A stretch of DNA of 64,000 bases from Sphingomonas glaciei (GTDB taxonomy: Bacteria > Pseudomonadota > Alphaproteobacteria > Sphingomonadales > Sphingomonadaceae), in NCBI RefSeq assembly GCF_023380025.1, contig NZ_CP097253.1:2017001-2081000 (forward strand), written 5' to 3'. The notes beneath the pieces are model-generated. The model was not told the DNA's origin, searched no databases, and saw only the letters and a program-made list of their open reading frames with translations. Numbering within the stretch: position 1 is the first letter of the stretch; each line of letters starts with the position of its first letter. Shown piece by piece: positions 1-64,000 of this stretch. The translations under genes were made by a program, and so were the position numbers.

Positions 1-533
1 GCGATGGCGGCGAGCGCCTCTAGATGCGGCACCCAGCGGCCGGTACCGAACATCAGCTGGCTGACCATGACCAGGTCGGCGCCTCCCGCTCGCTCCGCCA
101 ATCGCTCGGCCAGCGTGTCGGACGGCTCGGACGGCAGAACCTCGAGGAGGATATCTCCGCTTTCCGCCCAGCGCGCGAACTGGCGGCGGGCGCTGTGGAA
201 TTCGCCGCTGGTGGTCAGGACCCGAAGCGGCCCCCCGGCGCGGCGCGGCGCGGCGGCCCACAGGCGGATCAGCAGGTCATGGGTGTTGCCGGCGAAGACG
301 ATGGCGTCAGGGTGATGCGTGCCCAGCTCTACCGCCACTTCGCGCTGCGCCTCGGGCCACAGCTCACCCATCACCCGCTCCCACTTGCGGTCGGCGAGCC
401 GGGCGCCATCTTCCCAGCATTCGACCTGACCGGCGAAGCTGGCGTCGGGCCACAGGTGGTGGCTGTGCGCGGCGACGTGCAACCGGCCGGGCGCAGCGCC
501 GAGGCTGCGGCTGAAGAGATGCTTGAAGCTCAT
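1..533 (-). CDS. Kynureninase-like class V aminotransferase-fold PLP enzyme (C-terminal part missing)
   Basis: The reading frame starts with ATG at 533 and runs off the window at base 1, so only about 177 N-terminal residues are visible (MSFKHLFSRSLGAAPGRLHV...). The PLP-binding lysine lies outside. The segment with AAHSHHLWPD near the start and IVFAGNTHDLLIRLW at about residue 78 resembles sphingomonad proteins labelled class V aminotransferase or kynureninase. The start codon overlaps the stop of the tryptophan 2,3-dioxygenase gene as ATGA (530-533), so the two are translationally coupled. That context supports hydrolysis of kynurenine, or formylkynurenine processing, as the next step of tryptophan breakdown. 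The family is clear in outline. The exact substrate is inferred only from the neighbour. Confidence 0.75.
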   Translation of the reverse strand, partial: MSFKHLFSRSLGAAPGRLHVAAHSHHLWPDASFAGQVECWEDGARLADRKWERVMGELWPEAQREVAVELGTHHPDAIVFAGNTHDLLIRLWAAAPRRAGGPLRVLTTSGEFHSARRQFARWAESGDILLEVLPSEPSDTLAERLAERAGGADLVMVSQLMFGTGRWVPHLEALAAI

Positions 534-1264
534 AGCTCGGTCCGGATCGCCCACAATTCGGGGAAAGCGCGCTTCTCCAGCGTCGAGGCGAGGTAACGCG
601 CGCCGGCCGAGCCACCGGTCCCCGGCTTCATGCCGATAATCCGCTCCACCGTCAGCAGGTGCTTATGACGCCAGCCCGACAGGGCATCGTCGATGTCGAC
701 CAGTTTCTCGGCCAGTTGATAGAGCCCGAACCAGCGCTCGCTGTCGCGGTAAACCTCCAGCCAACTGGCGGCGCCCTGGCGGACGCGGGCGGCATTGGCG
801 GTTTCCCACAGGCTCGGCGCGTCGAGCGCTGCCTGCAAACGGGCACGGCCCTCGGTGCCGCCTTCCTGATAGTCGAGGAAGCGCGGGTCCTTGATCCCGA
901 ACTTGAATTCGAGTTCTCGGAACTGCGCCGACTGGAACCCCGAGGAGGTGCCGAGAACGTGGCGGAAGGCCGAATAATCGACCGGGGTCATGGTCGCCAG
1001 CACGTCCCACGACAGGGTCATCACCGACTGAATCCGGCTGACCCGGGCCAGCGCCTTGTAGGCGGCGGCAAAGTCGTCTGAGACGACCAGGCGGATCGCC
1101 AGGTCGACCTCGTGAAGCATCTGCTTCAGCCACAGCTCCTTGGTCTGGTGGATGACGATGAACAGCATCTCGTCATGCAGGTCGGACTTCGGTTGCTGCG
1201 CGGACAGCAGGGCCGGGAGCTGGAGATAATCGGCATAGGTCATGCCGGCCGGGTGAGCGGTCAT
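530..1264 (-). CDS. kynA: Tryptophan 2,3-dioxygenase
   Basis: This haem dioxygenase opens the indole ring of L-tryptophan to give N-formylkynurenine in the cytoplasm. The 244-residue product carries the family signature HDEMLFIVIHQTKELW at residues 30-45, including the distal His39. It also has the GFQSAQFRELEFKFG segment in the middle and the RHKHLLTVERIIG helix near the C-terminus, where the proximal haem histidine is expected. GTGGSAGARYL, part of the substrate pocket, follows. It is somewhat shorter than the roughly 280-300 residues of Xanthomonas TDO, the difference being at the N-terminus. It is the first gene of a two-gene unit, overlapping the kynureninase-like gene by four bases (ATGA). 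Confidence 0.95.
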   Translation of the reverse strand: MTAHPAGMTYADYLQLPALLSAQQPKSDLHDEMLFIVIHQTKELWLKQMLHEVDLAIRLVVSDDFAAAYKALARVSRIQSVMTLSWDVLATMTPVDYSAFRHVLGTSSGFQSAQFRELEFKFGIKDPRFLDYQEGGTEGRARLQAALDAPSLWETANAARVRQGAASWLEVYRDSERWFGLYQLAEKLVDIDDALSGWRHKHLLTVERIIGMKPGTGGSAGARYLASTLEKRAFPELWAIRTEL

Positions 1265-1316
1265 GAAGCCGGTCTAGGCCGAACCGGCCGCCGCGTCACC
1301 CCGGATCGGGAATGGC

Positions 1317-1775
1317 TTACTGACCGCCGCCGCCGGGAAGGGCGCCGCTGCCGACGGTCCCGATGTTGCCGAAGAATTCTTCGAAGAAGCTCTTGCGGCG
1401 GCCCAGCGTCGGGGTGGTCCGGCCGTAGGGGTCGATCGAGGCGATCTTGTCCTTGCCGGTGCGCTCCACCGCGGTGACGTTGCCGGCCGGATCGAAACGG
1501 ATCCGCAGGATCGTCTGCTCGGTCACCCGCGGCGTGCGGAACGCGAAGGTCGAGGTGTTGCGGCTGACGTAATACCATTCGTTGTCGTTGAACTGCCCCG
1601 TGAACGTCGGCCGGCCAAGTGTCCGTTCGACGCTGGTCTTGTTGTCGGTCCCGACCTGCACCGCCTGGCTGAGCTGCGGGTCGAGGATGAAGCCGCGATT
1701 CTCGCGATAGCCGGCACAGCCGCTGAGCCCGAGGGCCGCGATCGAGGCGAGGAGGACGAAACGATTGTTGTTCAC
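1317..1775 (-). CDS. bamE: Outer membrane protein assembly factor BamE (SmpA/OmlA lipoprotein)
   Basis: BamE is a small lipoprotein of the BAM complex that folds beta-barrel proteins into the outer membrane. I chose the GTG at 1775 because it gives a clean lipoprotein signal peptide (NNNRFVLLASIAALGLSGC) with a lipobox LSGC and Cys20 as the lipidated residue. A GGAG lies about 10 bases upstream. A longer frame reaches 1886 but adds an Arg-rich stretch with no sense. The mature part contains the SmpA/OmlA core (GTDNKTSVERTLGRPTFTGQF, then NEWYYVSR). The C-terminal tail, ending GALPGGGGQ, is typical of the long alphaproteobacterial form. It diverges from the bc1-chaperone gene across about 109 bases. 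Confidence 0.9.
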   Translation of the reverse strand: MNNNRFVLLASIAALGLSGCAGYRENRGFILDPQLSQAVQVGTDNKTSVERTLGRPTFTGQFNDNEWYYVSRNTSTFAFRTPRVTEQTILRIRFDPAGNVTAVERTGKDKIASIDPYGRTTPTLGRRKSFFEEFFGNIGTVGSGALPGGGGQ

Positions 1776-1884
1776 AGGTGCCAAGCTCCGGATGCCGGCA
1801 CCCTTGCGCCGGCGGTTCGCCCGCTCAATATCGGCTGGGGCCCGCCGCGCCAAGTGCAGCGGTCCGCCTGAACGGAGGATGATC

Positions 1885-2397
1885 ATGAAGTCGCTGATGC
1901 GGCTGTTCCGGAGCGAGCCGAATATCGCCGCGCCGCTCTACGCCGAGGTCGTGGCCAAGGCCCGCAGCCCGCACTGGTATGTCGCCGGCCGCGTGCCCGA
2001 CACGATGGAAGGCCGATTCTCCGTGCTGGCGACGCTGCTCGCGCTGACCGACCTCCGACTCGAGGCGGGCCGCGAGGAAGCACGCAAGGCCAGTGTCGGC
2101 CTGGCCGAAGCCTTCGTTCACGACATGGATTCGCAGCTTCGCCAGGACGGCGTCGGCGATCCGGTGATGGGCAAAAGGGTCGGCAGCCTGGTCGGCGCGC
2201 TCGGCGGACGGCTGGGCGCCTGGCGCAAGGTGACCGCCGGCGAAGAAAGCTGGGAGGCCGTGACCGGCCGCTCGCTGTATCGCGAGAAAGTGCCGTCGGA
2301 CGAGGCGCTCTCCCATTCGGTGGACGAGCTCAAGCGTTTCTGGCGCGCGCTTGAAGGGCGCAGCGACGAGGCGTTGATCGGCGGGGTCCTGCCGTGA
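1885..2397 (+). CDS. Ubiquinol-cytochrome c chaperone family protein (CBP3-like)
   Basis: The 170-residue protein belongs to the ubiquinol-cytochrome c chaperone family, named for mitochondrial CBP3/UQCC1, which helps cytochrome b assembly in complex III. Recognisable segments are YAEVVAKARSPHWYVAGRVPDT and, later, FVHDMDSQLRQDGVGDPVMGKRVG, followed by LGGRLGAWR. The ATG at 1885 lies six bases after a GGAGG (1874-1878). An ATG at 1879 sits directly against that GGAGG and is a poorer choice. The stop overlaps the next gene as GTGA (2394-2397). The pairing with a YceD/DUF177 gene is common in Alphaproteobacteria. The bacterial role is inferred from the mitochondrial homologue. Confidence 0.88.
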   Translation: MKSLMRLFRSEPNIAAPLYAEVVAKARSPHWYVAGRVPDTMEGRFSVLATLLALTDLRLEAGREEARKASVGLAEAFVHDMDSQLRQDGVGDPVMGKRVGSLVGALGGRLGAWRKVTAGEESWEAVTGRSLYREKVPSDEALSHSVDELKRFWRALEGRSDEALIGGVLP

Positions 2398-2894
2398 GCG
2401 GCGCGAAACTACCGCTGGCCAAGCTGCGCGACGGGCAGCGGGTCGAGTATCAGGCGGACGAGGCCGAGCGCGCGGCGGTGGCCGACCGACTCGACCTGCT
2501 CGGGCTCGAGCGGCTGGAGGCGGTGCTGACGCTCAAGGCCGAAGGCGACCGGGTGCGGGCCGAGGGGCAGCTTCGCGCCAGCGTGACCCAGGCCTGCGTC
2601 GCCAGCGGCGAGCCGGTTCCGGCCACCGTCGACGCGCCGATCGCTTTGCTGTTCATGCCCGAACCCAGCGGCACCCCCGACGAGGAGGTCGAGCTCAGCG
2701 CCGAAGACCTCGACGTCATCTTCCACGACGGGCGCGAGATCGACCTGGCGGCTGCGGTCGCCGACGAATTGAGCCTTGCGCTGGATCCCTACCCGCGCAG
2801 CGCCCGCGCCGAAGATGCGCTGAAGGAAGCGGGCGTACTAAGCGAGGAGCAAGCCGGACCGTTCGCGGCCCTGGCGGCGCTGAAGGGGAAGTAG
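2394..2894 (+). CDS. YceD/DUF177 family protein
   Basis: This 166-residue protein is a DUF177 (YceD) member, a family linked in Escherichia coli and plants to 23S rRNA accumulation. The conserved core is seen in LRASVTQACVASGEPVPATVD (the Cys region) and in the acidic stretch EVELSAEDLDVIFHDGREIDL. The family's end motif follows, ELSLALDPYPRS. Translation starts with GTG at 2394, overlapping the upstream chaperone stop by four bases. In many bacteria rpmF and plsX follow, but here the gene ends the unit and faces ssb. Function is from the family, not from anything special in this copy. Confidence 0.9.
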   Translation: MSGAKLPLAKLRDGQRVEYQADEAERAAVADRLDLLGLERLEAVLTLKAEGDRVRAEGQLRASVTQACVASGEPVPATVDAPIALLFMPEPSGTPDEEVELSAEDLDVIFHDGREIDLAAAVADELSLALDPYPRSARAEDALKEAGVLSEEQAGPFAALAALKGK

Positions 2895-2911
2895 GAGGGC
2901 TCTAGGCCCTC
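2895..2911. terminator. Short hairpin between convergent yceD and ssb
   Basis: GAGGGC, a five-base loop TCTAG, then GCCCTC form a perfect six-base-pair stem in the 15-base gap between two convergent genes. It overlaps the ssb stop codon. There is no T-run on either side, so its strength as an intrinsic terminator is doubtful. Confidence 0.4.
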
Positions 2912-3458
2912 AGAACGGAACGTCGTCGTCGAGGTCGTCGAACGCCGCCGGGGCCGGGCGGTTGGCGCTGCTGGCCGAGCCGAGCTTGCCGCCGCCATAG
3001 CCGCCACCGCCGCTGCTGCCGCCACCGAAGCCGCCGTCGTCGTAGCCGCCACCACCACTGCTGCGACCGCCGCCGTAGCCGCCGCCACCGCCGCCGCCGC
3101 CTTCACCGCCGCGGCCGTCGAGCAGCACCATAGAGCTGTTGAAGTTGCGCAGCACGACCTCGGTCGAATAGCGGTCCTGGCCGTTCTGATCCTGCCACTT
3201 GCGGGTCTCGAGCTGGCCTTCGAGATACACTTTCGAGCCCTTCTTGAGGTAGGACTTGGCGACCTTGGCGAGGCCTTCGGAGAAGATCGCCACCGAATGC
3301 CACTGGGTACGCTCCTGGCGGTTGCCGTCGCGGTCCTTCCAATTTTCGGAGGTAGCGATCCTGAGGTTCACCACTTCGCCCCCGTTCTGGAACGAGCGGC
3401 TTTCCGGGTCCTGCCCCAAGTTGCCGACTAGAATGACCTTGTTGACGCTTCCCGCCAT
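2910..3458 (-). CDS. ssb: Single-stranded DNA-binding protein
   Basis: SSB coats single-stranded DNA during replication, repair and recombination. The 182-residue protein has an N-terminal OB fold ([20 protein letters not shown], then [15 protein letters not shown] and [21 protein letters not shown]). A long Gly-rich linker at about residues 115-165 follows. The tail DDLDDDVPF is the canonical acidic tip that binds partners such as RecQ, PriA and the Pol III chi subunit. A GGAG lies about 10 bases upstream of the ATG. The gene is followed head-to-tail on the other side by feoB, whose stop is only 30 bases upstream. Confidence 0.97.
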
Positions 3459-3488
3459 GCTTCACGACTCCTCTATCTTGAGGAGCAG

Positions 3489-5324
3489 CTATAGGCCGAG
3501 CGCGACCGCCGTCCAGTAGGTCGCGCCCGCCGCCATGTAGGCTAGGGCGAACAGGTAGGTGACCATGAAGATCGGCCATCGCCAGCTGTTGGTTTCGCGG
3601 CGGGTGACCGCGATCGTCGACACGCATTGCGGGGCGAACACGAACCAGGCGAGGAAGGCGAGCGCGGTCGGCAGCGGCCAGGCGCCGCGGAGCCGCTCGG
3701 CCAAGCTCTTTTCGAGCTGCGATTCGTCGGCCTCGTCGAGGGCGTAGACGGTGGCGATCGCTGACACCGCCACTTCGCGCGCGGCCATCGAGGGCAACAG
3801 GGCCAGCGCAATATCGTGATTGAAGCCGATCGGCTTGACGACGACCTCGATCCCGCTCGCGATCTTGCCGGCGATTGACACTTCGCTCTGGTTCTCGCCC
3901 GGGCCCGCGGCGGGGAAGCTGGCCAACGCCCACAGCAGGACGGTGGTGAGCAGGATGATCCCGCCGGCTCGCTTGAGGAAGATCACCGCGCGCTGCCACA
4001 GACCGAGTGCGACGTCCTTTAGGGCGGGCATCTGGTACTTGGGCAGTTCCATCATGAACGACGAGGCGGCGCCGCGGGCTACCGTCTTGCGCAGCAGCAG
4101 CGCGGCGACCAGCGCGCCGACGATGCCGGCCAGGTAGAGGCCGAACATCACCACCCCCTGCAGGTTGACGAAGGGCGCGATCTCACGGTTCGGAATGAAG
4201 GCAGCGATGATCAGCGTGTAGACCGGAAGCCGGGCCGAGCAGGTCATCAGCGGCGCGACCAGGATGGTGGTCAGCCGGTCCTTTTCATTATCGATAGTGC
4301 GGGTCGCCATGATCCCCGGCACCGCGCAGGCGAAGCTCGACAGCAGGGGGATGAAGGCGCGGCCGGACAGGCCAGCGCTGCCCATCAGCCGGTCCATCAG
4401 GAAGGCGGCACGGACCATGTAGCCGGTGCCTTCGAGGAGCAGGATGAACAGGAACAGGATCAGGATCTGCGGCAGGAACACCACCACCGCGCCGACCCCG
4501 CCGATCACCCCGTCGACCAGCAGCGAGCGCAGCGGACCTTCGGGCAGGACGTCGGTGACCAGGGTCCCGACCGCCGACACCCCGCTTTCGATCCAGCCGA
4601 TCGGGGTTTCCGACCAGGCGAACACCGCCTGGAACATCGCGAACATGACCAGCGCCAGGATCACGACCCCGGCGACGGGATGCAGCAGGAAGCGGTCGAG
4701 GCGGTGGGTCCAGCGGCGCACCGGGGCTTCGCTGACGATCGCCGCGGTGGCGATCCGGCGCGCTTCGCGGGCGAGGTCGGCGGGGGCCGGGACGGGGGCG
4801 GCGGTGCAGCCGATCGCCTGCTCCAGCGCTTCGCGCACCGCGTCAAGCCCGCGGCGGCGGACCGCAACGGTCTCCACAACCGGCAATCCGAGCGCCTGCG
4901 ACAGCTGGTCGGCCGACACGGTCAGCCCGTCCCGCTCGGCCATGTCGATCATGTTCAGCGCCACCACCATCGGCAGGCCAAGACTGCGCAATTCGAGGGC
5001 AAAGCGCAGGTGATTGTCGAGGTTGGAGGCGTCGACCACCACCAGCAGCGCGTCGGGCTTGCGCTCGCCGGCCTGGCTCCCGCTCAGGACGTCGCGGGTG
5101 ACTGCTTCGTCGGGGCTCGACGGCTCCAGCGCGTAGGTGCCGGGAAGGTCGACCAGTTCGACCGGGCGTCCGTCGGGCAGCGCGGTGCGGCCGCTTTTGC
5201 GCTCCACCGTGACGCCGGGATAATTTCCGACCTTCTGGCGGGCGCCGGTCAGGGCGTTGAACAGCGCGCTCTTGCCGGCATTGGGGTTGCCGACGACGGC
5301 GACTAGGGGTGCGGGAAGGGTCAC
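3489..5324 (-). CDS. feoB: Ferrous iron transporter FeoB
   Basis: FeoB is the GTPase-coupled inner-membrane Fe2+ importer. The 611-residue product starts with a cytosolic G domain: P-loop GNPNAGKS at residues 12-19, the DLPG element and NMID near residue 120. It continues into the membrane region with Gate-type segments such as IPLLSSFACAVPGIMATR and MTCSARLPVYTLII. I chose the GTG at 5324 because the P-loop follows at the normal distance and feoA stops at 5345. The open frame continues to 5531 but overlaps feoA. The gap between feoA and feoB is 20 bases, so they form one operon, probably controlled by the Fur-box-like site before feoA. Confidence 0.95.
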   Translation of the reverse strand: MTLPAPLVAVVGNPNAGKSALFNALTGARQKVGNYPGVTVERKSGRTALPDGRPVELVDLPGTYALEPSSPDEAVTRDVLSGSQAGERKPDALLVVVDASNLDNHLRFALELRSLGLPMVVALNMIDMAERDGLTVSADQLSQALGLPVVETVAVRRRGLDAVREALEQAIGCTAAPVPAPADLAREARRIATAAIVSEAPVRRWTHRLDRFLLHPVAGVVILALVMFAMFQAVFAWSETPIGWIESGVSAVGTLVTDVLPEGPLRSLLVDGVIGGVGAVVVFLPQILILFLFILLLEGTGYMVRAAFLMDRLMGSAGLSGRAFIPLLSSFACAVPGIMATRTIDNEKDRLTTILVAPLMTCSARLPVYTLIIAAFIPNREIAPFVNLQGVVMFGLYLAGIVGALVAALLLRKTVARGAASSFMMELPKYQMPALKDVALGLWQRAVIFLKRAGGIILLTTVLLWALASFPAAGPGENQSEVSIAGKIASGIEVVVKPIGFNHDIALALLPSMAAREVAVSAIATVYALDEADESQLEKSLAERLRGAWPLPTALAFLAWFVFAPQCVSTIAVTRRETNSWRWPIFMVTYLFALAYMAAGATYWTAVALGL

Positions 5325-5344
5325 TGGTGGCTGGGAAGCCCGAA

Positions 5345-5617
5345 TTAGTCGGCCGGGACCACCCGAATCGCACGGGCATGGGCACGGCGGATGGCGACGG
5401 TCATGCGACCGACCTTCACCGCCAGCGGGTCGCGTCCGAACGGACCGGCATGAAGCGGCTCCACCACCACGTCGGGGTCGAAGCCGAAGTGGCGCAGCCG
5501 GGCCGATTCGTGGCTGCCGAGCAGCGCCCAATCGATCGCCGAGACCCGTCCGCGCCGACCCAGCTCAAGCTGGTCGAGGGCGAGCGCGAAGTCGGCGGGG
5601 GTTGGCTGCATCGTCAT
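5345..5617 (-). CDS. feoA: FeoA family iron-transport accessory protein
   Basis: FeoA is a small SH3-like protein that acts with FeoB. The 90-residue product shows the FeoA layout: LDQLELGRRGRVSAID at the front, the LRHFGFDPDVVVEPLHAGPFGRDPLAVKVG core, and TVAIRRAHARAIRV at the end. Two ATGs (5617 and 5611) could serve as start. No convincing Shine-Dalgarno is visible, because the sequence just upstream is occupied by the Fur-box-like palindrome. It is the first gene of feoAB. Confidence 0.9.
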   Translation of the reverse strand: MTMQPTPADFALALDQLELGRRGRVSAIDWALLGSHESARLRHFGFDPDVVVEPLHAGPFGRDPLAVKVGRMTVAIRRAHARAIRVVPAD

Positions 5618-5621
5618 TGCT

Positions 5622-5640
5622 GCAACTGATTATCAATAAC
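5622..5640 (-). promoter_or_regulatory. Fur-box-like operator before feoAB
   Basis: Read on the minus strand the site is GTTATTGATAATCAGTTGC, which matches 14 of 19 positions of the classical Fur box GATAATGATAATCATTATC, including the central TGATAATCA. It ends four bases before the upper feoA ATG. Binding of Fur (or an Irr/Mur relative) here would block transcription and possibly ribosome access. The match is seen. The binding is inferred. Confidence 0.65.
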
Positions 5641-5668
5641 AGCAGCGCGGGTCCAGTGGAGTTATTCC

Positions 5669-6325
5669 TCAACGCGGCGGGTAGCGCAGCCGGCCAAGGA
5701 AGCGGGTCAGGCTCGGGCGCTCGGATTTGCCGAGCCCGGCCTTCCACTTCTCGAAATGCATGACATTGTCGATTCGCCGGTCGAGGAAGGCCGCGGTCTC
5801 GGCTGCGCCTTCGCTGTCGTCGCCCAGCCAGACGAGTAGCGTCGAGCCGTAGACCGCCGACAGGATCGCACGCTTGGTATAGTGATTGTAGTCGGTCGCG
5901 GTGTCGCCCGCCATGCGCCACATCACGTCGGCGCTGCGCCACGACAGGCGCGCAGCGGCCGCGGCGTTCTGCGGCATGGCGAGGATGGAGAGCGCGCGGC
6001 GGATCGCTTCCTTGGCGGGCTCCTGGATCTGCAGGCGGGACCAGACGAGGGCGCGGATGCGCTCGCGGATCTTCATCGCCGCCAGCGTTTCGGGCGGAAG
6101 CGCTTCGGCCAGCGCCTTGTCGACGCCCTGGCCGTAAAGGTCGATCAGTCCCACGGCGTCATCCGGCACCGCCAGCGCGGCGAGCGCAGGGTCGACCCCC
6201 TCGCCCAGCGCGGCAGCCTCGACCGCGGCGGCAGTCCAGCCGTCGAACGCGGCATTTTCGCCAATGGCGAGCGCGAGATCGAGCGCGGTCGCGCGGACAG
6301 GAGACAAGGTAGCGACATCGGTCAT
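5669..6325 (-). CDS. COQ9 family protein (ubiquinone biosynthesis)
   Basis: COQ9 binds isoprenoid lipids and presents ubiquinone precursors to the hydroxylase COQ7 in mitochondria and Alphaproteobacteria. The 218-residue protein has a helical TetR-like N-terminal half (ALDLALAIGENAAFDGWTAAAV). The diagnostic COQ9 block lies near residues 150-180: DVMWRMAGDTATDYNHYTKR, then ILSAVYGSTLLVWLGDDS. Its start overlaps the stop of the EamA transporter gene (ATGA, 6322-6325). A UbiH-type hydroxylase of the same pathway is at 11559, though not linked. The role is by family. Confidence 0.9.
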   Translation of the reverse strand: MTDVATLSPVRATALDLALAIGENAAFDGWTAAAVEAAALGEGVDPALAALAVPDDAVGLIDLYGQGVDKALAEALPPETLAAMKIRERIRALVWSRLQIQEPAKEAIRRALSILAMPQNAAAAARLSWRSADVMWRMAGDTATDYNHYTKRAILSAVYGSTLLVWLGDDSEGAAETAAFLDRRIDNVMHFEKWKAGLGKSERPSLTRFLGRLRYPPR

Positions 6326-7209
6326 GCGGAAACCGACTTGGGGCCGGAGCCGCCCTCTTGCAAGCGAACCAGCACCAGCGCGACGGCAATGGCGGCGGCG
6401 CCGAGGAAATCGAGTGACGTCATGACTTCACCATAAGCGATCCACCCGATCGCTGCCGATACGGCCGGTTGGGTCAGCAGTGCGAGGCCGACAACCAGCG
6501 GCGGCACCTGTCCCAGCGCATAGACCAGGCACCCCTGCCCGACCACCTGGCTGCCGAGTGCGAGCAGCAAGAGGGGCGTCCAGGCGCTCGGCAGAATCGT
6601 TTCCCCCATCACCGCCGCGAACGGCAGCAGCATCGCGGCCCCGAAGGCGCTGGCGAGGATCAGCACGGGGAGCGGCTGCATCGAACCGCGCACCCGCTCC
6701 ACTGCGATCAGGTAGCCGGCGTAGAGCAGCCCGGCGAGCAAGGTCAGCAGGTCGCCGCGCAGATAACGGGCGCTCAGCTCGGCGCTTCCCGCCATCAGCA
6801 GCGCCGAGCCGAGCAGCGCGAGCAGCAGTGCCGCGCCCTGCAACCTGGTCGGCAGCCGCCGCGCCAGCCACAGCCCCCAGGCGGCAAAGGCAAAGCTCGC
6901 GATATTCCCGAACAGAGTCGCATTGCCGAGCTTGGTGAGGTGGATTCCGGCATGCCAGGCGGCAAGGTCGGCAGCGAAGAAGAAGGCGGCGACCGCGATC
7001 ACCCACGCCGCCGAGCGCCCGGGCCAGTGCGCCGGCTGGCCCATCGCCTTCGCCAGCACCACCAAAAAGGGCAGCGCCAGCGCCAGCCGCCAGAAGCCCG
7101 CCGCACTGGGTCCGACGTCGGAAAGCCGCACCATCCACGGCCCGAACGCCAGCGCGACATTGCCCAGCATCAGGATCGCAAAGGCGCGGGGAGAGACACG
7201 CTGGGTCAC
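6322..7209 (-). CDS. EamA/DMT family transporter
   Basis: This 295-residue inner-membrane protein has about ten hydrophobic segments in two EamA repeats (first from FAILMLGNVALAFGPWMVRL, second from LTLLAGLLYAGYLIAVERV), the layout of drug/metabolite exporters. The Pro-rich motif VGLALLTQPAVSAAIGWIAYGE near the end is typical of the family. The substrate cannot be read from the sequence. It is the first gene of a pair with COQ9, overlapping by four bases, and diverges from the Old Yellow Enzyme gene across about 120 bases. Confidence 0.85.
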   Translation of the reverse strand: MTQRVSPRAFAILMLGNVALAFGPWMVRLSDVGPSAAGFWRLALALPFLVVLAKAMGQPAHWPGRSAAWVIAVAAFFFAADLAAWHAGIHLTKLGNATLFGNIASFAFAAWGLWLARRLPTRLQGAALLLALLGSALLMAGSAELSARYLRGDLLTLLAGLLYAGYLIAVERVRGSMQPLPVLILASAFGAAMLLPFAAVMGETILPSAWTPLLLLALGSQVVGQGCLVYALGQVPPLVVGLALLTQPAVSAAIGWIAYGEVMTSLDFLGAAAIAVALVLVRLQEGGSGPKSVSA

Positions 7210-7330
7210 CGCGCCCTCCTACCGGGGCGCCCGGCTGGGTCCACCCCAGGCCGATCGCGCACGGCGATTGTTATGCGCCGGAGCCACCCTATCTGACCAG
7301 CCGTGCTCGTTCCCCAAGCAGGACCTTTTC

Positions 7331-8419
7331 ATGCCCGATCTGTTTGATCCCGTCGTTTTCGGCGACATCCATCTCGCCAACCGCATCGTCATGGCCCCGT
7401 TGACCCGCGGCCGCTCCGGCCCAACCGGCGTCCCGACCGAACTGGGGGTGGAATATTACCGGCAGCGCGCTGGGGCCGGGCTGATCATCTCCGAAGGCAC
7501 CGGGATCAGCCGCGAGGGCCTCGGCTGGCCCAACGCGCCGGGCCTGTGGACCGAGGCGCAGGTCGAAGGCTGGAAGCCGGTGACCGAGGCGGTGCACAGG
7601 GCGGGCGGCAAGATCGTCGCCCAGCTGTGGCACATGGGCCGGCTGGTGCATTCCAGCGTCACCGGCACCCAGCCGGTATCGGCCAGCGCCACCACCGCCC
7701 CGCACAAGGCGCATACCTACGAGGGCAAGAAGCCTTACGAAGAAGCGCGGGCGATCACCCACGACGACATCCAGCGCATCCTCGGCGATTTTGCGACAGC
7801 GACCCGCAACGCGCTTCGCGCCGGGTTCGACGGGGTGCAACTGCACGGCGCCAACGGCTATCTGATCGACCAATTCCTGCGCGACGGCACCAATCACCGT
7901 GACGACGATTACGGCGGCTCGGTCGAAAACCGCATCCGCCTGCTGCGCGAGGCGACCGAGGCGTTGATTTCGGAAGCCGGGGCCGGCCGCACCCTCGTCC
8001 GGCTGAGCCCGCTCGGGCTGGTCCAGGGCTGCGACGACAGCGATCCGCACGGACTGTTCATCGCCGCCGGCAAGGCGCTGGGCGAGCTGGGCATCGCCGC
8101 CATCGAACTGCGTGAGCCGGGCGCGCATTCGACCTTTGCGCCGAGCGACATTCCTCCGGTCAGCCCGCACATCCGCCCGCACTTCGAGGGCGGGATCATC
8201 CTCAACAGCGATTATGACGGACCGTCGGCGCGTGCCCGCCTCAGCGAAGGGGTGGCCGATGCGATCGCTTTCGGCCGGCCGTTCATCTCCAACCCCGACC
8301 TGCCCGATCGCCTCCGCAAGGAACTGACCCTCGCAGATCCCGACCCCAGCACCTTCTACACCGCGGGGCCCGAGGGCTACACCGATTATCCGGTCGCGGC
8401 GGAACAGGCGGCGGCCTGA
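7331..8419 (+). CDS. Old Yellow Enzyme family alkene reductase
   Basis: The 362-residue protein is an FMN- and NAD(P)H-dependent ene-reductase that reduces activated C=C bonds. The TIM-barrel motifs are intact: VFGDIHLANRIVMAPLTRGR at the start, then IVAQLWHMGRLVH. The catalytic-loop motif GFDGVQLHGANGYLIDQFL is followed by RDDDYGGSVENR, and AIAFGRPFISNPDLPDRL binds the phosphate of FMN. It resembles the NemA/morphinone-reductase branch used in xenobiotic or electrophile detoxification. An AGGA precedes the ATG by about eight bases. It is followed after 15 bases by the SOUL protein gene and may share its transcript. Confidence 0.93.
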   Translation: MPDLFDPVVFGDIHLANRIVMAPLTRGRSGPTGVPTELGVEYYRQRAGAGLIISEGTGISREGLGWPNAPGLWTEAQVEGWKPVTEAVHRAGGKIVAQLWHMGRLVHSSVTGTQPVSASATTAPHKAHTYEGKKPYEEARAITHDDIQRILGDFATATRNALRAGFDGVQLHGANGYLIDQFLRDGTNHRDDDYGGSVENRIRLLREATEALISEAGAGRTLVRLSPLGLVQGCDDSDPHGLFIAAGKALGELGIAAIELREPGAHSTFAPSDIPPVSPHIRPHFEGGIILNSDYDGPSARARLSEGVADAIAFGRPFISNPDLPDRLRKELTLADPDPSTFYTAGPEGYTDYPVAAEQAAA

Positions 8420-8434
8420 ATCTTTGTCGCTGTC

Positions 8435-9079
8435 ATGGCAAAAGCATCGACACCCAATCGCGTGAACTGGAAGGCCGCCGGCGCGGTCACGGCGGCAACC
8501 CTGGTCGGGCTCGGGATCGCCTACGTCCTGCGGGAAAAGGCGACGCCCGGACCCGATTACCGGGTGCTGGTCAGCGACGGCGACCTCCAGATCCGCAGCT
8601 ATCCGCCGATCAAGGTTGCCGAAGCGGTGGTCGCCGGGCCGCGCAAGGAGGCGCTGAGCGAAGGCTTTCAGATTCTCGCCGACTATATCTTCGCCAAGTC
8701 GCGCCCGGGCGAGAAACTGCCGATGACCGTTCCCGTGATGCAGGACGCCGGCAACCCCATGGGCAGCACGCCGCTGCGCTTCGATGACGAGGTCGAGGGC
8801 GGCTGGCGGGTCCGTTTCGTCATGCCGGAAGGCCATGACCTGCCCGAGCCGCCCGCTGGCGTCACTCTGATCGACCTGCCGGCCCGGCGGGTCGGTGCGG
8901 CAACCTTTCACGGCACCGCCCATGACGATCGCCTCAAGGCTGCCGAGGACCGCCTGCGCGGCTGGCTCGCCCGTCACGGCGAGGAATCGGTCAGGTGCGA
9001 GCCCGAATATGCGTTTTACAATTCGCCGATGATCCCGCCGCCGCTGCGCCGCAACGAGGTGTTGCTGGCGCTGACCTAG
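8435..9079 (+). CDS. SOUL haem-binding family protein
   Basis: The 214-residue protein has one N-terminal membrane anchor (VTAATLVGLGIAYVLRE, about residues 15-33). A SOUL domain follows, marked by YRVLVSDGDLQIRSYPPIKVAEAVV, the KLPMTVPVMQD motif and the end FYNSPMIPPPLRRNEVLLAL. Family members bind haem or other tetrapyrroles weakly. The bacterial function is not established. It would sit in the inner membrane facing the periplasm if the anchor is N-in. It lies 15 bases after the alkene reductase and converges on ftsK. Confidence 0.88.
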   Translation: MAKASTPNRVNWKAAGAVTAATLVGLGIAYVLREKATPGPDYRVLVSDGDLQIRSYPPIKVAEAVVAGPRKEALSEGFQILADYIFAKSRPGEKLPMTVPVMQDAGNPMGSTPLRFDDEVEGGWRVRFVMPEGHDLPEPPAGVTLIDLPARRVGAATFHGTAHDDRLKAAEDRLRGWLARHGEESVRCEPEYAFYNSPMIPPPLRRNEVLLALT

Positions 9080-9100
9080 GGGAACTGGCTGACGGCCGCC

Positions 9101-11446
9101 TCAGATCGGGTGGCCGTCGGTATCCATCAGCACTTCGCGTCTTCCGACATGGTCCGGTTGGCCGACCTTGCCGTCCTTTTCCATCCGCTCGATCAGCCGC
9201 GCCGCGCTGTTGTAGCCGATGCGTAGCTGGCGCTGGAGGTAGGAGGTCGAGGCCTTCTGGCTTTCGGCCACCACCTGGATCGCCTTGCGGTAGAGCTGGC
9301 TCTCGGGATCGTCGTCGCCGTCCGGCGCGCCGTCCAGCGCGAAGCCTCCGTCCTCGGGCTCCTCGGTGACCGCGCTGATGTAATCGGGCGTGCCCTGTTT
9401 GCGCCAATGGTCGGCGATCAGCCGCACCTCGTCGTCGCTGACGAACGGGCCGTGGACGCGCAGGATCTGCTTGCCGCCCGGCATGTAGAGCATGTCGCCC
9501 TTGCCCAGCAGCTGCTCCGCCCCTTGCTCGCCAAGGATGGTGCGGCTGTCGATCTTGCTGGTGACCTGGAAGCTGATCCGGGTCGGGAGGTTCGCCTTGA
9601 TGACGCCAGTGATGACGTCAACAGAAGGGCGCTGGGTCGCCATGATCAGATGGATGCCGGCCGCGCGGGCCTTTTGCGCGAGGCGCTGGATCAGGAATTC
9701 GACTTCCTTACCGGCGGTCATCATCAGGTCGGCAAGCTCGTCGACCACCACCACGATCTGCGGCAGGACCTCGTAATCCAGTTCCTCGGTCTCGTAGACG
9801 GGCTGCCCGCTGTCGGCGTCGTAGCCGGTCTGGACCTTGCGCCCGAGCTTGGTTCCGCGGCCCTTGGCCTCCAGCACCTTGTCGTTGAAGCTCTTGAGCG
9901 CGCGCACGCCAAGGCTCGCCATCATGCGATAGCGCTCCTCCATCTGCTCGACCGCCCACTTCAGCGCGCGGATCGCCTTGGGCGGCTCGGTGACCACCGG
10001 GGCGAGCAGGTGCGGGATACCGTCGTAGATGCTGAGTTCGAGCATCTTGGGGTCGATCATGATCATCCGGCACTGGTCCGGCCCCATCCGGTACAGCAGC
10101 GACAGGATCATGCAGTTGAGCCCGACCGACTTGCCCGAGCCGGTGGTGCCCGCGACCAGCAGGTGCGGCATCGGTGCGAGATCGGCGATGACCGGGTCGC
10201 CGGCGATGTTCTTGCCCAGCACCAAAGGCAGGCTCATCGCCTGGTCGGCAAAGGCCTGGCTGCCGATGAGTTCGCGCAACGCAACGCTCTCGCGCTTCGG
10301 GTTGGGCAGCTCGATCCCGATCACGCTGCGGCCTGGGATGGTCGCGACGCGCGCGGACAGCGCGCTCATGTTGCGGGCTATATCGTCGGCAAGCTGAATC
10401 ACGCGGCTGGCCTTGATGCCGCTCGCGGGCTCGAGCTCGTACATGGTGACCACCGGGCCGGGGCGGACCTCGACGATGTCGCCGCGGACGTGGAAGTCCT
10501 CCAGCACGCTTTCGAGCAGGCGGGCATTGCGCTCCAGCCCGGCCCGGTCGACCGGATTGCGCCCGGCGTCGGTCGGCGCGGTCAGCAGGTCGATCGGCGG
10601 CAGGGCATAGCTGTCGCCCAGCGCCAGGCTCTGCTGCTGGCTGGCCGCGCCCTTCCGCCCGCGCGGTTTGTCGACGACGGTCGCCGCCGCGACGATGCCG
10701 GTGCTCGGTTCCTTGACGTTGACTTCGGGACGCGAGCGCGGCGGGGCCACCGCCCGCCCTTCGTCGCGCTCAACCGCAGTCCGGCGCGGCGCCGGAGCGG
10801 CTTCGCCCTCGCGGCGGCGCAGACGGGTGGCGACGAACGCCTTTTCATCGGCATTGAGACCGAGCGCCAGGAACGCCAGCAGCAGCCCGCCAAGCCCGAG
10901 CAGCAGGATCAGCGCGATCCGGCTCGGGCCCGCGATGGCAGGTTCGGGGATCAGCGCCAGAAGCGCGTTCCAGGCCGTCGCGCCGGCCAGTCCGAGCACT
11001 CCGGCAAGCCCGGCCGGAAGGCCCGAAGCCACCGACTTGGTGGTGAGGCCAAGCGCCATGCCGATCAGCACCGCGCCCAGCGAGGCGACCAGCAGGGCGC
11101 GCCCGACCCGCCCGGTCGGACGATCGCCGAGCAGCCTGATTCCGGCTAGCGCCAGCACCGGCAGCAAGGTTACGCCGCCAGGGCCGAACAGCAGCAAGAG
11201 CAGGTCGCTGCCATAAGCGCCGGGCATTCCCAGCCAATTCTGCGCCGGCCCGCCCGCCGCGGTGCTCCAGCTCGGGTCGGTCCGCTGGTGGGTAAGGAGG
11301 GCGACCGCCAGGGCCAGCGCGACGGCAATCGCCACCACGCCGGTCAGCTTGACCGCTAGCGCGCGCACCGCGCCGCCCAGCCGGTCGCGCCAGTCGGGTT
11401 CCAGCTCGCGCCGGTCGGCTCGCGTGCGTGCTGCTGCCGTTGCCAT
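9101..11446 (-). CDS. ftsK: DNA translocase FtsK
   Basis: FtsK anchors at the division septum and pumps DNA to resolve chromosome dimers with XerCD at dif. The 781-residue protein has four N-terminal membrane segments (within about residues 30-200) and a linker of only about 100 residues. The alpha and beta motor domains follow, with Walker A GTTGSGKS near residue 434 and Walker [14 protein letters not shown]. The C-terminal gamma winged helix reads [22 protein letters not shown]. The single full-length gene suggests the normal FtsK, not a SftA-type relative. It diverges from the UbiH-like gene across 112 bases. Confidence 0.97.
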
Positions 11447-11558
11447 GTCCTAAGTGCCCGTCCCGCCCCGAGTGTGTGTTCGTTCCCTTATTGTGCCTGT
11501 GACCCGAGACCATGGTCAAGGATGACGAGGCGGTATCGAGCGCCTACATGCGGCTTCC

Positions 11559-12794
11559 ATGACACAGCAACAGCGCTCCCAGGCGGACGTCATCATCCTT
11601 GGCGGGGGAATGGTCGGCCTGTCGCTCGCCGCCGCGCTCGACAGTGCGGGCCTGACCTCGATCGTGGTCGACCCCGCCGATCCGTCCGAACGCCGGGATG
11701 TCGCCTTCGACGGGCGGACCACCGCCGTCTCTTCCTCCAGCATGCGGATGTTCCGGTCGATCGGCGTGCTCGACCATCTGCCCACGCCAGGTTGCCCGAT
11801 CCAGGCCATCCGCGTCGCCGACGGGCTGGCCCCGGGCGGGCTGACCTTCAAGCCTGGCGAAGATGGCGAGCCGCTGGGGGTGATGCACGAGAACCGCCAC
11901 CTGCGCGCCGCGCTCCACGACCGCGCGGAAGCCGGCGCGGCGATCGACCTGCGCTGGAAGAGTCCGGTCGCAGAAGTCGTGCGAGACGATTTCTCGGGCC
12001 GGGTCCGGCTGGCCGGCGGGGCGGAGCTGACCGCGCCGCTGATCGTCGGGGCCGAAGGACGGAACTCGCCTTCGCGCGACGCGGCTGGGATCCGCATGGC
12101 GCGCTGGTCGTACCGGCATACCGCGATCGTCTCGACCCTCGCCCACGAGCGGCCGCACGAGCAGATCGCGTACGAGATCTTCTATCCGGCCGGGCCATTC
12201 GCTCTGCTGCCGATGACCGACCTCGAGGACGGCACCCACCGATCGGCGATCGTGTGGTCGATTTCCAGCGACAAGGCGGCTGGCCTGCTCAAGCTCGACG
12301 ACTCTGACTTTGCCGCGGAGGCGCAGGCCGCGATGGGCGGTTTCTTGGGATCGATCCGCCTGCTGACGCCGCGCTCTTCCTATCCGCTCGGCTTCCACCA
12401 TGCGACGCGGATCACCGACACCCGCCTGGCGCTGGCCGGCGATGCGGCGCACGCCATCCATCCGATCGCCGGGCAAGGGGTGAACCTCGGCTTCCGCGAT
12501 GCGGCGGCACTGGCCGAAGTGCTGGTCGACGGCGCCCGGCTCGGCCTCGACCTCGGCGATGCGCAACTGCTCGCCCGCTACCAGCGCTGGCGGGCGCTCG
12601 ATGCGTTCAGCGTGGCGCTGGCGACCGACGGGCTGACCCGGCTCTACGGGGTGCCGGGGCGCACGGCATCGGCAGTGCGGCGCCTGGGAATGGGGATCGT
12701 TGATCGCCTGGGCCCGCTCAAGCACAAGCTCAACGCGGCGGCGCGGGGCAACAGCGGCGACCTGCCGCGGCTGCTGCTGGGCGAAGCGCTCTAA
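11559..12794 (+). CDS. UbiH/UbiF-type FAD-dependent monooxygenase
   Basis: The 411-residue protein is a class A flavin hydroxylase of the UbiH/COQ6 family that hydroxylates the ubiquinone ring. It has the N-terminal dinucleotide motif VIILGGGMVGLSLAAAL and the arginine-containing RRDVAFDGRTTAVSSSS segment. The second FAD motif LALAGDAAHAIHPIAGQG, then VNLGFRDAAALAEVL, is at about residues 290-325. UbiH, UbiF, UbiI and UbiL-type enzymes cannot be told apart here. COQ9 in the same window supports the pathway. It converges with the Lon-domain gene with only seven bases between stops. Confidence 0.9.
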   Translation: MTQQQRSQADVIILGGGMVGLSLAAALDSAGLTSIVVDPADPSERRDVAFDGRTTAVSSSSMRMFRSIGVLDHLPTPGCPIQAIRVADGLAPGGLTFKPGEDGEPLGVMHENRHLRAALHDRAEAGAAIDLRWKSPVAEVVRDDFSGRVRLAGGAELTAPLIVGAEGRNSPSRDAAGIRMARWSYRHTAIVSTLAHERPHEQIAYEIFYPAGPFALLPMTDLEDGTHRSAIVWSISSDKAAGLLKLDDSDFAAEAQAAMGGFLGSIRLLTPRSSYPLGFHHATRITDTRLALAGDAAHAIHPIAGQGVNLGFRDAAALAEVLVDGARLGLDLGDAQLLARYQRWRALDAFSVALATDGLTRLYGVPGRTASAVRRLGMGIVDRLGPLKHKLNAAARGNSGDLPRLLLGEAL

Positions 12795-12801
12795 AGCGTC
12801 G

Positions 12802-13446
12802 TCACTGCATCCGCGGGCTGACGTCGCCGCCGCCGCCCTGCGCCATGCGCAGGAACTGCATCAGCTGGATTAGCAATTCGGCCCGGCCGGTCAGGACGTC
12901 TTCCTCCAGCAGGGCCTGCTTGGCCCCGCCGTCGAACGGCGCGACCTGGGCGATGGCATTGACCAACATCTCGTCGTCGAGCCGCTCGACCGCTTCCCAG
13001 TCGACCATTAGCCCCATGGCATCACCCAAGAGGCGCGCCTCCTGCTCGACCGCGGCCCGCAGCACCGACGGCAGGGCATCGGGCTCAACCTCGGCATCGT
13101 CGCCGGGGATCACGTCGGCCTGGCGGTAGGGCGTGCCGACATCCGCCTCGGCGATCAGGCGGAACCGGGTGGTCCCCTGCAGCACGAGGTTGAAGCGTCC
13201 GTCGGCCAGCTCCTCCATTCCGACGATCTCGCCGATGCAGCCGACCCGGTACAGTTCGGGATTGCCCAGCCCGTCGTCGGGAGCGGCGCGGGGCTGGATC
13301 ATCCCGATCAGCCCGCCGCCGGCGACCGCATCCTCGACCATCTTGCGATAGCGCGGTTCGAAGATGTGCAGCGGCAGGTGGCTGCGCGGAAACAGGATCG
13401 CGCCGCCAAGCGGAAACAGGGGAAGCCGAAGGGGTGACCCGCTCAC
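12802..13446 (-). CDS. Stand-alone LON substrate-binding (N-terminal) domain protein
   Basis: The 214-residue protein consists of a Lon N-terminal domain (PLRLPLFPLGGAILFPRSHLPLHIFEPRYR at the start, MIQPRAAPDDGLGNPELYRVGCIGEI further on). There is no ATPase or protease part. Such proteins are taken to bind unfolded or regulatory proteins. The GTG start at 13446 overlaps the stop of the thioredoxin-family co-chaperone gene (GTGA). Translation is therefore coupled, which suggests the two act together in protein quality control. That link is inference. Confidence 0.9.
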   Translation of the reverse strand: MSGSPLRLPLFPLGGAILFPRSHLPLHIFEPRYRKMVEDAVAGGGLIGMIQPRAAPDDGLGNPELYRVGCIGEIVGMEELADGRFNLVLQGTTRFRLIAEADVGTPYRQADVIPGDDAEVEPDALPSVLRAAVEQEARLLGDAMGLMVDWEAVERLDDEMLVNAIAQVAPFDGGAKQALLEEDVLTGRAELLIQLMQFLRMAQGGGGDVSPRMQ

Positions 13447-14348
13447 GTGAACAGCACGGCGGACAGGCGGCGGCGCTGCGCGCGTGCCCACGGATCCTCC
13501 AGCCCCTGCGCCTCCAGCAATTGCAGGAAGCGGGTGCGGGCGGCGCCCTCGTTCCAGTCGCGGTCGCGGCGAACGAGGTCGAGCAGGGCGTCAGCCGCCT
13601 CGTCCCGCCTCCCGGCCGCCATCTGCGCATTGGCCAGTTCCAGCCGCGCTTCGTGATCGTCGGGGTTCGCCGCCAGCCGCTGCTCCAGCCCAGACGTGTC
13701 GGCTGCGGGAATGACCGCGATGTCGAGCGCGGCGCGGGCGCGCGCCACGGCCGAATCGCCAGCCGCCGATTCGGGCAGGCCATCGAGCAGCGCCCGGGCT
13801 TCATCGGGGCGATCCAGCGCAATCAGCGCGCGGGCGAGGCCGCCGACGACCTCGGGGTGATCGGAATCCATCTCGGCGATCTGGCGAAAGATGTTCTCGG
13901 CCCGCTCCGCATCGCCCGAGGCGAGCACTTCCTCGCCCATCGCGATCAGCGGCTCGATCTCGGCTTCCAGCGCCTGCGCTTCGCCCTTGACCGGAAGCTG
14001 GCCGAGCAACTGGTCGAGCACCCGCTTGATCTGCCCCTCACTGCGATATTGGGTCAGGTCGGCGACCGGCTGCCCGCCGAAGATCGCGTAGACCGTTGGG
14101 ATCGAGCGGATCTGGAATTGCGCGGCGACGACCTTTTCCTCGTCGACATCGACCTTGACCAGGACCACACCCTTGTCGGCATAGTCGGCGGCAACCTTTT
14201 CCAGCACCGGCCCGAGCTGCTTGCACGGCCCGCACCACTCCGCCCAGAAATCGAGGATCACAAGCTTGTCGAGCGACGGCTGGAGCACCCGCTCCTGGAA
14301 GCTGCGGATCGCTTCCCGCTCCTCAGCGCTCATTCCCAGTGTCGCCAC
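13443..14348 (-). CDS. Thioredoxin-family co-chaperone of the YbbN/CnoX type
   Basis: The 301-residue product has a thioredoxin domain at about residues 10-120 with active site WAEWCGPCK (CGPC at 39-42) and cis-Pro loop SIPTVYAIFGG. Helical TPR-like repeats follow up to the C-terminus (for example LEQRLAANPDDHEARLELAN), as in YbbN/CnoX. E. coli YbbN has lost the first cysteine. This copy keeps both and could be redox active. I chose the GTG at 14348, giving MATLGMSAEERE and an AGAGG about 12 bases upstream. The open frame continues to 14432 with a basic stretch that does not look like protein. Confidence 0.88.
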   Translation of the reverse strand: MATLGMSAEEREAIRSFQERVLQPSLDKLVILDFWAEWCGPCKQLGPVLEKVAADYADKGVVLVKVDVDEEKVVAAQFQIRSIPTVYAIFGGQPVADLTQYRSEGQIKRVLDQLLGQLPVKGEAQALEAEIEPLIAMGEEVLASGDAERAENIFRQIAEMDSDHPEVVGGLARALIALDRPDEARALLDGLPESAAGDSAVARARAALDIAVIPAADTSGLEQRLAANPDDHEARLELANAQMAAGRRDEAADALLDLVRRDRDWNEGAARTRFLQLLEAQGLEDPWARAQRRRLSAVLFT

Positions 14349-14512
14349 GCTTGCCCGTTTCCTCTTGGTAAGTGATGCAGCGCATATGGGCCGACCGACC
14401 CGATGCGCCAAGTCTCTCAACCCGGAAGCCACTGAAAGGGTTGCCAGCCCCGAAAGCCGTTGCTAACGGGCCCCCACCCAGACGGCGCGAGCCGCCGTCG
14501 CATGGCGCCAGA

Positions 14513-14587
14513 GCGGGCGTAGCTCAGGGGTAGAGCACAACCTTGCCAAGGTTGGGGTCGAGGGTTCGAATCCCTTCGCCCGCTCCA
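14513..14587 (+). tRNA. tRNA-Gly (anticodon GCC)
   Basis: A complete cloverleaf is visible: acceptor GCGGGCG paired with CGCCCGC, D arm GCTC/GAGC and anticodon stem CAACC/GGTTG around the loop TTGCCAA. The T loop is TTCGAAT and an encoded 3' CCA ends at 14587. Length is 75 bases including CCA. Confidence 0.97.
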
Positions 14588-14651
14588 GCGATCCTTCCGA
14601 TCGTCACTTTCAGCGCCTTATCTCACCTTATTTGCGAGATGCAGCCGGCCC

Positions 14652-15461
14652 TCAGCGAGCGAGCAGCGCCGCGCTTTCGATCTGGTCGAGTGCGCGGTGC
14701 GCAGCGACGTAGCTGCGCGCGCTCGCCACCCAGGCCGGCGCGGCGGTGATTCCGGGCAGCCGCATCGCTTCGGCCAGCGCCTGGTCGACCTGGCCGGCGT
14801 TGAGGCGGGCGACCGCACGGTCATAGGTGGCGATCGGCCGCTGGCTCGGCTGGTCGGCGCGGCGGATCGTGACGAGATCTCCCATCTGCCGCCGCATCGT
14901 CTGCCACAGATTGTCGCTTTCGGGCGCCGCCTTGAGCCTGGGCGCCAGGGTCGTGAAGTCGGCGGCGAGTTGGTCCAGCCGCACCGGCCGCCGCGAGGAG
15001 GTAACGATGGTGGCGACCGCCTGCGGATGGGTGGGGCCGAACCGCTCGGTCAGCAGCGGCTCGAGATAGCCGAGCGCCACCCCGCGATCGATCGCCCGGC
15101 GAGCAGCGAAAGCGACCAGCAGCGCATCTGCGCGCCCGGCCGAGCTTTCCGCCCGGCTGGTAGCGCTTTCGACCCGCGCCAGCCGTGCTTCCAGCGTCGC
15201 GACCCGCGCTTCGGTCGCCGGCAGTGCGTCAACCGGGATGGTGGTCGCGAGGGCCGGCGAAGCCGGAGGAAGGGTGGCAACTGCACGCGGCTGCGCTTCG
15301 GCTAGAGCGTCCGCCGGCGGCTGCAACCCCGCCAGCTGCGCGGCCTGCGGAAAGCGGTTCAGAGCCCAGATCGCCGCCGCGCCGCCGAGCAGCAGGAGCA
15401 GGAGCGCGCCAAGCAGGATCGCACTGAGGCTTGTCCGCCGGTTCGCCGCGCTGCTGGTCAT
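14652..15461 (-). CDS. Mitofilin-like membrane protein downstream of hemD
   Basis: The 269-residue protein has a cytosolic start, one membrane anchor (LSAILLGALLLLLLGGAAAIWAL in about residues 12-35) and a long periplasmic part. That part holds a predicted coiled coil (EARVATLEARLARVESATSRAES) and a helical C-terminus (ATYDRAVARLNAGQVDQALAEAMRL). This matches the alphaproteobacterial mitofilin/HemX-like proteins found after hemD. The ATG at 15461 overlaps the hemD stop (ATGA). Mitofilin homologues shape inner-membrane architecture. A haem role is suggested only by position. Sequence identity in this family is low, so the assignment rests on layout and context. Confidence 0.75.
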   Translation of the reverse strand: MTSSAANRRTSLSAILLGALLLLLLGGAAAIWALNRFPQAAQLAGLQPPADALAEAQPRAVATLPPASPALATTIPVDALPATEARVATLEARLARVESATSRAESSAGRADALLVAFAARRAIDRGVALGYLEPLLTERFGPTHPQAVATIVTSSRRPVRLDQLAADFTTLAPRLKAAPESDNLWQTMRRQMGDLVTIRRADQPSQRPIATYDRAVARLNAGQVDQALAEAMRLPGITAAPAWVASARSYVAAHRALDQIESAALLAR

Positions 15462-16105
15462 CGGCCCTGTTCCTTGCACAGCTTGGCGGCGAGGGAAAGC
15501 AAGGCGGGGTCGTTGGGAGCGTCCACCGCTTCGCAGCGCGCCCAGCCGGAACCGCAGGCCGCCGCCGCGGCCAGGCTAATCGCAGCCACCCGCACCCGCT
15601 CGCGCGCGACGTCGACCTCGGACAGGCGGCGTCCGGCGGCGGGCGAGTGGACCACCGCTACCGTATCCTCGATCAAGCTGGCCTCGGGAAGCGTAAGCGG
15701 CGCCATGCGGTAGACCGCGACCGAGGTGATCGACTGCCTGGCCCCGACCGGCTCGATCCGCTCCTCGCCGGCAAGATGAAGCAGCCTCAGTCCTTCCGGC
15801 AAGCGCTCGAGCAGCCCGTCAACACCGCGCTCACCGACCGTCAGCACCTCCAGCCCCGCGGCACGCGCGGCGGCGGCCGATGCCGCGCCCACCGCATGGA
15901 CGGGGAGGGCTGGAAGGCTGCCGCCATGGCGAACCGCATTGGCGCTGGTCACCAGCAGCGCATCGAACGGCCCGGCCGGAAGCATCCAGGGGACCGGCTC
16001 TGCCGCGAACAGGGGATGGCGGCGGACCTCGAACCCCAGCGCCGCCGCCCGTGCCGCCGTGGCACTGGCGCCGGGCTCGGGACGAAGGACGACCAGGGGT
16101 CTCAC
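15458..16105 (-). CDS. hemD: Uroporphyrinogen-III synthase
   Basis: HemD closes hydroxymethylbilane to uroporphyrinogen III. The 215-residue protein begins [23 protein letters not shown] and has the [15 protein letters not shown] segment (family position of the S/T-S-xN motif) near residue 50. A late segment [19 protein letters not shown] matches the family's HSP.(S/A) motif. HemD sequences are poorly conserved, but the position directly after hemC is decisive. The start is GTG at 16105, overlapping the hemC stop by four bases. Confidence 0.88.
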
Positions 16106-17025
16106 GCCGGGTTGAACAGCAACCTGACCTCGGCCGGCGCGCGGCCCAGCAGCTCGGCGGCGAGGGCCAATCCGGCCTCCTCTTCCTCTCCCGGGGCCGC
16201 GCGCACGTCACCCGCGACATGGGCGGCACCATCGCTGCTCAGCAGTTCCGCGCGCAGCCACAGGCTGTCGTCGCCCTCGATCAAGCCCAGCGCCGCGACG
16301 GGCGAATGGCAGGAGCCCCCGACCCCGCGGCAGAACGCCCGCTCGGCGGTCACCGCGCGGCGGGTCGGCCCGTCGTCGATCGCCCTGAGCAAGGCGCGGG
16401 TCTCCGCGTCGTCCTTGCGGCATTCGATCGCGATCGCGGCCTGGCCGGGCGCGGGGAGGAATTCGTCGATCTCGATCGCTTGCCCTTCCTCGATCCCGAG
16501 GCGGTCGAGCCCGGCGGCGGCCAGGAAGGTCGCTTCGTAATTGCCGCTGGCGATATGGTTGAGGCGGGTCGCGACATTGCCGCGCATGATCGACACCTGC
16601 AGGTCGGGGCGCCGGCGAAGCAATTGCGCGGTCCGCCGCGGCGACGAGGTCCCGACCTTCGCGCCCTGGCTCAGCGCATCAATCGAGGTCGCCCCGATCA
16701 GCCGGTCGCGGACGTCGGCGCGGGGCAGGAAGGCCGCGATGCACAGATTGTCCGGCCGCTCGCTCTCGACATCCTTGCAGCTGTGCACCGACAATTGGGT
16801 CGTTCCGCCGAGCAGGAACTGGTCGAGCTCCTTCGTCCACAGCGCCTTGCCGCCGATCTCCGCCAGCGCGCGATCCTGCACCTCGTCGCCGGTCGTGCGC
16901 ACTTCGTGGAGCAGGACGGAGCCGGCCTCCCACCCATGCGCCGCTTCGAGCGCGGCGGCGGCGGTGCGGGCCTGGGCAAGCGCCAGCGGGGAGGAGCGGG
17001 TTCCGACAAGCAGGCGCGGGGTCAT
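16102..17025 (-). CDS. hemC: Hydroxymethylbilane synthase (porphobilinogen deaminase)
   Basis: HemC joins four porphobilinogens into hydroxymethylbilane. The 307-residue protein has the family landmarks: [15 protein letters not shown] at the start, the [19 protein letters not shown] loop, and [11 protein letters not shown]. The cofactor-binding Cys lies in [14 protein letters not shown] at about residue 238. The usual SMKD element reads SVHSCKDV here, Met replaced by Cys. The ATG at 17025 gives the standard N-terminus. The longer open frame to 17421 overlaps tsaD and is rejected. It heads hemC-hemD-mitofilin-like and diverges from tsaD across 48 bases. Confidence 0.96.
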
Positions 17026-17073
17026 GGCCCCACTCTTGCCAGAGCGGCAAGCGAACCGCAAAGGCGGCGGCAG

Positions 17074-18105
17074 ATGGCGTTGATCCTCGGTCTTGAATCC
17101 TCCTGCGACGACAGCGCGGTGGCGCTTGTCACCAGCGACCGGCGCATCCTGGCGCAGCGCGTGGTTGGGCAGAACCAGGCCCACGCCCCGTTCGGCGGCG
17201 TGGTGCCGGAGATTGCCGCGCGCGCCCATGTCGAGGTGCTTCCGGGCCTGGTCCGCGAGGTGCTGGACGACGCCGGAATCGCGCTGGGCGAGGTGGATGC
17301 GGTCGCCGCCACCGCCGGGCCGGGCCTGATCGGCGGGGTGATGGTCGGGCTGCTGACCGCCAAGGGGCTGGCACTGGCCTCGGGCAAGCCGCTGGTCGCG
17401 GTCAACCACCTCGAAGGCCATGCCCTGTCGCCGCGGCTGGTCGATCCGGCGCTAGGCTTTCCCTACCTGCTGCTGCTGGCCAGCGGCGGCCATTGCCAGT
17501 TGCTCGAGGTGCGCGGGGTCGGCGACTATCGCCGCCTGGCGACCACTATCGACGATGCGGCAGGCGAGGCGTTCGACAAGGCGGCCAAGCTGCTCGGCCT
17601 GCCCTATCCAGGCGGTCCGGCAATCGAGGGACTGGCGCGCGAGGGTGACGCCAAGGCGGTGCCCCTGCCGCGGCCCTTGGTCGGCAGTCCCGAGCCGCAT
17701 TTCTCCTTCGCCGGGCTCAAGAGCGCGGTGCAGCGCGCGGTCACCGCCGGCACACACCGGCCCGCAGACATCGCCGCCAGCTTCCAGCAGGCGGTGGTCG
17801 ACTGCTTCGTCGACCGCACCCGCCGCGCCCTGGCGCAGAGCGACGCGCCGACTTTGGTGGTGGCCGGCGGGGTCGCCGCCAATTCCGCCGTCCGCTCGGC
17901 GCTGCAAGGCTTGGCGCAAGAACAAGGCCGCGCCTTCTCGGTCCCGCCCGGCTGGCTGTGCACCGACAATGCCGCCATGATCGCCTGGGCGGGTGCCGAG
18001 CGGTTCGCCGCCGGACTGGTCGACGGCCTCGACGCCCCGGCGCGGGCCCGTTGGCCGCTCGACGAAGGCGCCGAAGCGGTCCGCGGGGCAGGAGTGAAGG
18101 CATGA
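17074..18105 (+). CDS. tsaD: tRNA threonylcarbamoyladenosine synthesis protein TsaD
   Basis: TsaD transfers the threonylcarbamoyl group to A37 of ANN-decoding tRNAs together with TsaB and TsaE. The 343-residue protein shows [19 protein letters not shown], the metal-binding [11 protein letters not shown] at about residues 110-120, [10 protein letters not shown], and the C-terminal [14 protein letters not shown] final metal-binding region [12 protein letters not shown] follows. Length matches the family. The stop overlaps the gpsA start as ATGA, the usual tsaD-gpsA order in Alphaproteobacteria. Confidence 0.97.
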
Positions 18106-19079
18106 AGATCGGAGTGATCGGCGGCGGCGCCTGGGGCACTGCCCTGGCGCAAGTGGCGTCGCAGGGTGGCGAGACGCTGTTGTGGTCGCGTGAGCTCGAA
18201 GTCGCCGCCAGCATCGCCGCGACCCGTGAAAACACCCTGTTCCTGCCCGGCGTCCCGCTGTCCGAAGCGATCCGCCCGACCACCGATCTTGCCGACCTGA
18301 GCGAATGCGACGCCTGGCTGGTGGTCACCCCGGCGCAGCACATGCGGCGGGTGCTGGAGGCGGCACCGGGCTGTCCGGGTGCGCTTTTGCTCTGCTCCAA
18401 GGGGATCGAGGAAGCGAGCGGGCAATTGCTCCACCAAGTGGCGCGCGAAGCCTGTCCCGGCGCCTCGGTTATGGTGCTGTCGGGCCCGACCTTTGCGCAT
18501 GAAGTGGCGGCCGGACTGCCCACCGCACTGACGCTCGCCGCCGAGATCGAGGCCGAGGCCGAAGCGGTCCGCACCCGTCTCGCCCGCCCCGCCTTCCGGA
18601 TCTACCTCAGCGACGATGTCGCCGGGGCGGAGGTCGGCGGGGCGGTCAAGAACGTGCTGGCGATCGCCTGCGGTGTGGTCGAAGGGCGCGGCCTCGGCCA
18701 GAACGCCCGCGCCGCCCTGATCGCACGTGGTTTCGCCGAAATGACCCGCTTCGGGCTGGCGCGGGGAGCGCGGGCCGAGACGCTGGCCGGACTGTCGGGG
18801 CTCGGCGACCTCGTCCTCACCTGCTCGTCCACCAGCAGCCGCAATTTCTCGCTCGGCAAGGGCCTAGGCGAAGGGCGTCAGGCCGCTGAGCTGATGGCCG
18901 ATCGCCGCACCGTCGCCGAAGGCGCGTTTACCGCGCCGGTTCTGCGCCGGCTGGCCGAGGCCGAGGGCGTGGAAATGCCGATCGTGGCGGCGGTCGACGA
19001 CCTGCTCGCCGGGCGGGCCGATGTCGATGCCGTCCTCGGGCGGCTACTCAGCCGTCCCCTACGCCCCGAAAGGACCTAG
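18102..19079 (+). CDS. gpsA: NAD(P)+-dependent glycerol-3-phosphate dehydrogenase
   Basis: GpsA reduces dihydroxyacetone phosphate to sn-glycerol-3-phosphate for phospholipid synthesis. The 325-residue protein has the Rossmann motif [20 protein letters not shown] and the [13 protein letters not shown] stretch. The catalytic lysine region is [17 protein letters not shown]. The C-terminal signature is [21 protein letters not shown]. It overlaps tsaD by four bases. Its stop overlaps the stop of the small convergent DUF1674 gene by three bases (19077-19079 against 19076-19078). Confidence 0.97.
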
Positions 19080-19243
19080 AAATCCCACGCAATTCCGCTC
19101 TTTTCCCAATCACCGTAGCGCACCGGGTCGAGCCGCGGCTTGTCCCCGGCGGGCGGCGGCGCTGGCTCGACCGGCTCGGGCTCGGGCACCGGCGGCGACT
19201 TGCTGAGATAGGCGGGCGGCTGAAGATTGGCTGGGCGCGGCAT
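19076..19243 (-). CDS. DUF1674 protein (succinate dehydrogenase assembly factor 4-like)
   Basis: The 55-residue protein is Pro-rich (PVPEPEPVEPAPPPAGDKPR) and ends with the DUF1674/SDHAF4 signature [19 protein letters not shown]. In mitochondria and yeast (Sdh8) this family protects the flavoprotein subunit of succinate dehydrogenase before complex assembly. The ATG at 19243 is the nearest start. The frame stays open to 19549, but the added part overlaps rsmB and does not look like protein. The end overlaps the gpsA stop codon tail to tail. Confidence 0.82.
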   Translation of the reverse strand: MPRPANLQPPAYLSKSPPVPEPEPVEPAPPPAGDKPRLDPVRYGDWEKSGIAWDF

Positions 19244-19260
19244 GAAGGGGGAGATGGGCG

Positions 19261-20490
19261 TTGAGGCAGCCGCAGCCAAGGGGTCCCGAAGCCGGGGTGG
19301 GGGCACGCCGCTCGGCGCTGCGCATCCTCGACCGGGTGGTGCGCAGCGGCCAGACGATGGATTCGGCGGCGCAGGGCCTGCAGAAGCTCGAACCCGCTGA
19401 CCAGGCACTGGCGCTAGCGATTGCCGGCGAAACGCTGCGCCGCCTGCCTCTGCTCGACCGGCTGATCGACGGCGCGACCCGCCAGATCCTGCCCGACGAT
19501 GCCAAGGCGCGGATGGTGCTGCGCCTCGCGCTGGCGCAGCGGATCGCACTTAAGGTCCCCGACCACGCGCTGGTCGCCACCGCCCTCCCGCTGGTCGAGG
19601 GCGGCCCCAGGCGGCTGGTCCACGGCGTGCTCGGCACCCTCCTGCGCGGCGCGCTGCCCGAGGCAGACGAGGGCGCCTTGCCGCAAGCGGTAGAGAACCG
19701 CTGGACCGCGGCATGGGGGCAGCAAGCCGTCGACGCCGCCCGACGCGCCATCGTCCGCCGCCCGCCACTTGACCTCAGTTTCCGTAGCCACGACGAAGCA
19801 CTGTCCTTTGCCGGGGCCGAAGGCGGCATCAGCCTGGCCGAGCGCCACGTTCGCCTGTCCGACACCCGGCCCGTCACCGGCCTCCCCGGCTTTGCCGAGG
19901 GGCGCTGGTGGATTCAGGATCTGTCCTCGACCCTGCCCGCGCGGATGATCCCGGCCGATGCTTTTCGCGTGCTCGACGCCTGCGCCGCGCCGGGTGGCAA
20001 GACCCTGCAGATCGCCGCAGCCGGCCACCGCACCTTCGCGCTCGACCGCTCCGAAAGTCGTCTGGCGCGACTTCGCGCCAATCTCGCCCGGACCGGCCTC
20101 CAGGCGCAGATCGTCACCGAGGACGTGCTCGGCTACAATCCCGACGAGCCGTTCGACGCGGTTCTGCTCGATGCGCCCTGTTCCGCCACCGGCACTTTCC
20201 GCCGGCACCCCGAGGTTCTGCTCCGCGCGTCCGACCGGATCATCGCCGAAAGCGCCGAATTGCAGGGCCGCCTGCTGACCGCCGCAGCGGCCTGGGTGCG
20301 TCCGGGCGGAAGCCTGGTCTATGCGGTGTGCAGCCTCGAACCGCAGGAAGGCGAGGAGATCATTGCCGAATTCCTCCGCGCGTCTCCCGACTACAGCCTC
20401 GCCGAACAGCGGCGCGTGCTTCCCGGCGAAGTGGAGGAAGAGGGCGGAATGGACGGCTTCTTTGCGGCTCGCCTTGTGCGGGCGGGTTAG
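19261..20490 (+). CDS. RsmB/NOP family rRNA (cytosine-5) methyltransferase
   Basis: The 409-residue protein has an N-terminal NusB-like helical domain (residues about 15-140) and a SAM-dependent methyltransferase domain. That domain has VLDACAAPGGKTLQIAAAG, the DAPCSATGTFRRHPE motif with the releasing Cys, and YAVCSLEPQEGE with the catalytic Cys. This is the RsmB layout, which methylates C967 of 16S rRNA in E. coli. The start appears to be TTG at 19261, seven bases after an AGGGGGAG. GTG at 19297 is an alternative that removes 12 residues. It precedes rpe by 18 bases. Confidence 0.9.
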   Translation: MRQPQPRGPEAGVGARRSALRILDRVVRSGQTMDSAAQGLQKLEPADQALALAIAGETLRRLPLLDRLIDGATRQILPDDAKARMVLRLALAQRIALKVPDHALVATALPLVEGGPRRLVHGVLGTLLRGALPEADEGALPQAVENRWTAAWGQQAVDAARRAIVRRPPLDLSFRSHDEALSFAGAEGGISLAERHVRLSDTRPVTGLPGFAEGRWWIQDLSSTLPARMIPADAFRVLDACAAPGGKTLQIAAAGHRTFALDRSESRLARLRANLARTGLQAQIVTEDVLGYNPDEPFDAVLLDAPCSATGTFRRHPEVLLRASDRIIAESAELQGRLLTAAAAWVRPGGSLVYAVCSLEPQEGEEIIAEFLRASPDYSLAEQRRVLPGEVEEEGGMDGFFAARLVRAG

Positions 20491-20508
20491 TCCCGTCTAA
20501 TCGGTCCC

Positions 20509-21171
20509 ATGGCCGCTCCGATCATTGCCCCTTCGATCCTGTCCGCCGACTTCGCCCGGCTTGGCGAGGAGGTGCGGGCGATCGACGCGGCGGGGGCCGA
20601 CTGGATCCATATCGACGTGATGGACGGGCATTTCGTGCCCAATTTGACGATCGGCGCGATGGTGGTGAAGGCGCTCCGCCCGCACAGCGCCAAGCCGTTC
20701 GACGTCCACCTGATGATCAGCCCGGTCGACCCGATGCTCGACGCCTTTGCCGAGGCCGGAGCCGACATCATCACCGTCCATCCCGAGGCCGGGCCCCACC
20801 TCCATCGCACCCTCCAGCGCATTCGCGGGTTGGGCAAGAAGGCCGGCGTGTCGCTTAACCCCGCGACCCCGGCCAAGATGCTCGACTATGTGCTGGACGA
20901 GATCGACCTGGTGCTGGTGATGAGCGTCAATCCGGGCTTCGGCGGGCAGAAGTTCATCGCCTCGCAGCTGCGCAAGATCGAGGCGCTGGCCAAGCGCATC
21001 GCCAAGGAAGGCCTCGACGTCACGCTGGAAGTCGACGGCGGGGTCGATGCCACCCTCGCCCGCCAGTGCGTCGATGCCGGCGCCACCGCGCTGGTCGCCG
21101 GCACCGCGGCCTTCCGCGGGGGCGCGGATCATTATGCCGCCAATATCGCCGCCCTGAAGGGCAGCGCATGA
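20509..21171 (+). CDS. rpe: Ribulose-phosphate 3-epimerase
   Basis: Rpe interconverts ribulose 5-phosphate and xylulose 5-phosphate in the pentose phosphate pathway. The 220-residue TIM barrel has [18 protein letters not shown], the metal-binding [13 protein letters not shown], and [14 protein letters not shown]. The catalytic Asp and phosphate loop are in [15 protein letters not shown] and [11 protein letters not shown]. The stop overlaps the heparinase start as ATGA. Confidence 0.97.
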
Positions 21172-22808
21172 CGGCAGGCGGGGGCGGTCTTTCCCGGCTG
21201 GCGACGGTTCCGCTGCTGCAGCGGCTGCGCGCCCGCGGAAAGCCCCCGCTGCGCCTGATCGGCGTTGCCCGCGACCATGTCACCGGGTCCAAGGCGCGGG
21301 GCGAGCAATTGCTGGCCGGCCGCTTCATCAGCGGCGGCGAAGCGATCGAGCTGTCGGGGCTCGACTGGACCAGCCTCGATCCCCTGACCCCGGCCGGGGC
21401 CGAGCTTCACGGCTTCGGCTGGCTGCGCGACCTGGCCGCGGCGGCGACCCGTGAACGCGGCGCCCCGCTGGCCGAGGACCTGGCCGGGCGCTGGCTGCTC
21501 GCCCACGGCGGCAAGGTCGATCCGGCCTGGGCTCCGGCCTTGTGGGGCGAGCGGCTGCTCAACTGGCTGGCCTACGCCCCCTATCTTCTGTCTCGCCGCG
21601 ACACCGACTATCGCTCGGCCCTGCTCAACACCGCTGCCCGCGCCGCGCGCCACCTTTCCGCCACCGCTGACGAGGCGGCGCCTGGCCTGCCGCGTATCAC
21701 CGCCTGGGCCGGCCTCACCGCCGCTTGTCTTTTGCTGTCGTCGGGCACCGCGCGGCTGGCCAAGGCCGAGGGCGGTCTGTCGCGGGCGCTCGCCAGCGCG
21801 CAATATGAGGATGGCGGGCTGATGAGCCGCTCACCCGCCGAGCAGGCGGCGCTGGTCGACCGGCTCGGCCTTCTCCGCGCCGCCTATGCCGCCGCCCGCC
21901 ACGACTTCCCCCAGGGGCTCGAGGATGCCGGGGCCGCCGCGCTGGCCGCGCTTCATGGCGTCACCATGGGCGACGGCACCCTGTCGGCCTGGCAGGGCGG
22001 CAACGAGGGCAGCCGGGCCGGGCTTGCGGCATTGATCGAGGGCTGCGGCTTCCGGGCCCGCCCCCTGCGCACCCCGCGCGGCTGGGGCTACCACCGGCTC
22101 AGCGCGCTTGGCACCATCCTGGTGATTGACGCCGCCCTGCCGCCGGCGCGCAAGCTCGCCCGCTCGGGCTCGGCCTCCTCGCTGGCGCTGGAGATCAGCG
22201 ACGGGCAGCAGAAACTGGTGGTCAATTGCGGTGGCCCCGGCCCCCACGCCAGCAGCCTGCCCGAAGGCCTCGCCGCCGCGCTGCGCACCACCGCTGCCCA
22301 CTCGACGCTGACCCTGGCCGACACCAACAGCACTGCGATCCAGCCCGACGGTTCGCTCGGCCGCGGGGTCGAGGAGGTCGCCGTCACTCGCTCCGAGGAC
22401 AATGACGCCAGCCGCATCGAATGCGATCACGACGGCTACGTCCGCGGCTTCGGCCTGGTCCACGGCCGCGCGCTCAGCCTTGGTAACGACGGCAAGGAAG
22501 TCCGCGGCCTCGACCGGCTGACCCCCAGGGGCCGCCGCAAGATTCGCGAGGATGTGCCCTTCGCCATTCGCTTCCACCTCGCGCCCGGAGTGGAGGCCGT
22601 CCCCACCGCCGACGGCCTCGGCGCACTGATCCGCTCGCCCGGCGCCCCGCCCTGGAACTTCCGCTGCCGCGGCGCTCAGCTTGGGCTCGAGGAGAGCGTC
22701 GTCGTCGACGGCAGCGGCGCACTCCGCTCCACCCTCCAGCTGGTGCTCGTTGGCGAGGTCTCGCACCTCGGCGCCGAGATCGGCTGGCAATTCCGCCGCT
22801 CCAGCTAG
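21168..22808 (+). CDS. Heparinase II/III family protein
   Basis: The 546-residue protein has an N-terminal helical toroid ([39 protein letters not shown]) and a C-terminal beta-sandwich domain of the heparinase II/III family. The latter includes [21 protein letters not shown] and [13 protein letters not shown], the usual block around the catalytic His, and [17 protein letters not shown]. No signal peptide is seen, so it would be cytoplasmic. The order rpe - heparinase - purH recurs in sphingomonads. The substrate is unknown, perhaps an acidic exopolysaccharide or a cell-surface glycan precursor. It overlaps rpe by four bases. Confidence 0.87.
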
Positions 22809-22815
22809 GATCCCC

Positions 22816-24408
22816 ATGACCGACCTCGTCCCCGTCCGCCGCGCCCTGCTGTCCCTGTCCGACAAGAGCGGCCTCGAAGAGCTTGCGGCCGGGCTGGCGA
22901 GCCACGGGATCGAATTGGTCTCGACCGGAGGCACCGCCGCCCGGCTGCGCGAACTCGGCCATCAGGTCCGCGACGTCAGCGAGCTGACCGGCTTTCCCGA
23001 GATGATGGACGGACGGGTCAAGACGCTTCATCCCAGCGTCCACGGCGGCTTGTTGGCGGTGCGCGACGATCCAGCCCACGCCGCCGCTGCCGACGACCAC
23101 GGCATCGGCTACATCGACCTCGTCGTCATTAACCTCTACCCGTTCGAGAAGACGGTAGCCGGCGGCGCCGATCGCGACACGATCATCGAGAATATCGACA
23201 TCGGCGGGCCCTCGATGGTCCGCTCGGCCGCCAAGAACCACCGCTACGTCGCCTGCCTGACCGACAGCGCCGATTATCCGGCAATGCTGGCCGAGCTTCG
23301 CGAGCATGGCGGCGCGACGTCATGGGCACTGCGCAAGCGCCTCGCCGCCGCCGCCTTCGCCCGCACCGCCGCCTACGACAGCGCGATCGCAAGCTGGTTC
23401 GCGTTCGCCGACCAGGGCGAGCAGTTGCCCGCGACCCTGCCGCTGGCGATGACCAAGGCCGCCAGTCTCCGCTACGGCGAGAACCCGCACCAGGCCGCGG
23501 CGCTCTACGTGCCGCAGGTCGCCGGCAATGCTGGTGTCGCCGGCGCGCGGCAGGTGCAGGGCAAGGAGCTCAGCTACAACAACCTCAACGACGCCGACGC
23601 CGCGCTCGAGCTGCTGTCCGAGTTCCGCGACGGCGAGCCGGCCTGCGTCATCGTCAAGCATGCCAACCCCTGCGGTGTCGCCGAAGGCCACACCCTCGCC
23701 GAGGCGTACGAGGCCGCCTTCCGCTGCGACAGCGTGTCGGCGTTCGGCGGGATCGTCGCGGTCAACCGCCCGCTCGATGGCGAGACCGCGCGCGCCATCA
23801 CCGACATCTTCACCGAGGTGGTCATCGCGCCCGACGCCGACGAGGACGCACTGGCGGTGTTCGCGGGCAAGAAGAACCTGCGCCTGCTGGTGGTCGGCAA
23901 ACTGCCCGATCCGCGCCGGCCCGGCCTGATGGTCAAGAGCATCACCGGCGGGCTGCTGGTGCAGGGCCGCGACAATGGCGTGATAATGCCGTCAGAGCTG
24001 AAGGTGGTCACCCGCCGCCAGCCCACCGCCCGCGAGGTGTCCGACTGCCGCTTCGCGTGGACCGTTGCAAAGCACGTCAAGTCGAACGCCATCGTCTATG
24101 CCAAGGATGGCGTCACTGCCGGGATCGGCGCGGGTCAGATGAACCGCCGCGATTCGGCACGGATCGCCGCCGCCAAGGCGCGCGAGGCGGCCGAGACCTT
24201 CGGCTGGGACCAGCCGCGCACGGTCGGCTCGGCGGTGGCGAGCGACGCCTTCTTCCCCTTCGCCGACGGGCTGCTGGCCGCGGTCGAGGCTGGCGCCACC
24301 GCGGTGATCCAGCCCGGCGGCTCGATCCGCGACGACGAGGTGATCGCCGCGGCGGACGATGCGGGCCTGGTGATGCTGTTCACGGGAATGCGCCACTTCC
24401 GGCACTGA
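22816..24408 (+). CDS. purH: Bifunctional AICAR transformylase/IMP cyclohydrolase
   Basis: PurH carries out the last two steps of IMP synthesis. The 530-residue protein has an N-terminal MGS-like cyclohydrolase domain ([50 protein letters not shown]). The AICAR transformylase domain carries the [18 protein letters not shown] motif and [12 protein letters not shown], and ends [17 protein letters not shown], the normal C-terminus. It follows the heparinase gene by seven bases and ends the run that starts at rsmB. Confidence 0.97.
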
Positions 24409-24485
24409 CAGAGCCCCGAGCGCAGCGAAGCTGCGTGAGAGAGGTGGCGTCACGGACGGCCTGCGCGCGAAGCCGCGACAGGACC

Positions 24486-24512
24486 GACGACGCGAATTCA
24501 CTTCGCGTCGTC
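24486..24512. repeat. Perfect 11-bp inverted repeat between purH and the flippase gene
   Basis: GACGACGCGAA, a five-base loop TTCAC, then TTCGCGTCGTC form an uninterrupted 11-base-pair stem in the convergent gap after purH. No T-run follows on either strand. It could be a bidirectional transcription end or a REP-type element. The rest of 24409-24522 shows no gene. Confidence 0.6.
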
Positions 24513-24522
24513 TCGCTTCCGG

Positions 24523-26055
24523 CTATCGCGCCACGTCCCCGGTCGTTCCCCCCGCCGGCAGGTCGACGGCGATGTCCTTCTTGCGGGTCTTGAACAGCAA
24601 CCGGTCCTCGGGCCCGAAGCCCTTGATCCAGATAATCAGGCCGAACGCGCCGAGGATGACGGGGATACCGACGACCAGTTCGAGCCATTCGGGCGCCAGC
24701 TTGATGACCTGCCCGACGAGAATCGCGGCGGCGGCGGCCCACAACAGCGGCCAGCGCCAGCCGCTGACCGGCGCGCCGAGCAGCCGACCGGCAAGCCGCG
24801 ACTTGGTCACCGCGGCGAAGCTCAGCGCCAGGCACAAGGCGACGGCGGGCGCGGTCGCCTGCCAGGCGGGCGGCCAGCCGAGGCGGCGGAACAGGAGGAT
24901 CAGCGCCACGGTCAGCACCGCCTGCAGCGCGAGCATCGCCAGGCTCAGCATCATGTTGCGGTGGCGTGCGATGTAGATCAGCGCGGCTTCACTGGTGGTG
25001 GCGGTGGCGGCGATCACTTCGGCGCCGAGCAGAAAGATCAGCGCCGCGGTACCGGCGACGAACACCGGCCCGACCAGCCCCATCACCCCTTCTCCTGGAA
25101 TGCCGAGTGCCAATGCGACCGCCGCCTGCGCCGCGATCACCCAGAAGCCGACCTGCCGGATCTGCCGCGCGACCCCGACCCGGTCGCCTTCTTCGAGGCT
25201 GCGGCTGATCACGGGCCCGAGGATCGGGTCGAAGCTGGTCTTCAGCTTGCTCGGCAAGGAGGCGACGTTCTGAGCGACATAATAGATGCCCACCAGCGCC
25301 GGGGTCGCGAACAGGCCGAGGATGGCGAGGTCGATCCGGCGGCTGGCCCATTCCACCGTGTCGGCGGCGGCGATCGGCATGTAGCGGCGCGCCAGGCCCC
25401 AGCTTTCGGCGGGATTGGGCCGCCACCCCACGGCGCGGCCATAGGTCCGGAAGAATGGGATGGCCGACGCGATCAGCGCCCCGATCATCGACAGCGCATA
25501 GGCAAAGATCAGCCCGTCACGCTTGGAAATGAAGGCGAAGGCGAAGGCGGCGATGCTGATCGTCCACGGCTCGACGATCGCGCGGGCGCGGACGGTTGCG
25601 CCGACGTCGTGACGATAGGCGAGCGCCGCTAGCATGACGTCGCTCCACGCCAGCGCCAGCACCGCAACGGGAAGCAGCCATTCAAGGCCGTAGATGCCCG
25701 AATTGGGGAACATCACCCGGGGGAACAGGAACAGCAGCGCCATTCCAACGACCGCCGCCATCAACGCGACCAGCAGGGCGTCCCAGGTGACGCAGACATG
25801 CGGCTTTTCGGTCTTGCTTAGTTGCTGGGCGAGCCCGCGCTTGAGGCCGAGGGTCGACAATTGCGCGACGAATTCGACCACCAGCACGGCGTAGGCGAAG
25901 CGGCCGAGCGCCTCGGCCCCGTACATCCGCCCGGCAATGAACAGGAACGGCAACCGCGCCGCTAGCCGCAACAGGAAACCGAAGAAGTTGATGCGCCCGC
26001 CACGCGCCAGCGCGGCAAGATCCTGGCGACCGGCTTCAGCGGTTTCAGCGCTCAA
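24523..26055 (-). CDS. Polysaccharide flippase (Wzx/MOP superfamily)
   Basis: The 510-residue protein has about twelve hydrophobic segments in the oligosaccharidyl-lipid flippase pattern (INFFGFLLRLAARLPFLFIAG at the start). It would move an undecaprenyl-linked saccharide across the inner membrane. IYYVAQNVASLPSKLKTSFDPILGPVIS in the middle is typical of the family. No glycosyltransferase is near, so the glycan cannot be named. Its ATG overlaps the polA stop (26052-26055), so it is translated from the polA transcript, an unusual pairing. Confidence 0.87.
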   Translation of the reverse strand: MSAETAEAGRQDLAALARGGRINFFGFLLRLAARLPFLFIAGRMYGAEALGRFAYAVLVVEFVAQLSTLGLKRGLAQQLSKTEKPHVCVTWDALLVALMAAVVGMALLFLFPRVMFPNSGIYGLEWLLPVAVLALAWSDVMLAALAYRHDVGATVRARAIVEPWTISIAAFAFAFISKRDGLIFAYALSMIGALIASAIPFFRTYGRAVGWRPNPAESWGLARRYMPIAAADTVEWASRRIDLAILGLFATPALVGIYYVAQNVASLPSKLKTSFDPILGPVISRSLEEGDRVGVARQIRQVGFWVIAAQAAVALALGIPGEGVMGLVGPVFVAGTAALIFLLGAEVIAATATTSEAALIYIARHRNMMLSLAMLALQAVLTVALILLFRRLGWPPAWQATAPAVALCLALSFAAVTKSRLAGRLLGAPVSGWRWPLLWAAAAAILVGQVIKLAPEWLELVVGIPVILGAFGLIIWIKGFGPEDRLLFKTRKKDIAVDLPAGGTTGDVAR

Positions 26056-28832
26056 TGCGCGACGCCCCAGTTGGCGCCCCAGCCCACTTCGACGCTGAGC
26101 GGCACGTCGAGCGTGACCACCGGCTCACCAGCCGCGGCCATGACGTCACGGATCACCGCCGCCGCACGCTCCTCGTCGCCATGAGGCACTTCGAACACGA
26201 GTTCGTCGTGCACCGACAGCAGCATCCGGGTGCCGCTCAGCCCGGCAGCCGCGAGCGCGGCCGGCATCTTGACCATCGCGCGCTTGATGATGTCGGCGCT
26301 GGTGCCCTGGATCGGCGCGTTGATCGCCGCCCGCTCGGCTCCCTGGCGCAGGTTCATCACCCCGGAGCGGATGTTGGGGAAATGCGTCTTGCGCCCGAAC
26401 AGGGTCTGGCTGAACCCGCATTCGCGAACCTGCTGGAGAGTGGTCGAGATATAGCTTTTGATGCCCGGGAAACGCTCGAAATAGCGGTCGATCATGTCCT
26501 TGGCCTCGTCCCGGCCGATCCCCATCCGGCCGGCGAGGCCGAAGGCGGAGATGCCGTAGAGGATGGCGAAGTTGATCGTCTTAGCCTTGTTGCGGCTTTC
26601 CTTGCCTTCGTCGCCGAACACTTCGCGTGCGGTAATGGTGTGGACGTCGTCGCCCCGCGCAAAGGCCTCCTTCAGCTGCGGCACGTCCGCCATGTGCGCG
26701 GCCAGGCGCAGCTCGATCTGGCCATAGTCGGCCGACAGCAGGCTGTGGCCCTCCTCGGCGATAAAGGCGTTGCGGATGCGCGCCCCGATCTCGGTCCGGA
26801 TCGGGATGTTCTGCAGATTGGGATCGTTCGACGACAGCCGCCCGGTCTGCGCCGCGGCCAGCGCATAGCGGGTGTGGACCCGGCCGGTGCGCGGATCGAT
26901 CTGGGTCTGCAGCGCGTCGGTATAGGTGACCCTGAGCTTGGTCAGCTGACGCCATTCGAGAACGCGGCGGGCGACCTCCACCCCCTCGGCCTCGAGCCGC
27001 TCGAGCTCGGCCTGGTCGGTAGAATAGGCGCCCGACTTGCCCTTGCGTCCGCCCTTCAATCCCAGGCGGTCGTACAGCACCGAGCCGAGCTGCTGCGGCG
27101 ACCCGATGGTGAAGGGACCGCCGGCGGCCTCGTAGATCACCTCTTCCAGCCGCACTGTCTCGGTCGCGAAGGTCTCCGACAGTTCGGCAAGATAAGCGCG
27201 GTCGACCTTGATCCCCTCGCGCTCCATCTGCCCGATCACCGGGACCAGCGGCAGGTCGACCAGGCGGTAGACCCGGGTCGAATTCTCCGCCGCCAGGCGA
27301 TGCTCGATCCGGTGCCACAGCCGCCACACCATGTCGGCATTCTCGGCGGCATATTCGGTCGCGGCGGCGATCGGCGCGTCGCCGAAGCGGATGGTCTTCT
27401 GCCCGGTCCCGCAGACGGCTTTCAGAGGCAGGCAAGCATGCTCGAAATGCCGCTTCACCAATTCGTCGAGGCCGTGGCCGAAGCGCCCGCTGTCGAGCGC
27501 GAAGCTGCCCAGCATGACGTCCTCTCCCGCGGCGACGGTGATGCCGAGATCGGCCAGCAGGCGCAGCTGATCCTTGAGGTTGTGGCCGATCTTGAGGACC
27601 GACGAATCCTCCAGCAGCGGCTTCAACAACTCCAGGCCTGCCGTCAAGCCGATCTGAGCCGGGCCCTCGCTCAGCAGGTCGCCGCCGCCGTGCCCGAGCG
27701 GGACATAGGCCGCGCGGCCCGGCGCCAGCGCGAGGCTGACCCCGGCCAGCCCCTCGGCCAGGCCATGACCGCCATCGCCCTGCAGGTCGATTGCGACCTT
27801 GCCCTGCTCGCGGGCTTCGGCAAGCCACTGCTCCAGCGTCGCGGCGTCGGAGATGGTCAAATAGGTCGAACGATCGACGCTGATCGCTTCCGCTTCGCCA
27901 GGGCCGGCCGGCAGCGGCGCCGGGGCCGGCCGTTCGCCATTCGACGGCCGCGCGCCCTGTCCAACCATCCGGTTGAGCAGGGTCTTGAAGCCCTGGTCGA
28001 CCAGGAAGTCGCGCAGTGGCTCTTCGGGAATGTTCTTGAGCTCAAGCGCGTCGAGCGGCTCGGGCAGGTTCATCTCGCACACCAACCGCACCAGCTCACG
28101 GCTGAGGCGGGCCGATTCGGCATGCTCGATCAGGTTCTGGCGCAGCTTGGGCTTCTTGATCCCGTCGGCCGCGGCCAGCACCGCTTCCAGGCTGCCATGC
28201 TCCTGGATCAATTGGCTGGCGGTCTTCGGCCCGACACCCGGGACGCCGGGAACATTGTCGACGCTGTCGCCCATCAGCGCCAGCACGTCGCCCAGCTGCT
28301 CGGGCGGCACGCCGAACTTCTCGACCACTGCCGCACGGTCGAAGCGGCGGTCGTTCATGGTGTCGAGCATGTCGACACTGCCGTCCTCGATCAGCTGCAT
28401 CAGATCCTTGTCGGAACTGACGATGGTCGTCATCCACCCGTTCTTCTTCGCCTCGGTGACGTAGCAGGCGATGATGTCGTCGGCCTCCAGCCCCGCTTCC
28501 TCGATGCAGGGAATCGAGAAAGCCCGGGTCGCAACGCGGATCAGCGGCAGTTGCGGGACAAGGTCCTCGGGCGCGGGCGGGCGGTGCGCCTTATACTGGT
28601 CGTACATCTCGTTGCGGAACGAGGAGGACCCCTTGTCGAGGATCACCGCCATGTGGGTCGGCCCGTCGGCCTTGGACAGGCTCTCGGCGAGCTTCCAAAG
28701 CATCGCGGTGTAGCCGTAGACCGCGCCGACGTTCATCCCGTGGCGGTTGGTCAGCGGCGGCAGCCGGTGATAGGCGCGGAAGATGTAGCTCGATCCGTCG
28801 ACGAGATAGAGATGGGGCTGGGCGTCAGGCAT
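26052..28832 (-). CDS. polA: DNA polymerase I with degenerate 3'-5' exonuclease domain
   Basis: The 926-residue protein has the three Pol I domains. The 5' nuclease is residues 1 to about 290 (YLVDGSSYIFRAYHRLPPLT, GVPGVGPKTASQLI). A middle exonuclease-like domain is at about 325-525. The polymerase follows, with motif A SADYGQIELRLAAHMAD, the O helix REVFGDE...KTINFAILYGISAFGLA, and motif C SVHDELVFEVP. In the middle domain the residues equivalent to E. coli Asp355/Glu357 read DLQ (near 345). Asp424 reads Gln in GHNLKDQ (near 417) and Asp501 reads Asn in YAAENAD (near 494). Three of four metal-binding carboxylates are gone, so proofreading is probably absent. Repair and Okazaki processing should be intact. 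Confidence 0.97.
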   Translation of the reverse strand: MPDAQPHLYLVDGSSYIFRAYHRLPPLTNRHGMNVGAVYGYTAMLWKLAESLSKADGPTHMAVILDKGSSSFRNEMYDQYKAHRPPAPEDLVPQLPLIRVATRAFSIPCIEEAGLEADDIIACYVTEAKKNGWMTTIVSSDKDLMQLIEDGSVDMLDTMNDRRFDRAAVVEKFGVPPEQLGDVLALMGDSVDNVPGVPGVGPKTASQLIQEHGSLEAVLAAADGIKKPKLRQNLIEHAESARLSRELVRLVCEMNLPEPLDALELKNIPEEPLRDFLVDQGFKTLLNRMVGQGARPSNGERPAPAPLPAGPGEAEAISVDRSTYLTISDAATLEQWLAEAREQGKVAIDLQGDGGHGLAEGLAGVSLALAPGRAAYVPLGHGGGDLLSEGPAQIGLTAGLELLKPLLEDSSVLKIGHNLKDQLRLLADLGITVAAGEDVMLGSFALDSGRFGHGLDELVKRHFEHACLPLKAVCGTGQKTIRFGDAPIAAATEYAAENADMVWRLWHRIEHRLAAENSTRVYRLVDLPLVPVIGQMEREGIKVDRAYLAELSETFATETVRLEEVIYEAAGGPFTIGSPQQLGSVLYDRLGLKGGRKGKSGAYSTDQAELERLEAEGVEVARRVLEWRQLTKLRVTYTDALQTQIDPRTGRVHTRYALAAAQTGRLSSNDPNLQNIPIRTEIGARIRNAFIAEEGHSLLSADYGQIELRLAAHMADVPQLKEAFARGDDVHTITAREVFGDEGKESRNKAKTINFAILYGISAFGLAGRMGIGRDEAKDMIDRYFERFPGIKSYISTTLQQVRECGFSQTLFGRKTHFPNIRSGVMNLRQGAERAAINAPIQGTSADIIKRAMVKMPAALAAAGLSGTRMLLSVHDELVFEVPHGDEERAAAVIRDVMAAAGEPVVTLDVPLSVEVGWGANWGVAH

Positions 28833-28894
28833 GAACGCAGGGCTTTAGCAGGTTCGCTCCCGCAGGAAACGCCCGGCGATAAGCCTGCGCCCCT

Positions 28895-28908
28895 TTGATC
28901 CTGGTCAA
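28895..28908 (+). promoter_or_regulatory. FNR/CRP-type box upstream of the membrane protein gene
   Basis: TTGATCCTGGTCAA fits TTGA-N6-TCAA exactly and the FNR consensus TTGAT-N4-ATCAA with one mismatch. It lies 53 bases before the ATG at 28962, a usual distance for an activator site. The gene for an FNR-type regulator whose recognition helix fits this sequence is the neighbour. Control is inferred. Confidence 0.6.
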
Positions 28909-28961
28909 TGCGGCCGGCCGCGAGGTCGGCCACTCTCCGCGCAACAGACAGGAGAGGTTCG

Positions 28962-29402
28962 ATGACCGACCGTTTCGACAAGCAATTGCTGCTCGCCCGC
29001 GGCGAAGTAGTCGCCCCGCCGCAGCAGGCCGATGCGCCCGAACTGCCCTTTTGCAGGGATCGCAACTTCGGCCTACCGCCCGCGCTGCTGCTTGGCGTCT
29101 TCGGCTTCTTCTTCGCCTATCTCGCTGTGATGTGGGTGGGCTTCGCGGCCGACGGGCTGGTGCTGCCGATGGCGGTGAACTTCATCTTCGTCGCCGCCTT
29201 CGCCTTTGTCCCGGCCAAGTGGGCGACGATGAAGCCTGACCACAAGGTCAAGGCGCTGGACTGGGCGAACTTTCGGGCGCGCGGCATCGATACCGCGACC
29301 GGGCCGACGTCGGCGGGGGAAGCGGCAACGCTGGTCCTGCTGCTGCCGGCCTGCATCCTGTTCTGGGGGATCGCCACCACCACCATCGCGGCGCTGGTGT
29401 GA
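28962..29402 (+). CDS. Small membrane protein of unknown function, probably FNR-controlled
   Basis: The 146-residue protein begins with a cytosolic, Gln/Pro-containing stretch. Two close membrane segments follow (PALLLGVFGFFFAYLAVMWVGF and LVLPMAVNFIFVAAFAFVPA), then a polar loop containing DHKVKALDWANFRARGIDTATG. A last membrane segment (VLLLPACILFWGIATTTIAALV) runs to the C-terminus. AGGAGAGG precedes the ATG by a few bases. I do not recognise the family. The FNR-type box upstream and the tail-to-tail position 15 bases from an FNR-type regulator suggest a role under low oxygen. Confidence 0.75.
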   Translation: MTDRFDKQLLLARGEVVAPPQQADAPELPFCRDRNFGLPPALLLGVFGFFFAYLAVMWVGFAADGLVLPMAVNFIFVAAFAFVPAKWATMKPDHKVKALDWANFRARGIDTATGPTSAGEAATLVLLLPACILFWGIATTTIAALV

Positions 29403-29417
29403 TCCCCTTGGCTTGCC

Positions 29418-30116
29418 TCAGGGCAAGCCACCAATCCCCAGCTGCGCGGCGTCGACCAGTTCGATGCCGCGCAAACCATGCCGCCGGATCGCGCCGCTTC
29501 GCTCGAGCGCGGAAAGCTGCCGGCTGACCGTCTCTATGGTGAGGCCCAGCAGCCCCGCCACCTCCGCCCGGCTGAGCGGAAGGTCGAAGCGCGCGGCCGG
29601 ATGGCACGGCGAATCGCTTGCCGCGTCGGCCATTGCCAGCAGGAACGCGGCGACCCGCTCCCGAGCGCTGTGCCGGCCGACCATCGCCATCAGCGAGCGC
29701 GCGCCGAACAGATCCTCGGACGAGCGCCGCAGCAGCGCCCGGGCAAGCTCGGGATAGCGCTCCACCGCGGCTTCATAATCCTGGCGGGTGAACAGGCAGA
29801 CCTCGCTTTGCGTCAGCGCCACTACGTCGAACCGGGCCAGCGGCGCGAACAGCTCGCCGACGAAGCCCGCCGGATGGATCAGGCTGAGGATTCGCTCATG
29901 ACCCTCGGCATCCGAGGTGCTGATCTTCAGCGCGCCGCGCACCAGGGTCGCGCAGCGGTCGTTGGGCTCGCCTGCCGGGAACAGGGTTTCGCCCGGCGCC
30001 AGTATCCGGTGCCGGCCGAGCCGCGCCAGATCCGCCCGCTCCCCCTCGTCCAGCGCCGCACAGGCCGCGCGATCGCGGACCGGACAAGTAGCGCAGGCAA
30101 GCGGGCTCGAGGTCAT
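29418..30116 (-). CDS. FNR-type Crp/Fnr family transcriptional regulator
   Basis: The 232-residue protein has an N-terminal cysteine cluster (Cys8, Cys11, Cys19) and an internal Cys107 in SEVCLF. This is the set needed to hold the oxygen-labile [4Fe-4S] cluster of FNR, FnrN or FnrL. A cyclic-nucleotide-binding-like fold follows (LAPGETLFPAGEPNDRCATLVRG). The helix-turn-helix LSRAEVAGLLGLTIETVSRQ has a recognition helix ETVSR that fits TTGAT half-sites. It would switch genes on oxygen loss. A possible target site is at 28895. Upstream lie two tandem copies of an 11-base sequence. Confidence 0.9.
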   Translation of the reverse strand: MTSSPLACATCPVRDRAACAALDEGERADLARLGRHRILAPGETLFPAGEPNDRCATLVRGALKISTSDAEGHERILSLIHPAGFVGELFAPLARFDVVALTQSEVCLFTRQDYEAAVERYPELARALLRRSSEDLFGARSLMAMVGRHSARERVAAFLLAMADAASDSPCHPAARFDLPLSRAEVAGLLGLTIETVSRQLSALERSGAIRRHGLRGIELVDAAQLGIGGLP

Positions 30117-30131
30117 GCCCTCCGCTTAGCC

Positions 30132-30155
30132 GATTGCCACCGGGGATTGCCACCG
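30132..30155. repeat. Two tandem copies of an 11-base sequence upstream of the FNR-type gene
   Basis: GATTGCCACCG occurs at 30132-30142 and again at 30145-30155, spaced 13 bases start to start. It lies 15-40 bases upstream of the FNR-type regulator start at 30116, in its probable promoter. It could be an operator or chance. Confidence 0.4.
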
Positions 30156-30181
30156 CCCGCCCCGCGTCCGATGACACGGGC

Positions 30182-30361
30182 ATGGGTGAGAGATTCGAAC
30201 GCCACCGGCAGCCTTGGACCGCCGACGAGAACACCAAGCTCCACACGCTGGCGGCCAAGGGCATGGGCCTCAAGGCCATCGCCAAGGCGCTGACCCGAAG
30301 CGAGGAAAGCACGCAGGCCCAGGCCAAGGTGCTGAAACTCAAGATCGCCAAAATGCGGTGA
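30182..30361 (+). CDS. Small SANT/Myb-like domain protein
   Basis: The 59-residue product has one helical SANT/Myb-like motif: PWTADENTKLHTLAAKGMGL followed by KAIAKALTRSEESTQAQAKVLKL, with the spaced Trp and Leu residues of the fold. Small proteins of this kind are common in sphingomonads and other Alphaproteobacteria, usually hypothetical. DNA binding is possible but unproven. The ATG at 30182 has no clear Shine-Dalgarno. It converges with nadB. Confidence 0.6.
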   Translation: MGERFERHRQPWTADENTKLHTLAAKGMGLKAIAKALTRSEESTQAQAKVLKLKIAKMR

Positions 30362-30377
30362 CTGACCCGGCGCTGGA

Positions 30378-31958
30378 TCAGTCGACCAGCACGGTATCCT
30401 TGGCCTGCGCCAGCGTGCGGGGAAAATCGCGGGTGAAGTGCAGCCCGCGGCTCTCGCGGCGGGCGAGGGCGGAGCGGATGATCAGGTCGGCGACCTCGAC
30501 CAGGTTGCGCAGTTCGATCAGGTCGGGCGTGACCCGGAAGTGGGCGTAATAGTCGGTCACTTCCTGCCGCAGCATGTCGATCCGCCGCTTGGCCCGCTCC
30601 AGCCGCTTGGTGGTGCGGACGATCCCAACGTAATTCCACATAAACCGGCGGATCTCGCCCCAGGTCTGGGTGATCACCACTTCCTCGTCGCTGTCGGTAA
30701 CCCGGCTTTCGTCCCACTCGCGCACCTTGGCCAGCGGCGGCAGTTGCTCCCACCGCTCGAGGATGTCGCGCGCCGCCGCCTGGCCGTACACCAGGCATTC
30801 CAGCAGCGAGTTGGAGGCGAGGCGGTTGGCGCCGTGGAGGCCGCTTTCGGTCACTTCGCCCGCGGCATACAGCCCCGGTGCGTCGGTCCGCCCGGCCAAG
30901 TCCACCACTACCCCGCCGCAGGTGTAATGCTGCGCCGGAACGACTGGGATCGGCCCGGTCGTCATGTCGATGCCAAGGCCGATCAGCTTCTCATAGATGT
31001 TGGGGAAGTGGGCGCGGACGAACTCGGGCTCGCGGTGCGAGATGTCGAGGTGGACGTAGTCGAGGCCGTCGCGCTTGATCTCATTGTCGATCGCCCGCGC
31101 CACCACGTCGCGCGGGGCAAGCTCGCCGCGCTCGTCATAGTCGGGCATGAAACGGTGCCCGGTCAGCGGATGCTTGAGGATCCCGCCTTCGCCCCGCACC
31201 GCCTCGGTGATCAGGAAGTTCTTGGTCTCCAGATGGTAGAGGCAGGTCGGGTGGAACTGCATCATTTCCATGTTGGAGACCCGGCACCCCGCGCGCCAGG
31301 CCATGGCGATACCATCGCCCGTCGCTCCCCGCGGGGCGGTTGAATAGAGATACACCCGCCCTGCCCCGCCGGTGGCGAGGATGGTCGCGCGAGCGGTCAG
31401 CGTCTCGACCTTTCGGGTCGCGCGGTTGAGCGCATACAGCCCGTGCACCGCCCCGCCGGTCGAGAAACGCTCCTCGTGGCGACCGGTGATCAGGTCGATC
31501 GCCACCATGTCAGGCAGCAAGGTGATGTTGGGATTGGCGGCGGCGGCGCGTTCCAGCGCCTGTTGCACCGCCCAGCCGGTGGCGTCGGCGACATGCACGA
31601 TCCGGCGGTGGCTGTGCCCGCCCTCGCGGGTAAGGTGAAGCGCGCCATCTTCCTGCGCGAAGGGCACGCCGAGCTCGATCAGCCGCTCGATCGCGGCGGG
31701 CGCGGCGCCGACCACATGCTCGACCACGTGCCGGTCGTTGAGCCCGGCACCGGCCACCATCGTGTCCTCGACATGCGCCTCGAAGCTGTCGCCTTCCTCA
31801 AGCACCGCCGCGATCCCGCCCTGCGCCCAGCCGGTCGCGCCGTCGCTGAGAGGGCCCTTGGCGATTACCGCCACCTTTTTGTCGGTGGCGAGGTTGAGCG
31901 CCGCGGTCAGCCCGGCGGCGCCTGAACCGATCACCAGGATATCGAACTGCCGGACCAT
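30378..31958 (-). CDS. nadB: L-aspartate oxidase
   Basis: NadB oxidises L-aspartate to iminoaspartate, the first step of de novo NAD synthesis. The 526-residue flavoprotein has the FAD motif [18 protein letters not shown], then [14 protein letters not shown]. The active-site region [15 protein letters not shown] and the [10 protein letters not shown] loop are present. [25 protein letters not shown] and [17 protein letters not shown] follow. GGAG lies eight bases before the ATG at 31958. The open frame continues upstream but has no sensible sequence. nadA and nadC are not in the window. Confidence 0.95.
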
Positions 31959-32164
31959 GCACTCTCCTCTGCGGCCGGGCTTAAGCCGGGTGCTGAGCGA
32001 AAGTATAGCGATCGGGCGAAACGGCGGACGCTTTACGCCTCGCACCAGAGCGGACCAGTTTTGTCTCATTTCGGGAATTCATCGACCGTCGCGATCGCAT
32101 TAATTTTTTGCTAACAATGTCAGCGACTCGATGAGTTAACCGAAATCATAGTCTGGGGGTTCAG

Positions 32165-32863
32165 ATGAAGCTTGCACTTACCGGCGCCGCGCTGGCGCTC
32201 ACGATCACCGCCACTCCCGCGAGTGCAGCCACCAATCTTCTGACCAACGGCAGCTTCGAAAGCGGCTTCACCGGCTGGACCCAGAGCCTTTCCGGTATGC
32301 CGGTCGGCACCGCTCCGGTCGTGATCGCCTATAACCAGGCATCGCAATATCCGACCGGTGCCTTCGGCGAAGCCATCGGCACCAACACCGTCACGAGCGC
32401 AAGCCCCGATGCGGTCGGCAACAGCCTGGCCTATTTCTCGTCGGACACGGCGAACCCGCACTCGCTGTCGCAGCTGGTGAATCTCGTTGCAGGCACCGTT
32501 TACAACATCGGCTTCGATTATTACGTGCCGCGCAACGGCTACGATAATCCGTTCGACGCGACCCTCGGCTTCACGGTCGGCGGGACGGCGGTCGGAACGA
32601 CGCTGTCGGCGGGCAGCCCTTCGGGCACCCCGGTTGCGAGCTGGCAGAACTTCGCCACCTCCTTCACCGCGACGTCGAGTGGGCCGCAGTCGGTGGCCTT
32701 CAACTTCCGTGGTGGCGGCGTGACCGCGGCCGACTTCGGGGTCGATCGCGTCTACGTCACTGCCGCTGTTCCTGAGCCCGGCACCTGGGCCCTGATGCTG
32801 TTCGGCTTCGGCGCCGTAGGGGTGGCGATGCGTCGCCGCCGTCCGCTGCTGCAGATGGCCTGA
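32165..32863 (+). CDS. PEPxxWA-CTERM sorting domain protein
   Basis: The 232-residue secreted protein has a Sec signal peptide (LALTGAALALTITATPASA) and a jelly-roll-like body starting NLLTNGSFESGFTGWTQS. The C-terminal sorting signal is VPEPGTWALMLFGFGAVGVAMRRRRP: the PEP motif, WA, a membrane helix and a basic tail. Such proteins are cut and anchored or released by an exosortase/XrtA system and often go with exopolysaccharide. No exosortase is in this window. A GGGGG precedes the ATG. The upstream 31959-32164 is A/T-richer than its surroundings and should hold the promoter. Confidence 0.9.
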   Translation: MKLALTGAALALTITATPASAATNLLTNGSFESGFTGWTQSLSGMPVGTAPVVIAYNQASQYPTGAFGEAIGTNTVTSASPDAVGNSLAYFSSDTANPHSLSQLVNLVAGTVYNIGFDYYVPRNGYDNPFDATLGFTVGGTAVGTTLSAGSPSGTPVASWQNFATSFTATSSGPQSVAFNFRGGGVTAADFGVDRVYVTAAVPEPGTWALMLFGFGAVGVAMRRRRPLLQMA

Positions 32864-32888
32864 ACCCAGTTTCAAGCTTGAGAATTAA

Positions 32889-32918
32889 TGGCCCGGCCCT
32901 CTCACGAGGGTCGGGTCA
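32889..32918. terminator. Terminator-like hairpin between the PEP-CTERM gene and the ABC ATPase gene
   Basis: A 13-base-pair stem (TGGCCCGGCCCTC with GAGGGTCGGGTCA, two G-T pairs) encloses the loop TCAC and is followed on the plus strand by a short TTTGCTT. It sits between two convergent genes and overlaps the stop of the ABC gene. Confidence 0.6.
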
Positions 32919-33842
32919 TTTGCTTCTGGTCAGGCTCAGGAACACATCCTCGAGGTCGGGCTCGCGGGTCACCACGTCTACGATGCCGAGGCCGTCGCGC
33001 TGCAGCGCCGCCAGCACCTCGCCCGCATTCACCTTGTCCTTCTGATAGGTGATGGCCAGGCTGCGACTGCCTTCCAGCATCACCCGGTCGAAGCAGATGT
33101 TGGCCGGCACCTCGTCCAGGTCGCGGTCGACCGTCACCACCACATTCTTTTCCTGCGCGCGCGACAGCAAGGTCTTGGTCGGCTCGTTCGCCACCACCTT
33201 GCCGTGGTTGATGATCGCGATCCGCTCGCACAATTGCTCGGCTTCCTCGAGATAATGGGTGGTGAGGATCACCGTCGCGCCGCGCGCATGAAGCTCCTTC
33301 ACATAGGCCCACAGTTGCTGGCGAAGCTCGATGTCGACCCCGGCGGTTGGCTCGTCGAGCACCAGGATCGGCGGCGAATGGACCATCGCCTTGGCCACCA
33401 GCAGCCGCCGCTTCATGCCCCCCGACAGGGTCCGGCTATAGGCATGCGCCTTGTCGGTCAGCCCCATCGCGGCGAGCAGCTCGTCACTGCGCCGCTCCCG
33501 CGGCGGAACGCCGTACAACCCGGCCTGGATCTCCAGCGCCTCACGCGGGGTGAAGAAGGGATCGAACAGGATCTCCTGAGGCACGATGCCGATCGACAGC
33601 TTGGCGTTGCGCGGGTGCTGGTCGATGTCGAAGCCCCAGATGTCGACCTTGCCCTCGGTCTTGCCGACCAGCCCGGCGAGGATGTTGATAAGGGTCGACT
33701 TGCCCGCGCCATTTGGCCCGAGCAGCCCGAAGAACCCGCCCTGCCTGACTTCCAGCGAGACTCCGTCCAGCGCACGCTTGCCGCCGGCATAGGTCTTGCC
33801 GAGATTGTCGATTCGGATGGCCGGTGCGTCGCTCTGGTTCAT
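32916..33842 (-). CDS. ABC transporter ATP-binding protein (orphan)
   Basis: The 308-residue ATPase has Walker A GPNGAGKS near residue 43, signature LSGGMKRRLLVAKAM, Walker B ILVLDEPTAGVD and switch His in TTHYLEEAEQ. A C-terminal extension (ITYQKDKVNAGEVLAALQRD) ends EPDLEDVFLSLTRSK, typical of the ABC-2 exporter (YadG/DrrA/CcmA-like) group. The permease partner is not beside it, so substrate and direction are unknown, probably export. It stands alone between the PEP-CTERM gene and the first DUF4402 gene, which starts 113 bases away on the other strand. Confidence 0.88.
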   Translation of the reverse strand: MNQSDAPAIRIDNLGKTYAGGKRALDGVSLEVRQGGFFGLLGPNGAGKSTLINILAGLVGKTEGKVDIWGFDIDQHPRNAKLSIGIVPQEILFDPFFTPREALEIQAGLYGVPPRERRSDELLAAMGLTDKAHAYSRTLSGGMKRRLLVAKAMVHSPPILVLDEPTAGVDIELRQQLWAYVKELHARGATVILTTHYLEEAEQLCERIAIINHGKVVANEPTKTLLSRAQEKNVVVTVDRDLDEVPANICFDRVMLEGSRSLAITYQKDKVNAGEVLAALQRDGLGIVDVVTREPDLEDVFLSLTRSK

Positions 33843-33955
33843 GGGTCGATTCGCTTAGCGATGCGCCCGCCCGCAAGGAAGCTGAACTGGTGAATCGGCT
33901 ATTTACCTTACCTCGTAGGGTGGACTTGACGTTAACCAGCTTAAGCCGCTGACCC

Positions 33956-34477
33956 ATGGGGCCGCTTCGCACCTTTCTGTTCCTGGCTGCCCTTGCGGTG
34001 CTGCCGGCCGCCGCCGGCGCGCAGCAGGTGCCTCGTGAATCGGCGGTGCCGCGCGCGGTGGCGGGTACAGCCCTGATCTATCCGCTGACCCTGGTCACCC
34101 GCGGCAATCTCGACTTCGGACTGGTCGCCTCGACCGGGGCCGGGACGGTGGTTATGAATCCCAACACCGGCGGCGTCACCACTACCGGCCTGGTCACCTC
34201 GCTTGGCGGAAATCCGCGGCCGGCGAGTTTCGTCGGTGCTGCCCGCAGCGCGTCGGTGGTGATCATCCGCATCCCCAAGTCGCCGATCACCATTCGCCGT
34301 GCGGGCGGGACCGAGACCATGGTGGTGCGCGACTTCACGTTGCAGGGTCAGGACAAACGGACGCTGGCCAGGATGGAGGCGTTCGACTTCAATGTCGGGG
34401 CCACGTTGGTAGTCGCGGCCGGGCAAGCCGAGGGCGTCTATTCCGGCGAATTCGACGTCACCGTTCAATATCCCTGA
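33956..34477 (+). CDS. DUF4402 domain secreted protein (locus 1, first copy)
   Basis: The 173-residue protein has a Sec signal peptide ending AAAGAQQ and a single DUF4402 domain. Its landmarks are LTLVTRGNLDFGLVASTGAGTVVMNPNTGG and the end GVYSGEFDVTVQYP. The all-beta, pilin-sized domain is common in sphingomonads and is thought to be surface or periplasmic. No enzyme activity is known. A related gene follows after 118 bases, and two more are at 45247-46280. No chaperone or usher gene is nearby. Confidence 0.85.
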   Translation: MGPLRTFLFLAALAVLPAAAGAQQVPRESAVPRAVAGTALIYPLTLVTRGNLDFGLVASTGAGTVVMNPNTGGVTTTGLVTSLGGNPRPASFVGAARSASVVIIRIPKSPITIRRAGGTETMVVRDFTLQGQDKRTLARMEAFDFNVGATLVVAAGQAEGVYSGEFDVTVQYP

Positions 34478-34595
34478 CCGGACGCTAATCCTCAATCTTC
34501 AGGCTTAACGCGCCCTTGAGCACCCCTCTTCAAGCGGCGTTGAAACGTATTGCACCATTTTGGATGGGTTCAACAAATGTGGGGAACCCAAGGAC

Positions 34596-35144
34596 ATGCG
34601 CACTTTTCTGACCTTCGCGGCGCTTGCCGCAACGACCGCTTTCGCAACACCGGCCTTTGCCCAGGCGTCGCTTCCGTCGAACAGCTCCGACACCATCGAG
34701 GCGACCGCGCTGCTGATCCAGCCGGCCACGCTGCAGGGCATCGACAACCTCGATTTCGGCACCCTGATCGCATCGCCCGCCGCCACCGGCACGGTCTCGA
34801 TCAATGCCAATGATGCCACCAGCACCCGCGTCTTCAGCGTTTCGGCTGGTACCCTGACCCAGGGCGCCGGTTCGGCACTGCGCGGTCGCCTGATCGGCAA
34901 CGGCCTCCCGACCCAGGTCGTCAACATCAGCCGCACGTTCCCGGCGGTCCTGGTCAACCAGGACGATCCCACCGCCACCATGCCCTTCTCGGGCGCGCTC
35001 AACGCCGATGCCGCCGACGGTTCGGTGACGATCGGCGCGACCGGTGTGTTCTACGTTTACGTGGGCGGGACGCTGACCGTGTCCCCGAACCAGATGCCGG
35101 GCCGCTACAGCGGGCTCGTCGAAGTCACTGCCGCCTTTCAATAA
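34596..35144 (+). CDS. DUF4402 domain secreted protein (locus 1, second copy)
   Basis: The 182-residue protein has a Sec signal peptide (TFAALAATTAFATPAFAQA) and a DUF4402 domain (LLIQPATLQGIDNLDFGTLIASPAATGTVSI, ending MPGRYSGLVEVTAAF). It differs strongly in sequence from the copy at 33956 but shares its plan. A short AAGGA lies just upstream of the ATG at 34596. The 118-base gap before it may carry its own promoter. Confidence 0.83.
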   Translation: MRTFLTFAALAATTAFATPAFAQASLPSNSSDTIEATALLIQPATLQGIDNLDFGTLIASPAATGTVSINANDATSTRVFSVSAGTLTQGAGSALRGRLIGNGLPTQVVNISRTFPAVLVNQDDPTATMPFSGALNADAADGSVTIGATGVFYVYVGGTLTVSPNQMPGRYSGLVEVTAAFQ

Positions 35145-35197
35145 GCACCCCACAGCTTATTGAAGCGACGGGAGGCGGTTGCTACCCCACGGGGATT

Positions 35198-35392
35198 ATG
35201 CAGCCGCCTCCCGAAGTCGTCACCGTCACCACCAACGCCGTCCATTGCGACGGCAGCGGTGAGGTCAGTCCCGCGCTGGGCCACCCGCGCGTCTTTCTCC
35301 GAATCGACGAAAAGGGCTTCGTCGAATGCGGCTATTGCGACCGGCGCTTCGTCCTGAAGGGCGGACCGGCCGACGCGGGTCCCGCCGCCTGA
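35198..35392 (+). CDS. Zinc-finger (zf-CHCC) protein, NDUFS6-like
   Basis: The 64-residue protein has the CHCC metal site as Cys17, His29, Cys44 and Cys47 (AVHCDG, LGHPRVFLRID, VECGYCDRRFVL). This matches the zf-CHCC family, related to the mitochondrial complex I subunit NDUFS6. In Alphaproteobacteria it is expected to be an accessory part of NADH dehydrogenase, though no nuo genes are here. The ATG at 35198 gives the usual N-terminus. The gene converges with the NUDIX gene, with two bases between the stops. Confidence 0.87.
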   Translation: MQPPPEVVTVTTNAVHCDGSGEVSPALGHPRVFLRIDEKGFVECGYCDRRFVLKGGPADAGPAA

Positions 35393-35394
35393 GC

Positions 35395-35856
35395 CTACCA
35401 GGCGCCGCTGAAGGGTCCGCCATCAAGCCATTCGCGAACGCGCCGCCGGGTCGCCGGTGAGGTTGCCTGCGGCAAGTTGCCGGGCGGGAAGAACCCCGCC
35501 TCGCTGACTTCGTGCCCGTCGATCCGCAGCGGCTGGTCGGTGGTGCCGTGGAACAGAGCGATGTGGTCGCGCTTGCCCTCTGCACTCGTTTGATAGTCGC
35601 CAAGGTGCCGCAGCAATGCATCGGCGATCCCCACTTCCTCCGCCAGCTCCCGCCGTGCCGCCGCCAGCGGCTCCTCGCGCCGGGCGATCCCGCCGCCCGG
35701 AAGCACGAATAGCCCGGTGTCGCCGTAGCCATTGCGGATCAGCAGCAGTTCGCTGCGACGATTGAACAGCATCACCTTCACGCCTCTTGTGTGCAGCCGG
35801 AGCAAGCCGATCAAGCGGCGCCGGAGCGACCAGCCGAACTGGAGAAGGCGGTTCAT
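35395..35856 (-). CDS. NUDIX hydrolase
   Basis: The 153-residue protein carries a complete Nudix box, G-x5-E-x7-R-E-x2-E-E-x-G, in GGGIARREEPLAAARRELAE followed by EVG, near residues 50-72. It would hydrolyse a nucleoside-diphosphate-linked compound. The substrate cannot be told. The upstream part (RLHTRGVKVMLFNRRSELLLIRN) and downstream part (ATSPATRRRVREWLDGGPFSGAW) fit a sphingomonad NUDIX subgroup. It diverges from tldD across 74 bases. Confidence 0.9.
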   Translation of the reverse strand: MNRLLQFGWSLRRRLIGLLRLHTRGVKVMLFNRRSELLLIRNGYGDTGLFVLPGGGIARREEPLAAARRELAEEVGIADALLRHLGDYQTSAEGKRDHIALFHGTTDQPLRIDGHEVSEAGFFPPGNLPQATSPATRRRVREWLDGGPFSGAW

Positions 35857-35930
35857 GCCCGCAGCCTAGATCGCCGCGCCTCCGCCGCAAGCTGTTGGTC
35901 GCGGCGCTTGCCGAGCCTATATGTCAGGGG

Positions 35931-37352
35931 ATGACTGAACTCACCGACCCGCGCCGCTTCCTCTACTCTGCCGGCCTCGATCCCGACGAGGCCCGCCGCC
36001 TCGCCTCCCGCCACCTTTCGGCGCACGACGACGGCGAGCTCTACCTCCAGTATCGCCGAAGCGAGGCGTTCGGGTTCGACGACGGGCGGCTCAAGACCGC
36101 CGATTATCATGTCGGCCAGGGTTTCGGCCTGCGCGGGGTCAGCGGCGAGGCGACCGCCTTTGCCCATGCCAACGAATTGAGCGCCGCCGCCATCGACCGC
36201 GCCGCCGAGACCTTGCGCCTGCTGACCCCCGGTGGCCGCCCGACCGCGGCACCGCCGCGCACCAACCGCGCCCAATATGGCAGCGAGGATCCGCTCGGCG
36301 CCCTGCCCTTCGCCGACAAGGTCGCCCTGTGCCAGACGATCGACGCCGCCGCCCGCGCCCGCGATCCGAAGGTGGTCCAGGTCAGCGTCGGCCTGCAGGC
36401 GAGCTGGTCGGTGGTCGAGATCGTCCGCGCCGACGGCTTCGTCGCCACCGACATCCGCCCGCTGGTCCGGCTCAACGTCTCGATCGTCGCCGAAAAGGAA
36501 GGCCGCCGCGAAACCGGCTTCCACGGGGTCGGCGGGCGCTACGACATGAACCGCCTGTTCGATCCCGCGACCTGGAACCGGGCGATCGACATCGCGCTCG
36601 ACCAGGCGCTGGTGAACCTCGATGCCGTCGCCGCGCCGGCGGGCGAGCTGACCGTGGTCTGCGGCCCCGGCTGGCCCGGCGTCCTGCTGCACGAAGCGGT
36701 CGGCCATACGCTGGAAGGCGACTTCAACCGCAAGGGCCAGAGCGCCTTCTCCGGCCGGCTCGGCACCCGCGTCGCGGCGCCCGGCGTCACCGTGGTCGAC
36801 GATGGCGCGATGCACGAACGGCGCGGAAGCCTGTCGATCGACGACGAGGGCACCCCGACCGGCCGCACCACCCTGATCGAGGACGGGATCCTGGTCGGCT
36901 ACCTGCAGGACCGGCTCAACGCCCGGCTGATGGGGGTCGCCCCGACCGGCAACGGCCGTCGCGAAAGCTTCGCCCACGCGCCGATGCCGCGGATGACCAA
37001 CACCTTCATGCTCGGTGGTAGCGACGATCCGGCCGAGCTGCTGGTCCGGGTCAAGGACGGCATCTACGCCAAGAGTTTCGGTGGCGGACAGGTCGACATC
37101 ACCAGCGGCAAGTTCGTCTTCTCCTGCACCGAGGCCTATCGCATCCGCGGCGGCAAGCTGGCCGAGCCGTTGAAGGGCGCGACCCTGATCGGCGACGGGC
37201 CGACCGTGCTGACCCGGGTCAAGGGCATCGGCAACGACCTCGAACTCGACGAAGGCGTCGGCATCTGCGGCAAGGGCGGGCAGAGCGTGCCGGCGGGCGT
37301 CGGTCAGCCGACCCTGTTGATCGAGGGCCTTACCGTGGGCGGCACCGCCTGA
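35931..37352 (+). CDS. tldD: Metalloprotease TldD
   Basis: TldD forms with TldE (PmbA) a zinc protease that removes leader or antitoxin peptides, such as microcin B17 leaders and CcdA. The 473-residue protein has the HExxxH site in LLHEAVGHTLEGDFNRKG near residue 255. The C-terminal signatures are YAKSFGGGQVDITSGKFVFS and VLTRVKGIGNDLELDEGVGICGKGGQ. The ATG at 35931 follows an AGGGG closely. tldE is not in the window. The stop codon overlaps the apparent CTG start of the DUF2007 gene. Confidence 0.95.
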   Translation: MTELTDPRRFLYSAGLDPDEARRLASRHLSAHDDGELYLQYRRSEAFGFDDGRLKTADYHVGQGFGLRGVSGEATAFAHANELSAAAIDRAAETLRLLTPGGRPTAAPPRTNRAQYGSEDPLGALPFADKVALCQTIDAAARARDPKVVQVSVGLQASWSVVEIVRADGFVATDIRPLVRLNVSIVAEKEGRRETGFHGVGGRYDMNRLFDPATWNRAIDIALDQALVNLDAVAAPAGELTVVCGPGWPGVLLHEAVGHTLEGDFNRKGQSAFSGRLGTRVAAPGVTVVDDGAMHERRGSLSIDDEGTPTGRTTLIEDGILVGYLQDRLNARLMGVAPTGNGRRESFAHAPMPRMTNTFMLGGSDDPAELLVRVKDGIYAKSFGGGQVDITSGKFVFSCTEAYRIRGGKLAEPLKGATLIGDGPTVLTRVKGIGNDLELDEGVGICGKGGQSVPAGVGQPTLLIEGLTVGGTA

Positions 37353-37570
37353 GCCTGGTCGAGCTCGCGCGCTTCACCACCCGGGTCGAGGCCGACCTGG
37401 CGCGGATGCTGCTGGAGAGCCACGGGATCGACAGCATCCTGTTCGATGCCGAAGTGCACAGCTACCTTGGCGTCGGCGCGCTGATGCCGGTCCGACTGAT
37501 GGCGCTCGACGAAGACAGCGCGGACGCCCGCGCGATCCTCACAGAAGGTGATCTACTGCCGCCAGGCTGA
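37349..37570 (+). CDS. DUF2007 domain protein with apparent CTG start
   Basis: The 73-residue product (M)SLVELARFTTRVEADLARMLLE..., ending ARAILTEGDLLPPG, fits the DUF2007 family (small putative signal-transducing proteins). No ATG, GTG or TTG lies in frame at the N-terminus. CTG at 37349 gives the family's usual MSLVE start and overlaps the tldD stop as CTGA, the same geometry as the ATGA couplings elsewhere here. The first in-frame ATG would cut off about 19 conserved residues. The 3' end overlaps the convergent TIGR01244 gene by 32 bases. The product is clear. The start codon is inferred. Confidence 0.75.
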   Translation: MSLVELARFTTRVEADLARMLLESHGIDSILFDAEVHSYLGVGALMPVRLMALDEDSADARAILTEGDLLPPG

Positions 37571-37952
37571 AGCCGGCGCCGTGCGCCTTTTCCTCCAGCT
37601 CCTCGCGCGGCACGCCTTCTTCGCGGCAGGCTACCGCCCAGGCCAGCGTCGAGCGCATGCCCGAACGGCAATAGGCCAGCATCTTTCCATCGCCGAGTTC
37701 GCTGCGCGCCGAGACCATCTCCTCGATCTGCGCCGGGCCCATGCCGCGGGCGATCGGGATATGGCGATAATCAATCCCCGCCGCCTCCGCCGCCGCCTCG
37801 ATCTCGGCACTGGTCGGCTGGCCGGGGTCCTCGCCGTCGGGGCGATTGTTGACGATCATGGTGACGCCATGACGCCGCGCTTCCTCCAGATCGGCGATGC
37901 TGATCTGGCCCGACACCAGGGTATGCTCGTCGAGCGGCTTGAACTCGGTCAT
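37539..37952 (-). CDS. TIGR01244 family (DSP-like) phosphatase / sulfurtransferase-like protein
   Basis: The 137-residue protein has the family start FKPLDEHTLVSGQISIADLEE, then TMIVNNRPDGEDPGQPTSAE. The cysteine loop AYCRSGMRST puts Cys95 and Arg in the C-x5-R pattern of dual-specificity phosphatases. The family is also found fused to Blh persulfide dioxygenases and is linked to sulfide handling, but here it stands alone. The ATG at 37952 is preceded by AAGGAAG. recQ lies 37 bases upstream on the same strand, so they may be cotranscribed. Confidence 0.88.
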   Translation of the reverse strand: MTEFKPLDEHTLVSGQISIADLEEARRHGVTMIVNNRPDGEDPGQPTSAEIEAAAEAAGIDYRHIPIARGMGPAQIEEMVSARSELGDGKMLAYCRSGMRSTLAWAVACREEGVPREELEEKAHGAGFSLAAVDHLL

Positions 37953-37989
37953 TCCTGGCTTCCTTTTCCATGGCGGGCCGTGGCCCACC

Positions 37990-39747
37990 TTAGCCGTGAC
38001 TGCGCACCACGCCCAGCATTGCCTCGCCATAGCGTTCCAGCTTGGCCGCGCCGACGCCCTGCACGCGGCCGAGCTCGGCCAGCGATCCCGGTCGCGCCGC
38101 CGCAATCTCGCGCAGGGTCGAATCGTGGAAGACGACATAGGGCGGCACTGCGCTTTCCTTGGCCAGCCGGCGCCGCTCCTCGCGCAGCGCATCGAACAGG
38201 GGATCTGCCGGGCCGTCGGCGACCTCGCCCCGGCGGCGGCGCGGCTTCTTGGGCGGCGGCAGCGCGATTCGCACTTCTTCGCCACCTTTGAGGATCCCGC
38301 GCGCGCCCGGCCCGAAGCTGAGGCCGCCATAAGCGTCGGCCCGCAGCGCATCGCGAGCGATCAGGGCGCGGGCAACCGGCTGGACCATCGCCAATTCGTC
38401 GGCGGTGCAAATGCCGAACACGCTCAACTGGTGATGGTTATTGGAGAACACCTTGTCGGTTTCTTTGCCCGCTAGCACGTCGACCAGATGCCCGACCCCG
38501 AACCGCATCTCGGTTCGGAAGGCGGCCGACAGCAATTTGCGGGCGACTTCGGTCACCTCCACCGTCGCCGGCGGATTGAGGCAATTGTCGCAATTGCCGC
38601 ACTGCTCGGGCGGGTCCTCGCCGAAATGGCGCAGCAGGATGGCACGGCGGCAGGCGGTGGACTCCACGAACGCGGCCAGGCTGGCCAGTCGATTGCGCTC
38701 CTCGCCTTGGCGCTCGGCTGGCACTTCCTCGATCCGCTGCCGGGCGAGCGCAAAGTCCTTGGCCGCCCACAACAGATGCGCCTCGGCCGGCTCCCCGTCG
38801 CGCCCGGCGCGGCCGGTTTCCTGATAATAGGCTTCGATCGACTTGGGCGTGCCGGCGTGGATCACCGTCCTGACGTCGGGCTTGTCGATCCCCATCCCGA
38901 ACGCGATCGTCGCCGCCATCACCATTTCTTCCGATGCGACGAACGCGGCCTGGTTGGCGGCGCGCACCGACGCATCGAGCCCGGCATGATAGGGGAGCGC
39001 CGGGCGCCCGCTGGCGGCGATCTGCGCAGCCAGGCTCTCAGTTTCGCGCCGGCTCGGGGCGTAGACGATGGCCGGACCCGGCCGCTCGGCCAGCAGCGCC
39101 AGTATCTGCCGCCCACCGCTGTCACGGTCGCGGATGTGATAGCGAATGTTGGGCCGGTCGAAGCCGGACACGATCAGCCCGTCCTCGGGGATGCCGAGCT
39201 GGACCAATATGTCGGCGCGGGTGCGCGGATCGGCGGTGGCGGTCAGCGCCAGCCGCGGCAGTTCGGCATGATCGTCGAGCAGCCCGCGCAGCAGGCGATA
39301 ATCGGGGCGGAAGTCATGCCCCCACTCGCTGACGCAATGCGCCTCGTCGATCGCGATCATCGACAGCGGCACCCGGTCGATCAGCCGCCGGAAGCCCTCG
39401 CCATTGGCCCGCTCGGGCGCGACGTAGAGGAGGTCGAGCTCGCCGCCGAGCAACCGCCGCACCACCGCCTCGCGGTCGTCGGCACTGGTCAGCGCCGCCG
39501 CCTTGATCCCCAGCGCCTCGGCCGAGCGGATCTGGTCGTGCATCAGCGCGATCAGCGGGCTGATCACCAGCGCCGTCCCCTCCAGCGCCAGCGAGGGCAG
39601 CTGGTAGCAGAGCGACTTGCCCGCACCGGTCGGCATGATCGCCAGCGTATGGCGTCCGTCCAGCACGCGGCCGACCACCTGCTCCTGCACCCCGCGGAAG
39701 TGGTCGAAGCCAAATACTTGTTTCAAAAGCTGATGCGGGTCGGTCAC
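37990..39747 (-). CDS. recQ: ATP-dependent DNA helicase RecQ
   Basis: RecQ unwinds DNA 3'-5' in recombination repair. The 585-residue protein has the helicase motifs FGFDHFRGVQEQVV, MPTGAGKSLCYQLP, DEAHCVSEWGHDFRPDYRLL and QETGRAGRDGEPAEAHL. The zinc-binding region is ACRRAILLRHFGEDPPEQCGNCDNC. A winged helix and a C-terminal HRDC domain (ALREERRRLAKESAVPPYVVF, then LRVQ-like helices) follow. The GTG at 39747 gives the standard N-terminus. The frame is open to 39810. It diverges from the HerA-like gene across the inverted repeat at 39825-39917. Confidence 0.95.
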   Translation of the reverse strand: MTDPHQLLKQVFGFDHFRGVQEQVVGRVLDGRHTLAIMPTGAGKSLCYQLPSLALEGTALVISPLIALMHDQIRSAEALGIKAAALTSADDREAVVRRLLGGELDLLYVAPERANGEGFRRLIDRVPLSMIAIDEAHCVSEWGHDFRPDYRLLRGLLDDHAELPRLALTATADPRTRADILVQLGIPEDGLIVSGFDRPNIRYHIRDRDSGGRQILALLAERPGPAIVYAPSRRETESLAAQIAASGRPALPYHAGLDASVRAANQAAFVASEEMVMAATIAFGMGIDKPDVRTVIHAGTPKSIEAYYQETGRAGRDGEPAEAHLLWAAKDFALARQRIEEVPAERQGEERNRLASLAAFVESTACRRAILLRHFGEDPPEQCGNCDNCLNPPATVEVTEVARKLLSAAFRTEMRFGVGHLVDVLAGKETDKVFSNNHHQLSVFGICTADELAMVQPVARALIARDALRADAYGGLSFGPGARGILKGGEEVRIALPPPKKPRRRRGEVADGPADPLFDALREERRRLAKESAVPPYVVFHDSTLREIAAARPGSLAELGRVQGVGAAKLERYGEAMLGVVRSHG

Positions 39748-39824
39748 AGGCGGGCCTTGGCGGCGGGATCCGAGCCACGCAACCTTGTATTGCCGCCCGG
39801 CGGCGGTCAAACGTGGCGGAGCGT

Positions 39825-39917
39825 GCTTCGACTTCGCTCAGCACGAACGAGCTTCAGGAAATCGGCCTTCCACCTCGTTCGTCCTGAGCGGAGCGCCACA
39901 GGCGCGCAGTCGAAGGG
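39825..39917. repeat. REP-like imperfect inverted repeat between recQ and the HerA-like gene
   Basis: The left arm starts GCTTCGACTTCGCTCAGCAC and ends in GAACGA (39825-39850). The right arm (39874-39917) is its reverse complement with about 16 extra bases that form their own small palindrome. The core TTCGACT...GCTCAG.ACGAACG is the pattern of an interspersed palindromic repeat I know from sphingomonad intergenic regions. No gene lies in it. Confidence 0.65.
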
Positions 39918-39943
39918 CGCCGGACAGAGTTGAACAACCACCA

Positions 39944-41389
39944 ATGACCGTCGCCGTCGACATGGGCCTGTCTCCACAAGGCCAGCCCATCACCATCGAT
40001 CTCGAAGAACTGCTTGCCACCCGCCTGCTCGTCCAGGGCAATTCGGGGTCGGGCAAGTCGCACCTGCTGCGCCGGCTGCTCGAAAAGAGCGCGGGGCAGG
40101 TGCAGCAGATCATCATCGATCCCGAAGGCGATTTCGTCACCCTCGCCGGCCCCTACGGCCACCTCGCGATCGAAGCCTCCGAGCATGACCAGAAGGAGAT
40201 CGCCCGAGCCGCCGCCCGCATCCGCGAGCATCGCGCCTCGGTCGTGCTCAGCCTCGAGGGCCTCGAGGCCGAAGGCCAGATGCGCTGCGCCGCGGCCTTC
40301 CTCTCGGCGCTGTTCGAGGCGCCGCGCGATCATTGGTATCCCGCACTGGTGGTGGTCGACGAAGCGCAGCTATTCGCCCCCGCCGGCGGCGGCGAGGTGG
40401 CCGAGGACGTCCGCCGCGCCTCGCTGTCAGCGATGACCAATCTGATGTGCCGCGGCCGCAAACGTGGCCTAGCCGGGATCATCGCTACCCAGCGCCTCGC
40501 CAAGCTTGCCAAGAACGTCGCCGCCGAAGCGTCGAACTTCCTGATGGGCCGGACCTTCCTCGACATTGACATGGCCCGCGCTGCCGACCTGCTCGGCATG
40601 GAGCGGCGGCAAGCCGAAGCGATCCGCGACCTGCCGCGCGGCACCTTCCTCGCGCTCGGCCCCGCCATCTCACGCCGCCCGCTGTCGGTGGCGATCGGCG
40701 AGGTCGAGACCCGCGCTCGCTCGATGAGCCCCAAGCTCGTCCCCCTCCCGGCCGCCACCGCGCCCGAGGATCTGCAGGGGCTGCTGTTCCAGCCGAGCCT
40801 CGACTTCGACCTTCCGCCGCCTCCCCCCAAGACACCGGCCGCGCCAGCCTCCGAGACCCTGCTCGAGCAACTCGCCGCCAAGCAGACCCCGCGGGCCCCG
40901 ACCCTTCCGGCCAAGTCCGACGAAGAACAGGCCGACGCGGTCGCCACCGTCCTTGGGGCAATGGTCACCGACAGCGATTCCAGTGGCCGCTCCGCCGCGG
41001 TGCTGTTCCAGGACTTCACCGTCCGCCTGCGCATGGCTGGGGTCGCGCCCGCCCCGCTCGACCTCCCGGCCTTCGCCCGCCGCCTGGCAATGGCCCGCGC
41101 CGGCATCTTTACCGAGGACCCAGACTGGCAACCGGCGCTCGAGGCGGCGCGCGACCTGCCCGAGGACATGCTCGGCCCGTTCCTGCTCCTCGCCCGCGCC
41201 GCCCGCGACCGGCAGCCGACCCCCTCGGACGAGGCGATCGCCCTCAGCTACGGCACCGCCAGTCTCGGCCGCGCCCGCCGACTGCTGAGCTACATCGAAA
41301 GCCGCGACCTCATCGTCACCCGCACCGACCTCAGCGGCAAACGCAGCATCGCCATTCCCCGGCTGGGATGGAGCACGGCGGCGGCCTGA
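39944..41389 (+). CDS. HerA-like ATP-binding protein (DUF87)
   Basis: The 481-residue protein has an N-terminal P-loop ATPase of the HerA/FtsK superfamily. Walker A is VQGNSGSGKSHLLRRLLEK at about residues 32-50 and Walker B is ALVVVDEAQLFAP. A sensor region GRKRGLAGIIATQRLAKLAKN follows. A Pro-rich linker (FDLPPPPPKTPAAP) leads to a C-terminal helical, winged-helix-like part (SYGTASLGRARRLLSYIESRDLI). Bacterial HerA acts with a NurA nuclease in archaea. Here no nuclease is adjacent, and the divergent neighbour is recQ. The role in DNA processing is inferred. An ATG at 39944 is the natural start. Confidence 0.83.
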   Translation: MTVAVDMGLSPQGQPITIDLEELLATRLLVQGNSGSGKSHLLRRLLEKSAGQVQQIIIDPEGDFVTLAGPYGHLAIEASEHDQKEIARAAARIREHRASVVLSLEGLEAEGQMRCAAAFLSALFEAPRDHWYPALVVVDEAQLFAPAGGGEVAEDVRRASLSAMTNLMCRGRKRGLAGIIATQRLAKLAKNVAAEASNFLMGRTFLDIDMARAADLLGMERRQAEAIRDLPRGTFLALGPAISRRPLSVAIGEVETRARSMSPKLVPLPAATAPEDLQGLLFQPSLDFDLPPPPPKTPAAPASETLLEQLAAKQTPRAPTLPAKSDEEQADAVATVLGAMVTDSDSSGRSAAVLFQDFTVRLRMAGVAPAPLDLPAFARRLAMARAGIFTEDPDWQPALEAARDLPEDMLGPFLLLARAARDRQPTPSDEAIALSYGTASLGRARRLLSYIESRDLIVTRTDLSGKRSIAIPRLGWSTAAA

Positions 41390-41397
41390 GGGCGAAA

Positions 41398-41423
41398 GTC
41401 TGCTTGCGACCCATTGCAGACAT
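41398..41423 (+). repeat. 26-base repeat, left copy
   Basis: The sequence begins GTCTGCTTGC and ends GCAGACAT, with a perfect inner GTCTGC/GCAGAC inverted pair. It matches 21 of 26 bases of the copy at 41945-41970 in the same orientation. It resembles a dispersed repeat seen in many Alphaproteobacteria, often mis-annotated as coding for MSALGGK-type peptides. Confidence 0.65.
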
Positions 41424-41448
41424 AAACAAACCTGTTCGCGCCCTTGGC

Positions 41449-41907
41449 TCAACCAGCCTTCTTTGCGGGTTTGCTTCTGCTAGCGGCGACAAGCGTCAAC
41501 CCCGAAACCAACAGAAATCCGTAACCGGCAGCGTACAGCGCGTCGGACGTGAACGAAAAGTTCAGCGCGCGCTGAACAACTACTCCGTCGCCATGAGGAA
41601 TATACTCTCCCCAAGGCCACTGAAGTAGCTGATAGATTAGCCCTCCTGCCGCAAAGGTCAGGAGTATCGGCAAAGAGAAGCGCTGTCGCTTCGAGTACAG
41701 CAACAGAGTCACCACGCTGATGAAAAAGGGAGTGAGATTCAGGACGAAATTTGAGTCGACCACTTGCTCGGGGTGCGGAAAAACCGGCACTTTGAAAAGT
41801 TCTGCCAAAGGTGCAAACACAAAAAGAGCTACTGCCACGTAGGCGGCTCCGAAGCCTCTCTCCTTTGCTATGGCTGATCGGCCCTCACTCATCTGAATGT
41901 CAGGCAT
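41449..41907 (-). CDS. Hypothetical integral membrane protein in a lower-GC patch
   Basis: The 152-residue protein (from ATG 41907, MPDIQMSEGRSAIAKERG) has about four membrane segments: AAYVAVALFVFAPLAELF, VLNLTPFFISVVTLLLY, LPILLTFAAGGLIYQLLQW and LYAAGYGFLLVSGLTLVAA. A basic tail KPAKKAG ends it. ATG 41892 is an alternative start. The frame stays open to 41970, but its first residues MSALGGKRT come from the repeat at 41945-41970 and are an artefact. Two 60-base stretches counted by hand are 55 and 58% G+C, lower than the flanks. This and the bracketing repeats suggest acquisition by transfer. I do not recognise the family. Confidence 0.65.
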   Translation of the reverse strand: MPDIQMSEGRSAIAKERGFGAAYVAVALFVFAPLAELFKVPVFPHPEQVVDSNFVLNLTPFFISVVTLLLYSKRQRFSLPILLTFAAGGLIYQLLQWPWGEYIPHGDGVVVQRALNFSFTSDALYAAGYGFLLVSGLTLVAASRSKPAKKAG

Positions 41908-42194
41908 ACATGTTTTTGCGATCCTCAAAAAGGCTGGCGTAATTGTCCGCTTTCCACCCAAAGCAGACATTCAGTTGAAACTTGCAATGTAGGAATTCGC
42001 TTGCTCAACTCACCATGGCGGTTCGCTGCCAGGCTCTTTTCCTCGTCGATCTTGTAGATGTTCAGGCCAGCCGAACAGGCTGTAGGTCACACCGTGTGAC
42101 CTTCGCTTTCCGTGCCGAAAGCCTGCAAAACCTGCATTCTTGCGGCTAAAGTCGCACCGCTCGAAGACTTCGCCACCTGTGACCTTTGTGTGAA
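41908..42194. other. Gene-poor stretch with a repeat copy and a palindrome
   Basis: These 287 bases hold the right repeat copy (41945-41970) and the 19-base palindrome AGGTCACACCGTGTGACCT at 42084-42102. The palindrome has nine-base arms around one central base. A 77-codon minus frame (42010-42243) overlaps the exporter gene and shows no recognisable protein. It may be the remnant of a lost gene. Confidence 0.5.
41945..41970 (+). repeat. 26-base repeat, right copy
   Basis: The sequence begins GTCCGCTTTC and ends GCAGACAT, with near-perfect inner arms (GTCCGCTTT against AAAGCAGAC). It is a direct repeat of 41398-41423 and brackets the lower-GC gene. Confidence 0.65.
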
Positions 42195-44015
42195 CTACTC
42201 CGCCGCCTCGGCCTGCTCGCTCTCGGCCTGCTGGCGGGCCCACATGTCGGCGTAGAGGCTGTTGCGGCGGAGCAACTCGGCGTGGCTGCCTTCTTCCGCC
42301 ACCCGGCCGCCGGCGAGCACCACGATCCGGTCCGCATCGACCACGGTCGACAGCCGGTGGGCGATGGTGATGGTGGTGCGGCCGGTCGAAACGCCGCGCA
42401 GCGTATCGAGGATCGCTTCCTCGGTCCGGCTGTCGAGCGCGCTGGTCGCTTCGTCCAGGATCAGGATCGGCGGGTTCTTGACCAGGGTGCGGGCGATCGC
42501 GACGCGCTGCTTCTCGCCGCCCGACAGCTTCAACCCACGCTCGCCGACCCTCGACTCGAACCCGTCGGGCAGCGCGCGGACGAAGGCGTCGAGCGCGGCG
42601 CCGGTCGCTGCCTCGGCCACCACCTCGGCGCTCGCCTCGTCACGGCCATAGGCGATGTTGTAGCCGAGCGTGTCGTTGAACAGCACCGTATCCTGCGGCA
42701 CGATCCCGATCGCCGCGCGCAGCGACGACTGCTTGACCCGCGCGATGTCCTGCCCGTCGATCGTGATCCTTCCGCCCTGCGGATCGTAGAAGCGGAACAG
42801 CAGCCGGGCGAGGGTCGACTTGCCCGCGCCGCTCGGGCCGACCACCGCCACCGTCTGCCCGGCGGGCACCTCGAGAGTGACGCCCTTCAAGATCTCGCGC
42901 CCGTCCTCGTAGCCGAAGCGGACGTCCTCGAACCGGACATGGCCGCGTTCCACGTGGAGCGGGGGGGCGTTGGCAATGTCCGTCACTTCCTCCGGCGTGT
43001 CGAGCAGCCGGAACATCTCGTCCATGTCGGTCAGGCCCTGGCGGATGGTCCGGTAGACCGTGCCGAGCATGTCGAGCGGCCGAAAGAGCTGGGTCAGCAG
43101 CGCGTTCACCACCACCAGGTCGCCGGTGCTGAATTGGCCCCGGCTCCACCCCCATACGGTATAGGCCATCGCCCCGCCCATCAGCAGGTTGGTGATCAGG
43201 CTCTGCCCGATGTTCATCGCCGCCAGGCTGGTCTCGATCTTGACCGTCGAGCGCGCCAGATTCTCGACCGCCTTGCCGTAGAGCTTGCGCTCCCGCTCCT
43301 CGGCGTTGAAATACTTCACCGTCTCGAAGTTGAGCAGGCTGTCGACCGCGCGCGCCGTCGTTGCGGTGTCGTGGCTGGTCCACTCCTCGCGCAGCCGCAC
43401 GCGCCAGTCGGTGACCGCCTTGGTGAACCAGATGTAGGCGACGACCGCCACCCCGGTCGCGGCGACCAGTCCCGGTCCGAATTCGGTCCAGAACAGCACC
43501 GCGACGATGGCGAGCTGGAGGATCGTCGGGGCAAGATTGAACAGCAGGAAGTAGAGCATGATGTCGATGCTCTTCGACCCCCGCTCGATGATCTTCGTTA
43601 CCGCCCCGGTCCGCCGCTCGAGGTGGAAGCGCAGGCTCAGGCCATGGAGATGGGCAAAGGTCTGCTCCGACAATTGCCGGGTCGCTTCCTGCCCGACCGT
43701 CTCGAAGATGCCGTTGCGCAGATTGTCCAGCAGTACTCCGCTGAACCGCGCCAGCGCAAAGGCCGCGACGAGTGCGATCGCAACCGACGCCGCGTCGGGG
43801 CTGCCGCCGGTCATCCGGTCGACCGCACCGCCAAACGCCTTGGGCAGGACGATGGTGGTTAGCGTGATCGACGCGACCACCATCACGAACGCGACCACCA
43901 CGCGCAGCTTCAGCGCCGGCCGCCCTTCCGGCCACAGGAAGGGCAGGAAGCGCAGCAGCACCTTGAAGCCGCTCGGCTCGCGGGCGGTGGAAGGTTCGGT
44001 GACGGGCGGGGGCAT
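42195..44015 (-). CDS. ABC exporter, permease-ATPase fusion (Atm1/heavy-metal type)
   Basis: The 606-residue protein has six membrane segments in the first about 330 residues. A nucleotide-binding domain follows with Walker A VGPSGAGKSTLARLLFRF, Q-loop IGIVPQDTVLFNDTLGYN, signature KLSGGEKQRVAIARTL and Walker B ILILDEATSALD. The membrane part, with VKYFNAEERERKLYGKAVEN and TDMDEMFRLLDTPEEV, fits the Atm1/HMT1 group, which exports glutathione-linked sulfur or metal compounds. I chose the ATG at 44015 because GGAGG lies four bases upstream. A further 22 codons to 44081 look non-coding. Confidence 0.9.
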   Translation of the reverse strand: MPPPVTEPSTAREPSGFKVLLRFLPFLWPEGRPALKLRVVVAFVMVVASITLTTIVLPKAFGGAVDRMTGGSPDAASVAIALVAAFALARFSGVLLDNLRNGIFETVGQEATRQLSEQTFAHLHGLSLRFHLERRTGAVTKIIERGSKSIDIMLYFLLFNLAPTILQLAIVAVLFWTEFGPGLVAATGVAVVAYIWFTKAVTDWRVRLREEWTSHDTATTARAVDSLLNFETVKYFNAEERERKLYGKAVENLARSTVKIETSLAAMNIGQSLITNLLMGGAMAYTVWGWSRGQFSTGDLVVVNALLTQLFRPLDMLGTVYRTIRQGLTDMDEMFRLLDTPEEVTDIANAPPLHVERGHVRFEDVRFGYEDGREILKGVTLEVPAGQTVAVVGPSGAGKSTLARLLFRFYDPQGGRITIDGQDIARVKQSSLRAAIGIVPQDTVLFNDTLGYNIAYGRDEASAEVVAEAATGAALDAFVRALPDGFESRVGERGLKLSGGEKQRVAIARTLVKNPPILILDEATSALDSRTEEAILDTLRGVSTGRTTITIAHRLSTVVDADRIVVLAGGRVAEEGSHAELLRRNSLYADMWARQQAESEQAEAAE

Positions 44016-44128
44016 CGGCCTCCAAGGTAGGGACCCCCGAGGGAAGGCGCAAATGCGGAGCCGAAATGACTGGAACCCCAAGATTATTCCGCCGTTCTAC
44101 TAGCAAGTCACCTTGCGGGGTTAAGCAG

Positions 44129-44377
44129 ATGGGTCCGGTTTCATACGTAATTGCCATCCTGGGCTGCGCCGACGGCGGCGCCGCCTGCCAGCAGGTTGCG
44201 GTTGCGCCCGCGCGCTACGAAAGCGCCGCGTCGTGCGAAGCCGCCACCGGCAATGTGCTCGCCGACAGCACCGACTTCGATTTCCCGACGCTCGTCGCCA
44301 AGTGCCGCACCGCCAAGAGCCCGGCCGCCGTCCAGCGCTCGGCGCCGCCGCGCAGCGCTGCCGTCAAGCAAGGCTGA
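44129..44377 (+). CDS. Conserved hypothetical protein (sphingomonad type)
   Basis: The 82-residue product starts MGPVSYVIAILGCADGGAAC and has a regular pattern with three Cys (about 13, 20, 36) and a further Cys in AKCRTAK. It looks like a small secreted or periplasmic protein whose N-terminal hydrophobic stretch may be a signal. Similar short proteins (MGP...YVIAI.GC.DG) are frequent in sphingomonads without known function. It precedes the SDR gene by eight bases and may be in its transcript. Confidence 0.65.
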   Translation: MGPVSYVIAILGCADGGAACQQVAVAPARYESAASCEAATGNVLADSTDFDFPTLVAKCRTAKSPAAVQRSAPPRSAAVKQG

Positions 44378-44385
44378 GCTGGCCG

Positions 44386-45243
44386 ATGGCCGACGTGATC
44401 GATCCGCCGACCCGCGAGGAGTCGCGGCTTCCGGGCAACGAGCATGAGCTCGATCCCAAGCCCGAATGGCAGCCGCGCTATCCGGGTTCCGGGCGGCTCA
44501 AGGGCAAGGTCGCGATCGTCACCGGCGGCGACAGCGGGATTGGGCGCGCGGTCGCCGTGCTGTTCGCCCGCGAAGGCGCCGACGTCGCCATCCTCTACCT
44601 GAACGAGCATGAGGATGCCGCCGACACCCGCAAGTTCGTCGAGGCCGAGGGCCGCCGAGCGATCTGCATCCCCGGCGACCTCGGCGACCGCGACTTCTGC
44701 TTCAAGGCCGTGCAGCAGGTGGTCGACAGCTTCGGCAAGCTCGACATCCTGATCAACAATGCCGGGGAGCAGCACCCCGACGAGAAGATCGAGGACATCA
44801 CCGAGGAGCAGCTGCGCCGGACCTTCCAGAGCAACATCTATTCGATGTTCTTCATGGTCCAGGCCGCCATGCCGCACCTGAAGCAGGGCGCCGCGATCGT
44901 GAACTGCACGTCGGAGACGATGTACAAGGGCGCGCCGATCCTGCTCGATTATTCGGCCACCAAGGGCGCGATCACCGCCTTCACCCGCAGCCTCGCCAAG
45001 AATCTGGTCGAGCAGGGCATCCGGGTGAACGGCGTCGCGCCGGGCCCGATCTGGACCCCGCTCAACCCGTTCGGCGGCCAGCCGCCCGAGAAGATGCCGG
45101 AATTCGGCAAGGACACCCCAATGGGACGGCCCGGCCAGCCCAACGAAGTCGCGCCAAGCTTCCTGTTCCTCGCCTGCGACGACGCCAGCTACATGACCGG
45201 CCAGGTGCTCCATCCGGATGGCGGCAACACCACCCAGAGCTGA
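44386..45243 (+). CDS. SDR family oxidoreductase (YhdF/YghA-like)
   Basis: The 285-residue protein is a short-chain dehydrogenase with VAIVTGGDSGIGRAVAVLFA, the DILINNAGEQHP loop and the catalytic Ser-Tyr-Lys set in CTSETMYKGAPILLDYSATK. An N-terminal extension of about 45 residues includes PRYPGSGRLKGK. The extension and the GQVLHPDGGNTTQS end are typical of the YhdF/GsiB-associated general-stress SDRs. Substrate is unknown. It converges with the DUF4402 gene pair, three bases between stops. Confidence 0.92.
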   Translation: MADVIDPPTREESRLPGNEHELDPKPEWQPRYPGSGRLKGKVAIVTGGDSGIGRAVAVLFAREGADVAILYLNEHEDAADTRKFVEAEGRRAICIPGDLGDRDFCFKAVQQVVDSFGKLDILINNAGEQHPDEKIEDITEEQLRRTFQSNIYSMFFMVQAAMPHLKQGAAIVNCTSETMYKGAPILLDYSATKGAITAFTRSLAKNLVEQGIRVNGVAPGPIWTPLNPFGGQPPEKMPEFGKDTPMGRPGQPNEVAPSFLFLACDDASYMTGQVLHPDGGNTTQS

Positions 45244-45246
45244 GGC

Positions 45247-45762
45247 TCACTGATAGGCGACCTGAATGTCGATTGTGCCGGTGTAGAGGCCGTCGGCCAT
45301 TGTCGAGGTAAGGCCGAGCGTCCCCCCGACCTCGAACAGCTTTCCGGGGTTTCCGCTGTTGTCGATCGTCACGCTGGCGGGATAGGTCAGGGTCAGCGCC
45401 AGCGTCGCTCCGGCGCCGTTGGTGATGGTCACCGTCGGGGTCGGCGAACTGATCAGCGCCACTTGGTTGTTGCTTCCCGTCAGCCGGAATTGCGCGGTGG
45501 TGAACACTCCCGAACAGGTCAGTCCGGTGCCGCTGCCGCAAGTCCGTCCGGTCGGCGTGATCGCCACGTTCTGGGTGCCGGTGAAGGTGCCGACCAGCAC
45601 GGTCCCGAACTGCAGGTTGCGCAGCGCCGTCAACTGCAACGGCTTCATCACGTTGACGCTGGCGGTCGCCTTGGGCCCGGTCGTCCCCACGCTCTGCGCA
45701 GCCGCCGGGGTTGAAACAAGCGCCAGGATGAAGGCGGCGAGGAGATGGGCGGGGCGGATCAC
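45247..45762 (-). CDS. DUF4402 domain secreted protein (locus 2, second copy)
   Basis: The 171-residue protein has a Sec signal peptide (LLAAFILALVSTPAAAQ) and a DUF4402 domain (ATASVNVMKPLQLTALRNLQ, then FGTVLVGTFTGTQNVAI). It ends DGLYTGTIDIQVAYQ. A pair of Cys in GRTCGSGTGLTC may form a disulfide. The GTG start at 45762 overlaps the stop of the upstream DUF4402 gene (GTGA), so the two are made together. Confidence 0.85.
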   Translation of the reverse strand: MIRPAHLLAAFILALVSTPAAAQSVGTTGPKATASVNVMKPLQLTALRNLQFGTVLVGTFTGTQNVAITPTGRTCGSGTGLTCSGVFTTAQFRLTGSNNQVALISSPTPTVTITNGAGATLALTLTYPASVTIDNSGNPGKLFEVGGTLGLTSTMADGLYTGTIDIQVAYQ

Positions 45763-46280
45763 AGGTAATCGACCGTGATGGGAACGTCGCCGCGATACTC
45801 GCCCTCGGCATCGCCGCTGACGAACAGCTCGCCGCCGAACCGCACGCGCAGACGGCCGTCGCCGTCGAGGCGCGGGATGAGCGGCAGGTCGCTGCTGATG
45901 CGGGTGATCGCCAGCGCGCCACCGGCGAAGCCGAACAGGTCGATGCGGGTGGGAAGGTCGACTCGGATCTGCCGGCCGGGCTCGCCGCGGATCACCACCT
46001 CGCCGATCATCGCCCGTCCGGTCAGCGCGGCAAGCGCGCCGCTGGTCGCCCGCGACCCGTCGGCGCCAAGCCGTGCGATGCCGCCGGCAGGCCCGGTCAG
46101 GATCACCCGGTCGAAGTCGAGGCTGGTCTGGACCTCGAGCGCCATCGGCAGGGCCTGAGGAGCCGAGGCGATCAGTCCTCCGCCGCTGGCGTCGCACAGC
46201 CGGCACGGCGCTGCCGGCTCGGCCGCGGCGGGTGCCGAAGCGAGCAGGCAGGCGAACAGGAAGGCCGAGGTCCAGCGCAT
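45759..46280 (-). CDS. DUF4402-like secreted protein (locus 2, first copy)
   Basis: The 173-residue protein starts with a Sec signal peptide (RWTSAFLFACLLASAPAAAE), followed by a PCRLC pair and a beta-rich domain. That domain has LEVQTSLDFDRVILTGPAGGIA and the end EGEYRGDVPITVDYL, which match the DUF4402 plan. The ATG at 46280 is chosen for the signal peptide. The frame is open further upstream. It is coupled to the next DUF4402 gene. The upstream A/T-rich patch (46281-46330) may be its promoter. Confidence 0.78.
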   Translation of the reverse strand: MRWTSAFLFACLLASAPAAAEPAAPCRLCDASGGGLIASAPQALPMALEVQTSLDFDRVILTGPAGGIARLGADGSRATSGALAALTGRAMIGEVVIRGEPGRQIRVDLPTRIDLFGFAGGALAITRISSDLPLIPRLDGDGRLRVRFGGELFVSGDAEGEYRGDVPITVDYL

Positions 46281-46383
46281 CGCACCGCAATAGAACCGAA
46301 ATGGTGTAAGCTTGGTAAAAGCGCCGCTAACCATTGTCGCGGCACCCCGAATGCCCACATTCCCCTCAAAGGAGTGAGCCTGC

Positions 46384-46797
46384 ATGACCGACCGGACGAC
46401 CACTTCCGAACTGCCCCACGACGACCGCGAGTGGCTGGAGAAGCTCGGACCCGAACGCTTTCAGATTCTGCGCAAGCACGGCACCGAGGCCCCATGGAGC
46501 GGCGAACTGCTCAGCAACAAGGCGGCGGGCGAATATGTCTGCGGCGGCTGCGGTGCGCCGTTGTTCGAGAGTGACACCAAATATGACAGTGGCAGCGGCT
46601 GGCCGAGCTTCACCGCGCCGGTCGACGAAGGCGCGGTATCCAACATCGAGGACAACAGCCTCGGCATGCGCCGGGTTGAGGTCCGCTGTGCCAAATGCGC
46701 GGGGCACCTTGGCCATGTCTTCCCCGATGGGCCTGGCCCAGAGGGCCTGCGCTATTGCATCAATTCGGCCAGCCTCGACTTCAAGCCCGAGGAATGA
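46384..46797 (+). CDS. msrB: Peptide-methionine (R)-S-oxide reductase
   Basis: MsrB repairs methionine-R-sulfoxide in proteins. The 137-residue protein has both zinc CxxC pairs (YVCGGCGAPLF and RCAKCAGHLGHVF), the GSGWPSFTAPV motif and the catalytic Cys in LRYCINSASLDF. AAGGAG lies nine bases before the ATG. Confidence 0.97.
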   Translation: MTDRTTTSELPHDDREWLEKLGPERFQILRKHGTEAPWSGELLSNKAAGEYVCGGCGAPLFESDTKYDSGSGWPSFTAPVDEGAVSNIEDNSLGMRRVEVRCAKCAGHLGHVFPDGPGPEGLRYCINSASLDFKPEE

Positions 46798-46883
46798 AGA
46801 CGAGGCGCGGCGCCGGTGCGAAAGCCTGGCGCCGTCAGCCAAGTCTTGCCGCCCCACCCGTTAGACTCTAACCCCTTGGCTTC

Positions 46884-49049
46884 ATGGCCAGGCAGCCCGT
46901 CCGTTCTCGTTCCGCATCGGTTGCCGCCGCCCCGTCGCTGGGTGTTGGAGGCTGGCTGGTGAGGCTGATGAAATGGGGCCTAGTCGCCGCACTACTCGGC
47001 CTCGTCGCGCTGGGTGTCGCGGTGGCGGTCGCCTACACCCAATTGCCGTCCTACCAGAGCCTGTCGAACCGCGACGACCTGGGCCAGAACATCCGGGTCC
47101 GCTCCGCCGACGGCAAGCTGCTGGTTCAGCTCGGCCCCAATCTGGGCCAGTGGATTCCCTATGCGCGGATTCCGGGAAACATGCGCGCTGCGATGATCGC
47201 GGTCGAGGACAAGCGCTTCCGCAGCCACCCGGGGGTTGATCCGATCGGCATGGCGCGCTCGATCAAGGTCCGCCTCGAGACCGGTCGATTCAGCCAGGGT
47301 GGCTCAACCATCACCCAGCAGCTCGCGCGAAATATCTTCCTGTCCAACGCTCGGACCTTTGGCCGCAAGGCGCGAGAAGGCGTGCTGGCGCTCGCGCTGG
47401 AAGCCAAGTTCTCGAAGAACCAGATCCTCGAGCTGTATCTCAATCGGGTCTACTTCGGCGGTGGGGCCTACGGCATCGATGCCGCCAGCCGCACCTTCTT
47501 CGGCCATTCGGCGAGCCGCCTGAGCCTCGGCGAGGCGACGATCATCGCCGGACTGGTCAAGGCGCCGAGCAACTACAGCCCGACTGCCGACGTCGAGGCG
47601 GCGCAGGGTCGAGCCAGCGTGGTGCTCGATTCGATGGTCCGCAACGGCTTCGTCACCGCCGACGTTGCGGCCAGCGTCGACCCCGCGCAGATCGTTGTCC
47701 AGCCGAGCACCAAGCAGAACAGCGTGCGCTACTTCACCGACTGGGCGCTGCCCCAGCTCGACACGCTGATCGATGAAACCAGCGAGCCGATCGAGGTGTG
47801 GACCACGCTCGACACCACCATGCAGGGCGCGGCCGACCGGGCGATCAATGCCAACACTCCGCAGGGTGCGCAGGGCGCGCTGGTCGCGCTCGACCGCGAC
47901 GGGGCGGTCCGGGCGCTGGTCGGCGGCCGCGATTATGTGTCCAGCATCTACAATCGCGCGACCCAGGCCCAGCGCCAGCCGGGCTCCGCCTTCAAGCTGT
48001 TCGTCTACCTCGCCGCGCTCGAATCGGGGATGAAGCCGACCACCACCGTTGTCGACGAGCCGATCGAGATCGAAGGCTGGCGTCCGCGCAACTCGACTCG
48101 CACTCACCTCGGCGCGGTCAGCCTGCGCGAAGCGTTTGCTCGCTCGATCAACACCATAAGCGCCAAGATCGGGGCCGAGCTCGGATTCGGCACCATCGCC
48201 GACATGGCGCGGCGGTTCGGGATCACCTCGTCGCTGTCGACCTATCCCTCGATGGTGCTCGGCACTTCCGACGTGCGGTTGATCGACATGACCCGCGCCT
48301 ATGCCGCGGTCGCGGCGCGCGGCGTGTCGGTCAGTCCTTATGCGATCACGCGGGTGACCAGCGCCGACGGACGGCTGCTGTATCGCCACAGCCAGTCCGA
48401 GGAACGCACCCTGGTCGCGCCCTGGGTTGCCGCGGGCATGACCGACCTCTTGCAGACCGCAGTGATGAGCGGAACCGGTCGCGCCGCACAGATCGGCCGC
48501 CCGGTCGCCGGCAAGACAGGCACCACCCAGTCCAACCGCGACGGCTGGTTCATCGGGTTTTCGAGTGGGATCACCACCGGGGTGTGGATGGGACGCGACG
48601 ATTCCAAGGCCATTTCGGGTCTGCAGGGCGGCACTGCCCCGGCCCGCGCCTTCCGTGACTTCATGGTCCGCGCGGTCGCCCATCGTCCGGTCGAGCAGTT
48701 TCAGACCGAAGTGCCGATGCCAGACTGGCAGCTCGAGCCAGGCGAGGAGAATTACTTCGGCAACGAGGAAATGCCACTCGAGCAGCTGGTCGACGAGAAT
48801 GGCAATCCGATCGCCGCTCCGGTCGAGGACCCGCTCGCGCCCGAGCCGATCACCGAGCAGCCGGTGACGCAGCCGATCCAGCCCGGCGAGCCGACCGAAG
48901 GGGACCGCATCTTCGGGCAGCCTCCGCCCGACCGCCGCGCGCCTACCCCCGCGCCGGCGCCGACCCCGCCGCCAGTGCCGCGCGGGGAACGTCCGCCCCT
49001 AGCCCCGGCCGACGGCTCGCAGGGACGGACTGAGACGACGCAATTCTGA
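46884..49049 (+). CDS. Penicillin-binding protein 1A-type transglycosylase/transpeptidase
   Basis: This class A PBP polymerises and cross-links peptidoglycan. The 721-residue protein has one N-terminal anchor (VAALLGLVALGVAVAVAYT). The GT51 domain has VEDKRFRSHPGVDPIGMAR and GGSTITQQLARNIFL. The transpeptidase has SxxK in RQPGSAFKLFVYLAAL, SxN in ARSINTISAK and KTGTTQSNRDGWFIGF. A Pro-rich tail (PAPAPTPPPVPRGERPP) ends it. Without the outer-membrane-facing insert, PbpC/Pbp1a subtypes cannot be separated. Its 3' end overlaps the convergent protease gene by 51 bases. Confidence 0.95.
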   Translation: MARQPVRSRSASVAAAPSLGVGGWLVRLMKWGLVAALLGLVALGVAVAVAYTQLPSYQSLSNRDDLGQNIRVRSADGKLLVQLGPNLGQWIPYARIPGNMRAAMIAVEDKRFRSHPGVDPIGMARSIKVRLETGRFSQGGSTITQQLARNIFLSNARTFGRKAREGVLALALEAKFSKNQILELYLNRVYFGGGAYGIDAASRTFFGHSASRLSLGEATIIAGLVKAPSNYSPTADVEAAQGRASVVLDSMVRNGFVTADVAASVDPAQIVVQPSTKQNSVRYFTDWALPQLDTLIDETSEPIEVWTTLDTTMQGAADRAINANTPQGAQGALVALDRDGAVRALVGGRDYVSSIYNRATQAQRQPGSAFKLFVYLAALESGMKPTTTVVDEPIEIEGWRPRNSTRTHLGAVSLREAFARSINTISAKIGAELGFGTIADMARRFGITSSLSTYPSMVLGTSDVRLIDMTRAYAAVAARGVSVSPYAITRVTSADGRLLYRHSQSEERTLVAPWVAAGMTDLLQTAVMSGTGRAAQIGRPVAGKTGTTQSNRDGWFIGFSSGITTGVWMGRDDSKAISGLQGGTAPARAFRDFMVRAVAHRPVEQFQTEVPMPDWQLEPGEENYFGNEEMPLEQLVDENGNPIAAPVEDPLAPEPITEQPVTQPIQPGEPTEGDRIFGQPPPDRRAPTPAPAPTPPPVPRGERPPLAPADGSQGRTETTQF

Positions 49050-49688
49050 ACGGGCGGCCGCGACCGGTCCACCGAATAACCGCTCCTCCGCCGCCTTGAA
49101 CGCTGGCGAATGATCCATGTGCAGACGGTGCGCCACCTCGTGCGTGACGACAAAGCGCAGCACCTCGGGCGGAGCGAGGATCAGCCGCCAGCTGAAGCGA
49201 ATCGCACCGGACGACGAGCAGCTACCCCAGCGGCTGACCGGGTCACCGACGCTGACCGAGCGGACCGTCACCCCCGCCTGCGCCGCGACCGCAGCGGTGG
49301 TGTGGCTCAACCGCTCGCGCGCCAGGGTGCGCAGCCAGCGCTCGACCGCGCCGGGCAGGCTCTCGGCGGGACCGCCGACCAGCAGCGATTCGCCTTCCAG
49401 CCTGACGCCGCGGCGAGTGCCGGGTTGATGGACGATGCGCCGCTCCACGCCCTCGACCGGGATGATCGCGCCGTCATTGAACGGGAGACCGGCCGGAGCT
49501 GCCGCCAGCTGCCGGTCGATCCACGGCCGTTGTCCCGCCACCCAGTCGAGCGCGGACTTGGCCGACTGCCGCCACGGCATGGTCAGCTTCAGGACGCCCG
49601 CTTCGTGATCGACCCGTAGTCGCAGCCGCCGCGAGCGCCGCAGCCGCATCATCCTCACCGGCAGCGGTAGGCGTGGATCCTCAGAGGT
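48999..49688 (-). CDS. YgjP-like zinc metalloprotease (M48-related, DUF45)
   Basis: The 229-residue protein has the zinc motif in VVTHEVAHRLHMDHSPAFKA, with two His in HExxH and a third His downstream. The DUF45 block RWGSCSSSGAIRFSWRLILAP precedes it. The N-terminal part (RLRLRVDHEAGVLKLTMPWR) is a beta domain. The family is used for protein processing, but no substrate is known. I chose the GTG at 49688, overlapping the YcgN stop by eight bases. The 3' end overlaps the PBP gene tail to tail. Confidence 0.87.
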   Translation of the reverse strand, partial: TSEDPRLPLPVRMMRLRRSRRLRLRVDHEAGVLKLTMPWRQSAKSALDWVAGQRPWIDRQLAAAPAGLPFNDGAIIPVEGVERRIVHQPGTRRGVRLEGESLLVGGPAESLPGAVERWLRTLARERLSHTTAAVAAQAGVTVRSVSVGDPVSRWGSCSSSGAIRFSWRLILAPPEVLRFVVTHEVAHRLHMDHSPAFKAAEERLFGGPVAAARSELRRLSPSLRAVGRG

Positions 49689-50130
49689 CACGGTCGACGA
49701 GGTGGAACTCGAGCTCGTTCGCATCGACCTCGCTGATCGTCCATCCGCGGGTAGACATACCTGCCCCGTGCACGCTCTCGCGGCTGCCGCTTTCGAGATA
49801 ATGCCAGTCGGGCAGCGGTTCGCCGAACGCCCGCAGCCGATAGGCGCAGGTGCCGGGCAGCCATTCGAGCTCCTCCAGCCGGTCCTTCGATAGCTGAACG
49901 CAGTCGGTCACCCATTTCTTGCGATTGAGGTAATCGGTGCAGCGCCCGTTCTTGCGATCGAGCAGCTTGCAGGCGACATTGGTCGGGTACAGCTCGCCGG
50001 TGTCGGCATCTTCCAGCTTGTGCAGGCAACAGCGGCCACAGCCGTCGCACAATGCTTCCCACTGCCCCGCATCGAGCGCAGCGAGAGGCTTGTCCCACCA
50101 GCGGGCAGTTTCGGGCGTGGGCTTGTTCAT
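49681..50130 (-). CDS. YcgN family cysteine-cluster protein (UPF0260)
   Basis: The 149-residue protein has seven Cys in the UPF0260 pattern: ALCDGCGRCCLHKLED, NVACKLLDRKNGRCTDYLNR, WVTDCVQLS and GTCAYRLR, probably a zinc or Fe-S cluster site. The role is unknown. It is translationally linked to the YgjP-like protease by an eight-base overlap. The start ATG is at 50130. Confidence 0.9.
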   Translation of the reverse strand: MNKPTPETARWWDKPLAALDAGQWEALCDGCGRCCLHKLEDADTGELYPTNVACKLLDRKNGRCTDYLNRKKWVTDCVQLSKDRLEELEWLPGTCAYRLRAFGEPLPDWHYLESGSRESVHGAGMSTRGWTISEVDANELEFHLVDRDL

Positions 50131-50203
50131 TGGCGACGCAGACTTGGTCTGCTAAGCGCCCGCATTCAAGCATTTACCTTCAGAAACGCGGGTGGGAAAA
50201 GCA

Positions 50204-50806
50204 ATGAGCAAGCGGCGCGCAGCGATCGGAGCCCTGCTGTTGGCGTGTCTGGCGATGCCGGTTTCGGCGCAGACGACGCAGAGCCCGGGCTACAGCTTCC
50301 TCCAGGCTGTGCGCGAGCGCGACGGGAACAAGGCCACCGAATTGGTGCAGCAGCCAGGGTCGACCGTGCTCAACTATCGCGACGACCGCGGTGAGAGCGC
50401 GCTGCACATCGTCACCGGGCAACGCGACCTGACCTGGCTGCGGTTCCTGACCGGGCAGGGCGCGGACGTGAACATCGTCAACCGCAATGGAGACACCCCG
50501 CTGCTTGCGGCAGCGCGGATCGGGTTCGCGGAAGGCGCGGACTTCCTGATCTCGCGCGGCGCGCAGGTCGACCGGCCCAACCGCCGCGGCGAGACCCCGC
50601 TGATCATCGCCGTCCAGCAGCGCAACATCGCGCTCGTCAAACTACTCGCCGAGCGCGGGGCCAATCCCGACCGGACCGATAATGCGACCGGGCGCAGCGC
50701 GCGAGACTATGCCAGGATGGACAGCCGCGGGCCCGAAATGCTGCGGGTGATGGACATGGCCAAGGCGGCCAAGAAGCCCGAGATAATCGCCGGTCCCAAA
50801 CTGTAA
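50204..50806 (+). CDS. Secreted ankyrin-repeat protein
   Basis: The 200-residue protein has a Sec signal peptide (KRRAAIGALLLACLAMPVSAQ). Four to five ankyrin repeats follow at about residues 55-175: NYRDDRGESALHIVTGQRDL, NIVNRNGDTPLLAAARIGFA, DRPNRRGETPLIIAVQQRN, and DNATGRSARDYARM. It would bind a partner in the periplasm. No target can be read. ATG 50204 is preferred. GTG at 50192 would add four residues. Confidence 0.88.
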   Translation: MSKRRAAIGALLLACLAMPVSAQTTQSPGYSFLQAVRERDGNKATELVQQPGSTVLNYRDDRGESALHIVTGQRDLTWLRFLTGQGADVNIVNRNGDTPLLAAARIGFAEGADFLISRGAQVDRPNRRGETPLIIAVQQRNIALVKLLAERGANPDRTDNATGRSARDYARMDSRGPEMLRVMDMAKAAKKPEIIAGPKL

Positions 50807-50817
50807 AAGGTCTGGGC

Positions 50818-51315
50818 CTAGCTGCCCCACCCCAGGGTGGGATCGATCTGGGCACTGAGGCGGCGGGCGGCGCGGCGGGCGAAGCGCAGGATTTCGGCCT
50901 TGCGCCGCGCCGGCGCCAGCGGCCGTTCGGGAGCATCGCGCACCACCGCCGCATCGTAGCGGTCGGCGACGATCACCCCGGCGGTCGCCGGAAGGAAGCG
51001 ATCCTCGTCGAGCAGCCCGGCCAGGGCCGGCGGCACCGCCCAGAAGAACTGGTCGCAATAATCGAGATAGTCGGTCCACTTGGCGTCGCCGGTGAGGTCG
51101 GCCTTGCTGACCTTGATCTCGACGATGGTCAGCTTGCCCTTGGGATCGATCCCCATCAGGTCGGCGCGGCGCCCGTTGGGCAGCGGCACTTCGCAGATGG
51201 CGAACAGGTCACGGCGGCAGAACAACCGCGTCACGCCCCGGGCGACTTCGATCGCGACCGGGGCGAGATCCTGGAAACATGAATCGGGAAGAACGGAATC
51301 GGGCGCGGTGGACAC
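50818..51315 (-). CDS. MmcB family DNA repair protein
   Basis: The 165-residue protein (GTG start) has the MmcB/DUF1052 core: FCRRDLFAICEVPLPNGRRA, DLMGIDPKGKLTIVEIKVSK, DLTGDAKWTDYLDYCDQFFW and TAGVIVADRYDAAVVR. These carry the D...ExK arrangement of PD-(D/E)xK nucleases. In Caulobacter the family confers mitomycin C resistance under CtrA control. The nuclease prediction is from the motif. It stands alone between the ankyrin gene and the hydrolase gene. Confidence 0.9.
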   Translation of the reverse strand: MSTAPDSVLPDSCFQDLAPVAIEVARGVTRLFCRRDLFAICEVPLPNGRRADLMGIDPKGKLTIVEIKVSKADLTGDAKWTDYLDYCDQFFWAVPPALAGLLDEDRFLPATAGVIVADRYDAAVVRDAPERPLAPARRKAEILRFARRAARRLSAQIDPTLGWGS

Positions 51316-51384
51316 GCCCGATTCTTAGAACAGGACAGGAACGAAGGCTAGCGTCGCTGCGGCATCGCGCCGCAGTTCAACGGC

Positions 51385-52044
51385 TTAGCGATAGAAGACG
51401 TGATTACCGACCGACGCGACCCGCGTCAGGCGCCAGCCCGGGCTGACCCGGCGGGCGTGGAAGAACAGCGCCTTGCCGACGTTGCTGGCATGAAGGTCGG
51501 CTGCAACGATGCGGGCGACCGCCACGGCATTCTTCCACTGCAGGCTGCTCTTGTTGACCGCGGGCCAGCGGCCGCCACGGACGAAGCTGAACTGACCGCG
51601 CTGGGTCAGCACACCGCAATAGCTGGACGGGAAGCGACCGCGGCTTTCGGCGCGGTTGGCGATGACCTGGCCGACGGCCAACTGACCGGCGAGCGGCTCG
51701 CTCTTGCTTTCGAAATAGACGCCAGCGGCGAGGCACTCGAGCTCGCGGCTGCCGGCATCGCTGCGACGAAGCTTGGCAACGGTTTCGCTGAGGCTGGCGC
51801 CGCGGGCGATCGCCACCGGCTCTTCCTGCTCGACGGCCAGAACGGCGGGCTCTTCGCTATTGCTAACCACGGCGGGAGCGAGCGGATCGTTAGCAATAGG
51901 AGTGGTGACAAGCGGTTCGTTCATCGTCTGGGCTACCGCTGCGACGGCCCGGTCGGTGGCTGCCGCAGGAAGAACCTGGGCGGGAGCTACGGAGGAGGCG
52001 CCAAGTGCGGCGGCAGCAAGCGAAAGGACGAAACGACGAACCAC
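51385..52044 (-). CDS. SleB-like cell wall hydrolase
   Basis: The 219-residue exported protein has a signal peptide (RRFVLSLAAAALGASSVAPA), a Val/Ala/Pro-rich linker, and a C-terminal Hydrolase_2 (SleB) domain. The domain has RELECLAAGVYFESKSEPLA with the catalytic Glu, GQLAVGQVIANR, FPSSYCGVLTQRGQFSF and KALFFHARRVSP. It would cut peptidoglycan as a lytic transglycosylase or amidase. The GTG start is at 52044. The gap 52045-52230 shows no gene and probably holds the promoter. Confidence 0.9.
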   Translation of the reverse strand: MVRRFVLSLAAAALGASSVAPAQVLPAAATDRAVAAVAQTMNEPLVTTPIANDPLAPAVVSNSEEPAVLAVEQEEPVAIARGASLSETVAKLRRSDAGSRELECLAAGVYFESKSEPLAGQLAVGQVIANRAESRGRFPSSYCGVLTQRGQFSFVRGGRWPAVNKSSLQWKNAVAVARIVAADLHASNVGKALFFHARRVSPGWRLTRVASVGNHVFYR

Positions 52045-52230
52045 TGAGTACCCAACTTTGTGCGGTGGATAGCCGTCCGCGCGTTAGGTCGGGCCAAATT
52101 GGCCGCGTCACGTCGCCTGGGCTGATCCCCCGTCTCGCGCGGCTTGCCAGGCGGATCGAACCAGCCCGGCGAGCACCCCGCTCAAGAACTGTTCCTCGGT
52201 TCGTCGCATTCGCCGCGACATGCAAGGCAC

Positions 52231-52557
52231 TCAGGTCATGTCAGCGATGAATCGTTCCGCCGACGGGACGTCCAGTTCAATCATCCACAGATCGGGGTCG
52301 CGATCACTGGCCTTCGCAAGCGAAGCTCGCAGCGAGTCCGAATCGGCGATTAACTGCAATTCCCAGCCATAATCGCCGCTGCGTTGAAGCAGTCGCTGGA
52401 GGAGAAACCGGCTTTCCCCGCGCTCGGCGACGACGATCATCAGGCTGCCGCGCTCACCATCGCCGCGGCGCAGGACGGTTCCGAATCCACCCAGATGGCG
52501 GGCTTGGGCGAGCAGGGCGGCGGCTTCTATCCCGGCGGCAAGTCGCGGCTCACTCAT
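52231..52557 (-). CDS. DUF1491 family protein
   Basis: The 108-residue protein starts MSEPRLAAGIEAAALLAQAR and carries the family pattern GDGERGSLMIVVAERGESRF followed by DSDSLRASLAKASDRDPDLWMIELD. DUF1491 proteins are restricted to Alphaproteobacteria and have no assigned function. The ATG at 52557 overlaps the stop of the thioesterase gene (ATGA). The frame is open further upstream. Confidence 0.85.
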   Translation of the reverse strand: MSEPRLAAGIEAAALLAQARHLGGFGTVLRRGDGERGSLMIVVAERGESRFLLQRLLQRSGDYGWELQLIADSDSLRASLAKASDRDPDLWMIELDVPSAERFIADMT

Positions 52558-53036
52558 CCTGAGACGTAGCCCGCCAGCCCGGCCAGCGCGATGTGCGAAC
52601 GGAGGAAGGTGCCGGTGCCGCGGGCGCATTCCTCGCCGCTCGAATCCACGATCCGCGCTTCGGCCACGAACACGCGCCGCCTGCCCGAGATCCAGCGCCC
52701 TTCGGCCATCGCCGGGCCTTCGCGCAGCGGTTTGGTGAAGTGGAGGTTGAAGGCGGTGGTCAGCAGGAAGCGGTCGCTGACCAAGCTGTTGGCGGCGTAG
52801 AAGGCCGCGTCATCGAGCATCTTGAAGTAGAGTGTGCCGTGCGCCGCGCCGGCAGCATGGAAGCTCGACGGCTCGACCGTGAAGTCGATCTGCGACCGCC
52901 CGGCGTCGCCCAGCGTCAGCGCCGAGCGGAACAGCAGGTTGATCGGCGCGGATGCGTAAAGCTGCTCGAGCGCACGATAATGCGCGTCGGCGCCGCTTGG
53001 CGGGCTCGGCGCTGCCTCAGGCGGCAAAGGGTTCAT
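52554..53036 (-). CDS. PaaI-like hotdog-fold acyl-CoA thioesterase
   Basis: The 160-residue protein has the hotdog segments HAAGAAHGTLYFKMLDDAAFYAAN (active-site GxxHGG-like loop read as AAHGT, with Asp downstream), SDRFLLTTAFNLHFTKPL and RVFVAEARIVDSSGEECARG. It would hydrolyse acyl-CoA of unknown chain type. It overlaps ptsN by 20 bases on the upstream side and DUF1491 by four bases on the downstream side. Confidence 0.87.
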   Translation of the reverse strand: MNPLPPEAAPSPPSGADAHYRALEQLYASAPINLLFRSALTLGDAGRSQIDFTVEPSSFHAAGAAHGTLYFKMLDDAAFYAANSLVSDRFLLTTAFNLHFTKPLREGPAMAEGRWISGRRRVFVAEARIVDSSGEECARGTGTFLRSHIALAGLAGYVSG

Positions 53037-53481
53037 CGACCCCCATGAGCACGGCCGTCAGGGCATCGCCCGACCGCGCGCCACGCAATTTCTCCAGAGT
53101 CGGGGCGTGTCGCACCACCCGGCTGATCGCCGCCAGCGCCTTCAGATGTTCGGCCCCGGCATCGGGCAGCGACAGCAGCAGGAAGACGAGGTCGACCGGC
53201 GCGCCGTCGATCGCCTTGTAGTCGATCGGTTCGGCAAGATGCGCGACCAGCCCGTAGATGCGGCGCAGACCGGCGACCTTGCCGTGCGGTATCGCCACCC
53301 CGTTGCCAAAGCCGGTGGTCCCGATCTTTTCCCGTTCGAGCAGCGCGGCGACCAGTTCGGCGACGTCCAGTTGCAGCCGCTGACCGGCGATCTGGCCGAG
53401 CGCCTGGAACAAAGCGCGCTTGTTAGCCACCGCCAGCGACGGGCGATTGGAATCGAGGTCGAGGAAAGTCGTAAGCTGCAT
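53017..53481 (-). CDS. ptsN: PTS nitrogen-regulatory IIA protein
   Basis: The 154-residue IIA-Ntr protein has the phosphorylated His in GFGNGVAIPHGKVAGLRRIY and the C-terminal LLLSLPDAGAEHLKALAAISRV segment. It receives phosphate from NPr and controls potassium transport, stringent response and nitrogen traits in other Proteobacteria. In this family hpf often lies upstream, as here, 70 bases away. Confidence 0.95.
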   Translation of the reverse strand: MQLTTFLDLDSNRPSLAVANKRALFQALGQIAGQRLQLDVAELVAALLEREKIGTTGFGNGVAIPHGKVAGLRRIYGLVAHLAEPIDYKAIDGAPVDLVFLLLSLPDAGAEHLKALAAISRVVRHAPTLEKLRGARSGDALTAVLMGVDEPFAA

Positions 53482-53551
53482 GTCGAAGAGAAACTCTGAT
53501 GCCCCCGCCGGAAAAACTGAGCGGGCAGATGCCTCAACGCGCGTCGGCGGT

Positions 53552-54130
53552 CTAGCGCTCCCGCGGTTCGACCCAGCCGATCCCGCCGTCGTCCCGGCGA
53601 TACACCATGTTGTACGCGCCGGTGACGCTGTTCTTGAACATCAGCGCATTGGTGTTGCGCAGGTCGAGCATCATCACCGCGTCCGACACGCTGCTGGTCG
53701 GGATGTCGACCCGGGTTTCGGCGATCACCGGCGGATGTTCGGCGACCGGCTCCTCTTCGGTCGGGGGCGGTGCGAAGATGGTGTAGGAGGCCGAGTCGTC
53801 ATAGCCCGGGCCGCCCATGCCCTCGGCGCCCTTGCGATCGCGCAGCCGCGACTTGTAGCGCTTCAGCTGGCGCTCGATCTTGTCGGCGGCGCCCTCGAAG
53901 GCAAGCTGCGCCGACATCGCCCGGCCGTTGGCCTTGAGCACCACGCCGTTCACCACCGGCGCCACGATGTCGCAGGTGAAGCCGTGATCGTGCGGGCCCT
54001 TGCCGAAGGTCACGTTGGCGGCGGTAGCGCGGGAGAAATAGCGGTCGGTCAGTCCCTGGAGACGATCGGTGACATGGGTCTGGAGCGCGGCTCCGGTCTC
54101 GACCTGATGCCCTGAGACCCTGATGTCCAT
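53552..54130 (-). CDS. hpf: Ribosome hibernation-promoting factor (long form)
   Basis: The 192-residue protein has the HPF/YfiA domain (DIRVSGHQVETGAALQTHVT, then FTCDIVAPVVNGVVLKANGR). A C-terminal dimerisation domain is about residues 135-190 (PVIAETRVDIPTSSVSDAVM, MFKNSVTGAYNMVYRRDDG). The long form pairs 70S ribosomes into 100S dimers. It precedes ptsN, the usual order in Alphaproteobacteria, and lies 25 bases after dnaQ. Confidence 0.95.
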   Translation of the reverse strand: MDIRVSGHQVETGAALQTHVTDRLQGLTDRYFSRATAANVTFGKGPHDHGFTCDIVAPVVNGVVLKANGRAMSAQLAFEGAADKIERQLKRYKSRLRDRKGAEGMGGPGYDDSASYTIFAPPPTEEEPVAEHPPVIAETRVDIPTSSVSDAVMMLDLRNTNALMFKNSVTGAYNMVYRRDDGGIGWVEPRER

Positions 54131-54155
54131 TCGTCTTCTCCCTTGTCGTTGACTC

Positions 54156-54860
54156 TCAGGCGGTGCCGACGGCGGCCCAGAGCGGCTCCTTCATCTTGGC
54201 GATGAACTGGGCATGGGCCGCAAGCTCTTCAAGCGAGGCGGCGTGAGTTCGGACGGGACGTATCGGACGCTGGGCACGGGCCAGCGTGGCGGCCGCCTCG
54301 TTGACCTGGTCCTCCCGGCGGGCTTCGGCGAGCAGCGACAGGCCGATCTGGCGGCCTCCGGTCAATTCGACATAGACCTGCGCCAGCAGCTGCGCATCGA
54401 GCAGCGCGCCATGCTTGACCCGTGCGGTGCGGTCGACCCCGAAGCGGCTGCACAGCGCATCGAGGCTGTGCTTGGCACCGGGATGCTTCGAACGCGCCAG
54501 CACCAGGGTGCAGATCATCCGGCTGAGGCAGACAGGATCGCGCCCGCAATGCTGCAGCTCGTGATTGAGGAAGCCGAAGTCGAAGCCGGCATTGTGCGCG
54601 ATCAGTGGGGCATCGCCAATGAACTCGAGCAGCTCCTCGCACTTGGCGCCAAACAGGGGCTTGTCGGACAGGAAGATGCCGCTGAGCCCGTGCACCGCCT
54701 CGGCCTCGCTCGGCATCGAGCGCTCCGGGTTGAAATAGGCATGGTATTCCCGGCCGGTCGGGCAGCGGTTGATCAGCTCGACGCAGCCGATCTCGACCAT
54801 CCGGTCGCCGCTGGCCGGATTGACCCCGGTGGTTTCGGTATCAAACACGATCTCGCGCAT
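54156..54860 (-). CDS. dnaQ: DNA polymerase III epsilon subunit
   Basis: The 234-residue 3'-5' proofreader has the DEDDh set: REIVFDTETTGVNPASGDR (Asp, Glu), IAHNAGFDFGFLNHEL (Asp) and KHGALLDAQLLAQVYVEL (His, Asp). The C-terminal tail binds Pol III alpha. This intact proofreader contrasts with the degraded one in PolA. The gene lies seven bases after coaE in the maf-aroE-coaE-dnaQ operon. Confidence 0.96.
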   Translation of the reverse strand: MREIVFDTETTGVNPASGDRMVEIGCVELINRCPTGREYHAYFNPERSMPSEAEAVHGLSGIFLSDKPLFGAKCEELLEFIGDAPLIAHNAGFDFGFLNHELQHCGRDPVCLSRMICTLVLARSKHPGAKHSLDALCSRFGVDRTARVKHGALLDAQLLAQVYVELTGGRQIGLSLLAEARREDQVNEAAATLARAQRPIRPVRTHAASLEELAAHAQFIAKMKEPLWAAVGTA

Positions 54861-54867
54861 GAAGACG

Positions 54868-55461
54868 CTATGCGCCGTCGCCTAGTCCCAGTCCAGCGAG
54901 GATCGCACCCACTTGGCGGTCGGTTTCGGCAAGGCTGATCGAGGTGTCGATCACATGGTCGGCACGGGCGCGCTTTTCGGCGTCGGGCATCTGACGGGCG
55001 AGGATGTGGTCGAGCTTTTCCGCGGTCATCCCGGGCCTGGCGAGCACGCGCTGGCGCTGCAACTCGGCTGGCGCGGTGACCACGATCACCCGGTCGAACA
55101 CGGCGCCGCCGCCAGTCTCAAACAGCAGGGGAATGTCGAACAGCAGGGCGGGCGCAGCGCCGTTCTCGACGATGAAGCGGGTCCGTTCGTGATGCACGGC
55201 GGGGTGGACGATCGCCTCCAGCGCCGCCAGTTCGTCCGGCTTGCCGAGCACGGCGGCGGCGAGCGCCTCCCGATCGACGGCACCATCGCGGGTGGACCCC
55301 GGAAAGCGCGCCTCGATCGCCGGCACCAGCCTGCCGCCGTGCCCCTGCAGGCGCCGCACCGTCGCGTCGGCATCGAACACCGGAATGCCCCGCGCCGCGA
55401 ACATCTGCGCGACGGTCGACTTGCCCATGCCGATGGAGCCGGTGAGGGCGATGGTCTTCAT
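54868..55461 (-). CDS. coaE: Dephospho-CoA kinase
   Basis: CoaE makes coenzyme A from dephospho-CoA. The 197-residue protein has the P-loop ALTGSIGMGKSTVAQMFAARG, PVFDADATVRRL, PAIEARFPGS, the LLFDIPLLFETGG core and the LID region RQMPDAEKRARADHVIDT. The ATG at 55461 overlaps the aroE stop (ATGA). Confidence 0.97.
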   Translation of the reverse strand: MKTIALTGSIGMGKSTVAQMFAARGIPVFDADATVRRLQGHGGRLVPAIEARFPGSTRDGAVDREALAAAVLGKPDELAALEAIVHPAVHHERTRFIVENGAAPALLFDIPLLFETGGGAVFDRVIVVTAPAELQRQRVLARPGMTAEKLDHILARQMPDAEKRARADHVIDTSISLAETDRQVGAILAGLGLGDGA

Positions 55462-56315
55462 GCGGTGAGCAACTCCCGAAGCTCGGCATCATGTTCGCGC
55501 GGGGCTGGCTCGCAGAACAAGAGTTCGAACGCGGCGGCGGCCTGCGCGACGAGCATGATCAGGCCGTCGAGGGCGACAAGGCCACAATCCCGCGCCTGTC
55601 GAATGAGATCGGTCTCGACCGGGTCATAGACCATGTCGAACACGATTGATCCCGGCGCCATTTCGCTCAGGTCGACAACCAGAGGAGGTTGGCCACGCAT
55701 GCCGAGCGGAGAGGCATTGACCAGCAGCGAAGGGTGATCCCCCGCTTTCCCTGCCCGTGACAGGTCGCTGATCGGCGCGGAAAGATGTTCGGCATCCACG
55801 GGGTCAAAGCGCCGCCTAAAGGCAATCGCACTGTCGTAGGTCCGTCCGTAAGAGACTAGCGTGCTCGGAGCGGGGCCTTGCAGAAGCGCGACGGTAGCGG
55901 CGGCGGCAGCACCACCCGTCCCGATCACGCTTGCGGTGAAGAAGTCTTCGCCCTTAAGCCACGCCTGCAAGGGCTCGCGCACCCCCAGCAGGTCCGTATT
56001 ATGCCCTCGCAGGCGGGCATCCTCCCCCACACGAGTGATTGTGTTCGTGGCGCCGACTGACCTGACCTCGGGCGACACCTCAGCAAGGTGCGCAAGCGCC
56101 TCGACCTTGAGCGGCATGGTGACATTGCAGCCGGCCCACAATGGATCGGCTCGCCGTCGCTCAAGATAGGCAGGCAGCTGGTCGGCGCTCACGCGAGTCG
56201 TGCCATAATCGTAGGTAAGCCCCAGCTTGCCGAGCCAGAAGCGATGGATCAGCGGCGACTTGCTGTGGCTGACCGGATCGCCGATCACCTCCGCATAAGG
56301 CACCCCTGCCGTCAT
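55458..56315 (-). CDS. aroE: Shikimate dehydrogenase
   Basis: AroE reduces 3-dehydroshikimate with NADPH. The 285-residue protein has VIGDPVSHSKSPLIHRFWLG and the conserved Lys in GCNVTMPLKVEALAHL. GATNTITRVGEDARLRGHNTDLLG follows. The dinucleotide motif is VIGTGGAAAAATVALL, and ASPLGMRGQPPL lies near the end. The ATG at 56315 overlaps the maf stop by four bases. The longer open frame to 56468 runs into maf. Confidence 0.95.
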   Translation of the reverse strand: MTAGVPYAEVIGDPVSHSKSPLIHRFWLGKLGLTYDYGTTRVSADQLPAYLERRRADPLWAGCNVTMPLKVEALAHLAEVSPEVRSVGATNTITRVGEDARLRGHNTDLLGVREPLQAWLKGEDFFTASVIGTGGAAAAATVALLQGPAPSTLVSYGRTYDSAIAFRRRFDPVDAEHLSAPISDLSRAGKAGDHPSLLVNASPLGMRGQPPLVVDLSEMAPGSIVFDMVYDPVETDLIRQARDCGLVALDGLIMLVAQAAAAFELLFCEPAPREHDAELRELLTA

Positions 56316-56896
56316 GACGCCAGAACGCCCCGCTGCCGCAGCGCGACCAGCAGCGGCAGCAGGGGCAGGCCGAGGATGGTGAAGTGATCGCCATCGATAC
56401 TCTCGAACAATTGCACGCCTGGCCCTTCGAGCCGGAACACGCCGACGCAATAGCTGACCTCGGGCCAATCCGCCTCGAGATAGCTATCGATGAACTCCTC
56501 GCTCAGCGGCCGGACCTTCAGCCGGGCGCGCGCGGCGTGGCTCCAGACGTTCTCACCGCGCTCGACCAGCACCGCCGCGCTCGTCAGCTCCATCACCTTG
56601 CCCGAAAAGAAGCGCAGGTGCTCGGCCGCGGTCTCCCGCCCGGCCGGCTTGTCGAAGCGGCGACCCTCGATGCTGACCAAGCTGTCGCTTCCGATCACCA
56701 AGGCATCTGGCCGTCGCGTCGACACCGCCATCGCCTTGGCCTCGCCCAGCGCCACCGTTAGCGCCGCATCGTCGCCCGCGAAGCCGGTCTTGAGCGCCGC
56801 CTCGTCGACGCCCGGCGCTTCGGCGGCATAGGCGACCCCAGCATTGGCCAGCAGGGTGCCGCGGATCGGCGAGGTCGAGGCCAGGATCAGGGTCAC
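56312..56896 (-). CDS. maf: Maf-type nucleotide pyrophosphatase
   Basis: The 194-residue protein hydrolyses modified or non-canonical nucleoside triphosphates. It has LILASTSPIRGTLLANAGVA, the acidic EAPGVDEAALKTGF, PDALVIGSDSLVSIEGRRF, and FSGKVMELTSAAVLV. The YceF (m7GTP) and YhdE (dTTP/UTP) branches cannot be separated safely. The start is GTG at 56896. It leads the minus-strand operon and flanks the candidate replication origin. Confidence 0.93.
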   Translation of the reverse strand: MTLILASTSPIRGTLLANAGVAYAAEAPGVDEAALKTGFAGDDAALTVALGEAKAMAVSTRRPDALVIGSDSLVSIEGRRFDKPAGRETAAEHLRFFSGKVMELTSAAVLVERGENVWSHAARARLKVRPLSEEFIDSYLEADWPEVSYCVGVFRLEGPGVQLFESIDGDHFTILGLPLLPLLVALRQRGVLAS

Positions 56897-57205
56897 GCCA
56901 CCAGTTCCATGTTCGTTCCTGTGGAGAAATCGTCCTCAACCCCTAGCGCGGCTCGGGGGATGGACCAACCGGATCCGTTTCAAAGGGTTCGGTAAGACTC
57001 CGCCACGACGATTATCCACGGTGGAAAAGGTCATCCACAAGGCTGTGGATTACGGGAATCAACGGCCGCGACTCGCCGGTCTTGCGAGAAGGGCGGTTTG
57101 CGGCCACCTGTTGGCAACCGTGGGACGGCCGCTTATTCCCCAGGTTCGGCCGGCCATCTAACTCCAACTACCTTTTTTAAGAATCTATAAGAGAAAGAGA
57201 TAAGG
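56897..57205. other. Candidate chromosomal replication origin (oriC)
   Basis: This 309-base gap between divergent maf and hemE has four near-consensus DnaA boxes, each one or two bases from TTATCCACA: TTATCCACG (57012-57020), TCATCCACA (57031-57039), TAATCCACA on the minus strand (57044-57052) and TTCTCCACA on the minus strand (56920-56928). GANTC sites occur at 56996, 57056, 57070 and 57181. The hemE end (about 57160-57205) is A/T-rich, including CCTTTTTTAAGAATC, a plausible unwinding zone. Flanking genes run away on both sides. In Caulobacter and several other Alphaproteobacteria the origin lies next to hemE. No gene is seen inside. Confidence 0.75.
57012..57052. promoter_or_regulatory. Cluster of three DnaA-box-like 9-mers
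   Basis: TTATCCACG (57012, plus), TCATCCACA (57031, plus) and TAATCCACA (57044-57052, minus) each differ from TTATCCACA at one base. They lie within 41 bases. This density is not expected by chance in high-GC DNA and suits DnaA binding. The fourth box at 56920 (TTCTCCACA, minus) differs at two bases. Confidence 0.75.
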
Positions 57206-58255
57206 GTGGCCGACCAGTCTTCGGAACAAGCGATCGACAAGCCGCTTCTGGCGGTGCTCCGGGGTGAGCGTCGCGACCCGCCGCCGGTCTGGATGATGCG
57301 CCAGGCCGGGCGCTACCTGCCCGAATATCGCGCCCTGCGTGCCGAAAAGGGCGGCTTCCTCGACATGGTCTACGATCCCGCCGCCGCGGCCGAGATCACG
57401 CTCCAGCCGCTGCGCCGCTTTCCGCTCGACGCCGCCATCCTGTTTTCCGACATCCTGATCGTGCCCCATGCGCTGGGACAGGAGCTGACCTTCGTCGCCG
57501 GCGAAGGCCCGCGCCTCGCCCCGCCGCTCAGCGGTGCCGAGCTGACCGCCTTCACCCCCCGGCCCGAGCGTTTTGAGGCCATCTACGAGACCGTCCGGCA
57601 GGTGAAGGCCCAGCTGGCGCCATCGACCACCTTCCTCGGCTTTGCAGGCTCTCCCTGGACCGTTGCGACCTACATGGTCGCGGGCGAAGGCAGCCGCGAG
57701 CAGGCCGACGCCCGCACCCTCGCCTATCTCGATCCCGGCAAGTTCGCCGCGATCGTCGCCGCGATCGAAGAAGCCACCGTCACCTATCTCGTCGGCCAGG
57801 CCGATGCCGGGGTTGATGCGGTGCAATTGTTCGACAGCTGGTCGGGCAGCCTCGCTCCGTCCGAGTTCGAGCGCTGGGTGATCGCCCCAACCGCTCGGAT
57901 CGTCGCGAGCCTTCGCGCGCTTCGTCCCGGCCTCACCATCATCGGCTTCCCCAAGGGCGCCGGCGGCAAACTTCCCGCCTATGCCCGCGAGACCGGAGTC
58001 GATGCGCTCGGCCTCGACGAGACAGTCGATCCGGTCTGGGCGCATGCCAGCCTTCCGGCGAACATGCCGGTCCAGGGCAATCTCGATCCCCTCGCGCTGC
58101 TGGCCGGCGGCGAAGCGCTGGAGAAGGCGGTCGGGCGGGTCCTGTCGGCGCTCGAGGAACGGCCGCATGTCTTCAACCTTGGCCACGGGATTGGCCAATT
58201 CACCCCCATCGAGCATGTGGAGCAGATGTTTCGCTCCCTCGGAAAGGCTGCGTGA
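57206..58255 (+). CDS. hemE: Uroporphyrinogen decarboxylase
   Basis: HemE removes four carboxyl groups to make coproporphyrinogen III. The 349-residue protein has PPVWMMRQAGRYLPEYRALR (binding loop with Arg), AILFSDILIVPHALG (catalytic Asp), GFAGSPWTVATYMVAG and QLFDSWSGSLAPSEFE. FNLGHGIGQFTPIEHVE is near the end. The GTG at 57206 has a nearby AAGG. It is the first gene to the right of the candidate origin and overlaps hemJ. Confidence 0.97.
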   Translation: MADQSSEQAIDKPLLAVLRGERRDPPPVWMMRQAGRYLPEYRALRAEKGGFLDMVYDPAAAAEITLQPLRRFPLDAAILFSDILIVPHALGQELTFVAGEGPRLAPPLSGAELTAFTPRPERFEAIYETVRQVKAQLAPSTTFLGFAGSPWTVATYMVAGEGSREQADARTLAYLDPGKFAAIVAAIEEATVTYLVGQADAGVDAVQLFDSWSGSLAPSEFERWVIAPTARIVASLRALRPGLTIIGFPKGAGGKLPAYARETGVDALGLDETVDPVWAHASLPANMPVQGNLDPLALLAGGEALEKAVGRVLSALEERPHVFNLGHGIGQFTPIEHVEQMFRSLGKAA

Positions 58256-58710
58256 TGCTCGACAGCGCGATCGGCTTCCTCGGCAATGCCTATCTGTGGG
58301 TGAAGGCCGCCCACCTCACGTTCGTCATCTTCTGGATCGCGGGCCTGTTCCTGTTGCCGCGCTTCTACGTCTACCACCATGCGACGACCCCAGGATCGGC
58401 CGAGGATCGCGCGTGGGTTGAGCGCGAGCGCCGTACGCGTGCGATCATCCTCGGGCCGGCGATGATCATCGTGTGGGTGCTCGGGATCGCCCTGGCGGTG
58501 CACCTGGGGGCGTGGACCCAGGGCTGGTTCCACGCCAAACTGCTGCTGGTGATCCTGCTCAGCGGCTTCCAGGGCTGGCTCGGGTCCTACGGTCGCAAGC
58601 TCGCCCGCGGCGATCGCCCGTTGGAGAACAAGACGCTGCGAATCATGAACGAGGTTCCCGGCATCATGACCGCGATCATCGTCGTGCTGGTGATCGTCAA
58701 ACCGTTCTGA
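58255..58710 (+). CDS. hemJ: Protoporphyrinogen oxidase HemJ
   Basis: HemJ is the membrane enzyme that oxidises protoporphyrinogen IX. The 151-residue protein has four membrane segments and the conserved His in YLWVKAAHLTFVIFWIAGLF. RFYVYHHATTPGSAEDRAWV and HAKLLLVILLSGFQGWLGSY follow, ending with a helix near the C-terminus. ATG 58255 overlaps the hemE stop as TGATG. GTG at 58252 would add one residue. hemE-hemJ-rho is the typical alphaproteobacterial order beside oriC. Confidence 0.93.
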   Translation: MLDSAIGFLGNAYLWVKAAHLTFVIFWIAGLFLLPRFYVYHHATTPGSAEDRAWVERERRTRAIILGPAMIIVWVLGIALAVHLGAWTQGWFHAKLLLVILLSGFQGWLGSYGRKLARGDRPLENKTLRIMNEVPGIMTAIIVVLVIVKPF

Positions 58711-58886
58711 TCTTGCCGCAGGGCGAACAGGCCCCCATGTTGACTTGAACAGCCTGCCGCCATAGGCCGCTCCCATACGGCCGCACCGGCCCGTATTTCC
58801 ATGCCCTTGCCGGTGTGACCGCTCGGTTCTCGACGCGGCCTTCAGTCATCCGACTGCCAAAACTCTTAAGCAAAAGAACAAGCTAC

Positions 58887-60143
58887 ATGCATCTCAAGGA
58901 CCTCAAGCAGAAGACCCCCGCCCAACTCGTCGCGCAAGCCGAAGAGATGGGAATCGAGGGCGCGTCGACGCTGCGCAAACAGGACCTCCTCTTTTCCATC
59001 CTCAAGGTCCGCGCCGAAAGTGGCGCCGAGATCATGGGGAGCGGCACCATCGAAGTGCTCAACGACGGCTTCGGCTTCCTCCGCAGCGCCGAGGCGAATT
59101 ATCTCGCCGGCCCGGACGACATTTACGTCACGCCACAGATCGTACGCCGTTTCGGCCTGCGCACCGGTGACACGGTCGAAGGTGAGATCCGCGCCCCCAA
59201 GGATGGCGAGCGCTATTTCGCGCTGAACCGGATTACCTCGATCAACTTCGATGAGCCCGATGCGCTTCGTCACCGGGTCAATTTCGACAATCTGACTCCG
59301 CTCTACCCGGACGCGAAGCTCAAGCTCGACACGCTCGACCCGACCATCAAGGACAAGTCGGCGCGCGTGATCGACATCGTCTCGCCGCTCGGCAAGGGCC
59401 AGCGCGCGCTGATCGTTGCGCCGCCGCGCACCGGCAAGACCGTGCTGCTGCAGAACATCGCGCGCGCGATCACCGACAACAATCCCGAAGTCTTCCTGAT
59501 CGTCCTGCTGATCGACGAGCGGCCCGAAGAAGTCACCGACATGCAGCGGAGCGTGAAGGGCGAGGTCGTCTCCTCGACCTTTGACGAACCCGCGCAGCGC
59601 CACGTCCAGGTCGCCGAAATGGTGATCGAAAAGGCCAAGCGGCTGGTCGAGCACAAGAAGGATGTCGTCATCCTCCTCGACTCGATCACCCGCCTAGGTC
59701 GCGCCTACAACACCGTCGTGCCGAGCTCGGGCAAGGTGCTGACCGGCGGTGTCGATGCCAATGCCCTGCAGCGCCCGAAGCGCTTCTTCGGCGCGGCGCG
59801 TAACATCGAGGAAGGCGGCTCGCTCTCGATCATCGCCACTGCGCTGATCGATACCGGCTCCAAGATGGACGAGGTCATCTTCGAAGAGTTCAAGGGCACC
59901 GGTAACAGCGAAATCGTGCTCGACCGCAAGGTCGCCGACAAGCGCATCTTCCCGGCGCTGGATGTCGGCAAGAGCGGCACCCGCAAGGAAGAGCTGCTGG
60001 TCCCGCAGAACACCCTCACCAAGATGTGGGTGCTGCGCCGGATCCTGATGCAGATGGGCACGGTCGACGCGATGCAGTTCCTGCTCGACAAGATGCGTGA
60101 CGCCAAGTCGAACGAGGACTTCTTCGCCTCGATGAACCAGTAA
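58887..60143 (+). CDS. rho: Transcription termination factor Rho
   Basis: Rho is the hexameric RNA helicase that ends transcription. The 418-residue protein has the Rho N-terminal domain ([20 protein letters not shown]), the cold-shock-like RNA domain ([20 protein letters not shown]), the P-loop [18 protein letters not shown], and [39 protein letters not shown] and the Q/R loops complete it. The ATG at 58887 gives the standard start. An open frame begins 24 codons earlier with no family match. The 176-base leader (58711-58886) shows no gene. Confidence 0.97.
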
Positions 60144-60291
60144 GCCGCTTGCGCATTGGGCGCGAGAATCTTCGGTGGCTCGAACCGGATGGTGTTGCAG
60201 CGTCCGGCGGAGCAATCCAGTATCGGCTTGCGATATCGCGGCCTTGCCTGCCGGATCACCATGGTGACGAAGGCCTGATCAGATCGACGGA

Positions 60292-61026
60292 GTGACCAGC
60301 TTGTTCGAAATTCTTCTTGCCGCAGTGGCCGCCGCTCCCGCCGGCTTCGGCGGACCCGCCGACATTTGGGCGTCGATCGTCAAGGATTTCAGCAACATCA
60401 CTGAGCCGGCGGCATTCGCCGCGTTCCTTCAGGTACTGATGATCGACCTCGTGCTGGCCGGGGACAATGCGATTGTGGTCGGCGCGCTCGCTGCCGGTCT
60501 TCCGGCCGAACAGCGTAAGAAGGTCATTCTGATCGGCGTCCTTGCCGCTCTCGTTCTGCGGATCTTCTTCGCCCTAATCGTGACCCAGCTGCTGCAGATC
60601 GTAGGCCTGATCCTGATCGGCGGCGTGTTGCTGCTGTGGGTGGCCTGGAAGATGTGGCGCGAGCTTCGTCACACGGGCGAGAGCGGTGGCAGCCCCGAAA
60701 TCAGCGGTGACGAGCATAGCGGATTGCGTCCCGCCAAGAGCTTCGCCGGCGCGGCCTGGGCCGTCGCGGTCGCCGACGTTTCCATGAGCCTCGACAACGT
60801 GCTCGCAGTGGCTGGCGCTGCTCGCGATCATCCGGGGATCATGATCGTCGGCTTGATCTTCGCGGTGGCCCTGATGGGTCTCGCCGCAAATGTCATTGCC
60901 CGGTACATCGAGCGCTATCGCTGGATCGCCTATGTCGGCCTCGCTGTTATCCTCTACGTCGCGTTGAAGATGATTTACGACGGCTGGATCGACCCGCAGG
61001 TCGGGCTCGGACGCCTGTTCGGCTGA
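60292..61026 (+). CDS. TerC family membrane protein
   Basis: The 244-residue protein has seven membrane segments with two conserved acidic blocks, QVLMIDLVLAGDNAIVVGAL and AVADVSMSLDNVLAVAGAAR. These mark the TerC/Alx/YjbE family, now linked to manganese export and to metal loading of secreted proteins. The GTG at 60292 follows GACGGA. It lies between rho and mnmE, in the same direction. Confidence 0.9.
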   Translation: MTSLFEILLAAVAAAPAGFGGPADIWASIVKDFSNITEPAAFAAFLQVLMIDLVLAGDNAIVVGALAAGLPAEQRKKVILIGVLAALVLRIFFALIVTQLLQIVGLILIGGVLLLWVAWKMWRELRHTGESGGSPEISGDEHSGLRPAKSFAGAAWAVAVADVSMSLDNVLAVAGAARDHPGIMIVGLIFAVALMGLAANVIARYIERYRWIAYVGLAVILYVALKMIYDGWIDPQVGLGRLFG

Positions 61027-61105
61027 ACGCGCGGGGGCTTTCGGCTGAGGCCCCCTGCCCTCCGGCGACTTGCCAGCCTGACCGCACTCGGGGCATCGCT
61101 GCTGG

Positions 61106-62383
61106 GTGACCAGCGACACCATCTACGCACTATCAAGCGGCGCCCTGCCCGCCGCCATCGCCATCGTGCGGATCAGCGGCTCGCTGGCCGAGCAGGCTAC
61201 GACAAGGCTGGCGGGAAATCTTCCGTCGCCTCGGCAGGCCGGCTTGCGAAAGCTCATCGGCGCAGATGGTACGCCCATCGACGAGGCGCTGGTGCTGGTC
61301 TTTTCTGCGCCCCACACCGCCACGGGAGAGGCGCTGGTCGAGCTCCACCTGCATGGCGGCCGCGCCGTGGTCGCCCGCCTGCTCCGGGAGCTTTCCGGCA
61401 TCCCTGGACTGCGCGAGGCCGAGCCGGGCGAGTTCACCCGCCGTGCGCTTCTCAATGGGCGCCTCGACCTGACTCAGGCCGAGGGACTTGCCGACCTGCT
61501 CGGTGCCGAGACGGAATGGCAGCGCCGCGCTGCGATGGACGGTGCCGGAGGATCGATCCGGCGCCAGGTCGAGGATTGGCGAAGTCGACTCATCCTCCTT
61601 TCCGCCCAGGCCGAGGCGGCGATCGATTATGTCGGGGACGACGACGAAACTGCGCTTGATCTCACGCATTTGGTCGAACAGGCGGGGACGTTGCGAACAG
61701 AATGGTCGCGCTGGTTGGCGCAGCCTCCGGCGGAATTGCTTCAGAACGGCCTCAAGGTCGTGCTGGCGGGCCCTCCCAACAGTGGGAAATCGAGCCTCTT
61801 CAATGCCTTGGTGGGCTCCGAAAGGGCAATCGTCACGGCGATTCCGGGGACGACTCGCGACGTATTGGAAGCGCGGCTGGATTTCGATGGTATCCCGCTG
61901 ATCCTGACCGATACCGCTGGCCTCCGCTCGACCGACGACGCGGTTGAGCGGATCGGCGTGAAGCGGGCCCAGCAGGCTCAAAAGGGAGCGGATCTCTTGC
62001 TGTGGCTCGGTGATCCCGCAAGCACTCCGTCGGGAAGATCCGTCCTTCTGATTCACGCGCGCGCTGATGAACGCGGCCCACCGCCTTCGGGAAGTATTCC
62101 TACTTCGGTGCGCACCGCCGGCGGTTCGGACGAGCTTCTGAATCGGTTGCGCGAGACACTTCGTACTCTCTTGCCAGCGGCCGATATTGCGTTGCTAAAT
62201 CGCCGACAAAGGGCAGCTCTTAGTAAAGCGGAACAGGCCTTGTCGGCGATACGCACGCACGACATCGTGATCGTCGCAGACCTGCTCCGCCAAGCACTCT
62301 CCGCGTTAGATCGGCTGACCGGGCGAACCAGCACTGAAGACGTGCTTGACGGACTATTCACACGTTTCTGCCTTGGCAAATAA
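61106..62383 (+). CDS. mnmE: tRNA modification GTPase MnmE
   Basis: MnmE with MnmG makes 5-(carboxymethylaminomethyl)uridine at tRNA wobble positions. The 425-residue protein has the folate-binding N-terminal part (TIYALSSGALPAAIAIVRIS and GEFTRRALLNGRLDLTQAEG). The G domain has the P-loop LAGPPNSGKSSLFNALVG, the TTRD element and DTAGLR. The C-terminal motif is FCLGK. The GTG start is at 61106. It is slightly shorter than E. coli MnmE. mnmG follows. Confidence 0.96.
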   Translation: MTSDTIYALSSGALPAAIAIVRISGSLAEQATTRLAGNLPSPRQAGLRKLIGADGTPIDEALVLVFSAPHTATGEALVELHLHGGRAVVARLLRELSGIPGLREAEPGEFTRRALLNGRLDLTQAEGLADLLGAETEWQRRAAMDGAGGSIRRQVEDWRSRLILLSAQAEAAIDYVGDDDETALDLTHLVEQAGTLRTEWSRWLAQPPAELLQNGLKVVLAGPPNSGKSSLFNALVGSERAIVTAIPGTTRDVLEARLDFDGIPLILTDTAGLRSTDDAVERIGVKRAQQAQKGADLLLWLGDPASTPSGRSVLLIHARADERGPPPSGSIPTSVRTAGGSDELLNRLRETLRTLLPAADIALLNRRQRAALSKAEQALSAIRTHDIVIVADLLRQALSALDRLTGRTSTEDVLDGLFTRFCLGK

Positions 62384-62385
62384 TG

Positions 62386-62401
62386 CGTTCCACGTGAAAC
62401 A
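62386..62401. promoter_or_regulatory. parS-like centromere site between mnmE and mnmG
   Basis: CGTTCCACGTGAAACA differs from the classical parS TGTTCCACGTGAAACA only at the first base. Its core GTTCCACGTGAAAC is nearly palindromic. The next genes after mnmG in this conserved cluster are usually rsmG-parA-parB, beyond the window. ParB should nucleate here. The site is about 5 kb from the candidate oriC. Confidence 0.8.
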
Positions 62402-62438
62402 CCTCGCGAGGTAAGCCACGTTCCGCTAAGCGTGCGCC

Positions 62439-64000
62439 ATGTTTGATGTCGTGGTCATCGGGGCAGGCCATGCCGGGTGTGAAGCTGCTGCCGCCTCGGC
62501 TCGATCGGGCGCTCGCACGGCGCTCTTGAGCTTCCAACCCCAAGATGCCGGGCAGATGAGCTGCAATCCCTCCATTGGGGGCGTCGGCAAAGGGCATCTC
62601 GTTCGAGAGCTGGACGTCTTCGACGGCCTGATGGCGCGCGCTGCCGACGCCGCGGCAATACACCGCCGCATGCTCAATCGCAGCAAGGGCCCGGCGGTGT
62701 GGGGACCACGGGTGCAAGCCGACCGAGCGCTCTACCGGCAAGCAATCGAAAAGCTCCTCGCAGATCAGGCGATCGAGCGCATCACCGGGGAAGCGATCGC
62801 CCTCACGATCGATGCAGATGCGGTGACCGGGGTGCAGCTCGCTGACGGCACTGCGCTCTCTGCTCGCGCCGTCGTCATCGCCACCGGTACGTTTCTCGAC
62901 GCCCGAATCTTCATCGGTGAGGAAAGCAGCGCGGCCGGGCGGGCGGGTGAGCGGGCAAGCCTTCGTCTCGCGCAGCAAGTGCGCGAGCTCGGGCTCGCCG
63001 CCAGGCGATTGAAGACCGGGACGCCGCCGCGCCTGGACGGGCGCACCATTGACTGGGCGGGGCTTGAAGAGCAACCCAGTGACCGGGAAGTATGGGCTTT
63101 CTCAGCTCATCCCGACCGGTTGCCCGGCGCCCCGCAACTTCGCTGCGCCATCACGCGGACGACCTCCCGCACTCATGACATCATCCGCGCTGCCGAGGGC
63201 CGTTCGCCGCTCTACTCGGGCGTGATCGAGGGGCGCGGCCCGCGCTATTGCCCGTCGATTGAGGACAAGGTGCGCCGGTTCGGCGATCGCGACGGTCATC
63301 AGATATTTCTCGAGCCGGAAGGCCTCGGCGATCCGCTGGTCTATCCGAACGGCATCTCGACTTCTATGCCGCGCGATGTCCAGCAGGCGTTTGTCCGCTC
63401 GATCCCGGGGCTAGAACGGGCTGAGATCGTTCGCCTTGGCTATGCCGTGGAGTATGAGCACGTCGATCCTCGTCGTCTCGGCAGCGACCTGCAGACGCGG
63501 GCGTTGGCTGGATTGTTCCTGGCCGGGCAGATCAATGGCACCACGGGTTACGAGGAAGCGGCTGCCCAGGGATTGGTGGCGGGTCTGAACGCGGCACGCT
63601 TTGCAGGGGGCACCGCCCCGATCCTGTTCGATCGTGCGAGCAGCTACATCGGCGTGATGATTGACGATCTGACCTTGCAGGGGGTGACCGAGCCGTATCG
63701 CATGATGACGGCGCGCGCGGAGTTTCGTCTGCACCTGCGCGCCGACAACGCGGTGACCCGGCTTGGCGAAGACGCGCTGGCCAGTGGCGCGCTGTCCCGT
63801 GCCCGTGCGGATGCGATCGGGAAGCATCTCGAGGCGCGGTCGGACCCGTCCTTCGCTTCGACCGAGGAGGGTGAGGCAGACGCCATGTACGCGCCCTATA
63901 TCGATCGGCAGCGGCGCGAGTGGAGCGCGGTCGAGCGCAGCCGCGCGGTGCGCATTCCGCACAACTTCGACTTTCGCAGCTTGGCAGGACTTTCGGCCGA
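62439..64000 (+). CDS. mnmG: tRNA uridine-5-carboxymethylaminomethyl modification enzyme MnmG (3' end outside)
   Basis: MnmG is the FAD partner of MnmE. About 520 of roughly 620 residues are visible, with the C-terminal part beyond the window. The FAD motif [56 protein letters not shown] and [19 protein letters not shown] are present, as in GidA proteins. The ATG at 62439 has no strong Shine-Dalgarno. The parS-like site occupies the 55-base gap after mnmE. Confidence 0.96.

What the first reader, a model, noticed from the sequence alone, without database searches (positions are those of the whole stretch)
56897..57205. Likely chromosomal origin between maf and hemE
Seen: four DnaA-box-like 9-mers (three within 41 bases), four GANTC sites within about 190 bases, an A/T-rich edge next to hemE, and a complete change of gene direction: all genes from ptsN to maf point left, and all from hemE to mnmG point right. 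Known: the Caulobacter origin and several other alphaproteobacterial origins lie beside hemE, and GANTC is the CcrM methylation site. Inference: this 309-base gap is oriC. No dnaA gene is nearby, which is normal for this class.
Basis: partly seen in the sequence, partly recalled or inferred. Interest (0 to 1): 0.75.

Follow-up and report, generated by a model that had tools for sequence, protein, structure and literature searches.

The report
Chromosome replication origin beside hemE
The gap between two housekeeping genes, maf and hemE, is very probably where this sphingomonad bacterium starts copying its chromosome; the site is of a standard kind for its group, with a few local twists such as the absence of a gene usually found next to it.

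Summary
The 309-base maf-hemE gap (56897-57205; genome 2073897-2074205 of one 2,880,162-bp contig) holds four one-mismatch DnaA boxes. Of 148 such boxes in the whole genome, these form the only cluster of three or more within 300 bp. The most A/T-rich 40-mer of the window is at its hemE edge. Independent markers agree: parS and parAB lie about 7 kb away, a dif-like site lies nearly opposite, FtsK-type words change strand near it though not exactly at it, and dnaA is 806 kb away with no strand change seen there. The layout recurs across Sphingomonadaceae, and hemE-linked oriC predictions for the family are published (PMC4741004). So: a new member of a known kind. Unlisted details: the usual neighbour COG1806/ppsR was found in 0 of 41 genus genomes; the best conserved element is not a DnaA box but TGTTGGCAA, whose TTGGCA core is 17 bp before a TAANCC-like block, most likely the hemE promoter; a DnaA-like box overlaps a GANTC site in 19 of 32 aligned gaps; no CtrA consensus site was found.

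The parts
56897..57205 (.). oriC, maf-hemE intergenic gap
   Evidence: only cluster of three or more one-mismatch DnaA boxes within 300 bp in the genome; a maf-hemE gap was found in 106 of 110 loci examined, the 4 others having no maf match
56920..56928 (-). DnaA box A, TTCTCCACA; best conserved box
   Evidence: one mismatch or fewer in 30 of 32 aligned gaps
56943..56949 (+). conserved CTAGCGC block, function unknown
   Evidence: genus alignment; exact in some but not all genus gaps
56996..57000 (.). GANTC site (GACTC)
   Evidence: kept in 3 of 32 aligned gaps
57012..57020 (+). DnaA box B, TTATCCACG
   Evidence: one mismatch or fewer in 11 of 32, two or fewer in 24 of 32
57031..57039 (+). DnaA box C, TCATCCACA
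   Evidence: one mismatch or fewer in 4 of 32; weakly conserved at this column
57044..57052 (-). DnaA box D, TAATCCACA; in 11 of 32 aligned gaps TGATTCACA
   Evidence: one mismatch or fewer in 8 of 32, two or fewer in 23 of 32; overlaps a GANTC site in 19 of 32, not in this genome
57056..57060 (.). GANTC site (GAATC)
   Evidence: kept in 5 of 32
57070..57074 (.). GANTC site (GACTC) inside conserved CGACTCGC
   Evidence: kept in 29 of 32
57109..57117 (+). TGTTGGCAA; probable -35 region of the hemE promoter
   Evidence: exact in 30 of 30 fetched genus gaps and 25 of 76 others, against 0.1 of 76 in shuffles
57134..57139 (+). probable -10 region (TATTCC), 17 bp after TTGGCA
   Evidence: spacing without indel in the genus alignment
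57137..57142 (+). TCCCCA, match to the Caulobacter W-box (weak DnaA site)
   Evidence: 27 in 30 genus gaps, 4.65 in shuffles on average, maximum 9; consensus read in PMC4285127
57156..57195 (.). A/T-rich stretch, probable unwinding element
   Evidence: most A/T-rich 40-nt place in the window
57181..57185 (.). GANTC site (GAATC)
   Evidence: kept in 12 of 32
56312..56896 (-). maf
   Evidence: PF02545
57206..58255 (+). hemE
   Evidence: PF01208

Best explanation
The gap is the chromosomal replication origin, oriC, of a sphingomonad, of the hemE-linked alphaproteobacterial kind. DnaA binds boxes A to D, probably helped by weaker sites such as TCCCCA, and builds a filament towards hemE that melts the A/T-rich stretch 57156-57195. 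DnaB is loaded there and two forks leave towards a dif-like site 1.38 and 1.50 Mb away. TGTTGGCAA, with 17 bp from its TTGGCA core to a TAANCC-like block (TATTCC here), is most likely the promoter of hemE, so origin and promoter are interleaved and transcription runs through the unwinding element. GANTC sites would be methylated by the genome's CcrM-type enzyme and mark whether the origin has just been copied. Shown by computation: the box cluster and its uniqueness, the A/T-rich edge, conservation, the parS/parAB neighbourhood, a strand switch within about 20 kb in most tests. Inferred: DnaA binding, melting site, promoter, methylation and its role.
For: Only cluster of three or more boxes in the genome; 0 of 2000 shuffles reach four. 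The only perfect parS lies 6,917 bp downstream of the hemE start and the only two-mismatch one is 1.7 kb nearer. Perfect parS occurs in 24 of 41 genus genomes; in the 20 with parS and hemE on one contig each parS lies 4,951-7,544 bp downstream of the hemE start. gidB, parA, parB follow. GGGCAGGG is the most biased 8-mer on the far arms: 59 leading, 7 lagging. Dif-like site at 695,487, arms 1,501,598 and 1,378,564 bp. Samples nearest dnaA keep forward-dominant GGGNAGGG on both sides. Divergent genes. Recurrent box spacing among 106 gaps: A-B 92 in 11, A-C-like 110 in 10, A-D 123/124 in 19. One RAMA-domain protein in the genome. Papers, passages only: PMC4741004, PMC1914354, PMC8116508.
Against: With GGGCAGGG alone the best change-point is 2,086,150-2,099,887, support interval 2,078,143-2,111,567, which misses the gap by about 4 kb. 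The length-6 word set puts the minimum 105 kb away. Plain GC skew is weak and irregular. GGGNAGGG is only modestly commoner than its reversed control (645 against 495), and the arms used for training were chosen. No perfect DnaA box, and boxes B-D vary among relatives; 6 of 106 gaps have no one-mismatch box in the last 340 nt. No CtrA or IHF consensus match in the gap. The DnaA-trio test was weak: 1 of 30 genus gaps has three in a row.
Confidence: 0.95

Rival explanations
1. The gap is only a divergent promoter region for maf and hemE; the true origin lies nearby, such as in 2,078,000-2,112,000.
For: The GGGCAGGG change-point interval lies just right of the gap; a promoter-like element is the best conserved piece.
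Against: No other cluster of three or more one-mismatch boxes within 300 bp anywhere in the genome; GGGCAGGG is sparse near the gap, 45 events in 524 kb, so the interval is coarse; box spacings recur here in other genera.
Confidence: 0.03
2. The origin is beside dnaA near base 1 of the contig.
For: The dnaA domain is at 515-994.
Against: One one-mismatch box in the first 20 kb; GGGNAGGG is forward-dominant in the samples on both sides (2,736,001-2,756,000 and 1-20,000); the parS sites are at hemE.
Confidence: 0.01
3. The gap is oriC, but TGTTGGCAA is not a promoter part: it is the site of an unnamed origin-binding protein that regulates initiation.
For: Exact in 30 of 30 genus gaps, more than I would expect of an ordinary -35 box; its reverse complement TTGCCAACA shares 6 of 9 letters with the DnaA box (own count).
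Against: A fixed 17-bp distance from TTGGCA to a TAANCC-like block, and a place 72-123 bp before the aligned hemE start in the genus, are what a promoter predicts.
Confidence: 0.15

Closest known systems
Predicted oriC of Sphingopyxis granuli TFA and other Sphingomonadaceae (PMC4741004, passages read)
   Same: Close to hemE, several putative DnaA boxes, a putative DUE, conserved gene cluster
   Different: Here no COG1806/ppsR gene lies between maf and the origin, as it does in the one other sphingomonad I checked (L080); the Sphingopyxis granuli locus itself was not examined
Caulobacter crescentus Cori (PMC1914354, PMC4285127, PMC4468827, passages read)
   Same: Beside hemE, weak rather than perfect DnaA boxes, W-box-like TCCCCA
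   Different: Cori lies between hemE and COG1806 and is reported with five CtrA sites and one IHF site; here no CtrA or E. coli-type IHF consensus match, and maf is the neighbour
Novosphingobium sp. PP1Y predicted origin (PMC4059872, passages read)
   Same: Close to hemE, three DnaA boxes
   Different: There described as also close to a dnaA gene; here dnaA is 806 kb away

Membership tests
hemE-linked alphaproteobacterial oriC | Intergenic region directly upstream of hemE | tested here: met
hemE-linked alphaproteobacterial oriC | Cluster of DnaA boxes not matched elsewhere in the genome | tested here: met
   only cluster of three or more among 148 one-mismatch boxes of the genome; masked bases cannot be scanned
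hemE-linked alphaproteobacterial oriC | COG1806 (ppsR/RP001) as the other flank | tested here: not met
   PF03618 in 0 of 41 genus genomes, 31 of them at least 90% complete; control rings in Caulobacter. 73 of 76 other gaps exceed 600 bp; the one checked, L080, encodes PF03618 there. Wolbachia also has another flank (PMC1914354), so the feature is usual, not absolute
hemE-linked alphaproteobacterial oriC | A/T content above genome average, with an A/T-rich stretch | tested here: met
   gap GC 0.56, last 50 bases 0.30; unmasked genome samples 0.60-0.69
hemE-linked alphaproteobacterial oriC | parAB/parS near by | tested here: met
hemE-linked alphaproteobacterial oriC | Strand-bias switch at the site | tested here: inconclusive
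   within 3.5-19 kb for 4 of 5 word sets, 105 kb off for one; the single-word support interval misses the gap by about 4 kb
hemE-linked alphaproteobacterial oriC | Replication initiates here in cells | not testable with these tools
   needs marker frequency or an origin plasmid assay
Caulobacter-type CtrA-controlled origin (Cori) | CtrA sites TTAA-N7-TTAA | tested here: not met
   0 in the window gap and 0 in 30 genus gaps; with one mismatch 0 and 2, against 2.4 in shuffles
Caulobacter-type CtrA-controlled origin (Cori) | IHF site | tested here: inconclusive
   E. coli-type consensus (recalled): 0 exact, and 4 with one mismatch in 30 genus gaps against 2.65 in shuffles; the Caulobacter IHF sequence was not scanned
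Caulobacter-type CtrA-controlled origin (Cori) | W-boxes TCCCCA | tested here: met
   27 in 30 genus gaps against 4.65 in shuffles, 1 in the window gap; Cori is reported with five
DnaA-trio unwinding element | Three or more trios in a row beside the boxes | tested here: inconclusive
   1 of 30 genus gaps has three; mean run 1.73, above the largest of 50 shuffle means (1.57), in the expected orientation; 1.40 against 1.56 in the other; trio consensus recalled

The most novel reading that the evidence does not exclude
In this sphingomonad genus CtrA control of the origin has been replaced by a methylation-linked switch: DnaA box D overlaps a CcrM-type (GANTC) site in 19 of 32 aligned gaps, a second GANTC is kept in 29 of 32, and the invariant TGTTGGCAA is the site of an as yet unnamed origin factor, so that hemimethylation after replication directly lowers DnaA binding, as SeqA and Dam do in E. 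coli by a different protein.
Probability: 0.1. Interest if true: 0.55.

Novelty: new member of a known kind. Interest (0 to 1): 0.22.

Why it matters
It places the origin of a one-contig genome whose numbering starts at dnaA, 806 kb away, which matters for growth-rate estimates from read depth and for building origin plasmids in sphingomonads. It also gives a testable map of this origin: four boxes, a GANTC position kept in 29 of 32 gaps, a promoter-like element exact in 30 of 30 genus gaps, and no CtrA consensus sites.

Tried and rejected
Plain GC skew of 20-kb samples: too noisy to place the origin. That table also left out window bases 57001-57050, so its box counts miss boxes B-D; include them. 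GANTC cluster as stand-alone evidence: rejected, since 10 starts in the sampled genome, the gap among them, have four or more within about 190 bp. DnaA-trio test: inconclusive. CtrA and E. coli-type IHF sites: no more than expected. Origin at dnaA: rejected. One 20-kb sample with low GC first looked like an island; the value comes from masked bases, so the idea was dropped. One search handled reverse-strand loci wrongly and listed them as lacking maf; one search corrected this: 106 of 110 loci gave a gap, and L090, L109, L122 and L129, which have no maf match, were dropped. Genus loci: 41 genomes have hemE but only 30 loci were returned, the best-scoring ones. Literature search for TGTTGGCAA: 279 papers, of which I saw the 10 listed, unrelated by title and abstract start. 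PMC11514494 (passages) concerns CcrM in Agrobacterium and did not bear on this gap.

Full report
Observation. Four boxes occurred in 0 of 2000 dinucleotide shuffles and three or more in 1 of 2000. The whole genome has 71 such boxes on + and 77 on -; this is the only cluster of three or more within 300 bp, and randomly placed points gave a cluster of four in 0 of 2000 trials and of three or more in 31 of 2000. The box is not enriched genome-wide: the reversed control pattern is commoner, 91 and 91. Four GANTC sites are not rare on their own (91 of 2000 shuffles; 10 starts in 1,144,000 sampled bases, the gap included), but the mean over the 30 genus gaps fetched is 4.97 against 1.40 in shuffles.

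Position on the chromosome. The genome is one contig of 2,880,162 bases; the gap is at 2073897-2074205. A perfect parS lies at 2081123 and a two-mismatch one at 2079386, with no other place at up to two mismatches. gidB, parA and parB follow. A perfect parS was found in 24 of 41 genus genomes. In the 20 with parS and hemE on one contig, each parS lies 4,951-7,544 bp downstream of the hemE start; the other four have them on different contigs. The single dif-like match, three mismatches from a recalled pattern, is at 695,487, giving arms of 1,501,598 and 1,378,564 bp. dnaA is at the contig start.

Strand bias. GGGNAGGG is forward-dominant in the samples from 0 to 0.67 Mb and reverse-dominant from 0.72 Mb, so it changes where the dif-like site is; it is mixed and sparse from about 1.73 to 2.32 Mb. 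Among all 8-mers on the far arms the most biased was GGGCAGGG, the FtsK-orienting type of word (name recalled): 59 leading, 7 lagging; the arms had been defined. With this word alone the best change-point is 2,086,150-2,099,887, support interval 2,078,143-2,111,567, which just misses the gap. Sets of biased words of length 8, 7, 6, 5 and 4 put the minimum at 2,078,770, 2,092,829, 1,968,665, 2,077,586 and 2,077,586. So the switch supports the neighbourhood, not the exact base; the box cluster picks the gap within it.

Conservation. I aligned the 30 genus gaps returned (of 41 genomes with hemE) plus L075 and L113. One mismatch or fewer: box A 30 of 32, box B 11, box C 4, box D 8; two or fewer: box B 24, box D 23. 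Over 106 of 110 loci, the last 340 nt before hemE hold 224 boxes against 3.6 in shuffles; 6 of 106 have none; 42 of 106 have a perfect one; the commonest spacings include 92 and 110 between opposite boxes and 123/124 between like ones.

Unlisted elements. TGTTGGCAA (57109-57117) is exact in 30 of 30 genus gaps and in 25 of 76 others, and occurs once on both strands of 800,000 sampled bases outside the gap. Its TTGGCA is followed after 17 bp by TAANCC-like letters, TATTCC here, with no indel in the genus alignment. Fixed spacing between two short blocks, 72-123 bp before the aligned hemE start in the genus, fits a housekeeping promoter; that is my reading, without transcript data. In 30 of 76 other loci the best match has three or four mismatches, which is what shuffles give; these include Novosphingobium and Erythrobacter records. 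The GANTC at 57070 is kept in 29 of 32. Box D overlaps a GANTC site in 19 of 32 gaps, though not in this genome. The genome has one RAMA-domain match; in the control set only Caulobacter rings; that CcrM bears this domain is recalled. CtrA consensus sites are absent.

Missing neighbour. In Caulobacter and Rickettsia the origin lies between hemE and COG1806 (PMC1914354, passages). In 73 of 76 gaps outside the fetched genus set the maf-hemE distance exceeds 600 bp; in the one I checked (L080) it holds a PF03618 gene pointing to maf. The 30 genus gaps are 271-325 bp and PF03618 was found in 0 of 41 genus genomes. The simplest reading is that the gene beside the origin was lost in this genus and the origin stayed.

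Literature. PMC4741004 (passages) predicts oriC close to hemE for Sphingopyxis, says the same was predicted for most Sphingomonadaceae in DoriC, and notes that DoriC had placed the S. alaskensis origin elsewhere, which its authors would move to hemE. [quoted passage not shown] PMC4059872 (passages) predicts a hemE-side origin for Novosphingobium PP1Y. I saw no experimental proof for a sphingomonad in the listings; these cover only part of the literature.

Verdict. Very probably a genuine, ordinary oriC of the known hemE-linked kind, with a few genus-level details worth a test.

Noticed in passing
window 56897-57205 and genus loci: COG1806/ppsR (PF03618), the usual neighbour of alphaproteobacterial origins, was found in 0 of 41 genus genomes.
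   Followed up: partly
window 57109-57139: TGTTGGCAA, with 17 bp from its TTGGCA core to a TAANCC-like block, is more conserved than any DnaA box; probably the hemE promoter.
   Followed up: partly
window 57044-57052 and aligned relatives: DnaA box D carries an overlapping GANTC site in 19 of 32 aligned gaps but not in this genome.
   Followed up: partly
L111, L124: Records titled Microvirga sp. SRT01 and Bacillus sp. 2B10 carry sphingomonad-like hemE and maf loci; the record names may be wrong.
   Followed up: no
G000:C1:695487-695506: Single dif-like site where GGGNAGGG changes strand, the probable terminus.
   Followed up: partly
L061:1005-3485: An ORF with Asp/Gly-rich repeats like those of calcium-binding repeat proteins (resemblance by eye, not scanned).
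   Followed up: no
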